64,000 nt of DNA from NCBI RefSeq assembly GCF_000723205.1, contig NZ_HG315671.1, positions 1,151,351 to 1,215,350 of the forward strand. Reading direction: 5' to 3'. This document shows positions 1 to 64,000 of the stretch, in pieces. Under the pieces are notes generated by a model, which saw nothing but the letters and a program-made list of their open reading frames with translations, did no database searches and had not been told where the DNA came from. Position 1 is the stretch's first letter, and each line of letters opens with the position of its first letter. A program made the position numbers and the translations under genes. This stretch comes from Formosa agariphila KMM 3901 (GTDB taxonomy: Bacteria; Bacteroidota; Bacteroidia; Flavobacteriales; Flavobacteriaceae).

Positions 1-2
1 AT

Positions 3-161
3 CTACCAAGGCGAACCACTTCTGGGTTAAAAGAAGCTTTATTAGTTTTAAAAAATGTAGAAGGTGTAGGTATGGTGTATCTAGATGAAAAAGATGTTAT
101 TCGACACCAATTAGTGAAGAAGGTGATTGAAGCATATAAAAGTATTGAAAATAGAGGGTAG
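3..161 (+). CDS. PhoH-family protein, C-terminal end (partial)
   Basis: Only the last 52 residues are inside the window; the gene begins before position 1. The readable end contains an SGLKEALLVLKNVEGVG segment followed by VYLDEKDVIRHQLVKKVIEAY. This matches the C-terminal end of PhoH-like P-loop ATPases, where the final strand and helix of the domain carry a 'DVVRHxLVKKII' pattern. The family is a phosphate-starvation-associated ATPase, often linked to RNA metabolism. The position just upstream of purC agrees with the phoH-purC gene order common in flavobacteria. The ATP-binding residues are not visible here, so the call rests on the tail and on gene order. Confidence 0.6.
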   Translation, partial: LPRRTTSGLKEALLVLKNVEGVGMVYLDEKDVIRHQLVKKVIEAYKSIENRG

Positions 162-180
162 GCGTAAGTCTACTCTTTTT
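153..180 (+). terminator. Rho-independent terminator of the phoH-like gene
   Basis: Positions 153-161 pair with 170-178, including G-U pairs, around a short loop, and a run of T follows. The stem overlaps the stop codon of the phoH-like gene. Confidence 0.5.
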
Positions 181-390
181 TTACTAGAAACAGAAATACT
201 TTAAAATTGTAAATATTTCTTTATCACTTAATAAAAAATTCAATTTTTATAATATTCTGAAATTTAAATTATTGTGTTATAAATTCAATAAACCACTGTG
301 TTTATAGTACAGCAACGGGAAAATTGTATCTTTATCATGACCAATATGAAAGATAAACGATACCTCCCAGGTATTATAAAACACTATTTT

Positions 391-903
391 ATGAAAACTA
401 ATCGTGTTTCATTAAAATTAAAAACGCTATTAATTAGTACTGTTTTAGCAAGCTGTATTGACGGAACCCGGAAAAATTCACCTGAATTATTTGTTCATCC
501 TGATTTACAAATCGATTATACTAAAAAGCCTAAATCTAAAGGAGTGGGGTATGTTAAATCTGTTGAACTATCTGATACATTAAAAGTAAATTTAGTTGAA
601 AAAGGAGAGTTTCTTTTTGAAATGAAATGTGCAGCATGTCATAAATTAACCGACCAAAGACTTGTTGGACCAGGTTGGGCAGGAATTACAAATAGCAGGC
701 GCCCAGAATGGATTATGAATATGATAACTAACACCGAACAAATGTTAGAGCGTGATGAAGAGGCAAGAAAACAATTAGAAGATTGTTTAACACGAATGCC
801 GAGTATGCAAATTTCTCTAGAAGAAGCACGTTCAATTCTTGAATTTATGAGACAAAACGATATGAGTCAGGTGGGGCATAAAGATGATGCTTTACAGAAT
901 TAA
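391..903 (+). CDS. c-type cytochrome lipoprotein
   Basis: A 170-residue protein with a lipoprotein signal peptide (hydrophobic stretch ending LASC) and one heme-attachment motif CAACH at residues 80-84. A Met-rich region (MPSM) about 55 residues later can supply the distal axial ligand, as in class I cytochromes c. It is probably a small electron carrier anchored in a membrane facing the periplasm. The reading frame is open back to a GTG at 298, but the 31 extra residues are not signal-like. I therefore place the start at the ATG at 391, directly before the signal peptide. It stands alone between phoH and purC, and its partner oxidase or reductase is not in view. Confidence 0.75.
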   Translation: MKTNRVSLKLKTLLISTVLASCIDGTRKNSPELFVHPDLQIDYTKKPKSKGVGYVKSVELSDTLKVNLVEKGEFLFEMKCAACHKLTDQRLVGPGWAGITNSRRPEWIMNMITNTEQMLERDEEARKQLEDCLTRMPSMQISLEEARSILEFMRQNDMSQVGHKDDALQN

Positions 904-1126
904 TGTAACCATATTTAAACCATTTACGTGTTCTTTTAAGGGTGTATTACATTTGAGTAAATACGCGAATTAGGTGTCTGTTTTAATTTAACGCTCACAG
1001 AAAATATTTTATTATTTAAAAAGTGGGATAAAAATAATTAGTGATTATTTCCTTACTTTTACCTCTTTAAATTTTATCATTATTAATTAAAGCATCTCAA
1101 GCTTTACAGATGCAATGCTACACATC

Positions 1127-2074
1127 ATGACAATTACAGATACTAATTTCAATTTTCCAGGACAGAAGAGTTTGTATAAAGGAAAAGTTAGAGCAGTTTA
1201 TAATATTAACGACGATTTATTGGTAATGATTGCAACAGACAGGCTAAGTGCTTTTGATGTTGTAATGCCAAAAGGAATTCCTTTTAAAGGTCAGATTCTG
1301 AATCAGATTGCTACTAAATTTATGGCACAAACCGAAGATTTAGTACCAAATTGGTTAGTGGCTACACCAGACCCAAATGTTGCTGTGGGGCATTTATGCG
1401 AGCCTTTTAAAGTAGAAATGGTAATTCGTGGTTATATGTCGGGTCATGCTGCACGCGAATATAAGGCTGGCAGACGATTACTTTGTGGTGTTGCTATGCC
1501 AGAAGGAATGAAAGAAAATGATAAATTTCCGGAGCCTATTATTACACCGGCAACCAAAGCCGAAATGGGTGATCATGACGAAGATATTTCTAGAGAAGAC
1601 ATTATTAAAAAGGGAATTGTGTCTGAAGACGATTATATCGTTCTTGAAGATTATACACGTAAGTTATTTCAACGCGGAACAGAAATCGCTGCGAGTAGAG
1701 GCTTGATTTTAGTAGATACTAAATATGAATTTGGTAAAACAAAAGATGGTAAAATTGTTCTGATAGATGAAATTCATACCCCAGATTCTTCCCGTTATTT
1801 TTATGCAGATGGTTATAAAACACGTCAAGACAACGGAGAACCACAAAAACAGTTATCTAAAGAGTTTGTACGCCAATGGTTAATTGGTAATGGCTTTCAA
1901 GGTTTAGAAGGGCAAACGTTACCAGAAATGAGCGATGAGTATATAGAAACTGTAAGCGAACGTTATATTGAATTATACGAAAATATTATGGGTGAGCCAT
2001 TTGTAAAAGCTGATGTTGCTAATATTCAAGAGCGTATAAAAACAAATGTAGAAGCGTATTTAGCGTCTGTTTAA
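1127..2074 (+). CDS. purC: Phosphoribosylaminoimidazole-succinocarboxamide synthase (SAICAR synthetase)
   Basis: PurC joins CAIR and aspartate with ATP to form SAICAR, a cytoplasmic step of purine synthesis. The N-terminal GKVRAVYNI and [14 protein letters not shown] segments, the [16 protein letters not shown] segment and the [13 protein letters not shown] motif are all characteristic of SAICAR synthetase. At about 315 residues it has the length of the longer PurC type common in Bacteroidota. The ATG at 1127 gives the natural N-terminus; an in-frame ATG at 1115 adds only four residues. Its 3' end overlaps by 15 bases the end of the convergent membrane-protein gene. Confidence 0.95.
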
Positions 2075-3229
2075 TCGGATTCTATTTACCGTATTAAATT
2101 TTATAAATCCAAAAGCCTTTCTAATGTTTACATTTAGGAAGGCTTTTATTTTGTCTTCTAAAAATACGATACCGCACACGGTACATACAAAAGCTATAGC
2201 ACCTAGACTAGCAGACCAAGGATTCAATGTATTGTGGTAATATTTATAGAGTCCAATACCTGTGAAACTACCATATAATATAATAAAATGAACCACATAT
2301 ATAGAAAGTGTGTTGTTTCCTAATTTTGAAATAATTGGATGCTTTAAATAAGGTTCTAGGACATAGAAAAGTCCAAAAATAAAACAGACGTTTCCTAATC
2401 TAGAAAAGAGGTAGTTGTAAATAGATGCTTCGTAAAACAGGTGTATTTGAGTTATGTCATATAGAAAATATAGCCCAACCGATGATAACCAGGATAGTGC
2501 AAGTCCTCCAATTAATAGCCATGAAATAGCTTGAGTTCTAAAATTTTGATGCAATTGATATGTGTTAAAAAGAATACCTAAAACACCTCCAAAAGCTACA
2601 TAACCAAACCAAGGAAAAATTGTAAATACAGAGCCATGTTCAGTGGTTAGATAATTTGAAATTATATTAGGAATTTGAGGTAAAGATAACGTTCTGTACC
2701 AAGGTTCTGTAACAAATATAAGTGTGCCTACAGCTGTTAAAACTATAGGTAGTAATTTACGATTCGGTTTAAAGAGAAGATATAATCCGTTTAAAAGTAA
2801 TAAGGACACACCTATAATTTGGAGTACATCTACGACTAAAAAGTAATTATTAAAATTCCCGTTTAACCACGAAAAAATAGGGATGCGCAAGGTGTAGCCA
2901 ATTATTATAAGCGAGATGCCTCGTTTTATGCTTTTCTCAACTCGGTGTTTTTCTAAACCTTTATCTTCTGCTTTTTTTAATAAAAACATGATTATTAAAC
3001 CCGTAATTGTAAAAAATAGTGGCGCTGTATTTCCTCTTAAATTAGCCCAAAGCGTAAATAATTCATAGTCTGTTGACTTGTAGGTAGGGTTCATTAAGCC
3101 ATCAATAAAATGTCCTTGAAGCATCATTAAGATAGCGAATGCTCTTACAGCATCTAAAAAATATAAGCGGTTGTTTTTCAAAGGATATAAAGAATATAAG
3201 TCGCAAAAGTACAATAAATTTAATGTCAT
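2060..3229 (-). CDS. Membrane acyltransferase-like protein (DUF1624 / heparan-alpha-glucosaminide N-acetyltransferase-like)
   Basis: A 389-residue polytopic membrane protein with roughly ten hydrophobic segments. Near the N-terminus [20 protein letters not shown] resembles the first helix of DUF1624/HGSNAT-type and related acyltransferases, which move acyl groups across the membrane onto sugars. The conserved His of this helix (MLQGH) is present. A TTG at 3181 just before this domain could be the true start instead of the ATG at 3229. The C-terminal tail is basic and partly encoded by the purC terminator hairpin, so the last ~30 residues are probably dispensable. The substrate is unknown, and acyltransferase family 3 is an alternative assignment. 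Confidence 0.6.
2111..2147 (+). terminator. purC terminator embedded in the convergent gene
   Basis: A 14-bp stem with one mismatch (2111-2124 with 2134-2147) and a T-rich 3' end lies downstream of purC. It sits wholly inside the last codons of the reverse-strand gene at 2060-3229. A T-rich tract also lies on the other side, so it may act in both directions. Confidence 0.6.
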
Positions 3230-3375
3230 TTAACGGATTTGTATTCAATTAAATAATCCTTAATATTCTTCCGAATTAATCTTAAATATTCATAAAAAAG
3301 GTTCGATTTTCAACACATTTATTAAAACTTAAAACATAAAAAAGAATATATTTATAAAAATATAGTTTCCTATTT

Positions 3376-4761
3376 ATGACGTTCCTAGATAATTTACTTA
3401 AAGAATTCGCATCGTTGGTGTGGGGATTACCATTATTGATTTTACTAACCGGTGGCGGATTGTTTCTTTTAATTTACTCGCGATTTTTACCCTTTCGATT
3501 TATAGGTCACGCCTTTCAGGTTTTACGAGGTAAATTTGATAACCCAGATGATCCCGGCGAGATTTCTCATTTTCAAGCTTTAACAACAGCGTTGTCTGCT
3601 ACCGTTGGTATGGGAAATATCGCAGGTGTTGCGGTAGCTATAGCAATAGGAGGGCCTGGCGCTGTGTTTTGGATGTGGGTAAGTGCTATTATTGGTATGG
3701 CAACTAAGTTCTTTACCTCTTCTTTAGCTGTAATGTACCGTGGAACCGATAGCGAAGGACGTTTGCAAGGTGGACCTATGTATTTTATTACGGAAGGTTT
3801 AGGAAAAAAATGGAAACCTCTAGCGGTTATGTTTAGTGTGTGTGGTTTGGTAGGAGCATTGCCTATTTTTAACGTCAATCAACTCACCCAAGCCATAAAC
3901 GATATTTTATTAGCTCCAAATAATATTGAAGTGGGCTTTACTTCAAGTTTAATTATCGGAATTATTCTAGTCGGAATTACAAGTGTTGTAATTCTTGGAG
4001 GTATTGATCGCATTGGTAAAACTGCAGCAAAACTAGTACCTTCTATGGTTGCATTGTATTTTGTGTTGGTATTAATTATATTGGCCGTTAATATTCAAGA
4101 AGTACCGAAATATTTTGGGATGATATTTTCTAATGCATTTACGGCTCAGAATTTTAAAGGCGATAATTTTTTAGGTGGCGCATTAGGTGGATTGATTTTA
4201 TTAGGAATTAGACGTGCAGCATTTTCTAATGAGGCAGGAATAGGAACAGCGCCTATGGCTCATGGCGCAGCAAAAACAGCAGAACCTATACGTGAAGGTT
4301 TGGTTGCTATGCTTGGGCCTGCAATTGATACTTTGTTGGTGTGTACTTTAACAGCTTTAGCCATATTGGTAACAGGAGTTTGGCAAACGTCTGATGCTAA
4401 TGGGGTGAGTTTAACAGCTTCTGCTTTTGCGCATTCTATTCCGGGAGTAGGAAAGTATTTGTTACTGCTTTGTATTTTCGTATTTAGTATTTCGTCGTTG
4501 TTTTCGTATTCGTATTACGGGTCTAAATGCATGTCCTTTTTGTTTGGAGCCGATAAAAAACATCTGTACAATTATTTTTATATCGGGAGTATTATATTAG
4601 GAGCGACGACTTCTTTAAGTATGATGATAAACCTTATTGACGGATTCTTTGCGTTAATGGCGATTCCTACAATGCTTGCGACAATAATGTTAGCTCCAAA
4701 AGTGTTAAACGCGGTAAAGGTGTATGTTGCTAAACTTAAGAATGAAAAAGGACTAAATTAA
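3376..4761 (+). CDS. Sodium:alanine symporter family (AGCS) amino-acid carrier
   Basis: A 461-residue inner-membrane protein with about ten to eleven membrane segments, the usual length for this family. Signature segments include TALSATVGMGNIAGVAVAI near residue 70 and SNEAGIGTAPMAHGAAKT near residue 300. These are the family's conserved Asn/Gly-rich substrate and sodium regions. It should import alanine or glycine with sodium, which suits a marine bacterium. It is monocistronic, convergent with the LacI gene downstream, and has no evident link to polysaccharide use. Confidence 0.9.
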   Translation: MTFLDNLLKEFASLVWGLPLLILLTGGGLFLLIYSRFLPFRFIGHAFQVLRGKFDNPDDPGEISHFQALTTALSATVGMGNIAGVAVAIAIGGPGAVFWMWVSAIIGMATKFFTSSLAVMYRGTDSEGRLQGGPMYFITEGLGKKWKPLAVMFSVCGLVGALPIFNVNQLTQAINDILLAPNNIEVGFTSSLIIGIILVGITSVVILGGIDRIGKTAAKLVPSMVALYFVLVLIILAVNIQEVPKYFGMIFSNAFTAQNFKGDNFLGGALGGLILLGIRRAAFSNEAGIGTAPMAHGAAKTAEPIREGLVAMLGPAIDTLLVCTLTALAILVTGVWQTSDANGVSLTASAFAHSIPGVGKYLLLLCIFVFSISSLFSYSYYGSKCMSFLFGADKKHLYNYFYIGSIILGATTSLSMMINLIDGFFALMAIPTMLATIMLAPKVLNAVKVYVAKLKNEKGLN

Positions 4762-4849
4762 TCTATAGTAGTTAGGTGTAATTTATTGTACTTTCTAGAA
4801 GTAAATTATGACACCCTTGGTTGTTTTTGAAAGGTGGCAATTAATCTGT

Positions 4850-5884
4850 CTACTCTGTATTCAGGTCGCGTTTTCTTGAAGAATCTCTAATGATTAATTC
4901 AGGTTCTAAAATTATTTTATGCAGAACAGGTTTATAGTTTTTGTCGTTTATGCGAAGCAGAACCTGTTGAGCCACTAATTTTCCAATCTCTTTATTATGC
5001 TGATAAATAGATGTGATAGGCGGTGTAACTAAAGAGGTAAAGGGTTCGTTACTAAAACCAACTAAAGCAATTTGTTCAGGAACTTTTATGTTGTGTTCTT
5101 GCATAACTTGCAAGGCTCCCAAAGCGGCGTAATCTCCAGCAGCATAAACGGCATCTGGCAATTCAGGAAGTTTTAAAAGTTCTTCCATTTTAGCTCGTCC
5201 GTCTTCAATACTTAAACTGCCTTCAAGTAGTAAATCTTTGTCTTCTGGTAATTTATGTTTTCTTAGGGCGTCCTTGTATCCGCGAATTCTGTTTTGATAA
5301 ATTCGGGTGTGACTATAACCTGCAATGTGAGCAATACGCTTGCAGCCCTGTTCAACAAGATGATTTACTATAATATTACTACTGGCGTAATCATCTATAC
5401 CAATATAATCTACTCCAATATCATTTTCACCACGGTCAAACAAGATTAACGGAATACCATTTTGTTTAATTTTATGGTAATAATCAAAATCGACTGTTTC
5501 GTTAGCTAAAGACGCTATAATGCCATCTACCTGAGTTTGTAGTAATGCATCTATATTTCGACATTCTTTTTCGTAAGACTCGTTAGATTGGGTTATAATA
5601 AGGTTATAACCTTCTTTGTTTAATTCTTTTTCAATGCTCTCCATTACAGACGAAAAGAAATGGCTGTTTGTTTTGGCCACTATAATGCCTATCAATTTAC
5701 TTTTTCCACTTCGTAAAGCAGAAGCCAAATGGTTTGGTTGGTATTCTAATTCTTCAGCAACTTTCCTTACGGCAGTTTTAGTTTTGTCACTAATTCTTGG
5801 GTGGTCGTGAAGTGCCCTTGAAACAGCAGATGGCGTAATGTTTAACACATTAGCAATATCTTTTATGGTGGTTTTCTTTTTCAA
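4850..5884 (-). CDS. LacI-family transcriptional repressor of the KDG cluster
   Basis: A ~344-residue regulator. Its N-terminal helix-turn-helix reads TTIKDIANVLNITPSAVSRAL, followed by a hinge with the LASALRSGKS segment. The rest is a periplasmic-binding-protein-like sensor domain (IIVAKTNSHFFSSVMESIE, then GVDYIGIDDY). The frame is open to an ATG at 5962, but those 26 extra residues precede the point where LacI proteins normally begin. The TTG at 5884 gives the typical KKKTTIKD start. It is divergent from the KDG kinase gene, and a perfect CAAACGTTTG palindrome lies in the shared promoter region. It therefore probably represses kdgK-pfp-eda and is released by a uronate-derived ligand (inference). 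Confidence 0.85.
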   Translation of the reverse strand: MKKKTTIKDIANVLNITPSAVSRALHDHPRISDKTKTAVRKVAEELEYQPNHLASALRSGKSKLIGIIVAKTNSHFFSSVMESIEKELNKEGYNLIITQSNESYEKECRNIDALLQTQVDGIIASLANETVDFDYYHKIKQNGIPLILFDRGENDIGVDYIGIDDYASSNIIVNHLVEQGCKRIAHIAGYSHTRIYQNRIRGYKDALRKHKLPEDKDLLLEGSLSIEDGRAKMEELLKLPELPDAVYAAGDYAALGALQVMQEHNIKVPEQIALVGFSNEPFTSLVTPPITSIYQHNKEIGKLVAQQVLLRINDKNYKPVLHKIILEPELIIRDSSRKRDLNTE

Positions 5885-6005
5885 TATGTAAGGCAGTTGA
5901 AGACAATCGTTTGAGCAAATATATCGTTTTTGTCTAAATATAAGAGGTGAAATGAAAATCAATTCTTCTAAATAAGTGTTTTAAAGAACTTTTAAAAGAT
6001 TTGAA

Positions 6006-6015
6006 CAAACGTTTG
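6006..6015. promoter_or_regulatory. LacI-type operator, perfect palindrome
   Basis: CAAACGTTTG is a perfect 10-bp palindrome with the central CG typical of LacI/GalR operators. It lies between the divergent LacI gene and kdgK. Its right edge contains the TTG of the predicted kdgK -33 element, so a bound repressor would block RNA polymerase. Confidence 0.75.
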
Positions 6016-6043
6016 CATAGATGGAATATATTTAATAATTTTA
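6013..6043 (+). promoter_or_regulatory. Predicted kdgK promoter (Bacteroidota type)
   Basis: TTG at 6013-6015 is followed after 20 bases by TAATTTTA at 6036-6043. This is one base away from the Bacteroidota -7 consensus TAnnTTTG. It implies a transcript start near 6050 and a leader of about 70 bases. Confidence 0.5.
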
Positions 6044-6118
6044 CCCTTACAAAAGTGAAGTAGAGGATTTTAAGGTCTTCATAATAAAATAAACTTAATT
6101 AATATAAATTTAAAAATA

Positions 6119-7165
6119 ATGAGTAAAGTAGTAACGTTTGGAGAAATCATGTTAAGATTAGCTCCTCAAGGATTTTTAAGATTTTCTCAAGCTAACAATT
6201 TTGATGTTGTTTACGGTGGTGGTGAATCTAACGTAGCAGTATCATTAGCTAACTATGGTATTTCTTGTGATTTTGTAACACGTTTACCAAAGAATGATAT
6301 TGGAGAATGTGCAATGATGGAAATGCGTAAAAGAGGCGTTGGTGTTGATAAAATTGTTTGGGGTGGCGAGCGTTTAGGAATTTATTTCTTAGAAACTGGA
6401 GCTGTATCTAGAGGAAGTAAAGTGGTTTACGATAGAGCGTATTCTTCTATGTCTACAATTGAATCAGGAATGATTGATTGGGATGCTGTTTTCGAAGGTG
6501 TAGAGTGGTTTCACTGGACTGGTATTACTCCAGCTATTTCTCAAAGTTCTGCAGATGTATGTTTAGAAGCTGTTAAAGCTGCAAGTGCTAAAGGCATTAC
6601 AATTTCTACAGACTTAAACTACCGTGCTAAATTATGGAACTACTGTGACGATGCGCACAGAGAAGCTGTAATGACAGAATTAACTTCTTACTGTGATATC
6701 GTTTTAGGAAACGAAGAAGATGCTGAAATGCATTTCGGAATTAAGCCTGATGGTGCTGCAGTACAAACTGCTGGTCACGATGTTAAAGCAGAAGCTTTCT
6801 TATCTGTTTGTAAACAAATGATGGCTAAATTCCCTAAAGCTAAAAAAGTAATTACTACTTTAAGAGGTTCTATCTCTGCATCTCATAACACATGGGCTGG
6901 AGTTTTATACGATGGAACAAAAATGTTAGAAACGCGTCAATACCAAATTACTGATATCGTAGATAGAGTAGGTGGTGGAGATTCTTTCATGGGAGGTTTA
7001 ATCTACGGATTATTAACATACCCAGATAACGATCAAAATGCATTAGACTTCGCAGTTGCTGCATCTTGTTTAAAACACACTATTAAAGGTGATGCTAACT
7101 TAGCTACTGTTGCTGAAGTTAACAAACTTATGGGTGGAGACGCTTCTGGTCGTGTTGCTAGATAA
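6119..7165 (+). CDS. kdgK: 2-keto-3-deoxygluconate (KDG) kinase, PfkB family
   Basis: Phosphorylates 2-keto-3-deoxygluconate to KDPG in the cytoplasm. It is a 348-residue PfkB sugar kinase with the N-terminal GGGESNVAVSLA substrate segment, DLNYRAKLW in the middle, and the C-terminal signature VGGGDSFMGGLIYGL. Asp288 of the GGGDSF segment is the expected catalytic base. It is first in a cluster with a phosphofructokinase-like gene and KDPG aldolase, which identifies the substrate better than the fold alone. The 46-base gap to the next gene suggests one operon. Expression is probably controlled by the divergent LacI protein. Confidence 0.85.
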   Translation: MSKVVTFGEIMLRLAPQGFLRFSQANNFDVVYGGGESNVAVSLANYGISCDFVTRLPKNDIGECAMMEMRKRGVGVDKIVWGGERLGIYFLETGAVSRGSKVVYDRAYSSMSTIESGMIDWDAVFEGVEWFHWTGITPAISQSSADVCLEAVKAASAKGITISTDLNYRAKLWNYCDDAHREAVMTELTSYCDIVLGNEEDAEMHFGIKPDGAAVQTAGHDVKAEAFLSVCKQMMAKFPKAKKVITTLRGSISASHNTWAGVLYDGTKMLETRQYQITDIVDRVGGGDSFMGGLIYGLLTYPDNDQNALDFAVAASCLKHTIKGDANLATVAEVNKLMGGDASGRVAR

Positions 7166-7210
7166 TAACTAAAAACTTTAAAATCATTTAATAACAAACA
7201 CGATTAGTAC

Positions 7211-8428
7211 ATGGAAAAATCAATAGCAATTATTTGTGGCGGAGGGCCCGCACCTGGAATAAATACTGTAATAAGTACAGTAGCCAAAACTTTTATGAAA
7301 GATGGCTATAAGGTAATAGGCGTACATCATGGATATCAAGGATTGCTTTCTGAAGAACCTGAAGTAAAGGTTTTCGACTTTCATCATGCCGATCGTATTT
7401 TTAGTCGTGGCGGGTCTACTTTAATTATGAGTAGGTTTAAACCAAAAGACAGTGATTTTAAATCAGATTTTTTTAAGAAAAATAATGTAAAATTATTAGT
7501 TACTATTGGCGGAGACGATACCGCGTCTACCGCCAATAGATTAACTAAATTTCTTCAAACAGAACAATTAGATGTTAAGCATGTACATGTGCCAAAAACT
7601 ATAGATAACGATTTGCCTTTACCTGATAGAAATCCAACATTCGGATTTCATACAGCTAAAGACGAAGGCGTTAGAATAGGGAATACGGTATACGAAGATG
7701 CGAGAACGAGTGAAAACTGGTTCGTGATGTCTGCTATGGGACGTTCTGCTGGACACTTAGCTTTCGGGATAGCATCGGCATGTCATTTTCAAATGATGAT
7801 TATTCCAGAAATGTTTAACAAAACAAAGATTACGTTCGAGAAGCTTATTAATATGATAGTGTCTTCTATAGTGAAATGTAAACTAGAAGGTGTTGAATAT
7901 GGTGTGGCTTTAGTGAGTGAAGGTGTGTTCCATTTTATGGATGAAGAAGAAATTATAAATTCTGGAATTAATTTTACTTACGACGATCATGGTCATCCCG
8001 AATTAGGGAATGTGAGTAAATCTCATATTTTCAACTATCTGTTACAAGTGAAGTTGAAAGAGATTGGTTTAGTAGTAAAATCAAGGCCAGTAGAGCTTGG
8101 TTACGAATTAAGATGTTGTAATCCTATAGCATTCGATTTAACACTGTGTTCTTTATTAGGAATAGGTGTTAAGAAGTTGTTCGATCAAGGTATTTCTGGT
8201 TGTATCGTTAGCGCAAATTCAAAGGGTGATATTACACCATTGTATTTAAAGGACTTTGAAGATGAAAACGGAAAGATACCACCAAGATTAGTCGATATCA
8301 ATTCAGATATGGCTCAGCTTTTTATAGACAATCTATTCTATATTAAAGAGAAAGATTACGAAAAAGCAAAACAATATTTACCAAATCCAGAAGCATACGA
8401 TTTCAAGAAAATCTTAAACTGGAATTAA
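7211..8428 (+). CDS. Pyrophosphate-dependent 6-phosphofructokinase-like protein
   Basis: A 405-residue phosphofructokinase with GGGPAPGINTVIS at the N-terminus, GGDDTASTAN at residues 100-109 and PKTIDNDLP at 128-136. In this family ATP enzymes normally carry Gly after the GGD of the nucleotide loop, while PPi enzymes carry Asp. The GGDD here (Asp103), with Lys129 before TIDND, predicts use of pyrophosphate. It would interconvert fructose 6-phosphate and fructose 1,6-bisphosphate reversibly. Its place between kdgK and eda suggests it serves gluconeogenic flow of triose phosphate made from uronic acids (inference). A sedoheptulose-7-phosphate kinase role is also possible for such enzymes. Confidence 0.75.
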   Translation: MEKSIAIICGGGPAPGINTVISTVAKTFMKDGYKVIGVHHGYQGLLSEEPEVKVFDFHHADRIFSRGGSTLIMSRFKPKDSDFKSDFFKKNNVKLLVTIGGDDTASTANRLTKFLQTEQLDVKHVHVPKTIDNDLPLPDRNPTFGFHTAKDEGVRIGNTVYEDARTSENWFVMSAMGRSAGHLAFGIASACHFQMMIIPEMFNKTKITFEKLINMIVSSIVKCKLEGVEYGVALVSEGVFHFMDEEEIINSGINFTYDDHGHPELGNVSKSHIFNYLLQVKLKEIGLVVKSRPVELGYELRCCNPIAFDLTLCSLLGIGVKKLFDQGISGCIVSANSKGDITPLYLKDFEDENGKIPPRLVDINSDMAQLFIDNLFYIKEKDYEKAKQYLPNPEAYDFKKILNWN

Positions 8429-8446
8429 AAATTAAAACATAACAAA

Positions 8447-9115
8447 ATGGCACAATTTTCAAGATTAGAAGTAGCTCAAGCAATGAAAGATACAGGGATG
8501 ATTCCTTTATTTTTTCATAACGATATTGAGTTAAGTAAAAAAGTTTTAAAAGCTTGTTACGATGGTGGAGCAAGATTAATGGAATTCACAGCTCGTGGAG
8601 ATTTCGCTCACGAAGTTTTTGGAGAATTAACTAAATATGCTATTGCTGAATTACCAGGAATGATTATGGGTGTTGGTTCTGTAACAGATGGTGCTGCGGC
8701 TTCTTTATACATGGCATTAGGTGCAAACTTTATTGTAACTCCAGTATTAAGAGAAGATATCGCAATTGCATGTAACCGTAAAAAAGTATTATGGTCTCCT
8801 GGATGTGGTACATTAACAGAAATTACTAGAGCAGAAGAATTAGGATGTGAAATCGTAAAATTATTCCCTGGTGATATCTACGGACCTCAATTTGTAAAAG
8901 GAATAAAAGGCCCACAACCTTGGACAAGTGTTATGCCAACTGGTGGTGTTTCTCCAACAGAGGAAAACTTAAAAGGATGGTTTGATGCAGGTGTAACTTG
9001 TGTTGGTATGGGATCTCAATTAATCTCTAAAAAGATTATTGCAGATAAAGACTATGCAAAATTAGAGCAAGATGTAAAAAATGCTTTAGCAATTGTAAAA
9101 GCAGTAAGAAAATAA
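8447..9115 (+). CDS. eda: KDPG / 4-hydroxy-2-oxoglutarate aldolase
   Basis: Cleaves KDPG to pyruvate and glyceraldehyde 3-phosphate. This 222-residue class I aldolase shows the LMEFTARGD segment with its catalytic Glu. The EIVKLFPGD motif contains the Schiff-base Lys (Lys138), and a phosphate-binding MPTGGVSPTEEN loop follows. The length is typical. It starts 18 bases after the phosphofructokinase gene, is the last gene of the uronate operon, and is followed by a strong terminator. With kdgK it forms the complete lower KDG pathway. The upstream isomerase/reductase that turns unsaturated uronate (DEH-like) into KDG is not in the window. Confidence 0.93.
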   Translation: MAQFSRLEVAQAMKDTGMIPLFFHNDIELSKKVLKACYDGGARLMEFTARGDFAHEVFGELTKYAIAELPGMIMGVGSVTDGAAASLYMALGANFIVTPVLREDIAIACNRKKVLWSPGCGTLTEITRAEELGCEIVKLFPGDIYGPQFVKGIKGPQPWTSVMPTGGVSPTEENLKGWFDAGVTCVGMGSQLISKKIIADKDYAKLEQDVKNALAIVKAVRK

Positions 9116-9139
9116 TAATTTTCTATATATTTAATATAA

Positions 9140-9171
9140 AAAAGGACTGTCCGCAAAGACAGTCCTTTTTT
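9140..9171 (+). terminator. Rho-independent terminator after eda
   Basis: A perfect 12-bp stem (9140-9151 with 9158-9169) with a six-base loop and a T tail. Confidence 0.9.
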
Positions 9172-9296
9172 AGTTAAATACATTATCAGGTGTTGGGATG
9201 TCATTGAAAATTAAGTATATAAATGCGCGACAGAATTGAATTAAAATTGTTGCGTAATTAGAGTTTAAATATTTTTTAAAAATTTCACATTTTAAG

Positions 9297-9327
9297 TTGT
9301 GTAGTTTCTTAAAGCTACTTATATTTG
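9297..9327 (+). promoter_or_regulatory. Promoter of the tRNA-Arg gene
   Basis: TTG at 9297-9299 is followed by 20 bases and then TATATTTG at 9320-9327, an exact match to the Bacteroidota -7 element TAnnTTTG. It lies about 65 bases before the tRNA. Confidence 0.65.
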
Positions 9328-9391
9328 CACAGCTTTTTAGGAATTATATATTTTGAAAAAAGCGCTTTCAGAACACTTGTTGTTCGTGAAT

Positions 9392-9465
9392 GGTGGCATA
9401 GCTCAGTTGGATAGAGCACCTGCCTTCTAAGCAGGCGGTCGAAGGTTCGAATCCTTCTGCCATCA
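9392..9465 (+). tRNA. tRNA-Arg (anticodon TCT)
   Basis: A 74-base cloverleaf. The acceptor GGTGGCA pairs with TGCCATC (one G-U). The anticodon stem CCTGC/GCAGG encloses loop CTTCTAA with anticodon TCT. The T arm is GAAGG-TTCGAAT-CCTTC. CCA is not encoded. Confidence 0.95.
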
Positions 9466-9466
9466 C

Positions 9467-9499
9467 AAAAAAGCTTTCGAGAAATCGGAAGCTTTTTTT
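9467..9499 (+). terminator. Terminator after tRNA-Arg
   Basis: A stem from 9467-9480 with 9485-9498, closed by a GAAA tetraloop and ending in a T run, immediately follows the tRNA. Confidence 0.8.
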
Positions 9500-10414
9500 G
9501 TTTCTAATAACTTCATATTACAAATTCATTCGGGATTAAGACCAATTCTAGTGTTTTTACATTTTTATGTTCTCGACCCCGTTGGTACGCCATAGAAAAT
9601 ATGGGGTTTTCATTATTTAAAATTCAATCTAGAAGAGTTGTTAAAAAATTAAACTTTTTAAAAATTTAAACGGTATTCGAGCGGATTTGAGAATCCCCAT
9701 GATGCTCTACAAACATTTTTCATTGCTTTAATTAATAGTCAGATTCGTAATAATAAAATAATCTACAAGCAACTCTGATTGCGATAGTTTAAAAAAATGT
9801 TTTATTATAAATACAATGTGCTTCTATTTAATAGAAATCAAACTCTATATCAATTCACACATAACTTTCGAGAATTATCCTTCATTTGTATCATTATTTC
9901 TTGATTTCAATTTTTTTTTAATCTCCAAAAAGAAATTATCTTCTTACCTATAAATTGTATTCATATTTAGGTCTCAATTCTTAATATTTTCCCTTTTCAC
10001 ACCCATATAAATTTCACGTTAAATTTTAGTTATTTTATCTATCAATTTAGAGTATGTTAAACGAAAACGATTGAAAGTATTTAATGTTATTTAGAATGAT
10101 TCTAATCTCGTTAAGTTGTTTGTATTTAGCCAATTTACAGGCGATTATTACCTAAACTTATTAGTTTTTTTCTTCGTTATTGATTAAATTTACGTAGAAC
10201 AAAAGATGTAGTTTTTCTTGAAATTAATCATTTAAATGTATACTATAAATGAGTCAAAAAAAGCTATTAAAAACATTCCAATTAATTTTAATTAAAAATG
10301 ATTTTTATCACTGTAGTTTAGCTTAGAATGCATTCCAAAATATACCGCTAAAATATATCGTGATGTTATTATTTGTACGTTAAAAAATATTATCGATTTT
10401 AAATTTACAATAAC
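9500..10414. other. AT-rich non-coding stretch, ~915 bases
   Basis: No credible gene in either direction; the only open frames are short and have no protein-like composition. It contains TTCGAGCGGATTTGAGAAT near 9676, which resembles a sequence near 43444. It presumably carries the promoter of the large downstream gene, but I see no confident -7/-33 pair. Confidence 0.5.
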
Positions 10415-13400
10415 ATGAGTAGAGAAAAAAATGCGAATAATGCGGCTGTAATTCGAAGCAGAAAAGACACTATACGGTACATCAATTTACAGTTGGCTGC
10501 TTTAGGACAACCTATTTATCACGACGACGAAAATTCAGAAATTGCATTTAGTAATCCAAATTTTCAAAAACTAACTAACGGATTAATTAAAAGTTTTCGT
10601 GAAAAATCCCGAATATTATCAGATCACCAGTCTCCTGTAGATAGTCGAATTCAAGCGTTTATAGACGATTATTTAAAAGATGTTTCTTTTGATGCTTCGT
10701 TAAAATTGCCAAACGACACTTTAGTATTAAACCAAGCAGGTCATGCTCGCGAAGTGAGTTTACCTCCAAATGGTGATACTTTTGTAAGTGAAGATATTTC
10801 ATCATATAGAGTAGAACAAGGTATTTTAAATAATCCTGTTCATGATAAAAGAACAACTAAAGGAACGTTTCATATAGTAGAAGGAACGCTACCTGTGCCT
10901 TTAGATAAATTTGAAGTTCCAAAAATTACATTTGCACATTTACTACATGCTGCAATTAATCCGTCTAAAGAACTTAAAACATTACCATTTACGTCTAAAC
11001 AAAAAGAATGCGCCAATGTTATGGTGTCTATGTTAATGCGTCCAATGGTATGCCCAGAAGTTAAAGGTGTAATGTCTAAAAAGAGTTTAGAGGTTCGCTT
11101 TTTCGCTCCTGGAACCTTAGTAAGTAATTTAGACTTTGTTGAATCTATTTTCGGAAATGCAGGAGATCCATCTTTAGTACAAAACGATGCCGCTTTAGAT
11201 ACCGAACATTGGACAGGACATACAGGTTGCGTTATTCTTGCACCACAATTAAAAACACTTAAGAAAAAAGATGTTGGTTTACCGCATTACGACGATGCTA
11301 CAGAGCGTCAAAGAACTGATGGGATGTGCTGGAAAGATGCCGATGAATTGTATAACGACGGTGGTGCATTTAAATTAACATGTAGAGACGATAGAGGTGT
11401 AGTGGTAACGCTTATTGCCGATAACTATTTTGGATACTCTAAAAAAGAAATTAAAACTCAAATTAGTTATTCTGCTAACTTATTTGGTTTAGTGGAAGAA
11501 GAACACTCTGGAGGAGCAGTAGCATACCCAAGAGGTGTAATGGGAGATATTGTTAATGGTGCTGGTTGGAATAGAAAATATGGAAATAAATATACCTTTG
11601 AAGATGTGAAAACTCTTTTAGGAGATAGAATTGATGTTAAAGAGGGACATTATGCCATAGATAAGAAATATCCAAACATTGTATATGTGCCTGAAAACGC
11701 ATACATAAATACGAATACAAACGATGTTACTTGGACATATAATGGAAAAGATCAACGCATCTTATTGAATCCGCATAAAACATATGTGCATCCGTCTGGT
11801 AATAAATTTAAACTGGAAAAACATGATGCTATTTCGTTATGGCGCATAGTAAATACAGCTCCAGAAGGCGTATTCTGCCATAAACCATGTACGGTGTCTG
11901 GTGGAGGAAAGTCAGAGATTTCTAAATCTATGAAAAATGCAATTACCTATAGTAATTTCAATATTATAGATATTGACGAAGACTTTAAAAAAGCAGACGA
12001 AATTATCGAGTACGACTACTCTAAAAGATGGAGAAATTACGATCCAACGTTACCACCATCAGAACCATTTTTAAGTTCTAAAAGAACATTAGGATCTGCT
12101 GTACGATTATTACAACCTTTAGATGTGTTTACAGACGAGTATAACGAGTTTGTGTCTAGCATACCTGTACACATTAGATCTTTAGTATTGTTTGTTAAAC
12201 GTTTATATAGACAAGATCACGACGCCTTAAATTGGAAAGACTGTGTGTCTGTAGATATTGTAAACGGACAAAAAGGAACAGGGTTAAAATACATGAATAA
12301 ACCAGTTGTTGGAAGTTATGTTCGTATTGGGTTTAATCAGGATGGAAATTGGTTGTTAAACAAATTAAGGTCAGATTTTTCTGCGAGTTTAAAAATCCAA
12401 ATGGAAGATGATATTTCTGCGTCTATAACATTACCAAGAAATAAATTTAGTAACCTTAACCCACAATACACTAATAAAAGTTTAAAAGTGGTTGCGAATT
12501 GTGAAGCACACCTATTCCAAAGACCAGACGAAGCTATTATTCGTGGATACGATAAAGGTGCAGAGCGTGATATTGTAGGAGAAAATGTTTTCCTTACCAA
12601 TTACGAAATGTTAACTAAAAAGGATGCAGTAGAAATTTACGAAGACACAATTAACTTCGATAAATATACACAACCTGTTAAAGATTTAATTGAAAGTGTT
12701 GTTGAGGATCCTAAAGACGATGTGTATTTTGCTTTACCATCTCATACTAGAATTGTAAACGGAGAACCAACTAAAAACCCTAGATACTTAGAAAAGAATA
12801 TCTTTTTAGATGAATCTGAAGCGAGTTATTTAGCAGAAGTTGGATTACGTTTATTCAGAAAAATTAAATCTGAAGAAGCAGTTATAGATGTTGTAAATGC
12901 AGTACTACCGGGACGTCGTAATAACCCAGCCGATACAAAAGCAGGAATTCGCCCGTTAGCAGTTTACAACCCTATACATTACCAAGAAACTCCAGAAATG
13001 TTTATGGACTTTATCTGTAGTCTTACAGGTAAATCGCCATCCACAACTGGAGCGGGATCAGAAGGCGCCTTAACAAAAGGACCTTTTAATATGTTAACAC
13101 CTACTACAGATCTAAACAATGCCTTATTGTCTCATATCTTAACAGAATCTAATGCATTTAGTACAGCTGCTGGTTATGTTGGTGGAGAAAATAAAGTAGA
13201 TCATGATATTAGTATTTTAATCCCTGAAATCTGGGCACGTTTAGAGCCTCAAGATAGAGACCCTAACTTCCTAATTAAAGATGGAGCTCTTGAAAAGATT
13301 GACGATTTCGAATATAATGGTAAGAAAGTTTTAGCGAGTAGACTTGGTTACCGTATTACAAAACAATTCTCTTTAAGATGTTTAAATCGTATTTTTGATG

Positions 13401-13894
13401 AACCTAATGCTGTGTTTAACGAAAAAATGCTTAAACCAGAATTACAAGGGATGGAAGATTATGTAGATGGAATTAATAATATTGTTGAAGCACAACAAAA
13501 AGTAGCTTTAAGATATTTTGAAGATGGTAGTATTGAAGCTGCTATTCCTCCATTACAAATTCTTTTGCATATGATGGCTTACGGACATTACGAAGGTAAA
13601 GAAATGAGTGATCCAGAATTAAGACGTTATTTCACTAGAGAATATATTATTAATAGTGATTGGTATAAAGACAGATTGAAGTTAAAACAACAAAAAGATA
13701 TCGCTTTCTATACCAAACAAATTAATTATTTAGAAACATTTATTTCTAACCCAGGTAATACACTACAGGTTGAAGAAATGGATTTAAACGGACGTTTACA
13801 AACTGTAAAAGATTTGTATAACGAAGCAAATACAGAAGCGTATTTAACAGGATTAGAAGGTACAATTGGAGCAGATCCATTATACTACAATTAA
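10415..13894 (+). CDS. 1159-residue conserved protein, possible PPi-type phosphoenolpyruvate carboxykinase
   Basis: A very large cytoplasmic protein with no signal peptide or membrane segment. Visible marks are GHTGCVILAPQLKTL near residue 270, a glycine-rich phosphate-loop-like VSGGGKSEISKS (Gly496-Lys499-Ser500), an acidic IIDIDED segment soon after, and a GIRPLAVYNPIHYQE region in the last third. The size (~130 kDa) and single phosphate loop fit the PPi-type PEP carboxykinases, which are far longer than the ~600-residue GTP enzymes. Such enzymes make oxaloacetate and PPi from PEP, CO2 and phosphate. This is memory-based family recognition, not a proven match. It is monocistronic, ends in a perfect terminator, and follows a cluster with a PPi-type phosphofructokinase. 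Confidence 0.45.
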   Translation: MSREKNANNAAVIRSRKDTIRYINLQLAALGQPIYHDDENSEIAFSNPNFQKLTNGLIKSFREKSRILSDHQSPVDSRIQAFIDDYLKDVSFDASLKLPNDTLVLNQAGHAREVSLPPNGDTFVSEDISSYRVEQGILNNPVHDKRTTKGTFHIVEGTLPVPLDKFEVPKITFAHLLHAAINPSKELKTLPFTSKQKECANVMVSMLMRPMVCPEVKGVMSKKSLEVRFFAPGTLVSNLDFVESIFGNAGDPSLVQNDAALDTEHWTGHTGCVILAPQLKTLKKKDVGLPHYDDATERQRTDGMCWKDADELYNDGGAFKLTCRDDRGVVVTLIADNYFGYSKKEIKTQISYSANLFGLVEEEHSGGAVAYPRGVMGDIVNGAGWNRKYGNKYTFEDVKTLLGDRIDVKEGHYAIDKKYPNIVYVPENAYINTNTNDVTWTYNGKDQRILLNPHKTYVHPSGNKFKLEKHDAISLWRIVNTAPEGVFCHKPCTVSGGGKSEISKSMKNAITYSNFNIIDIDEDFKKADEIIEYDYSKRWRNYDPTLPPSEPFLSSKRTLGSAVRLLQPLDVFTDEYNEFVSSIPVHIRSLVLFVKRLYRQDHDALNWKDCVSVDIVNGQKGTGLKYMNKPVVGSYVRIGFNQDGNWLLNKLRSDFSASLKIQMEDDISASITLPRNKFSNLNPQYTNKSLKVVANCEAHLFQRPDEAIIRGYDKGAERDIVGENVFLTNYEMLTKKDAVEIYEDTINFDKYTQPVKDLIESVVEDPKDDVYFALPSHTRIVNGEPTKNPRYLEKNIFLDESEASYLAEVGLRLFRKIKSEEAVIDVVNAVLPGRRNNPADTKAGIRPLAVYNPIHYQETPEMFMDFICSLTGKSPSTTGAGSEGALTKGPFNMLTPTTDLNNALLSHILTESNAFSTAAGYVGGENKVDHDISILIPEIWARLEPQDRDPNFLIKDGALEKIDDFEYNGKKVLASRLGYRITKQFSLRCLNRIFDEPNAVFNEKMLKPELQGMEDYVDGINNIVEAQQKVALRYFEDGSIEAAIPPLQILLHMMAYGHYEGKEMSDPELRRYFTREYIINSDWYKDRLKLKQQKDIAFYTKQINYLETFISNPGNTLQVEEMDLNGRLQTVKDLYNEANTEAYLTGLEGTIGADPLYYN

Positions 13895-13932
13895 TTCTAA
13901 ATAGAATATCGTGCTTACTATGTAAGTACATT

Positions 13933-13964
13933 AAAAGCTTGAGGTTCGCCTCAAGCTTTTTTTT
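13933..13964 (+). terminator. Perfect terminator with TTCG tetraloop
   Basis: A 12-bp perfect stem (13933-13944 with 13949-13960) is closed by TTCG and followed by eight T residues. Confidence 0.93.
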
Positions 13965-14022
13965 GTTTAAAAGAGTGTCTAAGTGTATTTAAAGTCTTTA
14001 GTTAGGTAATATTCACCGTTAA

Positions 14023-14088
14023 TTAGCCTTAATTTATAGTAATTGGATAATAATTGATACATATTTAAATCAATTAGTTATAGTATTG
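14023..14088 (+). promoter_or_regulatory. PUL regulon promoter element, copy 1 (sulfatase)
   Basis: Half-site 1 core TTAATTTAT and half-site 2 AATAATTGATAC are followed, 58 bases from the element start, by the -7-like TAGTATTG at 14081-14088. Spacing is the same as in the other nine copies. No TTG occupies the -33 position, as expected for an activated promoter. Confidence 0.65.
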
Positions 14089-14158
14089 TTTAGAGCTTTA
14101 TTTAGTGCATAGTAAACTTGTGTTTCTAGATTTTGCTTTTAAATGATTATAATTTATT

Positions 14159-15727
14159 ATGAAAATATATACCACTTTAATACGACGTAAAATTACAGTT
14201 AACCAAGCTAAACGAGCTCTTGTTCTCTTGCTCGCTTTTATGAGTCCATTACAATACTTCACATTGGCTCAAGAACAACCAAATATCATTTTTTTAATGA
14301 CAGATGATCAGAGATGGGACAATATGGGATGTTATGGCAAACCAGAATTTAATACACCTAATATTGATAAGTTGGCAGAAGAAGGTGTGATTTTCGATAG
14401 AGCCTATTATGCAGTAGCCATTTGTATGCCTAGTCGTGTAACGATGATGACAGGACGTTTTAATTCAAATCATAAGGTTGGTTTTGTGGCGCCTCAAGAC
14501 TATACCTTGTCACAATCAGATTTTCAAAAGAGTTATCCGGCTATTCTTAAAAATGCAGGATATAGAACAGGTTTTATAGGGAAATTTGGTTTCACTGTTA
14601 CAGAAAAACCTACCCGGCCTAGCATGCCAAAAGACCGTGATTATAAAAAGTACATGGGCAACGTTTTCGATTTTTTTGCAGGTAGCGATTCTTACGATAG
14701 AAAGGATTTTGTAATCTGGCCAGAAAACGATCAAGAACTGCATGATATATATAAATTGGGACGTGAAAATTCAGGACGAACAAAACGTACTGGAGAAGCA
14801 ATGTTACGTTTTATAGATACCCAGCCAAAAGAACAACCGTTTTGTTTGTCTGTTAGTTTTTACGCCGTAAAGCACGATAATAATAAAGATGTGTACATGC
14901 CAGATTTCAAGCAATTTAAGGAAAAAGAGATGTCTGTACCTGAGAATTGGGTAGCAGGTGAAAATGAAAATTTACCAGAAGTTGTTCAAGAAAATGCGCG
15001 TGGCGTTTATCTTCATAAGCAAAGATCTTCAACACCAGAATTGTATCAGAAATTGGTGCGTCGTTTTGCAACACAAGGTTATAGTGTAGATGAACAAGTA
15101 GGGCTTTTAATGGCAAAACTTAAAGACAACGGTATGCTAGAAAATACAATTATTATTTATACAAGTGATAATGGACGTTTTCAAGGCTCACACGGACTTT
15201 TCGATAAGTGTTTATTGTATGAAGAATCTGTAAAAGCTCCACTAATTGTTTATGATGGAAGAGTAGATAATAGTAAACAAGGTTTTCGAGAAGATGCTCT
15301 TATTTCGTCTGTAGATATGGCTCCAACAATTCTGTCTTTAGCCGGTTTTAAAGCGCCTGAGAGTATGCAAGGACAAGATTTTAGTGGTATTTTAAATAAA
15401 ACACAAGATAAGTCTCAGTGGCGAGATGCAGTATTTATGGAAGACCTTTTTCTTGTGGACATGTTTAAAGAACGTTATGAAGACAATGTAGATGATATTA
15501 ATGCCAAGTTAATTCAATCTAATAAATCGTATCGTAGTCACGGTATAAGAACCGATCGTTTTAAGTATATCGTGTATTATGAGCATAGTCCTAAAATTGA
15601 AGAGTTATACGATTTAGAAAAAGATCCGTTAGAGCAAAATAATTTAGCAAACAATCCTGAGTTTTCTAAAATTTTGGTTCAATTAAGACAACAAACAGAA
15701 AACATGTATCAAGCTGCACTCAATTAG
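14159..15727 (+). CDS. Secreted sulfatase, S1 (formylglycine) family
   Basis: Removes sulfate esters from a polysaccharide or oligosaccharide. The 522-residue protein has an N-terminal signal peptide ending near SPLQYFTLAQ, then NIIFLMTDDQRWDN with metal-binding aspartates. The activation motif CMPSR has Cys89, the residue converted to formylglycine. The second metal site TSDNGRFQGSHG lies near residue 335. It lacks the C-terminal extension seen in the sulfatases at 38879 and 56018. It is a single-gene transcript led by the shared promoter element, which ties it to the main PUL despite the TRAP genes in between. The maturation enzyme (FGE or anSME) is not in the window. Confidence 0.9.
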   Translation: MKIYTTLIRRKITVNQAKRALVLLLAFMSPLQYFTLAQEQPNIIFLMTDDQRWDNMGCYGKPEFNTPNIDKLAEEGVIFDRAYYAVAICMPSRVTMMTGRFNSNHKVGFVAPQDYTLSQSDFQKSYPAILKNAGYRTGFIGKFGFTVTEKPTRPSMPKDRDYKKYMGNVFDFFAGSDSYDRKDFVIWPENDQELHDIYKLGRENSGRTKRTGEAMLRFIDTQPKEQPFCLSVSFYAVKHDNNKDVYMPDFKQFKEKEMSVPENWVAGENENLPEVVQENARGVYLHKQRSSTPELYQKLVRRFATQGYSVDEQVGLLMAKLKDNGMLENTIIIYTSDNGRFQGSHGLFDKCLLYEESVKAPLIVYDGRVDNSKQGFREDALISSVDMAPTILSLAGFKAPESMQGQDFSGILNKTQDKSQWRDAVFMEDLFLVDMFKERYEDNVDDINAKLIQSNKSYRSHGIRTDRFKYIVYYEHSPKIEELYDLEKDPLEQNNLANNPEFSKILVQLRQQTENMYQAALN

Positions 15728-15871
15728 AAAAAGCTTTAGCACTATTTTCTAAAAGTTAAGTTGAAAAAAAAGGGTTTCAGCACTATGCATTTTATAATCT
15801 GAAAGATGAAATGAGACGTTGTCTATAATTATAGGAAAGAAAAACACTTCAATTTTATTATTTCTTAGATA

Positions 15872-15937
15872 TCGGTCATAATCGATAGTAAATGGATGAT
15901 AATTTATATCACTTCAGTCTAAATATTAATAGTATTG
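15872..15937 (+). promoter_or_regulatory. PUL regulon promoter element, copy 2 (TRAP operon)
   Basis: The TCGG start, then GATAATTTATAT at 15898, then TAGTATTG at 15930-15937, with the constant 58-base offset from the element start to the -7. It is nearly colinear with copy 1 over about 65 bases. The leader to dctP is about 155 bases. Confidence 0.65.
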
Positions 15938-16098
15938 CTAAAGCTTAAGAGATATTCTTATTAGTTAAAACGGCATAAACAAATTGCCAATTGCTTTTAG
16001 AGAAGTAAAAATTAAGAAACACAATTAAGGATTTATATTGGTTTTAACATGAAGTGCTCTGCTTTAAAAAGTCAAATAATCTGTAAGTACATAAATAG

Positions 16099-17079
16099 AT
16101 GAAACAATTTTTTACTATAATTTCGACCTGTATGCTTACTATATTTTTAGTAGGGTGTGGTCAGATTTCTGATACTCGAGTTATTAAGTTAGCTCACGGA
16201 TTAGACATTAAACATTCGGTACACTTAGCCATGTTGAAAATGGGTGAGGACTTAAAAGAGATATCTGGTGGAAAAATGGAATTGGAAATTTATCCGAACC
16301 AACAATTAGGTACAGAACGCGAATGCTTAGAACTCATTCAGATAGGAAGTTTAGACATGACTAAGGTTTCGTCTGGAGTTATGGAAAATTTTTCTCCGGA
16401 AATGAAAGTCTTCGGATTGCCATTTTTATTTAGAGATCGCGACCATATTTTTAATGTATTAGACGGTCCAATAGGGAAACAATTGTTAGACGGTGGTACA
16501 CAATATTGGTTAAAAGGTCTAGGGTATTACGATGCTGGTAGTCGTAGTTTCTATACCAAAGACAATCCAATAGAATCTCCAGAAGATTTGGCAGGTTTAA
16601 AAATTCGTGTTATGGAAAGTGTAACGGCTATCGAAATGGTTAAAAGTTTAGGAGGTTCGCCTACACCAATATCATGGGGAGAATTATATACATCTTTACA
16701 ACAAGGTGTTGTAGATGGTGCAGAAAATAATCCACCAAGTTTTTATTTATCTCGTCATTACGAAGTTTGTAAATACTATGCTTTAGACGAGCATACGTCT
16801 TTACCAGATGTAATTGTTGTTGGAACCCATTTATGGGATAGATTATCTGAAGAAGAGCGCGAATGGATGCAAGCTGCAGTAAATAGATCTGTAGTCTATC
16901 AGCGAAAATTATGGGCAGAAGCAGAAGCAGAAGCTTTAGAAGAAGTACAAAAAGCAGGTGTGAAAATTATAAGACCAGATAAAACATTGTTCTCGGATCA
17001 GGTGCAAGAGGTTTACGATCAATATAAAGATAATCCTGCAATGTATAGCTTAATACAAAACATTAAAGACACCCAATAA
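16099..17079 (+). CDS. TRAP transporter substrate-binding lipoprotein (DctP)
   Basis: Periplasmic receptor that hands organic acids to the DctQM channel. It is 326 residues with a lipoprotein signal (lipobox ending at Cys20, FLVGC). The DctP core includes the segment LAGLKIRVMES with Arg170, the conserved residue that binds the substrate carboxylate, and QQGVVDGAENNPPSF later. DctP relatives commonly bind uronic acids and related sugar acids. Here the context of GH88, KDG kinase and aldolase favours uronate or an unsaturated-uronate product (inference). The gene opens a three-gene operon under the shared PUL promoter element. Confidence 0.9.
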   Translation: MKQFFTIISTCMLTIFLVGCGQISDTRVIKLAHGLDIKHSVHLAMLKMGEDLKEISGGKMELEIYPNQQLGTERECLELIQIGSLDMTKVSSGVMENFSPEMKVFGLPFLFRDRDHIFNVLDGPIGKQLLDGGTQYWLKGLGYYDAGSRSFYTKDNPIESPEDLAGLKIRVMESVTAIEMVKSLGGSPTPISWGELYTSLQQGVVDGAENNPPSFYLSRHYEVCKYYALDEHTSLPDVIVVGTHLWDRLSEEEREWMQAAVNRSVVYQRKLWAEAEAEALEEVQKAGVKIIRPDKTLFSDQVQEVYDQYKDNPAMYSLIQNIKDTQ

Positions 17080-17080
17080 T

Positions 17081-17545
17081 ATGGCATTTAGAAATACAGT
17101 AGATTCTATTCTAGGAAAAGCTCTTGTCACTATAATGGCTATTATGGTGGTTAATGTACTTTGGCAAGTATTTACAAGATTTATAATGGGAACGCCAAGT
17201 TCTTTCACCGACGAGTTAGCAAGATATTTAATGGTTTGGTTAGGGATACTAGGCGCTGCTTATGTGTCTGGGAAAAATATGCACGTAGCCATAGATGTTT
17301 TGCCACAGCGTTTCAGTGCTAAAACACAAAAGCAATTACAACTTTTTGTATACGGTTTAATTATTTTATTTGCCTTTGCGGCAATGGTTGTTGGCGGATT
17401 TAGATTAGTGTATATCACTTATGTTTTAGATCAGCATTCACCATCTTTACAAATCCCTTTAGCAGCGGTTTATGCTGTTATTCCACTTAGTGGACTTCTT
17501 ATTATCTATTATAAAATTTCTGATATTATTAAAATAAAAGCATAA
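17081..17545 (+). CDS. TRAP transporter small permease (DctQ)
   Basis: A 154-residue inner-membrane protein with four hydrophobic helices. Between the first two is the family's FTDELARYLMVWLGILGAAY segment. It bridges the receptor and the large permease. It begins one base after the dctP stop, and its stop overlaps the dctM start as TAATG, so the two are translationally coupled. Confidence 0.92.
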   Translation: MAFRNTVDSILGKALVTIMAIMVVNVLWQVFTRFIMGTPSSFTDELARYLMVWLGILGAAYVSGKNMHVAIDVLPQRFSAKTQKQLQLFVYGLIILFAFAAMVVGGFRLVYITYVLDQHSPSLQIPLAAVYAVIPLSGLLIIYYKISDIIKIKA

Positions 17546-18840
17546 TGGAATATATACCTGTACTCGTTTTAGTTCTTAGTTTTGTAGCCTTATTGGCTAT
17601 AGGTACACCAGTTGCATGGAGTATTGCTATATCGTCTGTGTTAACCATGCTGGTTAGTATTCCTGCCTTACCTGCCTTTACAACCGTGTCTCAACGTATG
17701 GGAACGGGGTTAGACAGTTTTGCCTTACTCGCCATACCATTTTTTGTGCTCTCAGGACAACTCATGAATAAGGGCGGAATTGCACATCGGCTTATTGCAT
17801 TTGCAAAAACTCTAGTAGGTTCTCTTCCTGGCGGACTAGCTTTAATAAATGTTATTGGAGCGATGCTAATGGGAGCAATTGCAGGTTCTGCTATGGCTTC
17901 GGCGTCTGCTATGGGAAGTATTCTTGGCCCAGAAATGGAAAAAGAAGGTTACTCTAAAGAGTTTGGTGCGGCTGTTAATATTACATCGTCTACAACGGGT
18001 TTAATTATTCCACCTAGTAACGTGCTAATTGTATATTCATTAGCTAGTGGTGGAGTCTCTATTGCTGCTTTATTTTTAGCGGGTTATATTCCTGGTATTT
18101 TAACAGGATTATTGCTAATGATTGTTGCATCATTTTGGGCAAAAAAGAAAAACTATAAGCGTGGCGAACGTAGTTCGTTAAGACAAGTGTTTAAAACATT
18201 TATCGATGCTGTTCCAAGTTTGTTTTTATTAGTAGTTGTTATTGGAGGAATTGTTACAGGTATCTTTACGGCAACAGAAGCTTCAGCAATCGCGGTGTTA
18301 TATACTATGGTGTTAGGTTTTATTTATAAAGAAATTACGTTTAAGAATTTACCTGAAATTTTATTAGAATCTAGTATCACTACAGCCATTGTAATGTTAC
18401 TAATTGGTGCGTCTATGACGATGTCATGGGTAATGTCTTACGAGAATATACCACAAGATATTAGTTCGGCACTTTTAGGTGTAAGCGATAACCCAATTAT
18501 TATATTATTAATTATAAACTTATTACTGTTATTTGTTGGGATATTTATGGATATGACTCCGGCTGTATTAATCTTTACGCCCATATTTTTACCGGTAGTA
18601 ACTAAATTAGGAATGGATCCAGTTCAGTTTGGAATTATTATGGTGCTAAATTTATGTATTGGTTTATGTACTCCACCTGTAGGCTCCGTGCTCTTTGTTG
18701 GAGTAGGTGTGGCCAAAACAACCATTCAGAAGGTAATTAAGCCTTTAATACCGCTGTTTTTAGCCATGATTTTTGCTCTGTTCTTAGTGACGTTCTTCCC
18801 AGAACTTACACTTTGGTTACCACGTTTGTTTGATTTATAA
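17545..18840 (+). CDS. TRAP transporter large permease (DctM)
   Basis: A 431-residue polytopic protein with about twelve membrane helices, the sodium-driven channel subunit of TRAP systems. Characteristic segments are LLAIPFFVLSGQLMNKGGIAHRL near residue 60, GAIAGSAMASASAMGSI, and TTGLIIPPSNVLIVY, with a second pseudo-repeat ending NLCIGLCTPPVGSVLFVG. Length and motifs are complete. With DctP and DctQ it forms a full transporter, probably for uronates released by this locus. Confidence 0.93.
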   Translation: MEYIPVLVLVLSFVALLAIGTPVAWSIAISSVLTMLVSIPALPAFTTVSQRMGTGLDSFALLAIPFFVLSGQLMNKGGIAHRLIAFAKTLVGSLPGGLALINVIGAMLMGAIAGSAMASASAMGSILGPEMEKEGYSKEFGAAVNITSSTTGLIIPPSNVLIVYSLASGGVSIAALFLAGYIPGILTGLLLMIVASFWAKKKNYKRGERSSLRQVFKTFIDAVPSLFLLVVVIGGIVTGIFTATEASAIAVLYTMVLGFIYKEITFKNLPEILLESSITTAIVMLLIGASMTMSWVMSYENIPQDISSALLGVSDNPIIILLIINLLLLFVGIFMDMTPAVLIFTPIFLPVVTKLGMDPVQFGIIMVLNLCIGLCTPPVGSVLFVGVGVAKTTIQKVIKPLIPLFLAMIFALFLVTFFPELTLWLPRLFDL

Positions 18841-18895
18841 TTTATGAGTTATATGTTGAGATTGTAGGATAGTGTGTAAAATGAAAAATGAGGTT

Positions 18896-19432
18896 ATGAA
18901 AAAGATATTTTTTGTTTTAACTATTCTTGGTATTATTAGTTGTAATAAGATTAATAAAGACGACTTAATCGGTTTAGAGTTTAATGATTTTAAAGCGGTT
19001 AATCCATTAGAAACCTTTACTAAAATTAGCGATACATCTTTTTCTTGCACAACGTCCGAACCAAAATTCAAACTATTTCATCTAAAAGATGGAAAGCAAC
19101 ATTTGGTTGTTTTTGCAGATATTTTAAAGGATTCAGAAAATAATTTCAAGGTGCTAGATATTTTGGAAATTTCAAACCTTACTACACATCAAAAAATTAG
19201 TATAGGTTACTGCGAATTCGATTTAAAACATGAAAATAATGGCAACTTAATAGCTGTAGTAAATATTCAGGATAATGAAGACATCTTTGTTCAAACCATA
19301 AGAAAAGCTTGGGTTGCAAATCCAGAATCTAGAACCATTAATTCCATCAAAGATATTAGCCAGATTAACTGTATTAATGAATGGTATAATGGGAAAAATT
19401 CTAAAATTAACTACAACCTTTTAAAACATTAA
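18896..19432 (+). CDS. Small lipoprotein of unknown function
   Basis: A ~178-residue protein with a clear lipoprotein signal (lipobox GIISC). The mature part is a charged mixed alpha/beta sequence without a motif I recognise. An in-frame ATG at 18872 would add eight residues before the signal, so 18896 is the likelier start. It follows dctM by about 55 bases on the same strand and could share its transcript. I do not recognise the family. Confidence 0.55.
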   Translation: MKKIFFVLTILGIISCNKINKDDLIGLEFNDFKAVNPLETFTKISDTSFSCTTSEPKFKLFHLKDGKQHLVVFADILKDSENNFKVLDILEISNLTTHQKISIGYCEFDLKHENNGNLIAVVNIQDNEDIFVQTIRKAWVANPESRTINSIKDISQINCINEWYNGKNSKINYNLLKH

Positions 19433-19702
19433 TTTAAGTATAACATGTTTTTATTTGTGAATTCAGAAAAAAATTAAATAAAATATTACATTTTATAAAA
19501 TTTATAACGGTCTATTTTATCAGAATGAGAATCGTTGTAATTGGGTAACCACAATACTATGAGTTGGTTAGTAACTGCACTTCAGTTTTTATAAATTCTT
19601 AGCAAACTATTACCGCGTTTACACGTATCATTTGAATTAACAAAACGCTAACATTTCGGTTAAATATTAGTAATTTTGAGGGATTGACAAAATAACTATA
19701 GA

Positions 19703-22700
19703 ATGAATAAGAGTTTATGTTTAATTGCTTTCTGCTTTTGCTGTAATCTCATCTTCGGACAATTTACAAACCTAAAGTTCGAAAACCTTAATACAGAAGA
19801 TGGCCTCTCTAGTAGTACATGTTTAGAAGTGTTTCAGGACAGTAAAGGCTTTTTGTGGTTTGGTACCATCGACGGTTTAAATAAATATAACGGATATGAT
19901 TTCGAAATATTTAGACCCGTCTTAAACGATTCTACGTCCATAAGTAATAATAGAATTAATGCCATTCAAGAAGATTTGCAGCAGAACCTGTGGATTGGAA
20001 CGAATAACGGTTTAAATTTTTATAACCGAAATACAAACTTATTTAAACACATTCCTCTTTATAAAGAAGCTCATAAATTAAGCAGTACAAAAAAAATAAT
20101 TAATACGCTGTTATACGACGATACAAAGAATGTAATCTGGATTGGTACTAGTAACGGTTTAATTAAAATCACTTTAAACGACGATTCGAGTCAGCTTAAT
20201 AATCTCGTGCCGGAACATTTTGTATATTCAGACAAAGATGAAGCAAGTATAGATAATAACAATATTAATTCTATAGTAAAAGATAAAGATGGTAACATTT
20301 GGATAGAAACCAACGGAGATCATTTAAATAAATATAATCCGAAAACAAATAACTTCGAGCGTGTTTTTATAAGGCACAATTCTCCTTACGAACTTAACCA
20401 TATTCCTAAACGCTTATTTATAGATTCTACTAATGAGTTTTGGATAGGAAACGATTTATCTAATATTATCGTTTGGAATAAAGGTAGCGATACTTTTAAA
20501 CGTCTATCCTTAGCCGAAAAGAGCATACCTATTTATACGTTTTTCGAAGGATCTAAAGGTTTAATTTGGATTGTTACAGATGGTTCGGGTATCTTTTTAT
20601 ACGATAAACAAAAAGAAAAATTAAATCAAATAGTAAACAACCCTTCAGATCCTTTTTCCTTACCAGGAAATCAAGTGTCTGATGTTATTGAAGATAAAGA
20701 CGGGATTTTCTGGCTTGCAACCTACAACGAAGGTATAAGTAAGTTAGATATTAATAAATCGAGTTTTGGTCATTATTACTATCAAAATGATAAACCTAAC
20801 GGGTTGAATGAGAAAATTGTTCAATCGGTAATGCAAGATTCTAAAGACAGAATCTGGTTAGGTGCTTATAATGGTGGATTAAATTATTTTGATGAAGAAA
20901 ACAACGCATTTATAGCGTATAAACATGATCCTACAGATCCAAATTCTCTAAGTTCAAATAAAATAATGTACACGTTTGAAGATCTAGATGGCGACATTTG
21001 GGTGTGTACTTTAGATGGCGGAGTTAATAAGTTTAATCCCGAAACAAAGCGCTTTAAAACCTATTATCATCACGATAAAGATGTTAGTAGTATTGGTCAG
21101 AATTCTGTTTGGACAGGTATTCAAGATACAAGCAATCGCGTATGGTTTGGATTAAGAGACGAAGGTTTAGATATTTTAGATGTGCCAACTCAAAACTTTC
21201 ATCACTTTAAAATAGGCTCAAGTAATCAGGAAGGTTTACTTAGTAATTTTGTGTTTTCTTTACATATAGATTCTCAAAACAGATTGTTAGTAGGGACGTC
21301 TTTAGGTTTAAATTACATCAATTTAGATGAAATCGGACCAGGTATTCCTGAATACATAACGTTTTATGAGGTTGATATAAATGGAATCTCGGGAAACAGA
21401 ATTAATGATATTACCGAAGATGAATTTAATAACATTTGGTTAGGTACAGATATTGGTCTTTTTAAATTAGACGAAAACCTTCAGTTAGAAAAGTCATATT
21501 TTACATCAGATGGGTTAGCAAATAATCTAATTACTGGAGTTATTGACGATTTCAATAATAACCTATGGATTACCTCTCGTAGTGGTTTGGCGTTTTTAAA
21601 TCCGAAAACACACAGTATCAAAAATTTTAATACGCACGATGGAATACAAGGTTTAGAATTCCAAAGTAAATCCATTACGCGTACTAAGAATGGACGTATT
21701 CTTGCTGGAGGAATTAACGGGTTTAATGTGTTCCAACCAGAAGATATTAAGGTGGCGATAGCAGATACGTTATTTCCAATGATTTCAGCGGTGAAGGTGA
21801 ATAATGAGTATGTAAAATCTGGTGATATTTCTGAAACGAAAGAGCTTTTCTTAGATTATTGGCAAACAAATTTATCCTTCGAGTTTTTAGCACTTCATTT
21901 TAAAAATCAAGATAAAGTAAAGTACGCCTATAAAATGGACGGCTTAGACGATAATTACATTTTAGCGAAAGGAAATCGTATTGTAAATTACTCGAACTTA
22001 CATCCAGGGAAGTTTTCATTTTTGGTAAAAGCGACTTCTAATGACGATTGGGATAATGCTCCAGTAACGTCTTTAAATATTACCCTTAATTCTCCACCAT
22101 GGGAATCGTGGTGGGCATATACTATTTATTCGTTACTTTTTCTTTTGGCACTTTGGTATATAAACCAATTTTTTACAAATAGAATTAAAGACGAAAAGGA
22201 ACGAGAATTCGATCAGATGAAATTAGAATTTTTCATTAATGTGTCTCACGAATTTCGAACGCCGTTAACTTTAATCTTAAATCCGTTAGATAAATTAGTG
22301 TCTCAATACACTAATCCAGAGGTGGTGCAATCGTCTGCTAAATCCATACAGCGTAGTGCCAGAAGGTTGTTGTATTTAGTGAATCAGTTGTTAGATTACC
22401 GAAAAATGGAGGTTGGTATGGCACCGCTTCAGTTACAGAAAGGAGATATAATTAAGTTTAGTAACGATATTTATACGTTGTTTCAAGGTTTAGCGACTAA
22501 GAAAAATATAAATTATACGTTTACAGCAACATCAGATAAATTGTATTCTTATTTCGATTTCGATAAAATTGAAAAAATTCTAACCAATTTAATTTCTAAC
22601 GCCATTAAATTCACAAATAATGGTGGAGACATAAAGGTGTCTGTAGATAAAGTTATAAACCAGAAAACAGGTACAACCCGATTAAAAAAATCTAAAACGC

Positions 22701-23851
22701 TTAAAAATTATATTGAAATAGTTGTAGAAGATACGGGAATAGGATTAACAAAAGACCAAGTAGGTCGTGTGTTCTCAAGATTCTATAATGTAGATGTGAA
22801 TAAAACCGGAACAGGTATTGGACTAAACTTTTGTAAGGGTTTAGTTGATTTACATGGAGGAGAAATTTTTGTAGAGAGTGAATACGGTGTAGGAAGTAAG
22901 TTCGTCGTTAGAATTCCATATAACAAAAAAGCAGAGGCTAGTGTTGTTGAAGACGTAAAAGATGAATTCTTAATCAACTCTATGAAATCTGTAGAGTACG
23001 ATATGTTAATCTCAGAGGATAGTCAAGAAGTGGTAGATAAAGAATCTTCTAGCATGAAAAAAGAGTTCTCTAAAGTGCTTATTGTAGAAGATAACAAAGA
23101 GTTAAGAGAGCATCTTAGAAATGAACTAATGGATCGTTACGAAATTATTGAAGCGGTTAATGGTGAAGAAGGTTTAAAAAAGGTATTAAAACATTATCCA
23201 GACATTGTAATTAGTGATGTAATGATGCCTAAAATGGATGGTTTCGAATTATGTAAACGCATAAAATCGGAATTTGAAACTTGTCATATTCCTGTTATTC
23301 TATTAACAGCAAGAGCACTTGAAGAAGATCGAATAGAAGGTTATAAAACGGGTGCCGATGGGTATTTAGGTAAGCCATTTAATTTAAATGTATTAAAGGC
23401 TAGAATTATTAATCTATTAGAATCGAAACGTATAATTAGAGAGAAGTTCTCTAAACTTGGAGCTGTTATTACGCCAACAGAAGCGACTAGCAATTCTATA
23501 GATGAAGCCTTTTTAGAGAAAACAACCAAAGTTATTATAGATAACATAAGCGATACCGAGTTTAAACTAGAGCACTTATTAAAAGAAGTGGGCATTGGCC
23601 GTTCTCAGTTTTATAGAAAAATACAGTCTATAACAGGACAAAATCCGAGTAATTTTATTCGTACCATTCGTTTAAAATATGCTTCAGATTTATTGTTAAT
23701 GGATAAGTACACGATTAAAGAAGTTACTCATATGGCCGGGTTTAATTCTGCGGCTTATTTCGGTAAAACGTTTAAGGATTTATACAATATGACTCCGAGT
23801 GAATATGTAGAGAAAAATAAACCGGATGCTCCAGCAGCAACAGATGAATAA
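19703..23851 (+). CDS. Hybrid two-component system regulator (HTCS) of the PUL
   Basis: A one-protein signal system that senses an oligosaccharide in the periplasm and activates PUL genes. In order: signal peptide (1-20); a long two-component-regulator beta-propeller (~25-680) with repeated WIGT.GLNKY-type units; a Y_Y_Y domain (~700-790); a membrane helix (~803-823); a histidine kinase with His849 in VSHEFRTP and ATP-binding boxes NLISNAIKF, DTGIGL and GTGIGL; a receiver domain with Asp1172 in ISDVMMPKMDG; and a C-terminal AraC-type helix-turn-helix (~1260-1370). At 1382 residues it is full length. It is the only HTCS in the window and the natural candidate to bind the repeated promoter element. 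It lacks that element itself. Confidence 0.95.
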   Translation: MNKSLCLIAFCFCCNLIFGQFTNLKFENLNTEDGLSSSTCLEVFQDSKGFLWFGTIDGLNKYNGYDFEIFRPVLNDSTSISNNRINAIQEDLQQNLWIGTNNGLNFYNRNTNLFKHIPLYKEAHKLSSTKKIINTLLYDDTKNVIWIGTSNGLIKITLNDDSSQLNNLVPEHFVYSDKDEASIDNNNINSIVKDKDGNIWIETNGDHLNKYNPKTNNFERVFIRHNSPYELNHIPKRLFIDSTNEFWIGNDLSNIIVWNKGSDTFKRLSLAEKSIPIYTFFEGSKGLIWIVTDGSGIFLYDKQKEKLNQIVNNPSDPFSLPGNQVSDVIEDKDGIFWLATYNEGISKLDINKSSFGHYYYQNDKPNGLNEKIVQSVMQDSKDRIWLGAYNGGLNYFDEENNAFIAYKHDPTDPNSLSSNKIMYTFEDLDGDIWVCTLDGGVNKFNPETKRFKTYYHHDKDVSSIGQNSVWTGIQDTSNRVWFGLRDEGLDILDVPTQNFHHFKIGSSNQEGLLSNFVFSLHIDSQNRLLVGTSLGLNYINLDEIGPGIPEYITFYEVDINGISGNRINDITEDEFNNIWLGTDIGLFKLDENLQLEKSYFTSDGLANNLITGVIDDFNNNLWITSRSGLAFLNPKTHSIKNFNTHDGIQGLEFQSKSITRTKNGRILAGGINGFNVFQPEDIKVAIADTLFPMISAVKVNNEYVKSGDISETKELFLDYWQTNLSFEFLALHFKNQDKVKYAYKMDGLDDNYILAKGNRIVNYSNLHPGKFSFLVKATSNDDWDNAPVTSLNITLNSPPWESWWAYTIYSLLFLLALWYINQFFTNRIKDEKEREFDQMKLEFFINVSHEFRTPLTLILNPLDKLVSQYTNPEVVQSSAKSIQRSARRLLYLVNQLLDYRKMEVGMAPLQLQKGDIIKFSNDIYTLFQGLATKKNINYTFTATSDKLYSYFDFDKIEKILTNLISNAIKFTNNGGDIKVSVDKVINQKTGTTRLKKSKTLKNYIEIVVEDTGIGLTKDQVGRVFSRFYNVDVNKTGTGIGLNFCKGLVDLHGGEIFVESEYGVGSKFVVRIPYNKKAEASVVEDVKDEFLINSMKSVEYDMLISEDSQEVVDKESSSMKKEFSKVLIVEDNKELREHLRNELMDRYEIIEAVNGEEGLKKVLKHYPDIVISDVMMPKMDGFELCKRIKSEFETCHIPVILLTARALEEDRIEGYKTGADGYLGKPFNLNVLKARIINLLESKRIIREKFSKLGAVITPTEATSNSIDEAFLEKTTKVIIDNISDTEFKLEHLLKEVGIGRSQFYRKIQSITGQNPSNFIRTIRLKYASDLLLMDKYTIKEVTHMAGFNSAAYFGKTFKDLYNMTPSEYVEKNKPDAPAATDE

Positions 23852-23880
23852 ACCATGATGTAGAGCGTATTTAAGTAAAA

Positions 23881-23946
23881 TGGGTTTTAAGTTATTTAAA
23901 ATGACTTATAATTTAGAAGATTCCATTTCTAAAAAAATTAATATTG
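23881..23946 (+). promoter_or_regulatory. PUL regulon promoter element, copy 3 (GH88/GH3 operon)
   Basis: TGGGTTTTAAGTTAT at 23881, half-site 2 TTATAATTTA at 23907, -7-like TAATATTG at 23939-23946. The first 15 bases are identical to copies 8 and 9. Confidence 0.75.
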
Positions 23947-23976
23947 TATTACGTGGTACACCTTAAACCGTAATAC

Positions 23977-25188
23977 ATGAACAAGATTAATTTTTTTTGC
24001 TTAGCAACAGTCATGTCTCTGTTAATATTTAGTTGTAATAATTCTAATAAAAAGGAATCTACAGCACCTTTAAAGCAACCTGTACAAAATGGAACTGTTC
24101 TTGATCAAAATGTCCATAAATTAAAAAAAACCTTAAGCACGTTAAAATCGTACGATAGTTTTCCTAGACACATATACAAAGACAAAACAAATTGGGAATT
24201 TGTAAAAGTTCGTGATTGGTGTAGCGGATTTTGGCCAGGGACACTTTGGTATGCTTACGAAGCATCTAAAGATGAAACAATCTTAAAAGGAGCTAAACAA
24301 TTTACCGAGTCATTAAAACAAATTGCTTACACAGAGGCTAGGAATCATGATATTGGATTTCAAATATTTTGTAGTTATGGTAATGGGTATCGATTAACCG
24401 GAAACGAATCTTACAAACAAGTTATACTTGATGCAGCCGATACTTTAGCTACTTTATACAATCCTATAGTTGGTAGCATACATTCTTGGCCTACCAGAAC
24501 ACAGTATCCACACAACACCATTATAGATAATATGATGAATTTAGAACTGTTGTTTTGGGCTGCAAAAAATGGTGGAAGTAAATCACTCTACGATATCGCA
24601 GAGAATCATGCAGAAGTTACCATGAAGTATTTAGTGCGTCCTGATTCTAGTTCGTACCACTTAGGGTCTTTTAACGATAAAACTGGCGCATTTGTAAAAG
24701 GATACACACATCAAGGTTATGCAGACGAGTCTATGTGGGAAAGGGGACAAGCTTGGGGTATTTATGGGTTTGCGTTTTCGTATAGAGAAACAGGCCGAAA
24801 AGATTTCTTAGACACAGCCATTAAACTTTCAGATAAATTTTTACAACGTTTACCAGAAGACGGAATACCGTATTGGGATTTCGATGATCCTAAAATTCCA
24901 AATGCACCTAAAGATGCTTCTGCAGCCGCCATTGCTGCCTGCGGATTTTTAGAATTGTCAACTTTAGTAGATAATCCGCAATTACAAGATACATATTTTA
25001 AAGCAGGGAAAACTTTAATAGAAATACTGTCTACAGATGCGTATTTAAGCCAGTCTGAAAATCAAGCCTTATTATTACACTCTACAGGAAATCATCCAAA
25101 AGGTTTAGAAGTTGATGAACCAATAATTTATGCCGATTATTATTTTATGGAAGGATTAATGCGACTTAAAACACTTCAAAAATCTTAA
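23977..25188 (+). CDS. GH88 unsaturated glucuronyl hydrolase (lipoprotein)
   Basis: Removes the 4,5-unsaturated uronic acid that a lyase leaves at the non-reducing end of oligosaccharides. The 403-residue protein has a lipoprotein signal (Cys20, IFSC), then an alpha/alpha-barrel with RDWCSGFWPGTLWYAYE, HDIGFQIFCSYG, and IIDNMMNLELLFWAAKNGG. Asp125 (HDIGF) and Asp184 (IIDNM) sit in the contexts of the two essential aspartates of family GH88. It opens the operon that also encodes the nucleoside-hydrolase-like protein and GH3. A close paralogue lies at 60960-62189. Its presence implies that a polysaccharide lyase acts upstream. Confidence 0.92.
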   Translation: MNKINFFCLATVMSLLIFSCNNSNKKESTAPLKQPVQNGTVLDQNVHKLKKTLSTLKSYDSFPRHIYKDKTNWEFVKVRDWCSGFWPGTLWYAYEASKDETILKGAKQFTESLKQIAYTEARNHDIGFQIFCSYGNGYRLTGNESYKQVILDAADTLATLYNPIVGSIHSWPTRTQYPHNTIIDNMMNLELLFWAAKNGGSKSLYDIAENHAEVTMKYLVRPDSSSYHLGSFNDKTGAFVKGYTHQGYADESMWERGQAWGIYGFAFSYRETGRKDFLDTAIKLSDKFLQRLPEDGIPYWDFDDPKIPNAPKDASAAAIAACGFLELSTLVDNPQLQDTYFKAGKTLIEILSTDAYLSQSENQALLLHSTGNHPKGLEVDEPIIYADYYFMEGLMRLKTLQKS

Positions 25189-25192
25189 GATT

Positions 25193-26059
25193 ATGAAAAC
25201 TAAAACATTTACAGTACTTCTATTTGCTTTTGTATTAACCTTTAACATAAATGCGCAAACTATACCTTTTTCAACCGGACGAATTGTAATAAGTTCAGAC
25301 GGGAATGAGCATGATCACGACGATTGGGCGGCAACACCTTTTTCATTGGCTTTATTGGCTGCAAAGGGTTTGCAAGATTGTTTAACGGTGTACACGTTTA
25401 GCGATCATATTTGGGGTAGCAATCACGATCACGAAAATGCGCAAAAAGAGATGCAGATTAGTGCCTTAGAAGGACAGAAAATATTTCATTTTAACCACAC
25501 CAATTTTATCGAAGCTGTTGCCGATTCTACAAAAGCAATTCAAGCAATAGTGAAGGAAATAGACAGATCTAAAAAAGAAGATCCGTTAACCATAATAGCA
25601 GCTGGACCAATGCAAGTGGTGGGTAGTGCTCTTGCAAAAGCCGACCAGGCTAAATTAAAGTTTGTACGTATAATTTCTCATCATAGTTGGAACGATAATC
25701 ATGCCGATAAACCAAATAAATGGGAGCAACATTCGGGGTGGACTTGGAACGAAATAAAATCTAGTTTTGAATCTAAAGGTTTGATTTGCGATAGAATTTC
25801 CAATCAGAATGGCGGCGATGATTATGATGGTATGAAAGCACCTATCGAAAGATTCGATTGGATTAAAACATCACCAATTCGAGAACAGTCTGCAGAAGTC
25901 AAAAAGCAATTAGATTGGTTGTATAGCCGACAATTAACCTGTATTAAAAAAGGAGATTTTGACCCTTCAGATGCGGGAATGATTATTTATTTACTAACCG
26001 GAAAACAAAAAACAAATCCGGAAGATGCAAAAGCAATCATAGAAAATCCAGTAAAATAA
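25193..26059 (+). CDS. Secreted nucleoside-hydrolase-like protein of unknown substrate
   Basis: A 288-residue secreted protein with a signal peptide ending NINAQ. The mature N-terminus has a cluster of acidic residues and histidines, SSDGNEHDHDDWAATP, recalling the DxDxxDD calcium site of inosine-uridine nucleoside hydrolases. A central IIAAGPMQVVGSAL segment also fits that Rossmann-like fold. It starts four bases after the GH88 stop, so it is co-expressed with PUL enzymes. That suggests a glycosidic or sugar substrate rather than a nucleoside (inference). The family is recognised only at fold level. Confidence 0.5.
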   Translation: MKTKTFTVLLFAFVLTFNINAQTIPFSTGRIVISSDGNEHDHDDWAATPFSLALLAAKGLQDCLTVYTFSDHIWGSNHDHENAQKEMQISALEGQKIFHFNHTNFIEAVADSTKAIQAIVKEIDRSKKEDPLTIIAAGPMQVVGSALAKADQAKLKFVRIISHHSWNDNHADKPNKWEQHSGWTWNEIKSSFESKGLICDRISNQNGGDDYDGMKAPIERFDWIKTSPIREQSAEVKKQLDWLYSRQLTCIKKGDFDPSDAGMIIYLLTGKQKTNPEDAKAIIENPVK

Positions 26060-26095
26060 ATGTAATCACGTATTGCTAAAACCTTAAAATAAACC

Positions 26096-28501
26096 ATGAA
26101 GTTTAAAGCCACAGTAGTTCTTTTGTCCAGTGTGTTTTTGTTGTCATCATTCAAAACAGAAGGTCCAAAAATATATTATAAAGATTGGATCGATTTTAAT
26201 AAGAATGGCGTAAAGGATGTCTATGAAGATCCAAAAGCCCATATCGACGATCGTGTGTCTAATCTCATCTCCTTGATGAATGTAAACGAGAAAACATGTC
26301 AGCTAACGACCTTGTATGGTTTCGCACGTGTCCTCGAAGATGAATTACCAACAGCCAATTGGAAGAATCGTGTTTGGAAAGATGGTATCGCTAATATCGA
26401 CGAGCATTTAAATACCATTTGGAATCAAGAGAAAACACATACCTCGTATTCTTTTCCATATAGCACGCATGCCGAGGCTATAAATACGGTTCAGAAGTGG
26501 TTTATAGAAGAAACACGTTTAGGAATTCCTGTCGATTTTACCAACGAAGGCGTTCATGGATTATGTCATAAAAAAGCAACTCCACTTCCAGCACCAATAG
26601 GTATTGGAAGTACGTGGAATACAGATTTGGTTTATAAAGCGGGAACTATTGTTGGTCGAGAAGCTAAGGCTTTAGGCTACACCAATATTTATGCACCTAT
26701 TTTAGATGTTGCTAGAGATCAGCGATGGGGAAGAGTGTTAGAATGTTATGGCGAAGAACCTTTCCATGTTGCCGAAATGGGAAAACAAATGACACTTGGC
26801 GTACAATCGCAAGGTGTGGCTGCAACGCTTAAACATTTTGCAGTATATAGCATTCCAAAAGGTGCCAGAGATGGCGATGCACGAACCGATCCGCATGTCG
26901 CACCTCGAGAAATGCATCAGTTGCATTTATATCCATTTAAACGCGTTATTCAGGAAGCGAAACCTATGGGGATTATGAGTAGTTATAACGATTACGATGG
27001 TGTGCCAGTAACAGCGAGTTCTTATTTTTTAACTGAGTTACTTAGAGAACAATATGGGTTTAATGGCTATGTGGTATCGGATAGTGAAGCAGTAGAATAT
27101 GTGTCTGAAAAGCATCATGTTGCCGAAAACTATAAAGAAGCAGTGAGACAAGTGGTAGAAGCAGGATTAAATGTACGGACCACATTCCGCACACCAGAAT
27201 CTTTTATAGAACCGCTTCGTGAACTTATTGAAGAAGGAAAAATTTCAATGAAAACAATCGACTCTAGAGTGGCTGATGTTTTAAAAGTGAAATTTAGATT
27301 GGGATTATTCGATTCGCCTTATGTGGAGAATCCTAAAGCTTCAGATGATTTAGTGCATACAGCAGCCGACGAAGCGTTTTCAAAACAAATCAATAGAGAA
27401 TCTTTAGTGCTTCTTAAAAACGAAAATAATTTATTACCTCTAGATGTTAATCATCTAAAAAATATATTGGTTACTGGACCTTTGGCCGACGAGGTGAGTT
27501 TTACGTATAGCCGTTATGGTCCAGCAGATAATCCATCAACATCTGTATATCAAGGCATAAAAAATTACGCAAAAGATAAAGCGGAAGTACATTATGTTAA
27601 AGGCTGTGATATTGTAGATCCGGATTGGCCAGGAAGTGAGATTATTCCAACGCCACTTTCGGCATCTGAAGAAGCAAATATTGCTGAAGCCGTTGAGCAA
27701 GCCAAAAAATCGGACATTATTATAGCTGTAGTTGGTGAAGATGAAAAGCGTGTGGGAGAAACCAAATCGCGAACCAGTTTGGGGCTGCCGGGACGCCAAT
27801 TCCAACTCGTTCAAGCATTATATGCTACAGGAAAACCTGTGGTTTTAGTCTTAATTAACGGTCAACCACTTACTATTAATTGGGAAAATAAGTTTTTACC
27901 AGCTATTTTAGAAGCTTGGTTTCCAAGTACGGCAGCGGGAGAAGTGATTGCCGAAACGTTATTTGGAGATTATAATCCTGGCGGAAAACTAACGGTGACG
28001 TTTCCAAAATCTGTTGGACAAATCCCATTGAATTTCCCTTACAAACCAGGATCGCAAGCTGGGCAACCAGGTGCAGGACCTAATGGCTACGGCAATACAC
28101 GTGTTTTAGGTCCGTTGTACCCATTTGGTTACGGACTAAGTTACACGACGTTTGAATACAGTGATTTAGTTGTAAATCAGAAAACAAAGCAATCGCAAAG
28201 CGATATTGACGTGTCTTTTAAAGTGAAGAACACAGGAAAACGCGCCGGAGACGAGGTTGTTCAGTTGTATGTAAAAGACGAGGTGAGTAGCGTTACTACT
28301 TACGAATCTCAATTACGTGGTTTCAATCGTGTTGCTCTTGAGCCTGGCGAAACTAAAACCGTTCATTTTACTTTACATCCTGAAGATTTAGAGATTTTAG
28401 ATATTAATATGAATTGGACTGTAGAGCCTGGAGATTTCGAAATTATGGTAGGAAGTTCGTCTGTAGATATTCATTTAAAAGAAACATTTAGTGTGCTATA
28501 G
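26096..28501 (+). CDS. GH3 family beta-glycosidase (glucosidase or xylosidase)
   Basis: Exo-acting retaining beta-glycosidase. The 801-residue protein has a signal peptide, the GH3 N-terminal barrel with LKHFAVY and Asp329 in YVVSDSEAV as the expected nucleophile, the alpha/beta sandwich domain (ESLVLLKNENNLLPL), and a C-terminal fibronectin-like domain after YPFGYGLSYTTFEY. The N-terminal insert WIDFNKNGVKDVYEDP resembles a dockerin/EF-hand-like calcium loop. Whether it prefers glucose or xylose cannot be read from the sequence. With GH39, GH43 and GH31 nearby, beta-xylose is plausible. Confidence 0.9.
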   Translation: MKFKATVVLLSSVFLLSSFKTEGPKIYYKDWIDFNKNGVKDVYEDPKAHIDDRVSNLISLMNVNEKTCQLTTLYGFARVLEDELPTANWKNRVWKDGIANIDEHLNTIWNQEKTHTSYSFPYSTHAEAINTVQKWFIEETRLGIPVDFTNEGVHGLCHKKATPLPAPIGIGSTWNTDLVYKAGTIVGREAKALGYTNIYAPILDVARDQRWGRVLECYGEEPFHVAEMGKQMTLGVQSQGVAATLKHFAVYSIPKGARDGDARTDPHVAPREMHQLHLYPFKRVIQEAKPMGIMSSYNDYDGVPVTASSYFLTELLREQYGFNGYVVSDSEAVEYVSEKHHVAENYKEAVRQVVEAGLNVRTTFRTPESFIEPLRELIEEGKISMKTIDSRVADVLKVKFRLGLFDSPYVENPKASDDLVHTAADEAFSKQINRESLVLLKNENNLLPLDVNHLKNILVTGPLADEVSFTYSRYGPADNPSTSVYQGIKNYAKDKAEVHYVKGCDIVDPDWPGSEIIPTPLSASEEANIAEAVEQAKKSDIIIAVVGEDEKRVGETKSRTSLGLPGRQFQLVQALYATGKPVVLVLINGQPLTINWENKFLPAILEAWFPSTAAGEVIAETLFGDYNPGGKLTVTFPKSVGQIPLNFPYKPGSQAGQPGAGPNGYGNTRVLGPLYPFGYGLSYTTFEYSDLVVNQKTKQSQSDIDVSFKVKNTGKRAGDEVVQLYVKDEVSSVTTYESQLRGFNRVALEPGETKTVHFTLHPEDLEILDINMNWTVEPGDFEIMVGSSSVDIHLKETFSVL

Positions 28502-28590
28502 TTTATTGAGAACGCGTGCGAATAGTTTTACTATTTCAAAAACTAATTATAAAACAGTTAGAAATCAAGTCAACATAAGAAAAACCAAAT

Positions 28591-29544
28591 ATGAAAATAA
28601 TTAATGTACCCTTTAGGTCTGCAAAATCCATAGCGACGATGATTTGCTTCTTGACTATAAACGCTATGCTTTTTGCTCAGAATAAGGGAGAACAAAAGAT
28701 TTTAGACAGCTTTAAAAACAAGAAAGTTGTAGTGTATAAAACCGTAGATGATGTTGCTTTAGAAATGACTATTTTCTATCCGGATTCGAGTAAGCTACAG
28801 CAAAAAAATCCTTGGATGTTGCATGTGCATGGTGGCGGTTGGGCTGGGGGAAGTCAATATAATATACTTAAAAAATCGTTTTTAGGCACCTTAAAATCGC
28901 TGGTCGATAATGGAGTTGTGTGCGCTACCATTGAGTATCGAAAAGCAAAAGGGGATACCAATGCCTATGATGCTGTGGTAGATGCAAAAGATGCCGCTAG
29001 ATTTCTTTTAGAACACGCAAATACTTATAAATTAGATACGGAACGTTATGGTATTTGGGGAGGATCCGCAGGTGGACACCTTAGTTTAGTTACTGCTTTA
29101 GGCGATAATGCTGATTTTAAAGGTAATCCTGAGTTATTAAAATATCAGCCTAAGTTTAAATGTGTAGTATCTTATTTTCCGTTTACCTCGTGTTTAAATC
29201 CCGATCTAAGACCAGGTTCTATTTTTGAAGACGAAACACTGTTTGTTCGCTTATTGGGTGCGCCTCTAAATGAAAAACCAGAATTAGCACGCTTACTTAG
29301 TCCAACAGAATTATTAAAAGAAAATAGTCCACCTATTCTATTATTACATGGCGATAAAGATTCTATATTACCCATTATCAATTCAACATATATGATGGAA
29401 GTTGCAGAAGAAAAACATGCAGATGTAGAGTTGTTAACTATTAAAAATGCTGAACATAGTTTTAATGGTGCAAATATTTCACCTTCTATTTCGGAGTTAA
29501 ATGATTATGCTACGCGTTTTATATTGTCACATTTAAAGCAATAG
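28591..29544 (+). CDS. Secreted alpha/beta hydrolase, carbohydrate-esterase-like (BD-FAE type)
   Basis: A 317-residue esterase with a signal peptide ending MLFAQ. It carries HVHGGGWAGGS (oxyanion hole), GIWGGSAGGHLSL (GxSxG nucleophile elbow), LLHGDKDSILP (Asp) and NAEHSF (His), so the catalytic triad is complete. Related proteins in PULs remove acetyl or feruloyl groups from polysaccharides. It lies 89 bases after GH3 and probably ends that operon. The exact acyl group is unknown. Confidence 0.75.
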   Translation: MKIINVPFRSAKSIATMICFLTINAMLFAQNKGEQKILDSFKNKKVVVYKTVDDVALEMTIFYPDSSKLQQKNPWMLHVHGGGWAGGSQYNILKKSFLGTLKSLVDNGVVCATIEYRKAKGDTNAYDAVVDAKDAARFLLEHANTYKLDTERYGIWGGSAGGHLSLVTALGDNADFKGNPELLKYQPKFKCVVSYFPFTSCLNPDLRPGSIFEDETLFVRLLGAPLNEKPELARLLSPTELLKENSPPILLLHGDKDSILPIINSTYMMEVAEEKHADVELLTIKNAEHSFNGANISPSISELNDYATRFILSHLKQ

Positions 29545-29716
29545 TTGGTTAACAAATTTCAATGTTTAAGAATAGTAAACCATTAAATTATATAATAAAA
29601 GCATTTTAATTTAGGTCTTGAGTAGGTCATCTTTTTTATGATGGAAATCCGGTTGAAAACGTAGCGATTCGTTTTTTAGATTACATAATTATAAGTGTTT
29701 AAGATTTTAAAATAGT

Positions 29717-31084
29717 ATGAAAAAGTATCAGTTAAAAGACATGTACCGATTAATTGTATTGGGGATAATTGTTAATTGTACACCGCAAATACATGCGCAA
29801 GTTAAATCGGAAATACCACCAAACATTATTTTAATCATGGCAGACGATTTAGGTTATGGGGAACTATCAAGTTATGGAAGTAAAACCATACATACGCCTA
29901 ACCTTGATAAATTGGCTTCGCAAGGTGTTAAGTTTTTAGACTTTCATTCCAACGGTCCAATTTGTAGTCCTACGCGTGCAGCTTTATTAACAGGAAAATA
30001 TCAGCAACGTACAGGTGTAGAAGGTGTAATAACAGCGGCAAATCATCGTGAAGTTGGATTAAGTTTAGATGAAATAACCATGGCTGAAGAATTACAACGT
30101 TTAGGGTATACCACAGCTATGTATGGAAAATGGCATTTAGGTTATGCCGAACCATTTAATCCTATTTATCAGGGTTTCGATGAATTTAAGGGGTTTGTAA
30201 GTGGTAATATCGATTATCATTCGCACATAGATCAAGAAGGCTACCTAGACTGGTGGCAAAATAATACTATTGCAGATGAACCGGGATATTCTACAGATTT
30301 AATTACCAATTACGGGATTCAATTTATAAAACAAAATCATCCAAATAAAACAGGAAAACCATTTTTTCTATACTTAGCTCAGGAATCTCCACATTACCCA
30401 ATTCAAGGACGTTATGATAAACCAGTGCGTGAAGAAGGCAATAAAAAATACATTAGAAAAGTTCCAAAAGATAGTGTGCAAACCATCTATAGAGGCATGA
30501 TAGAAACTATGGATGAAACCATTGGTGATTTATTAAAAACGGTTAATAATGAAGGGTTAGATAAAAATACAATTATTATCTTTTGTTCAGATAATGGTGC
30601 AGCTGGAGTACGTGGCGATAATGGGGTGCTAAGAGATTCTAAAACGAGTGTTTATGAAGGCGGACATCGAGTGCCAGCGATTATGAAATATCCAAACCAC
30701 ATTAAAGCTGGAAGTATTAATGAAACACCAATTCTTACAATGGATTTACTACCTACATTTCTGGATTTTGCAAAGGGAACACCACAAGGCAAATCTGTAG
30801 ATGGGGTGAGTTTTAAAAATCATATTGTTAAGGGAGAAGCATTTCCTGAACGTGATTTATTTTGGGTGTTTAGAGATAAAAAGGCCATGAGAAGTGGCGA
30901 TTGGAAATTAGTAACTAACGGATTGGATTCTGAAAAAACTATAGAATTGTTCAATTTAAAACAAGATTTATCTGAACAAAACGATTTGTCTAAAACCCAT
31001 CCAGACCGTGTAAAAACTATGCTTAAACAATTAGATGTTTGGGAAGCCCAAGTAAGATCGGGTGCTCCTGTTGTTGCAGAATAA
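29717..31084 (+). CDS. Secreted sulfatase, S1 family
   Basis: A 455-residue sulfatase with a signal peptide ending QIHAQ, then NIILIMADDLGYGELSSYGS. The CSPTR activation motif has Cys83. KWHLG and the metal site FCSDNGAAGVRGDNG follow, then the EGGHRVPAI segment. It is of the compact type without a C-terminal extension. It is followed after 19 bases by a Kelch-repeat gene. I find no good copy of the shared PUL element in the 172-base gap before it, so it may be read from upstream or be regulated differently. Confidence 0.9.
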   Translation: MKKYQLKDMYRLIVLGIIVNCTPQIHAQVKSEIPPNIILIMADDLGYGELSSYGSKTIHTPNLDKLASQGVKFLDFHSNGPICSPTRAALLTGKYQQRTGVEGVITAANHREVGLSLDEITMAEELQRLGYTTAMYGKWHLGYAEPFNPIYQGFDEFKGFVSGNIDYHSHIDQEGYLDWWQNNTIADEPGYSTDLITNYGIQFIKQNHPNKTGKPFFLYLAQESPHYPIQGRYDKPVREEGNKKYIRKVPKDSVQTIYRGMIETMDETIGDLLKTVNNEGLDKNTIIIFCSDNGAAGVRGDNGVLRDSKTSVYEGGHRVPAIMKYPNHIKAGSINETPILTMDLLPTFLDFAKGTPQGKSVDGVSFKNHIVKGEAFPERDLFWVFRDKKAMRSGDWKLVTNGLDSEKTIELFNLKQDLSEQNDLSKTHPDRVKTMLKQLDVWEAQVRSGAPVVAE

Positions 31085-31103
31085 TTAATAATACCTAGAG
31101 CTT

Positions 31104-32096
31104 ATGATATCAAAATATTTTCGCCTCGTAGTTTACTTTATTTGTATTGGAATGTTTCAATCTGTAGCAGGACAATCCTTAAAAGATTATACTTGGAAAA
31201 CATTAGAAACACAAGGAGAACCAGTGGCGCGTCATGAAGCTGCATTTATTGAATCCGATGGGTTGTTTTACTTATTAGGAGGTCGCCGAATTCAAGAGGT
31301 TTCAATTTATAATCCAAAAGAAAATGCATGGTCTAGTGGCGCAAAACCGCCTTTAGAACTCCATCATTTTCAAGGTGTCTCATATCAAGGTAACGTGTAT
31401 GTTGTTGGCGCGTTTACAGGGAAATATCCGCGTGAAACACCTGTTGAACACGCTTATGTTTATCAAACTAAAACAGACACATGGTCTAAAGGGTTTAAAA
31501 TGCCCGAAGATAGACTTAGAGCCTCTACAACTGCAAATGTGTATAAAGACAAATTGTATATTGCTTGTGGTATCATAGATGGGCATTGGGATGGTCATGT
31601 AGAATGGTTCGATGTTTACGATTTTAAAACCCAGACCTGGGAAAAACTTCCAGATGCACCTCGTGCTCGAGATCATGCAACTTCGGTAATTTGTAACGAT
31701 AAATTATATCTTCTTGGCGGGAGACGTTCTTCGGGTCATATTAAAAAAGTAATGGACCTTACGGTTCCTGAAATTGATGTGTTCGATTTTAAAACAGGAA
31801 CTTGGAGTACTTTAAATACTCTTGTGCCAACCCAACGTGCTGGATGTACATCAATATGTATTGGAGATAATATATTATTTTCAGGAGGAGAAAGTATGAC
31901 TCAAAAAGCAGCACATAATGAAGTTGAGGTTTTAAATACCATAACAGAAACCTGGAGTACCTTACCAACGTTAAATACCGGTAGACATGGAACACAGTTT
32001 ATTTGGTATAAAAAACAATTGTATATCGCATCGGGTTGTAGTGAAAGAGGAGGTAGCTCAGAACTTCAAAGTATTGAGCGTTTCGATAAAAAATAG
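31104..32096 (+). CDS. Secreted Kelch-repeat beta-propeller protein
   Basis: A 330-residue secreted protein with a signal peptide ending QSVAGQ and five to six Kelch repeats, visible as FYLLGGRR, VYVVGAFTG, LYIACGII, LYLLGGRRSSG, ILFSGGES and LYIASGCSERG. Each is spaced ~50 residues from the next and is followed by a W-containing strand (AWSSG, TWSKG, TWEKL, TWSTL). Such propellers bind ligands or, in some families, carry mutarotase or lyase activity. It is co-transcribed with the sulfatase upstream. No catalytic residues can be assigned. Confidence 0.75.
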   Translation: MISKYFRLVVYFICIGMFQSVAGQSLKDYTWKTLETQGEPVARHEAAFIESDGLFYLLGGRRIQEVSIYNPKENAWSSGAKPPLELHHFQGVSYQGNVYVVGAFTGKYPRETPVEHAYVYQTKTDTWSKGFKMPEDRLRASTTANVYKDKLYIACGIIDGHWDGHVEWFDVYDFKTQTWEKLPDAPRARDHATSVICNDKLYLLGGRRSSGHIKKVMDLTVPEIDVFDFKTGTWSTLNTLVPTQRAGCTSICIGDNILFSGGESMTQKAAHNEVEVLNTITETWSTLPTLNTGRHGTQFIWYKKQLYIASGCSERGGSSELQSIERFDKK

Positions 32097-32150
32097 ATGA
32101 TATTTATATTGTTTTGCAGTAAAATACACGATTTATTTAAACATAATTGA

Positions 32151-32186
32151 AAAACCTTAAACTGTTAAGTTTAAGGTTTTCTTTGT
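32151..32186 (+). terminator. Terminator after the sulfatase-Kelch pair
   Basis: A perfect 13-bp stem (32151-32163 with 32168-32180), four-base loop and T-rich tail. Confidence 0.88.
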
Positions 32187-32224
32187 TTTATAACGGGGGT
32201 GAGAATCTCTAAAATGTTATAAAA

Positions 32225-32264
32225 ATGAAGTTATTTTTACTGTAAGTACTCATAATTTATATTC
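32225..32264 (+). promoter_or_regulatory. Partial PUL promoter element before GH95
   Basis: CATAATTTATATTC at 32251-32264 matches half-site 2 of the shared element with one difference from copy 8. Half-site 1 is poorly conserved, and no -7-like sequence is at the expected offset (32283). It could be a degenerate or differently spaced copy. Confidence 0.35.
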
Positions 32265-32354
32265 AATGAACTTTAATTTATATTAAAAATGTAATATAAA
32301 TATGATCTTGCTTAAGATTGAAGCTGAATAACAAACCACATTAAAAATTAACTA

Positions 32355-34952
32355 ATGAACTCGCCACAACCTATCATATTACGAATTCCCCCGAGCTATT
32401 TAAGAGGATATATTTCTAAAATCAATATACTCAGAGTTTTATTGCTTACACTTTGTGTAGGTGTAACAAGTTGCGATAGCAATGTAGATAACAAAATAAA
32501 TCCTACGACGCACCAAGAGAGTAATCAACCGTTACAGTTGTGGTACGATGCACCTGCAGCCGATTGGAACGAGGCGCTTCCGTTAGGAAATGGTCGTTTG
32601 GGCGCTATGGTTTACGGAATTCCGGAACATGAAAATATTCAATTAAATGAAAGCACATTATGGGCTGGTGGTCCACATAGCAATCCTAATCCAGATGCAA
32701 AAGAAGCCCTTTCTGAAATTAGAACACTGTTGTTCGATAGTAAATATAAAGAGGCTCATAATCTAGCAAATGCTAAGTTTATTTCAAAAACGTCTCATGG
32801 AATGCCTTATGAAACCGTTGGGAATTTAAGGTTAGATTTCTTAAACCAAGGAGAATATTCAGATTATCACAGAGTATTAGATATAGAAAATGCTATTAAT
32901 ACAACAACCTATACAGCGAATGGCGTAAAGTATAAACGTGAGATGTTTACATCGTTTTCAGATCAGGTTATTGTTATGCGAATAACGGCAAATAAAAATG
33001 GAAAATTAAGTTTTACAGCCGATATGGATCGTCCTGAACCCGCAAAAGTTACTGTGACTACAGAAGGTAATAATGTGTTGAAAATGGTTGGGTTTGGAAG
33101 TGATAATTTAAATAAAAGATTGGGAAAAGCCGAACCTATTAAAGGAGAAGTTGAGTTTCAATCTCGTGTTAAAATTATGAATGATGGTGGGCGTATATTT
33201 GCAAAGAATAATATGTTAGAAGTTTCGGAAGCAAATAGTGTAACGTTATATATATCGATAGCAACAAATTTTGTGAATTACCAAGATATTAGCGCAGATG
33301 CCCATAAAAGAGCAACAGACTACATTACTGCAGCAGAAACGAAAGATTACAACCAATTAAAAACAAATCATTCTAATTATTATAAGAAGTTTTTTAATCG
33401 CGTGTCTCTAGATTTAGGTTCATCTGAACATGAGGATAAACCAACAGATGTTAGAATTAAAAACTTCAGCTCGGTTACAGACCCTAGTTTAGCTGCGTTA
33501 TATTTTCAATTCGGTCGTTATCTATTAATTTCATCGTCTCAACCTGGTGGACAGGCAGCAAACTTACAAGGAATTTGGTGTAAAGATTTAACGCCGCCTT
33601 GGAAAAGTGCATATACAATAAACATCAATACAGAAATGAATTATTGGCCTGCAGAGGTCACGAATTTAAGTGAAATGCATGACCCATTAATTGAATTAGT
33701 TAAAGACCTTTCAGTAACAGGTGCAGAGACAGCAAAAGTCATGTACGGTGCAGAGGGCTGGGTAACACATCATAACACAGATCTTTGGCGAATTTCGGGA
33801 CCTGTAGATGGTGCAACTTGGGGAATGTGGACAACTGGAGGAACATGGTTAGCTCAGCATTTATGGGATAAATTTATGTTTAATGGAGATTTAGAGTATT
33901 TAAAAACGGTATATCCTGCAATGAAAGGTGCTTCAGAATTTTGTATTAGCTTCTTAACAGAAGACCCAAACGGATGGTTAGTTATTTCGCCTACAATTTC
34001 TCCAGAACATGGACCAAAAGGACGTCCTAATAGTGTGAATATAGTAGAAAGCGCATCTATGGACAGTCAGTTGGTTTTCGATATGCTCACTAAAACCATT
34101 GCAGCAGCAAAATTATTAAATGTAGATGCAGATTTGGTAAAAACGATGGAGCAAACTCTAGACAAATTACCACCTATGAAAATAGGAAAACACAATCAAT
34201 TACAAGAATGGATGGACGATTTAGATGATCCAGAAGACGATCACCGTCATGTCTCTCATTTATACGGATTATATCCTTCGAATTTAATTTCGCCATACAG
34301 AAACCCTAAACTATTTAAAGGAGCAGAAAATACGTTAATTCAGCGTGGTGATCCGTCAACTGGATGGTCTATGAACTGGAAAATAAACTTATGGGCACGT
34401 TTACTAGATGGCAATCACGCCTATAAATTAATGGGGGATCAAATTAAGTTAGTAGGACGTCCTGGGTCTCCAAAAGGTGGTGGAACGTATGCGAATATGT
34501 TAGATGCACATCCACCATTTCAAATTGATGGAAACTTTGGATTTACTTCTGGCTTAACCGAAATGTTAGTGCAAAGTCATGATGAAGCGATTCATTTAAT
34601 ACCGGCATTGCCAGATGTTTGGAAAGATGGAACTGTTAGCGGACTTAGAGCTCGTGGTGGGTTTGAAATAGAATATCTAGAATGGAAACAAGGAGCAGTT
34701 GTAAAAGCTGTTATCAAATCTAATTTAGGTGGAAATTTACGTATACGTTCGTATAATGCACTTACTTTAGAGCAGGGGGCATCCTTAAAAGAAGCTAATG
34801 GAAAAAATTCAAATGCATTTTATAAGATTGCTAATATTAAAACCCCTGAAATTTCAAAAACCGCCCAACTTGAGGACGTGTCATTACGGCCTGTTTTCGA
34901 ATATGATATTGCTACAACAGCAGGACAAGTTATTGTTGTTATGAAAAAGTAA
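32355..34952 (+). CDS. GH95 alpha-L-fucosidase or alpha-L-galactosidase
   Basis: An inverting exo-glycosidase, 865 residues, with a long lipoprotein signal (Cys40, GVTSC). The domain opens with [24 protein letters not shown] and [10 protein letters not shown]. All the expected catalytic residues are present: Asn423 and Asn425 in [13 protein letters not shown], Glu551 in SPEHG, and Asp725 in QIDGNFG. GH95 members remove alpha-1,2-L-fucose or alpha-L-galactose, which the sequence does not separate. It is monocistronic, with terminators on both sides. It suggests fucose or L-galactose branches on the target glycan. Confidence 0.93.
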
Positions 34953-34992
34953 TTTCATTTCAACAAGAAATAAAAATGAAATAAATTCTTAG

Positions 34993-35045
34993 AAAACAGG
35001 AAGTATATATTTATAACGTAAAAATATACTTCCTGTTTTATTTTT
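34993..35045 (+). terminator. Long terminator after GH95
   Basis: A perfect 16-bp stem (34993-35008 with 35024-35039) with a 15-base loop and a T-rich 3' end. Confidence 0.85.
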
Positions 35046-35079
35046 ATCAATATGTGAAATTTCAATTAAATAATAATAG

Positions 35080-35427
35080 ATGCGAACAATAGTATGTTTT
35101 CTTTTTATTCAACTTAGTTTTTCAGCTCTAGCTCAGCATCTAGAATTGCCTTTATGGGGAGATAATATTCCGAATTATCGGGAAACCAATGAAGAAGAAG
35201 TAAGAGTGCAAGAAGGGGTTTTAAAAATTAGAAATGTAAAAAAGCCTGGTGTTGAGGTTTTTTTACCATCAGAAAAGTTAAGAAATGGCCAAGCCATGAT
35301 TATTTGTCCTGGTGGAGGATATGCTATTATGAATTGGGATTGGGAAGGTACCGATATTGCTAAATGGTTAAACTCACAAGGCATAGTTGATAAAGCAAAG
35401 CAAATAAAAAAAGCATGCCCAGTGTAA
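35080..35427 (+). pseudogene. Truncated alpha/beta hydrolase (esterase) remnant
   Basis: The 115-residue frame has an intact signal peptide ending SALAQ, and the start of a secreted alpha/beta hydrolase with the oxyanion segment IICPGGGYAIMNWDWEGTDIA. Similarity stops after KWLNSQGI. The remaining 14 residues are lysine-rich and unlike the family, and the nucleophile elbow, Asp and His are all absent. Full-length relatives are near 290 residues, so more than half was deleted. It sits at the junction between the forward PUL genes and the reverse-strand AraC gene, suggesting a rearrangement there. Confidence 0.7.
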
Positions 35428-35493
35428 AGCAGAAGAAATGGCCATTTTTAATGTTTTTTATAATAATGATTATAGATAGAATTAGAATATATG

Positions 35494-36375
35494 TTATTTA
35501 GATAGCGATTTTAAGAATGATTTTGGGGTGAATCCTGTATGCTTTTTAAAGTATTTGGTAAAGTTTGTAGCGTCTTCAAACCCTAAATGATACGCTAATT
35601 CAGTGCTTTTTATATTAGAATTTATTAAGCGTCTTTTAGCTTGAAGAATAATAAAATCGTCGATAACATTTTTCGCTGTTTTATTGACTAATTCTTTACA
35701 AATAGAATTTAAGTGTTTGTAAGTCATTGCTAACTCATTAGCGTAAAAGCTAGCATTTCTGCTTTGTGTTAAATGAATTTCAATGAGCGCTGTAAATTTT
35801 TGGAACGTAATGATTTTGGACGACTCTTTAATATATAGTGTCTGAGATTGCTTTATAGTTTCTGCTTTCGAAATTAAGATGGTAAACAACGCGTTAATAA
35901 TGCTTTTCTGATTAAACATATCAGAATTAATGTATTCCTTCTGTAATAATTTAAAATAATCATTAAAATCTGATGTTTTTGGAATTTGTAATATGGGCGA
36001 AAACAGTTGAGGGTTAAACAATCGAAAAACAAAATCTTTAGACAGATTAGCAAAACAATCTATAAAATAGTCTTCAGTGAAAATCATACAAAAGCCATCT
36101 AAATTTCCCGAAAAATCGAATGCATTTACTTGTTCTTTAGTAAGATAAATTAAGCTGTGTTTTTGAACAGGAAACCAATTAAAATCGATAAAATGGCTTC
36201 CGGAACCTGCTGTAAAATAAATTAAATTATAAAATTTTAATTGATGTGGTTGTTCTGGGTCATGTAGTTGGTTGTTTTTTCCACGTCTAATTTTTTCAAT
36301 AGGTACAATTTCAAAACCAAAATTCTCGGTAGTTTCAGGATTAAAGGTTATATATGGAATCTGGTTTTCGTTCAT
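35494..36375 (-). CDS. AraC-family transcriptional regulator
   Basis: A 293-residue cytoplasmic regulator with an N-terminal cupin-like sensing half. The C-terminal double helix-turn-helix includes FYANELAMTYKHLNSICKEL and TELAYHLGFEDATNFTKYFKKHTGFTPKSF, the canonical second AraC helix pair. It is on the opposite strand to the PUL and next to VOC and flavodoxin genes, so it may control those rather than glycan use. Its target is not evident. Confidence 0.88.
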   Translation of the reverse strand: MNENQIPYITFNPETTENFGFEIVPIEKIRRGKNNQLHDPEQPHQLKFYNLIYFTAGSGSHFIDFNWFPVQKHSLIYLTKEQVNAFDFSGNLDGFCMIFTEDYFIDCFANLSKDFVFRLFNPQLFSPILQIPKTSDFNDYFKLLQKEYINSDMFNQKSIINALFTILISKAETIKQSQTLYIKESSKIITFQKFTALIEIHLTQSRNASFYANELAMTYKHLNSICKELVNKTAKNVIDDFIILQAKRRLINSNIKSTELAYHLGFEDATNFTKYFKKHTGFTPKSFLKSLSK

Positions 36376-36617
36376 AATTATTTATAACGGTGTTCACTAA
36401 GGCAAACTTTTGTCCTGAAAATTAGAAGCAATAGAGGTAAACTATATGTTTTCTTTTACAGTGTTATTTTCAGATCATAGTGGACTAAATTAGATTTTTC
36501 CCTTTTATAGTTTAAGTGAGATTTGTTTCTAGTATTAAAAACAAAAAATAAAGTTTAGCTTTAATCTGTCGGTATTCTTGAGTTGTTATCGCTGAAATAG
36601 AAATGTTTTTGTTGGTT

Positions 36618-37001
36618 CTAAATATCATTATTAATTTCAATCCAATAGTTGTCGGGGTCTTGAAAATAGAATTGTCTTATGCCGTCTTGTCTTATATAAT
36701 CTTTTTTAGGGGTATCTTTCCAATCGGTATAATTAATACCTAAGTCTTCTAAATGTTTTAAAAACGAATCTAAATGTGTAGTTGTTAAAGCAAAATGAAC
36801 AGCTTTGTTTGTTTTTACTTCAAGTTCGGGACGTGGAATCAGGTGAAGTTGTCTGCCTTCGTTAAGTGAAAGCCATCGTGTTTTCGAATTTGAAGCGGTA
36901 TTTTTAATTTCCTCAAGTTTAAGTACCTTTTGATAAAATGTAACAGAATTGTCAACGTCTTTTACTGAAAGCGCTATATGATTAAATAAAAAGTTAAACA
37001 T
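36618..37001 (-). CDS. VOC superfamily (glyoxalase/bleomycin-resistance-like) protein
   Basis: A 127-residue single-domain protein with the paired beta-alpha-beta-beta-beta layout. The first half begins FNHIALSVKDVDNSVTFYQ with a metal-type His, the middle has KAVHFALTT, and the end is YFQDPDNYWIEI with a metal-type Glu. These three residues could bind a divalent metal. Members include glyoxalase I, dioxygenases and resistance proteins; the substrate cannot be told. It reads away from the AraC promoter side and may belong with the redox gene upstream. Confidence 0.8.
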   Translation of the reverse strand: MFNFLFNHIALSVKDVDNSVTFYQKVLKLEEIKNTASNSKTRWLSLNEGRQLHLIPRPELEVKTNKAVHFALTTTHLDSFLKHLEDLGINYTDWKDTPKKDYIRQDGIRQFYFQDPDNYWIEINNDI

Positions 37002-37223
37002 GGTATTTAATTTACTTTATACATTACGAAATGATTACAACGTCTGTTATTTTTCAATTTTTACAATTGTAAAGAACACTAGACGCCATTTTTCAAATAT
37101 AAGAGATATGTGTAAATATGACGATATATAATTTAGCAGAAGTGTTTTACGCTTTTGTTTTAATCATCTAAATAAGTGTTTGTTTTAGTGAGACGTGCTG
37201 ATTACAAATATATTAATAATGAT

Positions 37224-37265
37224 AAAAAAAGCTTACAAAATCAGTGGCCTGACTTTGTAAGCTTT
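37224..37265 (-). terminator. Terminator of the flavodoxin-like gene
   Basis: A 16-bp stem with one mismatch (37228-37243 with 37250-37265). Read on the reverse strand it ends in a run of seven T. Confidence 0.75.
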
Positions 37266-37365
37266 AAAATTTATTGTCTGCTTTTTTAGCAATTAAATTT
37301 GTTCCTTTTTACCTTAAATTTTGGTTAAATAGAATACAAACGTGCTACTATGTATAGATTGTTTA

Positions 37366-38100
37366 CTAACGATATTCTGGATTTTCAAATTCCCAACGTT
37401 CTCCATTATCCCATTCTTCACGTGAATTTCCGTAATTTGGATAACCATTATTCTCTTTTAACATCAGTGCTAAATGTAACAGATTATAAGTCATAAATGT
37501 TGTGTTTCTATTCGTGAAATCACTATCAAAACCTACAGGTTGATCTAATTCTTCTCCTTTCCATACTTTATCACCATAGCTCGGTCCAGGACCAACTTTA
37601 CCTATCCAACCACAATCTGCTTGAGGTGGCACAGAATATCCAACGTGTTGCAGCGCATATAATATTCCCATTGCACAATGTTTTATACCATCTTCATTAC
37701 CGGTAACAATGCAACCACCTACTTTTCCATAATACACATATTGACCTTTATCGTTGGTCTGACCGCTCATTGCATAAAGCCTTTCGATTAATTTTTGAGC
37801 TTCAGACGATTTTTCACCCAACCAAATAGGTGTTCCTACAATAAGAATATCCGCGTCTAAAATTCTTTTAGATAAGGCTGGCCATTCATCGGTATCCCAA
37901 CCATATTCTGTCATATCTGGATATACACCACTCGCAACGTTGTGGTCTATAAATCGGATTTCGTCTATCTCTACACGTTCTTTTGTCATTATCGCTTTGG
38001 AAACGTCTATTAAAGATTGTGTGTGGCTATTTTCAGGTGATTTCTTTAATGTACAGTTTACATAAACTACTTTTAATTTACTAAAATCTATTTTTTTCAT
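37366..38100 (-). CDS. Flavodoxin-family / NAD(P)H-dependent FMN oxidoreductase
   Basis: A 244-residue flavodoxin-fold protein. It shows the beta-1 start LKVVYVNCTLKKSPENSHTQ, DADILIVGTPIWLGEKSSEAQ for FMN binding, and GGCIVTGNEDGIKHC in the third flavin loop. Family members reduce quinones, nitro compounds or metals using FMN. It is reverse-strand, separated from PUL genes by a 0.78-kb non-coding stretch, and has its own terminator. A role in glycan use is not indicated. Confidence 0.82.
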   Translation of the reverse strand: MKKIDFSKLKVVYVNCTLKKSPENSHTQSLIDVSKAIMTKERVEIDEIRFIDHNVASGVYPDMTEYGWDTDEWPALSKRILDADILIVGTPIWLGEKSSEAQKLIERLYAMSGQTNDKGQYVYYGKVGGCIVTGNEDGIKHCAMGILYALQHVGYSVPPQADCGWIGKVGPGPSYGDKVWKGEELDQPVGFDSDFTNRNTTFMTYNLLHLALMLKENNGYPNYGNSREEWDNGERWEFENPEYR

Positions 38101-38708
38101 AATGTTAATTTTAATGTTTTCAGGTTATTTATATAGTCTCTGTGTTCTTAATTTTAGTAGGATGCTATTTTCGTTCCTTAAATTTATTTTTAATTCAGCA
38201 ACGTATTCGATTGTTGAATTAGGCTTTGTCTACGATTAAATAGATTGTAATTGTTCAATAAAAAGTAATGCTGATTAATAGGTGTTCTTAAGAAGCTGTT
38301 ATCATTAACTTTCAAATTTAATAGTTAAACATTAGGAACAAGAACACTTATATTGCCTTTGACTAAAGAGAACTAAATAATTAAAAATATTGTTATTTCT
38401 AGACTTGAACTTGATTTGTTTAATCATGAGTAATATGTTTATCCTTTTTAGTATAACCTTTCCAAAAATAGATTTGCTTGCCATTTTTAGAAATTATTTT
38501 TTCACTTTAAAGATGCGCAATACATATAAATACCACATAAATTCTACACAATCAAATGTAAAAAAGACATAGTAAATAGTTTAGCTATATCCATTCTATT
38601 AGTAGCGTTATCCCTTAATAAAGTACTTAATAGTTAATCTGGTTTTTGCAAAATCACGTTTATGTTTACCATTTTATAAAGCGTCACATACCAGCGTAAA
38701 CGCTGAAA
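38101..38708. other. Non-coding stretch before the sulfatase operon
   Basis: AT-rich, with no gene-like frame; a 60-codon frame at 38390-38572 has no start context or recognisable composition. The reverse-strand promoter of the flavodoxin gene should lie at its left end. Its right end leads into a PUL promoter element. Confidence 0.5.
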
Positions 38709-38774
38709 ACAACCATAAGTTATAGACTATGAATCATGGTTTATATAGAAATTAATTACTTATGGCTAACATTG
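38709..38774 (+). promoter_or_regulatory. PUL regulon promoter element, copy 4 (sulfatase/acetylesterase operon)
   Basis: ATAAGTTAT at 38715, CATGGTTTATAT at 38735-38746 and -7-like TAACATTG at 38767-38774, with exactly the spacing of the other copies. The first four bases of half-site 1 are not conserved. Confidence 0.7.
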
Positions 38775-38878
38775 TATGTGTTTAACTGTAAAATAATTGG
38801 ATCTCATTTTAAAATGTAGAGATGCTAATAAAACATACGTTGCAATTACTAGGGAAGGATAACTGATGTTTTAACAAG

Positions 38879-40696
38879 ATGAAAATTATGAAACGGATAC
38901 CGTTATTTATATTGTTTTTAATAGGATTAAGTAGCACGCATTTTTTCGCGCAATCTTCCAAACGGCCAAACGTTATTTTTGTGATGCCAGACGATATTAG
39001 TCACAGTGCGTTTTCTTATTACAAACCAAACGGACCGCAAACGCCTAATATCGATAATTTTGCAAAAACGTCTATAGTGTTTAGCGATTTTCATGTGTCT
39101 CCAAGTTGCTCACCAACGCGAGCTGCATTACTTACAGGACGTCCAAGCGATGTTGTTGGAGTATGGCACACAATTAACGGAAGAAATATGATGCGCGCCG
39201 ATGAAATTACAATGGCCGATATTTTTAAGAAAAATGGTTATGCTACGGGTTTGTTTTTTAAGTGGCATTTAGGCGATAATTATCCATTTCGTCCAAAAGA
39301 TAGAGGTTTTGAATATGTAGCTTGGATTAAAGGCGGTGGTACAGGGCAGCAACCCGATTATTGGGGCAATACTAATAATCACGCCCATATGTGGGTAAAT
39401 GATTCTTTAGTAGAAATGACCGATGAAGATGATGGTATTGAAGGTGCTTTCACAACCAATTTTTTCATGAATCGTGCTATGGATTTTATGGATGAAAACA
39501 TTAAAAAAGACAAGCCGTTTTTCGCTTACATCCCTTTAGGAACTGCTCATGCTCCACATGTTATGCCTCCAGATGCTCGAGAAGGTGTAAGTGCTAAAAC
39601 AGGAACGATAGAAAATATAGATAAAAATTTTGGTCGATTATTAAAATATTTAGATGATGAAGGAATAGCCGATAATACAATATTAATTTTTACTACAGAT
39701 AATGGTGCCGGAGGATATTTAAGAGGAGGAAAAGGTTCTAATTACGATGGCGGTACGCGAGTACCTTGCTTTATAAGATGGACAGATGGTAATCTTGGTG
39801 GAACAGGAAATGCAAAAGATGTGTCTGCTTTAACGGCGCATATAGATTGGCTACCAACCTTTATGGATATTTTAAACTTAGAAGATGTAGAAAACAGACC
39901 CGAACAACTGAAAATTAGAGGACGTAGTTTTAAACCGTTTTTAGATAACGATACGTCTAACGATCCAGAATCTTATAAAAATCGTGCAGTAACTATTAAC
40001 GATATGTGGACGGAGTTTCCTGAAAAGTATAAAAAATTATCGGTAAAAAAAGACGACTGGAATGGAGATGTTATTACTCATAAATGGCGTTTGGTACGCA
40101 CAGATAGTGTGTCCGATTGGGAACTTTATGATGTGCTTGTAGATGAAAAACAAGAAAAAAATATTATTTCTAACCCAGCCTATAACGATGTTGTTACAGA
40201 GTTAAAACAGGAATACGAAAAATGGTTTCAACTTGTAGACGAACGTTCTAGCGAATACACACGAATAATTTTAGGAAATAAAGCCGAACCTCAATCGGTG
40301 TTACATGCTCACGATTTTCATGGAACTGTAATTTGGGATCAAAGTAATGTAAACAAGGGATCAACTGGAAGCGGATTTATAGCCGTTGAATTTGATAAAA
40401 TAGGAACGTATAATTTCGATTTACGTCGATGGCCTAAAGAAATTGCAGACCAAACGACCTTAACTAATGCAGGACCTGGTAAGGCTCTAAATATTACTCA
40501 AGCACGGATAAAAATTTGGAATAGTGAAGATGTGTTTGTCGATGAAACCAAAGCTGTAACACCAATTGCAGATGGTGTAAATTTTAGTATTCAAGATTTA
40601 CCTAAAGGACCAGCTTTTATTCAAACGTGGTTTTATAATGCCGCTGGTGAAATGGAAGGCGCTGTGTATTATAATTATGTAGAGCATATCAACTAA
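38879..40696 (+). CDS. Secreted sulfatase, S1 family, with C-terminal beta domain
   Basis: A 605-residue sulfatase with a signal peptide ending THFFAQ, NVIFVMPDDISHSAF, the activation motif CSPTR (Cys77), KWHLGDNYPFRP, and metal site TTDNGAGGYLRGGKG. The last ~120 residues form an extra region containing GTYNFDLRRWPKE, which the 56018-57865 sulfatase also has (GTYNFKLRRWPEE), so the two are paralogues. The catalytic part alone is ~470 residues. The extension may recognise the polymer (inference). It leads an operon with the acetylesterase and an alpha/beta hydrolase. Confidence 0.9.
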   Translation: MKIMKRIPLFILFLIGLSSTHFFAQSSKRPNVIFVMPDDISHSAFSYYKPNGPQTPNIDNFAKTSIVFSDFHVSPSCSPTRAALLTGRPSDVVGVWHTINGRNMMRADEITMADIFKKNGYATGLFFKWHLGDNYPFRPKDRGFEYVAWIKGGGTGQQPDYWGNTNNHAHMWVNDSLVEMTDEDDGIEGAFTTNFFMNRAMDFMDENIKKDKPFFAYIPLGTAHAPHVMPPDAREGVSAKTGTIENIDKNFGRLLKYLDDEGIADNTILIFTTDNGAGGYLRGGKGSNYDGGTRVPCFIRWTDGNLGGTGNAKDVSALTAHIDWLPTFMDILNLEDVENRPEQLKIRGRSFKPFLDNDTSNDPESYKNRAVTINDMWTEFPEKYKKLSVKKDDWNGDVITHKWRLVRTDSVSDWELYDVLVDEKQEKNIISNPAYNDVVTELKQEYEKWFQLVDERSSEYTRIILGNKAEPQSVLHAHDFHGTVIWDQSNVNKGSTGSGFIAVEFDKIGTYNFDLRRWPKEIADQTTLTNAGPGKALNITQARIKIWNSEDVFVDETKAVTPIADGVNFSIQDLPKGPAFIQTWFYNAAGEMEGAVYYNYVEHIN

Positions 40697-40795
40697 TAAT
40701 CGTAATACAATGATTAGCGTATTAAAAAATATATAAATTAAAATGAGGCTTTTTTTGATATTAGTATTTAATAACATTCATATAACTAGTGTATT

Positions 40796-42430
40796 ATGAA
40801 GCCATTTGTCTCTGTTGTGTTTTTGTTTGTATTCACTCAAAGTGTATTTGCTTTCGAGTTAACGTTACCAAGTATTTTTGCTGATCATATGGTTCTGCAA
40901 AGAAGTCAGAAAGTACCTGTTTGGGGAATTACGGAGCCACACGCAAATGTAGAAGTTATGTTTGCTGGTCAAAAAAAGCGTGTAAAGGCAGATGCTTCAG
41001 GAAATTGGAAAGTAGAACTTAATCCATTAAAAGCTTCGAGTATATCAGAAACAATGATTATATCATCTATTCTTAATGATGAGCATTCTCAAATAAAAAT
41101 AAATGATGTTTTAGTTGGAGAAGTGTGGTTTTGTAGCGGACAATCTAATATGTACAGACCGTTTAGAATGTTAATAGGAGAGGCAGTCGAATCTAAATAC
41201 GAGCCTATTGCAGAATTTTTAAGACAAGAGGCGCTTTCAGCTAATGATCCGTTATTTAGACAGTATAAAGTTGGACGTGATTTTAGTGTTTTTGAAGAAA
41301 AAACGCAAGGAAGAGGAGATTGGTCTAAAGCCATTCCGAATGAAGTAAACGAGTTTTCGGGAACAGCTTATTTTTTCGGGAAAGAGTTACGGCGCGAACT
41401 CAATGTTCCGGTAGCAATTATAAGTTGCAATTTGGGAGCGACAAAAATAGAACCTTGGATGCCAAAACAGGCTTTTAAAGAAAACAAAGTACTTAAAGAT
41501 TTTTATGATAATGAAATTAAAATTTATAAAGAAAAATTAGACGTTTGGGACGAAGCCGAGGCACAAAAAGAATATAATATATTATTAGAGGCATGGGAGT
41601 TGAGTGTTGCACAAGCAAAGCTTAAAAACAAACAAAGACCTAGCAAACCAAAAAAAATAGAACATCCTAGTCGCGATAAACAAATTCCTGCTACGTTGTT
41701 TAATGCCATGATAAACCCTTTGATTCCTTATGCCATTAAAGGTGCCATTTGGTACCAAGGTGAAAGTAATACGGGTAATTCTCCAGAAACATATGGTTTA
41801 CGTCTTACTGCAATGGTCGAAAATTGGAGGTCGGCTTGGGGACAAGGTGACTTTTATTTTTATTGTTGCCAATTAGCGAATTATAAAGCTCCAAATAACG
41901 AACCTATGGAACATGCAGAAGGTTGGGTTTTGGTTTCTAACGGTCAACAAGAAATATTAGAGCTTCCCAATACAGGGTTAGCTGTTTTAAATGATATTGG
42001 AGAAGCACAAGACATTCATCCAAAAAATAAAGTAGATGTCGGGAAACGCCTTTCCTTATGGGCTTTTAAACAAGCTTACAATAAAGATGTTGTGTGTAGC
42101 GGTCCTATTTATAAGCAATCGACAATACAGAAAGATAAGATAATTATTGAGTTTAATCATGTTGGTTCTGGTTTAATGGTAGGTAAAAAGATTTTAATGA
42201 AACCAACAATTGAAGTTGATGAACCTTTGAAACGTTTTCAAATTTGTGGAGAGAATAGAGCGTGGAAATGGGCTCAAGCTAAAATTATAGGAAACAATCG
42301 AGTAGCGGTTTGGCATAAAGACATTCCGAATCCTGTAGAGGTGCGTTATGCTTGGTCATCAAACCCAGAAGGTGCTAATCTATATAATAAAGAAGGATTA
42401 CCAGCATCTTTATTTAAGACTGTAAATTAA
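40796..42430 (+). CDS. Sialate O-acetylesterase-like SGNH esterase
   Basis: A 544-residue secreted esterase. After the signal peptide, LPSIFADHMVLQRSQKVPVWG and a small beta domain precede GEVWFCSGQSNM, whose Ser117 is the SGNH nucleophile. GAIWYQGESNTG and, late in the protein, NDIGEAQDIHPKNK carry the remaining conserved residues (Asp and His). In algal and plant PULs such proteins remove O-acetyl groups from hemicelluloses or uronic acids, not from sialic acid. It is 99 bases after the sulfatase and 15 before the next hydrolase. Confidence 0.87.
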   Translation: MKPFVSVVFLFVFTQSVFAFELTLPSIFADHMVLQRSQKVPVWGITEPHANVEVMFAGQKKRVKADASGNWKVELNPLKASSISETMIISSILNDEHSQIKINDVLVGEVWFCSGQSNMYRPFRMLIGEAVESKYEPIAEFLRQEALSANDPLFRQYKVGRDFSVFEEKTQGRGDWSKAIPNEVNEFSGTAYFFGKELRRELNVPVAIISCNLGATKIEPWMPKQAFKENKVLKDFYDNEIKIYKEKLDVWDEAEAQKEYNILLEAWELSVAQAKLKNKQRPSKPKKIEHPSRDKQIPATLFNAMINPLIPYAIKGAIWYQGESNTGNSPETYGLRLTAMVENWRSAWGQGDFYFYCCQLANYKAPNNEPMEHAEGWVLVSNGQQEILELPNTGLAVLNDIGEAQDIHPKNKVDVGKRLSLWAFKQAYNKDVVCSGPIYKQSTIQKDKIIIEFNHVGSGLMVGKKILMKPTIEVDEPLKRFQICGENRAWKWAQAKIIGNNRVAVWHKDIPNPVEVRYAWSSNPEGANLYNKEGLPASLFKTVN

Positions 42431-42445
42431 AAAAACACAATTAAA

Positions 42446-43279
42446 ATGAAACTGAATCCTAATTTTTACATATTACTTTTTCTAGCGTATATCATGTGTG
42501 CTTTCAATAGTGTACAGGCGCAAACTCATAATGTAACAGTAACAAATTGGAAAGGTTTTGAACGGACAAATTTTGAGTTCGAAGGTAGAGAAGCTCATAT
42601 TACAAATCCTAAAAAAGCATTGGAAGGGAATCCATGGGTATGGCGAGCACGTTTTCCTGGATATCATGCAGAATTAGACAGCTTGTTATTAGACAAAGGA
42701 TTCCACATTGCCTACGTTAATACAGATAATATGTTTGGAAGTCCTAAGGCGGTTTCGGTGTGGAATTCATTTTACAACCTTTTAATATCTACCTATGCAT
42801 TACAAGACAAAGTTGCCTTACATGGGCATAGTCGTGGCGGCTTATTTATATATAATTGGGCTAAAGCAAATCCGGAAAAGGTAGCTTGTATTTATGGAGA
42901 CGCTGTAGTTTGCGATTTTAAAAGTTGGCCAGGTGGCTTTGGAACGAGTGCAGGCGGAAAGAAAGAATGGGAACGATTAAAAAACGAATACGAATTTAGT
43001 TCCGATGAAGCGGCTAAAGCATATACCAATAATCCGATAGACCAATTAGAAAGACTAGTTGCTACAAAGGTTCCTATTTTACATACTATTTCTTTAAAAG
43101 ATGAAGTCGTGCCAGCAGAAGAAAATACTTTAGTGCTTATAAATAACTACATCCGTTTGGGTGGCACAGCTACGGTATCACCATGTAGTTCTGGAGTTCA
43201 GAAATCTAAAGGACACCATTACGATATTGATAACCCAGAACTGGTAATCGATTTTATAATTAAGAATAGTGTACATTAA
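42446..43279 (+). CDS. Secreted alpha/beta hydrolase (esterase)
   Basis: A 277-residue secreted hydrolase with a signal peptide ending SVQAQ. The nucleophile elbow is GHSRGG (Ser129), the likely Asp is in ISLKDEVVPAEEN and the likely His in KGHHYDIDNPE, so a triad is present. It begins 15 bases after the SGNH esterase and the two probably de-esterify the same glycan. It is not closely similar to the esterase at 28591. Confidence 0.7.
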   Translation: MKLNPNFYILLFLAYIMCAFNSVQAQTHNVTVTNWKGFERTNFEFEGREAHITNPKKALEGNPWVWRARFPGYHAELDSLLLDKGFHIAYVNTDNMFGSPKAVSVWNSFYNLLISTYALQDKVALHGHSRGGLFIYNWAKANPEKVACIYGDAVVCDFKSWPGGFGTSAGGKKEWERLKNEYEFSSDEAAKAYTNNPIDQLERLVATKVPILHTISLKDEVVPAEENTLVLINNYIRLGGTATVSPCSSGVQKSKGHHYDIDNPELVIDFIIKNSVH

Positions 43280-43578
43280 AATTTTAAAGAATTAAAACCG
43301 AACCTAAATAAAAATGTAATCATCTTAATTTTGATAATGTGGCTAAGTAAATATTAATTGATTGTGATTCTTAATTACATTCAGATTAACCATGTTATGA
43401 ATAAGATCGTCAGGCTAAATGAAGTTCAGCATCGCAATGGCGTTCGAGCAGAGTCGAGAACCTATTTTTAAAGTTTTTGGTTACCGCTCAAGGAGATAGT
43501 CATTTTTATAAAAAATTACAGAGATAAATGAAAACCATAAATAAACTAAAACTATAAATTATTACAACAAACCAACTT
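43280..43578. other. Gap before GH31
   Basis: No gene. It contains GTTCGAGCAGAGTCGAGAAC at 43442-43461, which resembles a sequence in the 9.5-10.4 kb gap and may be an intergenic repeat. No acceptable copy of the shared promoter element was found. Confidence 0.4.
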
Positions 43579-46218
43579 ATGAAAAACCGAATAAGACTTA
43601 AATGTATTGGTATAGCAATACTTATGCTGACCGTTTTTGGATGTCAGTCTGAAAAGTTTAAATATGCCATAGAAAAATCAGCGAATGGTATAACTATTAC
43701 TCAAGATAGTACTCTTATTATTATCGAAGTTATCAATGAATCTATCATTCATGTCAAAAAAAGGATAGCAGGAACAGAAGTCTCAAATCTTCCTGATTAT
43801 GTTACGGTATTAGAACCTCAAAATGTGACTTGGGACATTAAAGAACGTGAAAATTTGTTAACTATTTCTACAGCGGCTCTAAATGTCACTGTAGATGGAG
43901 AAGGTATTATTGCCTATAAAACATTAGACAATAAAAACTTATTATCGGAGACTAAGGAGTTAACATTTATAGGAACAAATCCGGAAGCAGAACATACCGT
44001 ATCTCAAGGATTCATTGCTGGAGATGAAGCGCTATATGGTTTAGGCCAATACCAAAGTGGTATTATGAATTGGAAGAATGTACCAATCAGACTTCAACAA
44101 TATAATCAAGAAATAGCCATTCCGTTTTTACTTTCAACTAAAGGTTACGGAATCTATTGGCACAATTACAGCTTAACAGATTTTAACTTACCACAAAACG
44201 AAATTGAGTTTAAAGAAACGGTTAAAATTTCAACAGATACAGAAGAGCTTGTCGTTCCTGAAGGTGGCGAAAAAGAAAATGTAGCATTGTATGCAGCAAA
44301 AGAGGCTAAAGAGAAAAACATACGTAAAACAACTTTTACACCAACACAAAGCGGTGAATATACCTTTTTAGCACTAAGCGATACCGACGGTCGTATGCGT
44401 GGAAGCATTAGTGTAACCATTGATGGAGATGCCATAATCGATTATTCTACCATTTGGATGCCAAGACGCTATTCTGGAGTTAAACATTTAGAAGCAGGAA
44501 AAACGTACGAGGTGGTATACCAAAATACAGGAGCTAAAATTTTAGGTAATTTATTTTATAATAAACCCGATTATAATAAGACGGTGTTTTCAAGTACATA
44601 TGGAAATGCTATAGATTATTATTTAGTAGCTGGAGAGAATCCAGAGGCTGTAATTTCAGAATATCAAAAGTTAACAGGAACATCGCCACTGTTTGCTAAG
44701 TCTGCATATGGGTTTTGGCAATGTCGTGAGCGTTACCACAATCAAGAGGAATTATTAGCAAATGCTCGTGAAATGCGTGAGCGAAAAATTCCGTTCGATA
44801 ACATTGTACAAGACTGGTTTTATTGGCCAGAAGGGACTAAAGGTCCAGAATGGGATCCTGTCAAATATCCTGATCCAGATGCTATGGTAGATGAGTTAAC
44901 ACGCTTAAACCTAAATTTAATGGTCTCTGTTTGGCCAGAAGTTAAAAATGAACCTTTAGAAAAAAAGTACGGTCTTACAAAAATAGAAAGTAGTAATTAT
45001 GTAGATATTTACGACGAAAAAGTGAGTGAAAACTTCTATCGTGCTTTAAGCGATTCTATGTTTCATAAAGGCGTAAAATCTATTTGGTTGGATGGTACAG
45101 AGCCAGAAGGTGTAAAAAATACTAAAGTAAATACGGCTATCGGGCCATACGAAAGTGTACAAAATCCATATTCACTTTTAGTTACTAAAGCCATGTACGA
45201 AGGACGAAGAAAGGAGTTTCCTAAGGAACGTGTATTTAACCTAACACGTTCTGCTTATGCAGGTCAGCAGCGTTACGGTGCAACGTCTTGGTCTGGAGAT
45301 GTAGAAGCTAGTTGGGAACAATTTGAAGAACAAATAGCAGCGGGATTAAATTTTACTATGGCGGGTGTGCCGTATTGGACACATGATATTGGTGGATTCT
45401 TTAGAGACTCAAATTCAATTAATCCAGAGTTCGATAATCAATATACAAATCCAGAATTTATCGAATTGTTAACACGGTGGTTTCAATTTGGAACCTTTAG
45501 TCCAATTTTCCGTATTCACGGCTATGTGTCGGAAACAGAAATTTGGAGATACGACGATGCGTTCGAAAGTACAGCACGAAAGTTTATCGATTTACGTTAC
45601 CAACTAATGCCATATATCTATTCGCAAGCATGGCAAATTACTACCAACAGTAAACAACTTATGAGTCCGTTGGCATATTTCTATCCTGAAGATAAAAAAA
45701 CATGGGGTATTAAAGATCAATTAATTTTTGGAGAGTCTTTTATGGTTGGTTTTGTTACTGAATATAAGAGCCGAGAAATGAGTATGTATTTCCCTAAAGG
45801 ACAATGGTACAACTATTGGACAAACCAAATTATTGAAGGTGGGAAGGAAGTAACAGTAAAGGCAAATTTAGATGAAACACCACTGTTTGTAAAAGCAGGA
45901 AGTATCATTCCAATCGGACCAAAAGTACAGTATGCAACAGAAAAAACAGATAAACCTTTACGTATAAAAATATATCCAGGAAACGATGCAGAATTTACTT
46001 TGTATTTAGACGATAATGAAACGTACGAGTATGAAAATGGCGGGTATTCAGAATTAAAATTGAGTTATTCTGAAGCAAATAAAACTTTAAGGATTGTTAA
46101 AGGAAATGGCGATTATTTAGATTTCACTAAGACGCCTATGGACTTAAATGTTGAAGTGGTTGGAGGTAAAAAACAGCGAGTAACATTTAAAGGTTCAGAT
46201 TTAGATGTAAAATTTTAA
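43579..46218 (+). CDS. GH31 family alpha-glycosidase with inserted PA14 domain, probable alpha-xylosidase
   Basis: An 879-residue lipoprotein (lipobox VFGC). The order is N-terminal beta-sandwich, then a PA14-type insert at about residues 230-340 (TFTPTQSGEYTFLALSDTDG...), the GH31 barrel, and C-terminal beta domains. Asp505 in IWLDGTEPEG is the expected nucleophile and Asp574 in WSGDVEASW the acid/base. A PA14 insert is known from bacterial GH31 alpha-xylosidases acting on xyloglucan oligosaccharides, so alpha-xylose is the favoured leaving sugar; alpha-glucose or alpha-galactose remain possible. It is monocistronic, with a terminator after it. Confidence 0.9.
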   Translation: MKNRIRLKCIGIAILMLTVFGCQSEKFKYAIEKSANGITITQDSTLIIIEVINESIIHVKKRIAGTEVSNLPDYVTVLEPQNVTWDIKERENLLTISTAALNVTVDGEGIIAYKTLDNKNLLSETKELTFIGTNPEAEHTVSQGFIAGDEALYGLGQYQSGIMNWKNVPIRLQQYNQEIAIPFLLSTKGYGIYWHNYSLTDFNLPQNEIEFKETVKISTDTEELVVPEGGEKENVALYAAKEAKEKNIRKTTFTPTQSGEYTFLALSDTDGRMRGSISVTIDGDAIIDYSTIWMPRRYSGVKHLEAGKTYEVVYQNTGAKILGNLFYNKPDYNKTVFSSTYGNAIDYYLVAGENPEAVISEYQKLTGTSPLFAKSAYGFWQCRERYHNQEELLANAREMRERKIPFDNIVQDWFYWPEGTKGPEWDPVKYPDPDAMVDELTRLNLNLMVSVWPEVKNEPLEKKYGLTKIESSNYVDIYDEKVSENFYRALSDSMFHKGVKSIWLDGTEPEGVKNTKVNTAIGPYESVQNPYSLLVTKAMYEGRRKEFPKERVFNLTRSAYAGQQRYGATSWSGDVEASWEQFEEQIAAGLNFTMAGVPYWTHDIGGFFRDSNSINPEFDNQYTNPEFIELLTRWFQFGTFSPIFRIHGYVSETEIWRYDDAFESTARKFIDLRYQLMPYIYSQAWQITTNSKQLMSPLAYFYPEDKKTWGIKDQLIFGESFMVGFVTEYKSREMSMYFPKGQWYNYWTNQIIEGGKEVTVKANLDETPLFVKAGSIIPIGPKVQYATEKTDKPLRIKIYPGNDAEFTLYLDDNETYEYENGGYSELKLSYSEANKTLRIVKGNGDYLDFTKTPMDLNVEVVGGKKQRVTFKGSDLDVKF

Positions 46219-46249
46219 TCAAAAAACGAATACTTTTATAATAGCAAGT

Positions 46250-46294
46250 AAGGTGAAGCAAGAGGTTGAGTTAAACTTCGGCTTCACCTTTTCT
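46250..46294 (+). terminator. Terminator after GH31
   Basis: Perfect 10-bp stem AAGGTGAAGC (46250-46259) with 46281-46290, 21-base loop and T-rich tail. It is similar in sequence to the terminator at 49366. Confidence 0.75.
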
Positions 46295-46299
46295 GTTTT

Positions 46300-46365
46300 A
46301 GGCATATAATTCATAGGGATTGCATCATAGTTTATATAAAGTCTTCGCGGTCTTAAGTATTTTTA
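46300..46365 (+). promoter_or_regulatory. PUL regulon promoter element, copy 5 (beta-helix 1)
   Basis: AGGCATATAATTCAT at 46300, CATAGTTTATAT at 46326 and -7-like TATTTTTA at 46358-46365. It closely resembles copy 6. Confidence 0.7.
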
Positions 46366-46404
46366 TCATTTAGATTAAATAATATAAAAATAACGGATAA
46401 ACCA

Positions 46405-47859
46405 ATGCGCTCACTTGCAATCTATTTAAAACCTATTACTTATAATTGGCTGTCAACTTTTAAAGGGCTACTGTTTCTAGGGATTTTACTACTGTTAAAC
46501 ATACATTCAAATGCTCAAATTCAGGTAAACTCATTAAATGAACTTCGTCCGTATTTAAGTCAGAGTAATGTAAATGTGAAATTAAGTCCTGGGGTATATA
46601 CCATTTCTGCAGAAAGTATTAAAAATGGTGAATTCTCGAAAAATACTCTCGAAAAAAATAATGCAGATGTCATATTCTTTTTTTCTGGAAATAATAGCGT
46701 TTATGATTTTACCGATGTCACTATAAATATAAAAACAGAAGTCTTTACAGCGTTTCCAATAGGAAATAAAGAATTATATGAATTACAAGTGTTAGGAAAT
46801 AAAAACGTATTGAAAAATCTTACGATGGTAGATGTTGGATCTGTAAAAGATGGACCAACTAGACGTGCTACAAATATTGTTATGGATGGTGCAAGCAATA
46901 GAATAGAAGGCTTTCACATCACAACTAAAGGGTCTTACCCGTATGGTTATGGAGAAGTTTTTGGGAAAGGTGGTAAAAGTGTAATTAACCACAGAAAACA
47001 TTCGTCATTTTTAATTCGTGGATATAAAAATCATGCAAAAAACAATACTATAATCCATCGCTCTTATGGGCACGCCATATTTATGCAAGCTGCCGATTGG
47101 CCAATTATAGAAGGCTGTTATGTTGAAGGCGTTATGCGTTCTACAGACGATATGTGGACAGAAAAAGGCACAGGTTCCGATGCCGATAAAGTCAATTTTA
47201 AAACAGTTTTTGGTTACGATTTACCTAAAGGCTACATGTTATGTTTAGGTGAAGAAGGTATTAGGGCGTATAATGGCGGTGAAACTTTTATCGATGGCGT
47301 AGAATATAAAAGAGGAACTTCTAATCCAACAATTATTAATTGTACCATTAAGAATATGAGAGCTGGGGTGACTCTTACCCATGCCACAGGTAAAAAATAT
47401 GTATCTGGGACTACCGCTATTGGTTGTCAACGTGGATTTTGTATTGGTACAGGTGATATTGTAGACTGTTATGCAGACGCACAATATGGACCAGCATTGG
47501 GTGTAGATTATCCGAATGATAGTGGTATGAATGCAGAAATTACCCTACTGCCATACGAAGGGAAATCGTATAATGGAAGCAAACATGCCGCCATAATTAT
47601 TGGAAAAAATCATAATATAACATTGAAAAATGATTTGAAAAATGCTGATCAAGACTTGAAGATTAATTTTGGAGGGGATAACAGAACGATTGGTATGGTT
47701 GAAAAAGATGAAAACTATCCAGCTTCAGGAATTGTATTGAAGAACTTTACAAACTATCCGATTGTTTTAGATGATAACAGTAAAAATAATACGATTGAAA
47801 CAGCAGGAGCTGTAACCGATGATGGTATTGATAACAAGATTTCTAAAATCAAAAAATAA
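46405..47859 (+). CDS. Secreted right-handed beta-helix protein 1, candidate polysaccharide lyase or glycosidase
   Basis: A 484-residue secreted protein with a signal peptide ending NIHSNAQ and short repeating strands typical of a parallel beta-helix. Features shared with the proteins at 49518 and 51248 are PYGYGEVFGKG, KHS (Lys198-His199), RSYGH (Arg219-His223) and MRSTDD (Asp248-Asp249). The Lys and Arg are 21 residues apart, about one helical coil, so they should stack. PL6 lyases use a Lys/Arg pair with that spacing, but the PL6 acidic calcium residues just before the Lys are missing. The DD pair would also suit a GH28-like hydrolase. Activity is therefore unproven. It shares an operon with the DUF1080 protein. 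Confidence 0.7.
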   Translation: MRSLAIYLKPITYNWLSTFKGLLFLGILLLLNIHSNAQIQVNSLNELRPYLSQSNVNVKLSPGVYTISAESIKNGEFSKNTLEKNNADVIFFFSGNNSVYDFTDVTINIKTEVFTAFPIGNKELYELQVLGNKNVLKNLTMVDVGSVKDGPTRRATNIVMDGASNRIEGFHITTKGSYPYGYGEVFGKGGKSVINHRKHSSFLIRGYKNHAKNNTIIHRSYGHAIFMQAADWPIIEGCYVEGVMRSTDDMWTEKGTGSDADKVNFKTVFGYDLPKGYMLCLGEEGIRAYNGGETFIDGVEYKRGTSNPTIINCTIKNMRAGVTLTHATGKKYVSGTTAIGCQRGFCIGTGDIVDCYADAQYGPALGVDYPNDSGMNAEITLLPYEGKSYNGSKHAAIIIGKNHNITLKNDLKNADQDLKINFGGDNRTIGMVEKDENYPASGIVLKNFTNYPIVLDDNSKNNTIETAGAVTDDGIDNKISKIKK

Positions 47860-47897
47860 AAGGAAACCATTTTTAAAAGGGTGGAGCGTTTACTTAA

Positions 47898-49304
47898 ATG
47901 AAAACGTATAATATTAAAAATACACAAATGAAATCTTATATAAACACATTGCTTTTCGTTATAACTCTTGGTTGTACGAGCGTAGTTATATCACAAACAA
48001 AATTAAAGACATTAGACGATTTTCAAGCACCTACCGGCGATTGGTTTCTTGCTAAGGATGTGGCTGTAGATTCTAAAAATCAGCAGGAAATTAAATATAC
48101 CAAAGGTGGTAATGTGTTTGTAAACGGTGTTATAGGTAAAACGAATCATCTGGTGTCTAAAGAATCGTTTGGCGATGTCGAATTACATGTTGAGTTTTTA
48201 ATTCCGAAAGGGTCTAACTCAGGGATATATTTACAAAGCAGATACGAGATTCAGATTTTCGATAGTTACGGGAAAGCAAATGTAGAGTATTCAGACTGTG
48301 GAGCGATTTATCAGCGTTGGGACGAAAGTAAAGCTAAAGGACAAAAAGGATACGAAGGGATGCCACCACGTGTAAATGCAACCTTGCCTCTTGGAGAATG
48401 GCAGAGTTACGACATCATCTTTAGAGCACCGCGATTCGATAAAACTGGTAAGAAAATAAAAAATGCGCTTTTCGAAAAAGTCATTTTAAACGGAATAGTA
48501 ATTCATGAAAATAAGGAAGTCACTGGAGCAACTCGAGAAGGTGTCGAAGGCGAAGAGCTTGCTTTTTCTCCACTTTTATTACAAGGCGACCATGGAAGAG
48601 TTGCGTATAGAAATCTTAGAATTAGAAGCTTAGAAAATACTAGAGAAACGAAGACGAATACCTGGGTAGATCTATTTGTAAATGATAAAGAAACGGGGCC
48701 GAATTACGATTTTGTAGTACATGGAGATGCAACTGTGGAAGAAGCTAATACCATGTTCGAGTATAAAGATAAAGAATTAAAAGCCATGTATAAATGGCAA
48801 GAAAAAGAGGCACCTTATGGGATTGCAGTCACTAAAAAAAGGTACAGTAATTACGACTTAAAGTTCGATTTTAAATGGGGAGAACGCCGTTTTGTTCCGA
48901 GGGCAGATAAAATACGCGATGCCGGTTTATTGTATCATTGTCAGGCTGGGAATTATGCATGGCCACCAAGTTTAGAGTATCAGATTCAGGAAGGCGATTG
49001 TGGCGATTTATGGAATATTTTAGGCTGTCATTGTGAGGTGGTAAAGGACGGTGAGATTACTACCATTGAAAAGCGCGATTATAGCAGTTCTAAAAAGTGG
49101 ACCGATGAAGAAAAAGCAGGATGGAATCAAGTGCTTTTAAAAGTGCGTGGCGATAAAGCAAAGTATTATTTAAATGGTGTTTTGGTAAACGAAATTACCA
49201 ATGCTACCTATGGCGGTTTAACATTAGGGTCCGGATTTATTGCCTTACAAGCAGAATATGCAGAAGTGATTTATAAGCATATTCAGATTAAAGAATTGGA
49301 TTAA
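47898..49304 (+). CDS. Secreted two-domain DUF1080 (3-keto-glycoside hydrolase / LamG-like) protein
   Basis: A 468-residue protein with two DUF1080 domains. The first (~30-250) has FGDVELHVEFLIPKGSNSGIYLQ and YEIQIFDSYG. The second (~255-465) has YSNYDLKFDFKWG, DAGLLYHCQ and LEYQIQEGDCGD. An ATG at 47928 directly precedes the signal peptide and could be the true start. DUF1080 proteins have a concanavalin-like fold, and some cleave 3-keto-glycosides. No oxidoreductase that would make a 3-keto sugar is in the window, so plain carbohydrate binding is also possible. It is co-transcribed with beta-helix protein 1. Confidence 0.8.
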   Translation: MKTYNIKNTQMKSYINTLLFVITLGCTSVVISQTKLKTLDDFQAPTGDWFLAKDVAVDSKNQQEIKYTKGGNVFVNGVIGKTNHLVSKESFGDVELHVEFLIPKGSNSGIYLQSRYEIQIFDSYGKANVEYSDCGAIYQRWDESKAKGQKGYEGMPPRVNATLPLGEWQSYDIIFRAPRFDKTGKKIKNALFEKVILNGIVIHENKEVTGATREGVEGEELAFSPLLLQGDHGRVAYRNLRIRSLENTRETKTNTWVDLFVNDKETGPNYDFVVHGDATVEEANTMFEYKDKELKAMYKWQEKEAPYGIAVTKKRYSNYDLKFDFKWGERRFVPRADKIRDAGLLYHCQAGNYAWPPSLEYQIQEGDCGDLWNILGCHCEVVKDGEITTIEKRDYSSSKKWTDEEKAGWNQVLLKVRGDKAKYYLNGVLVNEITNATYGGLTLGSGFIALQAEYAEVIYKHIQIKELD

Positions 49305-49365
49305 ATCCGATTTTCAGTAGCCTTATTTTTTTTAACGGTAGGCGCTTTAATATTTCAAATACTCC

Positions 49366-49409
49366 AAGTGAAGTTAGAGGTTTTCTAGACCTTTGGCTTC
49401 ACTTTTTTA
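49366..49409 (+). terminator. Terminator after the DUF1080 gene
   Basis: Outer stem AAGTGAAG/CTTCACTT (49366-49373 with 49397-49404), an inner AGGT/ACCT pair, and a T run. Its sequence resembles the terminator at 46250. Confidence 0.75.
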
Positions 49410-49412
49410 GTT

Positions 49413-49478
49413 AGGGCATATAATTTATAGGGATTGCACCATAGTTTATATGTAATTGCTGAGGTTTCAGTATTTTTA
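49413..49478 (+). promoter_or_regulatory. PUL regulon promoter element, copy 6 (beta-helix 2)
   Basis: AGGGCATATAATTTAT at 49413, CATAGTTTATAT at 49440 and -7-like TATTTTTA at 49471-49478. Half-site 2 is shifted by one base, but the total offset of 58 bases is kept. It lies within a TTG-started frame, which shows that frame's first codons are not translated. Confidence 0.7.
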
Positions 49479-49517
49479 GCCTTCGTAAATAAATCTCATA
49501 AACGAAGCAAAACTTAT

Positions 49518-50978
49518 ATGACTACTTTCCGTATTAATTTCAACAGTATTAAAATAAATGCAACCTTTAAAACCTGTGTCATGCTACTTGGTGTTTTTGT
49601 GTTATCAGGACAACATTTAAAAGCACAAACGATGGTGAATTCTTTAGAAGAATTAAAACCCTATTTAGATGATAATAATGTGCAGGTAAAAATGAAACCG
49701 GGTGTGTATACTATTACGGCCGAAGATGTAAAAAACGGACTTTACACTAAAGAAACTGTAATTAAAAACACGAGTAAAGTGTTGTTGCTTTTTGAAGGGA
49801 ATAATAGCACTTACGATTTTACAGGGGTTACTATTAATGTCGACACTAAAGTGTTTCAAGCTTTTGGAAAGTTTCAGGTGTATGAAATTCAAATTATAGG
49901 AAATAAAAATGTGCTTAAAAACTTAACATTAGTCGATGTAGGTTCGGTGCACGACCATCCTGCACATAGAGCAAATAATATTGTAATAGATGGTTCGCAC
50001 AATAGAGTAGAAGGTTTTAATGTTACCACTAAAGGGTCGTTTCCTTATGGGTATGGTGATGCGTTTGGAAAAGGCGGAAAATCGGTTATTCCTCATAAAA
50101 AACACAGTGCGTGTTTAGTACGCGGAGAATCTAACCATTTAAAAGATTCGAAATTTACGCATAGAAGTTATGGGCATTGCATTTTTATGCAAGCAGCAAA
50201 TAACCCTATTATTGAAGGCTGTGTTGTAGAGGGCGAAATGCGTAAAACCGATGATATGCTTAAGGAAACTTCAGGGCCAGCTTTCGACGTCGATTTTATG
50301 ACCGTTTGGGGATATAAACTTCCAAAAGGCTATATGTTAAGTACAGGAGAAGCAGGTATTCGTGCGTACGACGGCGGAGAAACGGTTATCGATGGTAAAA
50401 ATTATAAGCGTGGAACGTCTAACGTAACGGTGTTAAATTGTACGGTTAAGAATATGAGAACAGGTGTAACTATTGCGCACGCTACAGGTAAAAAACGTGT
50501 TGAAGGCTGTGTGGCTATTGGTTGTGAAAACGGATTTTCGTTAGGGTCTGGCGAACTGGTAAATTGTAAAGCAGATGTTGCTTACGGTCCAGCCTACGCA
50601 TCGACTTACGAAAGAGATAAATCGTATAATGCAGATATTACGTTGTTAGACTCTAAAGAACCTTATTATAATGGATCAGGTAACATTGCCTATATTGGAG
50701 GTAGTGAACACAAAATTACATTTCGAGGATCTAGTCAAGGTGCAAATCAAGGATTAAAGATTCAGGTTGGAGGCGATAAAAACAACATCAGGTTATTACA
50801 TGGTAATCTTCCGAATCAGAATGATTTTAAAGGCTTTGATTTTGAAATTCATAATTTAACAACGTATCCTCTAATTTTATCTAATAAAAGTTCTGGAGTA
50901 ACCGGAGAATCGGTTGGAGAAATTAAAGATTCGGGAACTAATAATAAGGTGAAAGCTATAAAAGCCTCAAATAAATAA
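49518..50978 (+). CDS. Secreted right-handed beta-helix protein 2, paralogue of protein 1
   Basis: A 486-residue secreted beta-helix protein with a signal peptide ending HLKAQ. It is colinear with the protein at 46405 (484 residues) and keeps every shared motif: PYGYGDAFGKG, KHS with Lys195, RSYGH with Arg216, MRKTDD with Asp245-Asp246, and GEAGIRAYDGGETVIDG. The Lys-Arg spacing is again 21. The frame is open back to a TTG at 49434, but that lies inside the promoter element. The ATG at 49518 is downstream of the predicted transcript start and gives a normal signal peptide. It is a single-gene transcript, probably a recent tandem duplicate. Confidence 0.7.
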   Translation: MTTFRINFNSIKINATFKTCVMLLGVFVLSGQHLKAQTMVNSLEELKPYLDDNNVQVKMKPGVYTITAEDVKNGLYTKETVIKNTSKVLLLFEGNNSTYDFTGVTINVDTKVFQAFGKFQVYEIQIIGNKNVLKNLTLVDVGSVHDHPAHRANNIVIDGSHNRVEGFNVTTKGSFPYGYGDAFGKGGKSVIPHKKHSACLVRGESNHLKDSKFTHRSYGHCIFMQAANNPIIEGCVVEGEMRKTDDMLKETSGPAFDVDFMTVWGYKLPKGYMLSTGEAGIRAYDGGETVIDGKNYKRGTSNVTVLNCTVKNMRTGVTIAHATGKKRVEGCVAIGCENGFSLGSGELVNCKADVAYGPAYASTYERDKSYNADITLLDSKEPYYNGSGNIAYIGGSEHKITFRGSSQGANQGLKIQVGGDKNNIRLLHGNLPNQNDFKGFDFEIHNLTTYPLILSNKSSGVTGESVGEIKDSGTNNKVKAIKASNK

Positions 50979-51045
50979 GAATAAAATATTAAGACTTTGG
51001 TTAGAAGAAAACAATATTTTTTCAACCAATAAAAATTGAATTTTT

Positions 51046-51075
51046 AGAAGGTCTGTTGTAACAGACCTTCTTTAT
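51046..51075 (+). terminator. Terminator after beta-helix 2
   Basis: Perfect 11-bp stem (51046-51056 with 51061-51071), TGTA loop and T-rich tail. Confidence 0.85.
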
Positions 51076-51101
51076 ATCTAGTTTAATGTATTGCAGATTT
51101 T

Positions 51102-51137
51102 AAGGCTAAATGGAACCCATTTAGCCTTGTTTTTTTT
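51102..51137 (+). terminator. Second terminator just before promoter copy 8
   Basis: Perfect 12-bp stem (51102-51113 with 51117-51128), a three-base loop and a long T run. It insulates the next promoter. Confidence 0.82.
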
Positions 51138-51140
51138 AAA

Positions 51141-51206
51141 TGGGTTTTAAGTTATTGCAAATGATTCATAGTTTATATTCAAATTTCATAAGAGTGATTA
51201 TACTTG
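51141..51206 (+). promoter_or_regulatory. PUL regulon promoter element, copy 8 (best match; beta-helix 3 / GH43 / GH39 operon)
   Basis: TGGGTTTTAAGTTAT at 51141, AATGATTCATAGTTTATAT at 51160-51178 and -7-like TATACTTG at 51199-51206. AGTTAT and AGTTTAT cores are 20 bases apart, about two helical turns, as a direct repeat. No TTG at -33. (Copy 7 is the SusC element at 62658.). Confidence 0.78.
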
Positions 51207-51247
51207 TGTAAGCCTAAAGTAAACGATAATAAAATCAGTAATTAGCC

Positions 51248-52597
51248 ATGAAAAAAGCATCAAGTATAGTTGTCATTTTACTATTCCTTTGTAATAGTTT
51301 AAATGCGACCGAAATTAAGATAAGTAGCTTAAAAGAGTTAGCAAAATATGCTTCAGAAAGCGGACATACTATTACAATGGCACCGGGTGTATATAAGTTA
51401 ACAGATATTTTAACGCCAGAGGTTATTCGAGAACGTAGTGCTCGTAAACAATATCAATATATCAATTTTAGCGGAAGTAATAATATTTTCAATTTAGAAG
51501 GTGTAGAAATCGAGTTAGATACCGAAATCCGAACGCTTTTAAATCCACCAATTCATTCTGATGAATTTATAATAACGGGGTCAAATAATTCCTTTTTTGG
51601 ACTTACTATTAGATGTGTAGGTAAAGGAACATCGCCTGGTGGTACGGTACTTCAAGTTGCAGGAGAAGCAAATATTCTTAAAGAGGTTACTTTACATGTA
51701 GCGGGATCATTTCCGTATGGGTATGGCGATTTGTTTGGAAAAGGAAAGCAAAAGGAAACGACTATAAAGCACAGTAAACATAGTGGATTATTGGTCACAG
51801 GTAACGATACTAAACTGTATAAATGTAAAATATATAACCGTTCGTTTGGGCATTGTTTCTTCATTCAGCAGCATCCAAAGAATGTATATTTTGAAGACTG
51901 CTATGCAGAAGGTGAAATGCGCTCAACAGATGATATTTTAGCTGAAACATCGGGTCCGGCATTCGATGTGAATTTTAAAACGTGGACTCAAAATCGTGAA
52001 GGAGATTATGTTGTTACGCCTGGCTATATGAAATCGCTTTGCGAAGACGGATTTAGAACATATGGCGAATGCGAAAACATAACATTTAAAAACTGTATTG
52101 CTAAAAACACCCGTGGCGGATTTGAGCTTCGTTTTAATAAAGCGCGTCTAGAGAATTGTGAAACCATAGGTACAGAACGTGGGTATTGGGTAGGCGACGA
52201 TTCTGTGGTAGAAAACTGTAAAGGTGATGCAAATTACGGACCTTTGTTATTTGTAGAAGGAAGCCGTATAAAAGTCGATTTAATTGTAGATTCTGCTGCA
52301 TCCGATCGCCTAGTTCACGCATTAGTTACTATTCAGGGTGATGATAATACTATTGTTTTAAAATCGGATAACGGAAAAAAACGTAAAACAGATTTACCTA
52401 TTCTTATTGGGTATACACATCCAGAACATGGGGAAGCAATGTCGCCGTATAGCGAAGCCGAAACTTCAAATTTAAATCTTATTAATGAAACTCATATGCC
52501 TATTAAGATAGGCGTACAGGCTAAAAGTAGCACTATAAAAACCAATGGTGAAATTGTAGAAAACAAAGGGGCTAATATAAAAGTATCCAAACGTTAA
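51248..52597 (+). CDS. Secreted right-handed beta-helix protein 3, diverged paralogue of proteins 1 and 2
   Basis: A 449-residue secreted beta-helix protein (signal peptide ending SLNA). It shares with proteins 1 and 2 the segments PYGYGDLFGKG, KHS (Lys177), RSFGH (Arg198) and MRSTDD, with the Lys-Arg spacing of 21 kept. The rest has diverged, and the GEAGIRAYDGGE segment is replaced by CEDGFRTYGECE. Conservation of these few residues in an otherwise diverged sequence marks them as probable active-site residues. It opens an operon with GH43 and GH39, so its product may be a xylose-bearing uronic oligosaccharide (inference). Confidence 0.7.
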   Translation: MKKASSIVVILLFLCNSLNATEIKISSLKELAKYASESGHTITMAPGVYKLTDILTPEVIRERSARKQYQYINFSGSNNIFNLEGVEIELDTEIRTLLNPPIHSDEFIITGSNNSFFGLTIRCVGKGTSPGGTVLQVAGEANILKEVTLHVAGSFPYGYGDLFGKGKQKETTIKHSKHSGLLVTGNDTKLYKCKIYNRSFGHCFFIQQHPKNVYFEDCYAEGEMRSTDDILAETSGPAFDVNFKTWTQNREGDYVVTPGYMKSLCEDGFRTYGECENITFKNCIAKNTRGGFELRFNKARLENCETIGTERGYWVGDDSVVENCKGDANYGPLLFVEGSRIKVDLIVDSAASDRLVHALVTIQGDDNTIVLKSDNGKKRKTDLPILIGYTHPEHGEAMSPYSEAETSNLNLINETHMPIKIGVQAKSSTIKTNGEIVENKGANIKVSKR

Positions 52598-52618
52598 TTC
52601 ATCATAATCAAAAGATTC

Positions 52619-54010
52619 ATGGATAAACCTGTTAAAATGAAAAATAATGTAATACTGTTAATCGCACTTTTATATGTGACATTTGGAGTTTCTCAAAATC
52701 CGATTTTCACTAATGTGTTTACCGCAGATCCTTCACCACATGTGTGGCCAGACGACCCTAACAAACTTTGGGTGTATACCAGTCATGACGAGCCAGGATC
52801 TAATAACCATTACGGAATGACCGGTTATCATGCATTTTCAACCACCGATTTGGTAAACTGGACAGACCATGGTCGCATTTTGCATTTAGAAAATGTAGAC
52901 TGGGCAGAGAGTCATGCTTGGGCTATGGATGCTGCATATTATCGTGGGCAGTATTATTTAGTGTATTGTATGAAAGAAGCTGGAATTGGACTGTTCAGAA
53001 CAGGAATTGCACGTAGCGATAGACCAGAAGGACCATTTACAGATTTAGGCTATGTTAAAGGGGTAGAATTTGGTCAAGATCCGGCCATTTTTATTGACGA
53101 CGATGGGATACCATATTTATATTGGGGACATGATCGCAAATGTTTTGCTGCAGAATTGAATGATGATTTAATGTCTATTAAACCAGAAACTTATGTTGAT
53201 TTAACCTCTCAGTTAACACATGTGTTTGAAGGGCCATGGGTACATAAAAAAAACAATAAATATTATTTAACGTATCCTGGATTAACGCCTAGGCGTTGGC
53301 CAGAAAAAATGTTTTACGCTGTCGCAGAGAACCCTTTAGGACCATATACATTTAAAGGTGTTTTTATAGACGATTTTGAAGGGCAAAGTGGTACCAATCA
53401 TGGCGGAACAGTAACTTACAAAGGCGAAGATATTATGTTTTATCACAGTGCGTGGTTATCTGGTGGTTTAAGTGAAACCCGTTCTTCTATGGCCGATTAC
53501 TTAAAGTATGATAAGGATGGAAATATCTTACCCATTATACCTTCAAAAGAAGGCTTAAGAAAAGCAAAACGCACTAAAGTCACATTGAAATTAGAAGCAG
53601 AACATGGTTTTGCAGCAGGAGGTGCTTTATACAATGTTTTTGTGGATACTTGGATTAAAGGTTACAGTGGTAAAGGGTATGTAACAAATTTCGATAATCC
53701 ATACGATCATGTATCTATTTTGGCTCAGGTGGCTAAACCTGAAAAATACCGTTTTAAAGTGCGATACGCTTCACCAGACGGAGAATCTAACCACGATATA
53801 TTAATAAATAGTCATAAATACAGTGAGTTTATTTTTCCACAATCTAAAGATTTTACGGAAATAGATTTCGGGATTGTAGAATTAAAATCAGGAGACAATT
53901 TGGTGCGTATTTTTAAAAAAGATTGGAAACCTTCTGAAGGTGAACTAGCTATCGATTATATAAAATTTGAACAAGTATTTGAAGACGAATTACAAACTAT
54001 AAAAAACTAA
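52619..54010 (+). CDS. GH43-type glycoside hydrolase with C-terminal CBM6-like domain
   Basis: An inverting exo-hydrolase of the five-bladed propeller fold. The 463-residue secreted protein has Asp37 in FTADPSPHVW (base), Asp104 in WAMDAAYY (pKa-tuning) and Glu204 in FEGPWV (acid), the full GH43 triad. Residues ~320-460 form a CBM6-like beta-sandwich ending with IDYIKFEQ. GH43 enzymes remove beta-xylose, alpha-L-arabinose or related sugars. It lies 21 bases after beta-helix 3 and 13 before GH39. Confidence 0.88.
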   Translation: MDKPVKMKNNVILLIALLYVTFGVSQNPIFTNVFTADPSPHVWPDDPNKLWVYTSHDEPGSNNHYGMTGYHAFSTTDLVNWTDHGRILHLENVDWAESHAWAMDAAYYRGQYYLVYCMKEAGIGLFRTGIARSDRPEGPFTDLGYVKGVEFGQDPAIFIDDDGIPYLYWGHDRKCFAAELNDDLMSIKPETYVDLTSQLTHVFEGPWVHKKNNKYYLTYPGLTPRRWPEKMFYAVAENPLGPYTFKGVFIDDFEGQSGTNHGGTVTYKGEDIMFYHSAWLSGGLSETRSSMADYLKYDKDGNILPIIPSKEGLRKAKRTKVTLKLEAEHGFAAGGALYNVFVDTWIKGYSGKGYVTNFDNPYDHVSILAQVAKPEKYRFKVRYASPDGESNHDILINSHKYSEFIFPQSKDFTEIDFGIVELKSGDNLVRIFKKDWKPSEGELAIDYIKFEQVFEDELQTIKN

Positions 54011-54023
54011 AATTAAAAACGTT

Positions 54024-55661
54024 ATGAAAAAAGTATTAATAACTGGCCTATTGGCATTAATGGCCCATATTGGTTTCTCGCAAGAGCAAGTCCGTGTTAA
54101 GGCTACTGCTAGTGGCGAAAAATTCGAACATTTTTGGAGCAAGAGTGTTGGTGCTGGACGTGCTAACGAAGGGTTACGTGCCGGTTGGTTAGAGCAATTA
54201 GAGCTTGTTCAAGAGAATTGCGGCTTTGAATTTGTGAGATTTCATGGCATATTTCACGACGATATGTTTCCTGTATTTGAGAAAGACGGAGTTTACACAT
54301 ATAACTGGCAATATATCGACGATTTATTTGATAGAATGCTCGATTTAAATGTAAAGCCATTTGTAGAATTAGCATATTTTCCAACGCCATTAGCTGCCGA
54401 AAATAGTAAAACTCAATTTTGGTGGAAAGCAAATATTACTCCAGATGAATCTAAGTTTGGAGAGTGGCACAATCTAGTAAAAGCGTTTACAAAACATTGT
54501 GTAGATCGTTATGGAATTGATGAGGTATTAACGTGGTATTTTGAAGTATGGAATGAACCAAATTTACATTACGGATTTTTTGATGGAACAAAATCTCAAT
54601 ACTTCGAGTTATATAAGCAATCTGTAAACGCGGTAAGATCTGTAGACAACCGTTTAAAAGTGGGTGGACCTTCAAGTAGTAACTTTGTTGCCGATGGCCG
54701 TTACGATGGTGAGGTAGAAAGTAGAGATGGAGATCTTATTACATTCACCGCAGATAATATTAATGAATTAGAATGGAAAGGTGTATGGATAGAAGACTTC
54801 TTAGCGTATTGCAAAAAAGAAAAGCTTCCTGTAGATTTTGTATCAACACATCCATACCCAACAGATTACCCATTTAATCCAACAACAGGAAAAGGTAAAG
54901 ATTTTTCACGAAATGTAAATTCAACCAAAACCGATATGGAGTGGTTAAATAAAGTGATTAAAAAAAGTGCATATCCTAATGCCGAAATTCACTTAACCGA
55001 ATGGAATACAAGTCCGAATAGTAGAGATGCTATGCACGATTTTTTACCACCAGCAGCATACGTTGCTAAAGTAAACCTAGATTGTATTGGTTTAGCTAAT
55101 TCTTTAGCATTTTGGACGTTTACAGATATTTTTGAAGAAAAAGGAGGCGCAGAGAGTATTTTTCATGGTGGTTTTGGAATGATTAATTACCAAGGTTTGG
55201 TTAAACCTACGTATCATGCATACCGTATGTTACACCAGTTAGGAGATCAAGAACTTTATAAAAACGATTATCTGTTTGTAAGTAAAAAATCTGGTGACGG
55301 TAAAGTTGTGGCGTTAGCTTATAACTATCCAGAAGATCATTATAAAGCGGTACCAGCTAGTATCAGAAAAATAGACCAATATGAAAACGGAAAAAGCCGT
55401 CAGTTAGATTTTACAATTTCAGATTTAAAACCAGGCGCCATGTTTAAGGTTGAAGTTTTAGATGCCGAAAGTGGTAATATCTATAAGTATTGGGAAACTA
55501 TGGGTAAACCTGAACCACCAACAAGAGAACAAATTAAGGTGATGAAGAATTATGCAGAAAACTTAAAAACAGAATTATTTACTGCAGATGCTAAAGGTAT
55601 TGTTAGTATTAAACGTGAATTAACACCTTGGAGTTTAGTATTGATAGAACAAGTAAACTAA
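54024..55661 (+). CDS. GH39 family beta-xylosidase-like glycosidase
   Basis: A retaining exo-glycosidase, 545 residues, secreted (signal peptide ending HIGFSQ). The barrel contains FVRFHGIFHDDM, WYFEVWNEPNLHYGF with Glu178 as acid/base, and EIHLTEWNTSP with Glu326 as nucleophile. GH39 members are mainly beta-xylosidases, with some alpha-iduronidases. Both are relevant because xylose or iduronate can occur in sulfated algal glycans. It is the last gene of the beta-helix 3 operon and is followed by a terminator. Confidence 0.92.
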   Translation: MKKVLITGLLALMAHIGFSQEQVRVKATASGEKFEHFWSKSVGAGRANEGLRAGWLEQLELVQENCGFEFVRFHGIFHDDMFPVFEKDGVYTYNWQYIDDLFDRMLDLNVKPFVELAYFPTPLAAENSKTQFWWKANITPDESKFGEWHNLVKAFTKHCVDRYGIDEVLTWYFEVWNEPNLHYGFFDGTKSQYFELYKQSVNAVRSVDNRLKVGGPSSSNFVADGRYDGEVESRDGDLITFTADNINELEWKGVWIEDFLAYCKKEKLPVDFVSTHPYPTDYPFNPTTGKGKDFSRNVNSTKTDMEWLNKVIKKSAYPNAEIHLTEWNTSPNSRDAMHDFLPPAAYVAKVNLDCIGLANSLAFWTFTDIFEEKGGAESIFHGGFGMINYQGLVKPTYHAYRMLHQLGDQELYKNDYLFVSKKSGDGKVVALAYNYPEDHYKAVPASIRKIDQYENGKSRQLDFTISDLKPGAMFKVEVLDAESGNIYKYWETMGKPEPPTREQIKVMKNYAENLKTELFTADAKGIVSIKRELTPWSLVLIEQVN

Positions 55662-55689
55662 AGCTTGATTGTATACAATATAATTGTAC

Positions 55690-55724
55690 ATAGGTGGTCT
55701 TTTTAGATCACCTATTTTATTTTA
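55690..55724 (+). terminator. Terminator after GH39
   Basis: An 11-bp stem with one G-U pair (55690-55700 with 55705-55715) and a T-rich tail. Confidence 0.82.
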
Positions 55725-55872
55725 TTTTATAGTAATAGAAAATAAAATGGTTTGTCGAAAAATCAGATACATAATCTATGGCTAAAACGTTTAAAAAAAA
55801 ATCACAATTTTTATAATCCATTCCTACGGTATCTTCTTGTGTGTAACGTAATCCTAGTAGATTGGGCTTAAA

Positions 55873-55938
55873 TGGGTTTTAAGTTATATCCATTGATTTA
55901 TAATTTATATATTAAATGAAATAGAGTTTTTAAACTTG
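55873..55938 (+). promoter_or_regulatory. PUL regulon promoter element, copy 9 (sulfatase / beta-helix 4-5 operon)
   Basis: TGGGTTTTAAGTTAT at 55873, TATAATTTATAT at 55899 and -7-like TAAACTTG at 55931-55938. It places the transcript start after the in-frame ATG at 55940. Confidence 0.75.
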
Positions 55939-56017
55939 TATGAGGACTTTATTAAAGTCACTGAAAAGTATAATTCATTTAAAATATCTAATAAAAGTGT
56001 TTAAAATTACAAATCAA

Positions 56018-57865
56018 ATGAAATCATATTCTTATATCCTGAGTGTGTTATGTATGGCACTATCAATAGTGTCTTGTAAAACCGAAGAAAAGAAGAGTCT
56101 CGCAGAAGAAGAAACTAAGAGCAATAAACCCAATGTCATTTTAATTTTAGTAGACGATCAAGGATATGGAGATATTGCTGCGTTAGGAAACACTATTATT
56201 AAAACTCCAAATATAGATGCCTTGCATGCTTCAAGTGCACGATTTACAGATTATCATGTAAATCCAACATGTGCGCCTACACGAGCGGCTTTATTAACGG
56301 GTCATAATGCCAATAGAGCAGGAGTATGGCATACGGTAAATGGTCGTTCCATACTTTTAGAACGCGAAACTACTGTTGCTCAAATTATGAAAGACAATGG
56401 GTATGCAACAGGAATTTTTGGAAAATGGCACTTAGGAGATAATTACCCTGCACGACCACAAGACAAAGGGTTCGAAGAAGTGTTAATCCACGGTGGTGGA
56501 GGTATTGAGCAAACTATGGATTTTTGGGATAACGACTATTATGCAGATACGTATCATAATAATGGGAAATTAGAAAAGTTTGAAGGCTTTTGTACAGATA
56601 TTTGGTTCGATGAAGCCATGAAGTTTATGGAAACAAAGAAAGAAAGTAACACACCATTCTTTGTGTATTTACCTACTAATGCTGCACATACACCATACTT
56701 TGTTGATGATAAATATTCGGCACCGTATAAGAATAACGAAAATGTGCCGAATGCAGATTTTTACGGACTTATTGCAAATGTAGATGAGAATATAGGAAAG
56801 CTTGTAAACTATTTAGAAACCACAAATCAAATAGATAACACCATTTTAATTTTTACGACAGACAACGGAACGTCTGCAGGCGCTCAAATTCCTAAAACAG
56901 ACGATCGTTTAGACGGATTTGTTACTAAAGGTTTTAATGACGGTATGCGTGGTATTAAAGCAAGTAAATACGAAGGTGGACACCGTGTTCCTCTTTTTAT
57001 TCATTGGAAAAATGGAGGGATTACTGTAGGTAAAGATATAGATGCGTTAACAGCTCATTACGATGTGGTACCTACATTAGTGGATCTTTGTGATTTAGAA
57101 ATTAAAGACGATATTAAATTTGACGGACAAAGTTTAAGACCATTAATAGAACAAGGAGATGACTCGCGTTTTAAAGACCGTATTGTAATTACCAATTCGC
57201 AACGTATAGATGTGCCAGAAGCTTGGAGAAGAACCTCTTTAATGCAAGGCAAATGGCGATTAGTAGATGGTACAGAATTATATGACTTAAATACAGATCC
57301 AGAACAACGTACCAATATTGCCGATAAGCACCCTAAAAAAATGGACGATTTTAAAACCGCTTACAACCTTTGGTGGGAAGATTTATTACCTGGCTATAGC
57401 GATTTACCACGTATTCATTTAGGACATGAAAAGGAAAACCCTGTTAAAATTTATTGTCACGATTGGCATACAGAAGGGGTTAGTCCGTGGCACCAAAGAC
57501 ATATACGTTCAGGGTATATCGATAACGGGTATTGGTTAGTTGAGGTTGAAGAAAAAGGAACTTACAATTTTAAATTACGTCGTTGGCCAGAAGAAACGCA
57601 ATTAGCTTTAAATGCTCCAGCTCCTATTCGTCCTGCACTCGAAGGGACTAGTGTGCGTGCATCTAAACTTGGAAAAGTATTAAATATTGAAAAAGCAAGA
57701 ATTAAAATTCAAGATATAGACGAAACTATAGCTGTAGATGCTAATCAGGAATATGTAGAGTTTACACTCGATTTAGAACCTGGTGAAACCAATCTTCAAA
57801 CCTGGTTTACTTTAGATAATAAAGAGGAATTAGGAGCGTATTACGTGTCTGTAGAAAAAATATAA
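56018..57865 (+). CDS. Sulfatase lipoprotein, S1 family, with C-terminal beta domain
   Basis: A 615-residue sulfatase lipoprotein (lipobox SIVSC) with NVILILVDDQGYGDIA, the activation motif CAPTR (Cys85), KWHLGDNYPARP, and metal site TTDNGTSAG. The C-terminal extension contains GTYNFKLRRWPEE, shared with the sulfatase at 38879. An upstream ATG at 55940 is in frame but abuts the predicted -7 element, so it would not be in the mRNA. The ATG at 56018 begins a normal lipoprotein signal. It is first in an operon with beta-helix proteins 4 and 5. Confidence 0.9.
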   Translation: MKSYSYILSVLCMALSIVSCKTEEKKSLAEEETKSNKPNVILILVDDQGYGDIAALGNTIIKTPNIDALHASSARFTDYHVNPTCAPTRAALLTGHNANRAGVWHTVNGRSILLERETTVAQIMKDNGYATGIFGKWHLGDNYPARPQDKGFEEVLIHGGGGIEQTMDFWDNDYYADTYHNNGKLEKFEGFCTDIWFDEAMKFMETKKESNTPFFVYLPTNAAHTPYFVDDKYSAPYKNNENVPNADFYGLIANVDENIGKLVNYLETTNQIDNTILIFTTDNGTSAGAQIPKTDDRLDGFVTKGFNDGMRGIKASKYEGGHRVPLFIHWKNGGITVGKDIDALTAHYDVVPTLVDLCDLEIKDDIKFDGQSLRPLIEQGDDSRFKDRIVITNSQRIDVPEAWRRTSLMQGKWRLVDGTELYDLNTDPEQRTNIADKHPKKMDDFKTAYNLWWEDLLPGYSDLPRIHLGHEKENPVKIYCHDWHTEGVSPWHQRHIRSGYIDNGYWLVEVEEKGTYNFKLRRWPEETQLALNAPAPIRPALEGTSVRASKLGKVLNIEKARIKIQDIDETIAVDANQEYVEFTLDLEPGETNLQTWFTLDNKEELGAYYVSVEKI

Positions 57866-57880
57866 ATTCGATTTAAAAAC

Positions 57881-59014
57881 ATGTTTAGATTAAGGTGTTT
57901 ACTTATTGCCGTTTTAACGATGTCATTTTGCAATGCGCAAAGTACTTTTCAAATTAAAAAGGTAGACATTGAAACCGAAGTTAAAACCATCATGTCTGAA
58001 AAATGGCAAAATGATTTTAAGCATGTAGCCTATCCTAAACAGTGGCTTAAAAACGTTATTTCTGTTAGTCCAGGAGAATCTTTACAAGCTGCAATCGATA
58101 AAGTACATGCTGCTGGAGGTGGCGTGGTGTCTCTAAAAGAAGGAACACACTTAATACAAAACACCATTACATTAAGAGGAAGGGTAACCATTGTAGGTGC
58201 AGGAAGAGATTTAACTGTAATTCAGCAAGGTCCAGATTTAATGGAAACTGGCTTTAATATAGAAGCTCAGCCTCAAGTTACTGATTTGGTGATTAAAGAT
58301 TTAACTTTAAAAGGAAGTCGCCAAGGGAAAGCAAATGGTATTCTAATTCGAGGTAGAAACGAAAGCCGACATACACGGGTTATGCTTCAAAACATAAATG
58401 TTACCGATTGGTCTGCACAAGGTGTTCATATGAAACGCACCAATAACATTATTATGGATAATTGCAATTTCCAATATAATGGTTCTGCAGGTGGTTTGTA
58501 CCATAATGTATATTTCTTATATAATAAGTACATCTTACAATCGGATTGTGATATGTCTTATCCCGTACTCGGAAAAGGAAATAAGTATACATCTTGCGAG
58601 TATGTATTGGCACAACGTTGTACAATTAAAGACTGTTTAGGTAATGGCATTCAGACGGATCATGAAGAAGCTGGATATATTTTTCTTCATAAATATAATA
58701 TTTCAGGTTGTGGTCGTGTAGCACTGTGGTTTCCTTGCGAGGATTATTACGACAAGTTTCATTATACTGAAGATCTGAAATATGCGCCACAAAAGGTGAT
58801 TATAAATCGATGTGAGATTGTAAATAATACTTGGGGAGCCATGTGGCGTTCTGTTAAAGAATCTTATGTTATTAACAGTACTTTCGATAATAAAAAAGTA
58901 GACATGGGTTTACTAAACTGCGACGTTACTATAGAACAGAGCTCGTTTAAAACAGGTAATGAAATGTATACAGATGTAAAGCAATGGCCAAAAGAGGTTA
59001 GAATTTTGTGGTAA
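57881..59014 (+). CDS. Secreted right-handed beta-helix protein 4 (pectate-lyase-like fold), candidate lyase
   Basis: A 377-residue secreted beta-helix protein (signal peptide ending CNAQ). It begins ISVSPGESLQAAIDKVHAAG, a phosphate/pectate-lyase-type opening, and continues with VTIVGAGRDLTVIQQG coils. The region shared almost word for word with the 59099 protein includes LQSDCDMSYP, LAQRCTIKDC, HKYN, ALWFPCEDYY, NTWGAMWR and an identical-type C-terminus KQWPKEVRILW. It is not closely similar to beta-helix proteins 1-3. Catalytic residues cannot be assigned from one sequence; conserved Asp, His, Arg and Lys in these blocks are candidates. It is 15 bases after the sulfatase gene. Confidence 0.65.
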   Translation: MFRLRCLLIAVLTMSFCNAQSTFQIKKVDIETEVKTIMSEKWQNDFKHVAYPKQWLKNVISVSPGESLQAAIDKVHAAGGGVVSLKEGTHLIQNTITLRGRVTIVGAGRDLTVIQQGPDLMETGFNIEAQPQVTDLVIKDLTLKGSRQGKANGILIRGRNESRHTRVMLQNINVTDWSAQGVHMKRTNNIIMDNCNFQYNGSAGGLYHNVYFLYNKYILQSDCDMSYPVLGKGNKYTSCEYVLAQRCTIKDCLGNGIQTDHEEAGYIFLHKYNISGCGRVALWFPCEDYYDKFHYTEDLKYAPQKVIINRCEIVNNTWGAMWRSVKESYVINSTFDNKKVDMGLLNCDVTIEQSSFKTGNEMYTDVKQWPKEVRILW

Positions 59015-59098
59015 TACGTCATGTACTTCAAGCATAAATAACATCTAATTACACCTTAATTGAAGGGAAGTTGGAAAATCAAAAATCAAAAATAAACA

Positions 59099-60490
59099 AT
59101 GAAGATATTTAGTTTAGGGATGTTATTAGTAAACATTCTGTTTTGTAATGTAGTTAATGCTCAGGCTCTAGATTCTATTTATGGAATTATTACAGACGAA
59201 AATAAGCAACCACTAGATGGGGCAGAGATTATTTGGGGAACCGATGGTATTAAAACAAAAGCAGATGGAACGTTTAAAATAAAAGTATCAAAGACTTCTC
59301 ATTCTCAAAATATTACTTTCTCTAAGTTGGGTTACGACATGCAATCGGTTAACTTTTCTCCCAAAAACTTTAAAAATAATCCCATTACCATACAATTACA
59401 TGATAAAGGCCAGCCTAAAGATGCTTATCGAATTTCTAAAGTGAATATAGAAGCAGAAGTGCTTTCAATAATGAAAGAAAAATGGGGGACAGATTTTAAG
59501 CATGTAGTCTATCCGAAGCAATATTTAAACAACGTTATTATTTTAAACCCTGGAGATTCTATCCAAAAAGCTATAAATAGCATACATAGTAAAGGCGGTG
59601 GTGTTGTCTATCTTCAAGAAGGTACGTATGTGTTAGAACGAAGTTTAAATTTAATGAGCAAAGTGTCGTTGGTTGGTGCAGGGCGAACCAAAACTATTAT
59701 TAAACAAGGGGCTAGTGTTAATAAAATTGCATTGACTATAGGTAGTTCTAAAGTTACAGATGTTGTACTCAAGGATTTTTCGCTTCAAGGTCATGACACA
59801 GCTTCGGCAAGTGGTGTGAGTTTTGGAGGTAAAGATGATAATAGGCACGAACGTTGGATGTTACAAAATATTACCATTACAGGATTTGGTTCTCATGGTT
59901 TGGGTATCAGTCGGATAAATAATGTGATTATGGATAACTGTGAATTTCAGCATAATGGTTGGGCTGGTAGTCTTCATCATAATGTTTATCTTATGCGTAT
60001 TCAGGGTGTTTTACAATCAGATTGCGATATGTCTTATCCTACAATGGGAAAATCTAATAAATATACTTCGACCTCTCATGTGCTTGCACAACGTTGTAAA
60101 TTGGAAGTCGGTAAAACTAATGGCATACAAGTGGATGCGGTACAAAGTGCGTATCATTTCTTTCATAAATACAATTTATCGAAGTTTAAACGGGTGGCTA
60201 TGTGGTTTCCTTGCGAAGATTATTATAACAAATTTAATTATACAGAAAATTCAGAATACGCACCACAACATGTCATTCTAAACCGTTGCGAAATTGTAGA
60301 TAATACATGGGGAGCTATGTGGCGCGTGGTGAATAATTCCTACGTTATTAATAGTGTGTTCGATAATAAGAAAATAGACATGGGCTTGTTAAAATGTGAC
60401 GTCAAAATGGAAGACAGTACGTTTAAAACAGGTAATGAAATGTTTACAAATGTAAAGCAATGGCCAAAAGATGTTCGGATCTTGTGGTAA
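59099..60490 (+). CDS. Secreted beta-helix protein 5 with N-terminal carboxypeptidase-regulatory-like domain
   Basis: A 463-residue paralogue of beta-helix protein 4. After the signal peptide (ending VNAQ) it carries an extra ~80-residue domain beginning YGIITDENKQPLDGAEI and ending NPITIQL. This has the pattern of the CarboxypepD_reg/DUF4480 domain that usually caps SusC receptors. The beta-helix part then matches protein 4 with LQSDCDMSYP, WFPCEDYY and NTWGAMWR. Where protein 4 has GGLYHNVYF it has GSLHHNVYL. The added domain could anchor the enzyme or contact a receptor (inference). The gap from gene 4 is 84 bases without an evident promoter. Confidence 0.65.
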   Translation: MKIFSLGMLLVNILFCNVVNAQALDSIYGIITDENKQPLDGAEIIWGTDGIKTKADGTFKIKVSKTSHSQNITFSKLGYDMQSVNFSPKNFKNNPITIQLHDKGQPKDAYRISKVNIEAEVLSIMKEKWGTDFKHVVYPKQYLNNVIILNPGDSIQKAINSIHSKGGGVVYLQEGTYVLERSLNLMSKVSLVGAGRTKTIIKQGASVNKIALTIGSSKVTDVVLKDFSLQGHDTASASGVSFGGKDDNRHERWMLQNITITGFGSHGLGISRINNVIMDNCEFQHNGWAGSLHHNVYLMRIQGVLQSDCDMSYPTMGKSNKYTSTSHVLAQRCKLEVGKTNGIQVDAVQSAYHFFHKYNLSKFKRVAMWFPCEDYYNKFNYTENSEYAPQHVILNRCEIVDNTWGAMWRVVNNSYVINSVFDNKKIDMGLLKCDVKMEDSTFKTGNEMFTNVKQWPKDVRILW

Positions 60491-60824
60491 TTACTATTAA
60501 AATTATTCTAAAATCGTTGTAAAACAGATGTGTCAGCTATAATATTTAGGTCCTTACAAAGCTAACATTTAAGCGGAAGTTTTTTATAAGGATATTTTTG
60601 GCTGGATAAATTATAATTCTGATTAAAAACAATCAATTCATATTAATTATGGAGATGCTGGAGTGTAGTTTTTGAATGATTAATAGCATTACATAAAAAT
60701 AAAGAGGATAAGAAACGTGTGTAATTGTCGCACTATAACTTATGGTTACTTTCTATAGTAATAATCTCATTTTTATAGTTGTTAATTGCTTTTGTCTTGC
60801 TATCACAGTGTTTTTAGGGGGAAA
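60491..60824. other. Non-coding gap before promoter copy 10
   Basis: No gene-like frame on either strand and no clear terminator stem; it leads into the promoter element of the second GH88 gene. Confidence 0.4.
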
Positions 60825-60890
60825 TGGGTAATAAGTTATTAAGAATGATCCATAGTTTATATCAAAAAGACTGGATGCTCTTTAATATTG
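60825..60890 (+). promoter_or_regulatory. PUL regulon promoter element, copy 10 (second GH88)
   Basis: TGGGTAATAAGTTAT at 60825, AATGATCCATAGTTTATAT at 60844-60862 and -7-like TAATATTG at 60883-60890, the same -7 octamer as copy 3 before the other GH88 gene. Confidence 0.78.
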
Positions 60891-60959
60891 TAATGTGATT
60901 ATTCGGTAGTTGGAAATAATTACAAATTCAAGGTTTTAGAAATAGTAATAGTAAAATAT

Positions 60960-62189
60960 ATGAAATTAATTAAAGGCACATTAGTAGCATTAACTTGCGC
61001 TGCTATGTTAATGGGATGCGAATCTAAGAAGAAGGAAACGTCTTCTATAGATGTAAAAGACGCTGAGGTGAGTAAAAACCTCGTATTAGATTTGAGTGTA
61101 GATAAAGTAAAAAATACTTTAGGGACATTAAAAGAAGCAGATAGTTTTCCGAGAAATATAACCAAAGGGCAAAAAGATTGGAACCTTGTTGGTGTTAGAG
61201 ATTGGTGTTCTGGATTCTGGCCAGGTGTACTTTGGTACGCTTACGAACTATCAGACGATCCAGAAATTAAAGCTGGAGCTGAAAAGTTTACAGCACCTTT
61301 AAAAGAGATTGCATATACACCTGCAGATAATCATGATGTTGGTTTTATGGTGTACTGTAGCTATGGAAATGGGTACAGATTGACCGGGAACGAAGAGTAT
61401 AAAACGGTAATGCTTGCAGCAGCAGATACTCTAGCAACCTTATACAACCCTAAAGTAGGAACTATTTTATCTTGGCCTGTTATGGTTGATAAGATTGGTT
61501 ACAACACCATTATCGATAACATGATGAATTTAGAATTGTTGTTTTGGGCCGCTAAAAATGGTGGCGACAAGAGTCTTTATGATATCGCCGATAGTCATGC
61601 ACAAAAATCTATGGAGCATTTAGTTCGTCCAGATTATTCTATTTATCATGTTGCACTTTTCGATGAAAAAACAGGTGAATTCACTAAAGGAATTACGCAC
61701 CAAGGGTATGCAGATGAATCGATGTGGGCTAGAGGTCAAGGCTGGGGAATATATGGCTTTGCTTTATCATACAGAGAAACAGGAAAAGAAGAGTATTTAG
61801 ATACATCTATTAAATTAGCAGATCACTTTATAGAGCGTTTACCAGAAGATGGTGTGCCATACTGGGATTTCGATGATCCAAAAATACCAAATGCACCTAA
61901 AGATGCTTCAGCTGCATCACTAGTAGCATGCGGGATGTTAGAATTAGCCGACCAAGTAAAGGATAATGCGCTTAAAGTAAAGTATACTCAAGCAGCAAAA
62001 GACTTAATGGCAAAATTAGAGTCTAAAGCGTATTTTAGTGGAGATACTAACCAAGCCCTATTATTACACTCTACAGGACATTTACCTCACAATTCAGAAA
62101 TTGATGTTCCAATAATATATGCAGATTATTACTTTATGGAAGCTTTAGTAAGATTAAAAAAGCTTGAAGATAAAATAGCAATGCAATAA
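60960..62189 (+). CDS. GH88 unsaturated glucuronyl hydrolase, second copy (lipoprotein)
   Basis: A 409-residue lipoprotein (lipobox LMGC) closely similar along its length to the GH88 at 23977. RDWCSGFWPG, HDVGFMVYCSYG (Asp126) and IIDNMMNLELLFWAAKNGG (Asp186) hold the two essential aspartates. Differences cluster in the loop after the first helix hairpin and near LSWPVMVDKIGYN, which could change subsite preference. It has its own promoter element and terminator. Two GH88 copies under the same control suggest two different unsaturated oligosaccharides, or different linkages or sulfation (inference). Confidence 0.92.
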   Translation: MKLIKGTLVALTCAAMLMGCESKKKETSSIDVKDAEVSKNLVLDLSVDKVKNTLGTLKEADSFPRNITKGQKDWNLVGVRDWCSGFWPGVLWYAYELSDDPEIKAGAEKFTAPLKEIAYTPADNHDVGFMVYCSYGNGYRLTGNEEYKTVMLAAADTLATLYNPKVGTILSWPVMVDKIGYNTIIDNMMNLELLFWAAKNGGDKSLYDIADSHAQKSMEHLVRPDYSIYHVALFDEKTGEFTKGITHQGYADESMWARGQGWGIYGFALSYRETGKEEYLDTSIKLADHFIERLPEDGVPYWDFDDPKIPNAPKDASAASLVACGMLELADQVKDNALKVKYTQAAKDLMAKLESKAYFSGDTNQALLLHSTGHLPHNSEIDVPIIYADYYFMEALVRLKKLEDKIAMQ

Positions 62190-62256
62190 AAATTTAGTTT
62201 GTTTGTTTTTTTTAATAAATCATGAGATAGTATGTGATTTTAATCTCATTTGGTTT

Positions 62257-62291
62257 AACCCTTTTAGAAGAAGTTCTAAGAGGGTTTTTTT
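62257..62291 (+). terminator. Terminator after the second GH88
   Basis: A 13-bp stem with one G-U pair (62257-62269 with 62274-62286), GAAG loop and T run. Confidence 0.88.
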
Positions 62292-62657
62292 ATGGCTTTT
62301 AGTTTCTAAGTTGTTGAGGTGTAGGGTGATTTGGGTTTTAGTGTGTTCTGAAGTTAATAGGTTCGTTGAATTTATAAGCATCTAAGCCTATTCAATGTAT
62401 TTATATGACACAGCATGAAAGAGAGACTGTGTTTAACGAAATATGTTAAAAGTAAAACAGTAAATTAAATAAATCTGGATAGCCATATCGTTCACTTATA
62501 ATACCCAAATAATATCATAAAAAGTGTGTGTTATTATTTGTGTTGGGAGTAATCAACTGTAAAATTATAAGTAAATCATCAATTTGGTTATGGATTCTGT
62601 GAATTTTAGAGCTTAAATTAAACAATTTGCTACTATACCGCTGTTTACAGGGATAAT
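62292..62657. other. Non-coding region between GH88 and SusC promoter
   Basis: AT-rich with no credible gene. Together with the SusC leader it makes the ~0.75-kb gap that separates the enzyme block from the importer genes. Confidence 0.4.
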
Positions 62658-62723
62658 TGGGTTATAATCTCTAAACATAGCACCATAATTTAGTGTGTTT
62701 TTGTGGGTTTATATATAGTTTTA
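62658..62723 (+). promoter_or_regulatory. PUL regulon promoter element, copy 7 (SusC)
   Basis: TGGGTTATAAT at 62658, CATAATTTAG at 62684 and -7-like TAGTTTTA at 62716-62723. Spacing is constant. The predicted leader to the SusC start is about 206 bases, the longest of the set. Confidence 0.65.
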
Positions 62724-62935
62724 TTCATGAAATTTCACAATTTATGTTAAATGATGCAATGTAATTTCATTCAAGCAAACATTAATTAACAATTAAACTA
62801 TGACGAAAAACAAATTATTAAAACGGAAACTATTTAGGCAAAATCTTCTAGCTTTTAATGTTCAAAGTAAAACATTATGAAGATGTTTAAATTCTAAAAA
62901 AAACTAATTGAAAATGTATAACCAAATAATATTTT

Positions 62936-64000
62936 ATGTATAAGAATTACAAATTTAACAAGTCTTCGCTAAAGCCTGCATTATGTATGGCTTTAATGCT
63001 AAGCTTATCTTATAGCGGCGTATCTGCAGCAACAGATCCGTATAAAGTGGTTAGTCAAACTAACATAAACCAACAAGATTTAACCATTACGGGAACCGTA
63101 ACAGCTAAAGAAGATGGTATGCCTGCAGCAGGTGTAAATGTCATTTTAAAAGGAGCAACAGGCGTTGGAGCAGTAACCGATTTTGACGGAAACTATACAA
63201 TTGATGTGCCATCGGCGTCTTCGGTTTTAATTTTTAGTTATGTAGGTTTTGCAACACAGGAAATTACTGTATCGGGTAGAACAAATATTAATGTTGCTTT
63301 AGATACAGACATAAGTGCCTTAGATGAAGTTGTGGTTGTAGGTTATGGTACTGCTACAAAAGAATCTTTAACAGGGTCTATTGATCAGGTAACTTCAGAA
63401 GTTTTTGAAGATCGAGCAGTATCTAACGTAGCTTTATCTCTACAAGGAGAAACACCAGGTTTAACTGTTTCCAGATCATCTGCAAGACCAGGTAACGAAG
63501 GTGTTAATTTAACCATTAGGGGAGCAACTTCTGTAAATGGAGGAAGCCCATTAATTGTAATGGATGGTGCACCTGTATTTGATGATAGTGAATTTTTTCA
63601 AATGAACCCAGATGATATTGAATCAATAAGTGTACTTAAAGATGGTGCAGCTTCTATTTATGGATCAAGAGCAGCAAATGGTGTAATTTTAGTAACAACT
63701 AAAAAAGGTAAAGGCCAGATGAAGGTTGAATTTAGCTCTATGCTTAGAGTTAATGTGTTAGGAGAAAGACCTCCTATGACCTCTTATCAAGAATACGGAC
63801 AATTGTGGCTAGATGCTGCAGAACAAGATACTACACCTAACTATTGGAACTGGGGTAAAGAAACTGTTGAAGGTTTTGCTGCCGGAAGAGAAGGTTGGTT
63901 CCAGACTGTACCTGCTGGTTGGGGATACGATGGATTAATTTACATGGGAGATGCCGATCGTTATGAAGAATTATTTGGAACAAACTTTGGTAATCAACAA
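62936..64000 (+). CDS. SusC/RagA-type TonB-dependent receptor, N-terminal part (cut by window end)
   Basis: Outer-membrane importer for oligosaccharides. The first 355 residues are inside the window. They comprise a signal peptide (to about ...SYSGVSAA), a CarboxypepD_reg-like domain (~50-130) with the GAVTDFDGNYTIDVP pattern, the TonB box region EVVVVGYGT, and the start of the plug domain with NLTIRGATSVNGGSPLIVMDG and SIYGSRAANGVILVTTKKG, all SusC hallmarks. The ATG at 62936 precedes the only signal peptide. The barrel and the usually adjacent SusD lie beyond position 64000. It marks the locus as a SusCD-type PUL that continues to the right. Confidence 0.93.
   Translation, partial: MYKNYKFNKSSLKPALCMALMLSLSYSGVSAATDPYKVVSQTNINQQDLTITGTVTAKEDGMPAAGVNVILKGATGVGAVTDFDGNYTIDVPSASSVLIFSYVGFATQEITVSGRTNINVALDTDISALDEVVVVGYGTATKESLTGSIDQVTSEVFEDRAVSNVALSLQGETPGLTVSRSSARPGNEGVNLTIRGATSVNGGSPLIVMDGAPVFDDSEFFQMNPDDIESISVLKDGAASIYGSRAANGVILVTTKKGKGQMKVEFSSMLRVNVLGERPPMTSYQEYGQLWLDAAEQDTTPNYWNWGKETVEGFAAGREGWFQTVPAGWGYDGLIYMGDADRYEELFGTNFGNQQ

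Follow-up and report, generated by a model that had tools for sequence, protein, structure and literature searches.

We analysed a stretch of 64,000 nucleotides from the genome of Formosa agariphila KMM 3901 (contig NZ_HG315671.1, positions 1,151,351 to 1,215,350 of the forward strand; hereafter the window), in which three genes, A, B and C, encode homologues of FdlA, a lyase of sulfated fucoglucuronomannan (SFGM)/fucoidan from Flavobacterium sp. SA-0082 (Wang et al. 2022, PMC9410043). The scan began at position 10415 and took in the ORFs of at least 150 aa, leaving aside 17081-17545 and 18872-19432; 55940-57865 was searched against NCBIfam only. The three genes and the main features around them are as follows:

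14159..15727, forward strand: sulfatase
19703..23851, forward strand: hybrid two-component sensor/regulator
23977..25188, forward strand: GH88-type protein, predicted as the likely remover of unsaturated uronates
26096..28501, forward strand: GH3
29717..31084, forward strand: sulfatase
32355..34952, forward strand: GH95-type protein
38879..40696, forward strand: sulfatase
43579..46218, forward strand: GH31
46405..47859, forward strand: FdlA-family protein A, 484 aa, intact ORF
47898..49304, forward strand: protein with a 3-keto-disaccharide hydrolase domain (PF06439), between A and B
49518..50978, forward strand: FdlA-family protein B, 486 aa from ATG, intact; a TTG reading starts at 49434
51248..52597, forward strand: FdlA-family protein C, 449 aa, of a separate clade, intact ORF
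52619..54010, forward strand: GH43 with CBM35
54024..55661, forward strand: GH39
55940..57865, forward strand: sulfatase, NCBIfam matches below the curated cut-offs
60960..62189, forward strand: GH88-type protein
62936..64000, forward strand: SusC-type TonB-dependent transporter, cut off by the end of the window

Esterases are also found among the window genes, and downstream of the window follow a SusD, a second SusC/SusD pair (L133), a GH97, two more sulfatases, a GH29-type fucosidase and a GH3. GH95 is a fucosidase family, and, judged by the activities that we associate with these families, the locus would fit a sulfated polymer of fucose, xylose-like sugars and glucuronate. An earlier note on this DNA, made from its letters, had counted two GH88 enzymes and no classical lyase that it recognised; both GH88-type genes are there, and no named lyase family was matched in Pfam among the ORFs scanned from 10415 on.

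Several other genes in or beside the locus deserve mention. Two further beta-helix proteins (57881-59014 and 59099-60490) showed only PF12708 ('pectate lyase-like') and similar general domains and no match to the FdlA-family profile; they are weakly similar to alginate C5-epimerases (E 2.3e-8 and 0.0017), and homologues of each occur in 5 of 76 loci with FdlA-family genes (family loci) and in 0 of 20 PL6 loci. A 1159-aa ORF adjoining a sulfatase (10415-13894) had no Pfam match at E 0.001, and TRAP-type transporter genes (DctP, DctM; 16099-18840) beside the locus would fit the uptake of acids such as uronates. Downstream, in L135, lie a 683-aa protein (12-2063) similar to Uly1040 (PDB 9VTK, E 4.7e-25), with no Pfam match at 1e-5, and a protein with beta-helix and PDZ domains (2958-5327) that resembles PDB 9RX2 and BT_1002.

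The reading frames and shared blocks that the earlier note had described in A, B and C are as it gave them: KHS, RS(Y/F)GH and MR(S/K)TDD are present in all three, and a Lys and an Arg (198/219 in A, 195/216 in B and 177/198 in C) stand 21 residues apart in each, a distance of about one coil of a beta-helix. Protein C has an extra KHS at 174, upstream of the aligned Lys at 177. A and B are 54% identical, and each shares 31% with C; because the three are paralogues, the equal spacing is inherited and does not represent three independent coincidences. All three begin with segments resembling signal peptides (judged by eye), and a Pfam scan of A, B and C found no Por secretion tail, suggesting that they may be periplasmic and that a Por-tailed paralogue of the same genome may act outside.

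In searches of the PDB, the only strong matches of A, B and C were to FdlA (E 3.9e-147, 2.8e-159 and 1.3e-41, respectively), which is represented there by nine sequences (7XZ7-7XZF), and the matches span the whole catalytic domain; no other PDB sequence reached better than E 0.09 in the family-profile searches. Neither Pfam nor NCBIfam returned a specific family for the three. The general Pfam domain Beta_helix was found above cut-off in C and below it in A and B, and was matched by 48 of 74 family rows (E up to 0.001). These matches support A, B and C as homologues of FdlA, which is a polysaccharide lyase with a beta-helix fold and belongs to none of the classical families.

The structure of FdlA is a right-handed beta-helix with a basic groove-pocket, elimination by the enzyme is independent of metal ions, and its product is the unsaturated trisaccharide Delta4,5-GlcA-beta-1,2-(Fuc3S)-Man; the activity of FdlA-NTD was followed at 232 nm, and mass spectrometry served to identify the product (PMC9410043). 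Eight single mutants of seven residues (D137A, K141A, H176A, F179A, E236A, R240A, Y242A and Y242F) were nearly inactive, R272A was still active, and E236 bonds R272; from structures, mutants and docking, Y242 was proposed as the acid and K141 as the base (PMC9410043). Residue numbers here are those of that paper, obtained by subtracting 17 from the PDB chain number; the offset agrees with each of the 11 residues mutated there. The seven mutant-sensitive residues are all retained in B and C and six of them in A, where the position of D137 is Glu. The equivalents in A are E184 (FdlA D137), K188 (K141), K198 (K151), R219 (R172), H223 (H176), E283 (E236), R287 (R240), Y289 (Y242) and R319 (R272), and the counterpart of K151 is K195 in B and K177 in C.

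The earlier note had seen in the three proteins a candidate new family of beta-helix polysaccharide lyases. Homology to FdlA bears out the idea in kind, but the family was already in print, with structures and mutants, in 2022, when FdlA was described as belonging to no CAZy family and as representing a potentially novel PL family (PMC9410043). A match to a characterised non-lyase family, which the earlier note had named as evidence against its proposal, came true by half: a characterised family was matched, but its characterised member FdlA is a lyase. Literature searches on the CAZy class PL43 brought up nothing on this family, and our searches showed no assayed members besides FdlA and FdlB.

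We aligned 136 distinct rows from the window, its own genome and the 76 loci together with FdlA, 137 in total; from 147 profile matches, four partial or secondary ones had been dropped and window copies and identical rows removed. The Lys of the earlier note corresponds to FdlA K151 and its Arg to R172. K151 belongs to a set of six charged or Tyr side chains that show no variation, the others being H176, E236, R240, Y242 and R272 (each 137/137), whereas the Arg, also taken as conserved, is kept in only 101 of the 137 rows. Position 141 is Lys in 114 rows, Leu in 13 and Ile in 10, and D137 is kept as Asp in 94. On a quick maximum-likelihood tree, K141 changed three times, D137 nine times, R172 19 times and the six invariant residues not at all. 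The patterns used to find the loci include FdlA positions 174-181 and 194-201, so that conservation there, H176 included, is partly selected; K151, E236, R240, Y242 and R272 lie outside them. The Lys/Arg spacing is 21 in 119 rows, 23 in 14 and 26 in four, and two clades have neither K141 nor D137. A profile search of relatives found 21 further rows, 20 of them distinct (one protein occurs twice), with the same six residues invariant, K141 in 11 of the 20 and Leu or Ile in nine; since they carry the same K141-less motifs, they are new sequences but not an independent family.

Judged from conservation, K151 might be the family-wide lysine, acting as base or neutraliser, with K141 confined to some clades. 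We give this less than an even chance, since R272 is equally invariant and yet R272A is active, which speaks directly against taking invariance as a sign of catalysis; invariance is no proof of such a role, and that of K151 may be a structural one. K141 is clearly of importance in FdlA, because K141A kills the enzyme. Neither K151 (Lys151) nor Arg172 (R172A) occurs in the main text of PMC9410043. More broadly, K151 and not K141 could be the catalytic lysine throughout the family, and the clades in tandem arrays, some of them without K141 and D137, could catalyse the same reaction on other uronic glycans of algae by means of a different substrate-binding loop; this combined proposal we hold tentatively, as slightly more apt to fail than to stand.

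A, B and C fall into separate supported sets (SH-aLRT 98 with 9 rows, 99 with 3 and 99 with 8), with further clades beside them. A further alignment held 74 of 76 chosen representatives, two long-branch rows having been omitted. At least two family ORFs lie within about 6 kb in 39 of the 76 loci, some of which overlap, and a locus of Mariniflexile fucanivorans (L078) holds five, each in a different clade. The records of these loci are mostly from Bacteroidota, with some from Verrucomicrobiota and Kiritimatiellota. The family is present in 7 of 59 genomes around and including that of F. agariphila, in at least 2 of 395 genomes order-wide and in at least 1 of 395 class-wide (own genome included), and these counts are lower bounds, at most four candidates having been scored per genome. 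The own genome holds seven family genes. Besides A, B and C there is a gene some 42 kb beyond the end of the window, whose product carries leucine-rich repeats and a Por secretion tail, and a second locus (about 2.125-2.137 Mb; L132 5111-16939) contributes three more. Of these three, one is fused to a GDSL esterase and one is without K141; they are accompanied by a hybrid regulator, an oxidoreductase, a sodium:solute symporter and a GH88-type gene, the last about 0.2 kb away from one of the family genes. Nine of the ten ORFs there that reach 200 aa were scanned, and no sulfatase was found in them.

Each of the seven family-positive genomes among the 59 searched, the own one included, has GH88-type genes no more than 25 kb from a family gene. 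Of the 37 GH88-type matches in these genomes, weak ones below the Pfam cut-off included, 8 fall within 10 kb of a family gene (0.5 expected) and 11 within 25 kb (0.98 expected). The expected counts assume uniform placement, a lenient null given the clustering of such genes. Around 18 PL6 matches of the same genomes, taken as a control (one PL6 match below cut-off was left out), the corresponding counts were 0/37 and 1/37. Within 6 kb, a GH88-type gene was found at 3 (profile) or 4 (tblastn) of the 76 family loci versus 0 of 20 PL6 loci, and sulfatase homologues at 42/76 versus 2/20; the 76 include several loci that overlap or stand on one contig, and all 20 PL6 controls were taken from the own genome and its relatives. 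Together with the product of FdlA, the positions of the GH88-type genes favour elimination.

The earlier note had likened the Lys/Arg pair to the catalytic pair of PL6, stacked in one cleft. The pair of chondroitinase B has the same 21-residue spacing, and a Lys and the Arg of an Arg-His-Gly also stand 21 apart in four PL6 genes of the same genome. The analogy draws on coil spacing and found no support when the FdlA family, less three long-branch rows, was compared by hhalign with 19 PL6 rows: the best match covers the N-terminal part only (probability 51%, E 1.5e-4), the other registers are weak, and none aligns K151 with the PL6 catalytic Lys, which is position 241 of the fragment used. The register of FdlA 148-173 on PL6 141-166 puts K151 on an earlier stretch with another Lys, and the best register in the catalytic region (probability about 10%) places the PL6 pair at about FdlA 160 and Q181. 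On repeats this is a weak test, and we take its outcome as absence of support for a PL6 register, not as proof. PL6-like catalysis is also opposed by the metal independence of FdlA (PMC9410043), by an Arg that changed 19 times on the tree and by spacings of 23 or 26 in 18 of the 137 rows. None of the three matched the PL6 profile PF14592 (E up to 1), whose four matches in the genome all lie away from them. The PL6 genes have acidic residues seven and five positions ahead of the Lys. These are absent from A, B and C, as the earlier note had observed, and no acid is among the five commonest residues at FdlA positions 144 and 146 in the 137 rows. Overall, we consider catalysis of the PL6 type very improbable. 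The other reading considered in the earlier note, a hydrolase resembling GH28 that would rely on the two Asp of MRSTDD, appears scarcely credible: GH28 enzymes have the beta-helix fold predicted for the three and DD occurs in all three window proteins, but the pair is not invariant (D201 in 117/137 and D202 in 85/137), no GH28 profile matched at E up to 1, and A, B and C are homologous to FdlA.

Two other explanations concern the bond that is cut and the polymer that carries it. FdlA and FdlB were reported to degrade three fucoidans, and a fourth weakly, without absorbance at 232 nm, and cleavage of fucosyl bonds was proposed (Cao 2018, PMC6267234), which suggests that A, B and C might be endo-fucoidan hydrolases cutting alpha-1,4 fucosyl bonds and not lyases. 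The fucoidans described in that paper are not known to hold mannose-glucuronate backbones. We regard this as improbable, in view of the unsaturated trisaccharide that FdlA-NTD gave in mass spectrometry and the 232-nm assay (PMC9410043), of the GH88-type genes near family genes and of the lack of an invariant acidic pair in the family, E236, the one invariant acid mutated in FdlA, being bonded to R272. It is somewhat easier to imagine, though still unlikely, that C or the K141-less clades do not act as lyases on SFGM-type substrates and are instead C5-epimerases of uronates or lyases with a different polymer as substrate. This would agree with the low identity of C (31%), with the absence of K141 and D137 from two clades, and with the K141-less member of the second locus, which clusters with a GH88-type gene and has no sulfatase in the nine of ten ORFs scanned there; against it, no family row has lost H176, E236, R240, Y242, R272 or K151, and both K141 and D137 are present in C.

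We therefore prefer to regard A, B and C as FdlA-family right-handed beta-helix lyases that probably perform metal-independent beta-elimination on a sulfated algal polysaccharide containing glucuronate, as part of a large utilisation locus of the fucoidan type. The view builds on the homology, the active-site residues that are kept and the genes nearby, from which the fold, activity and substrate of the three and the order of the pathway are predicted. A, B and C would cut SFGM or a near relative, with the equivalent of Tyr242 protonating the leaving oxygen and those of Arg240 and His176 neutralising the carboxylate, as proposed for FdlA; the GH88-type enzymes would then take off the unsaturated uronate, and sulfatases and glycosidases would finish the oligosaccharide. 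The substrate of C may be a different one, given its 31% identity to FdlA. Fucoidan-type glycans degrade slowly and add to long-term carbon storage (PMC12786026). In this context, the three paralogues of the locus, each from a clade of its own, are candidate enzymes with other specificities, and the invariant K151, untouched by the mutant study, offers a direct test of the mechanism. The result is an ordinary but useful one: a known enzyme family that has been little studied gains new members, and the identity of its working lysine comes into doubt in a way that can be tested.

Compared with known systems, A, B and C share with FdlA and FdlB the homologous catalytic domain and the mutant-sensitive residues, with D137 replaced by Glu in A. 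They differ from FdlA in that its F5/8 and Por secretion domains, described in PMC9410043, were not found in A-C by Pfam, and C differs further by its low identity and its separate clade. With PL6 (chondroitinase B/alginate lyase) they have in common the predicted beta-helix class and a Lys and an Arg 21 residues apart, but there was no profile match and no shared register was found, and FdlA is metal-independent and the Arg of its family not conserved. The likeness to GH28 lies in the predicted beta-helix fold, the difference in the missing profile match and an Asp pair that varies within the family.
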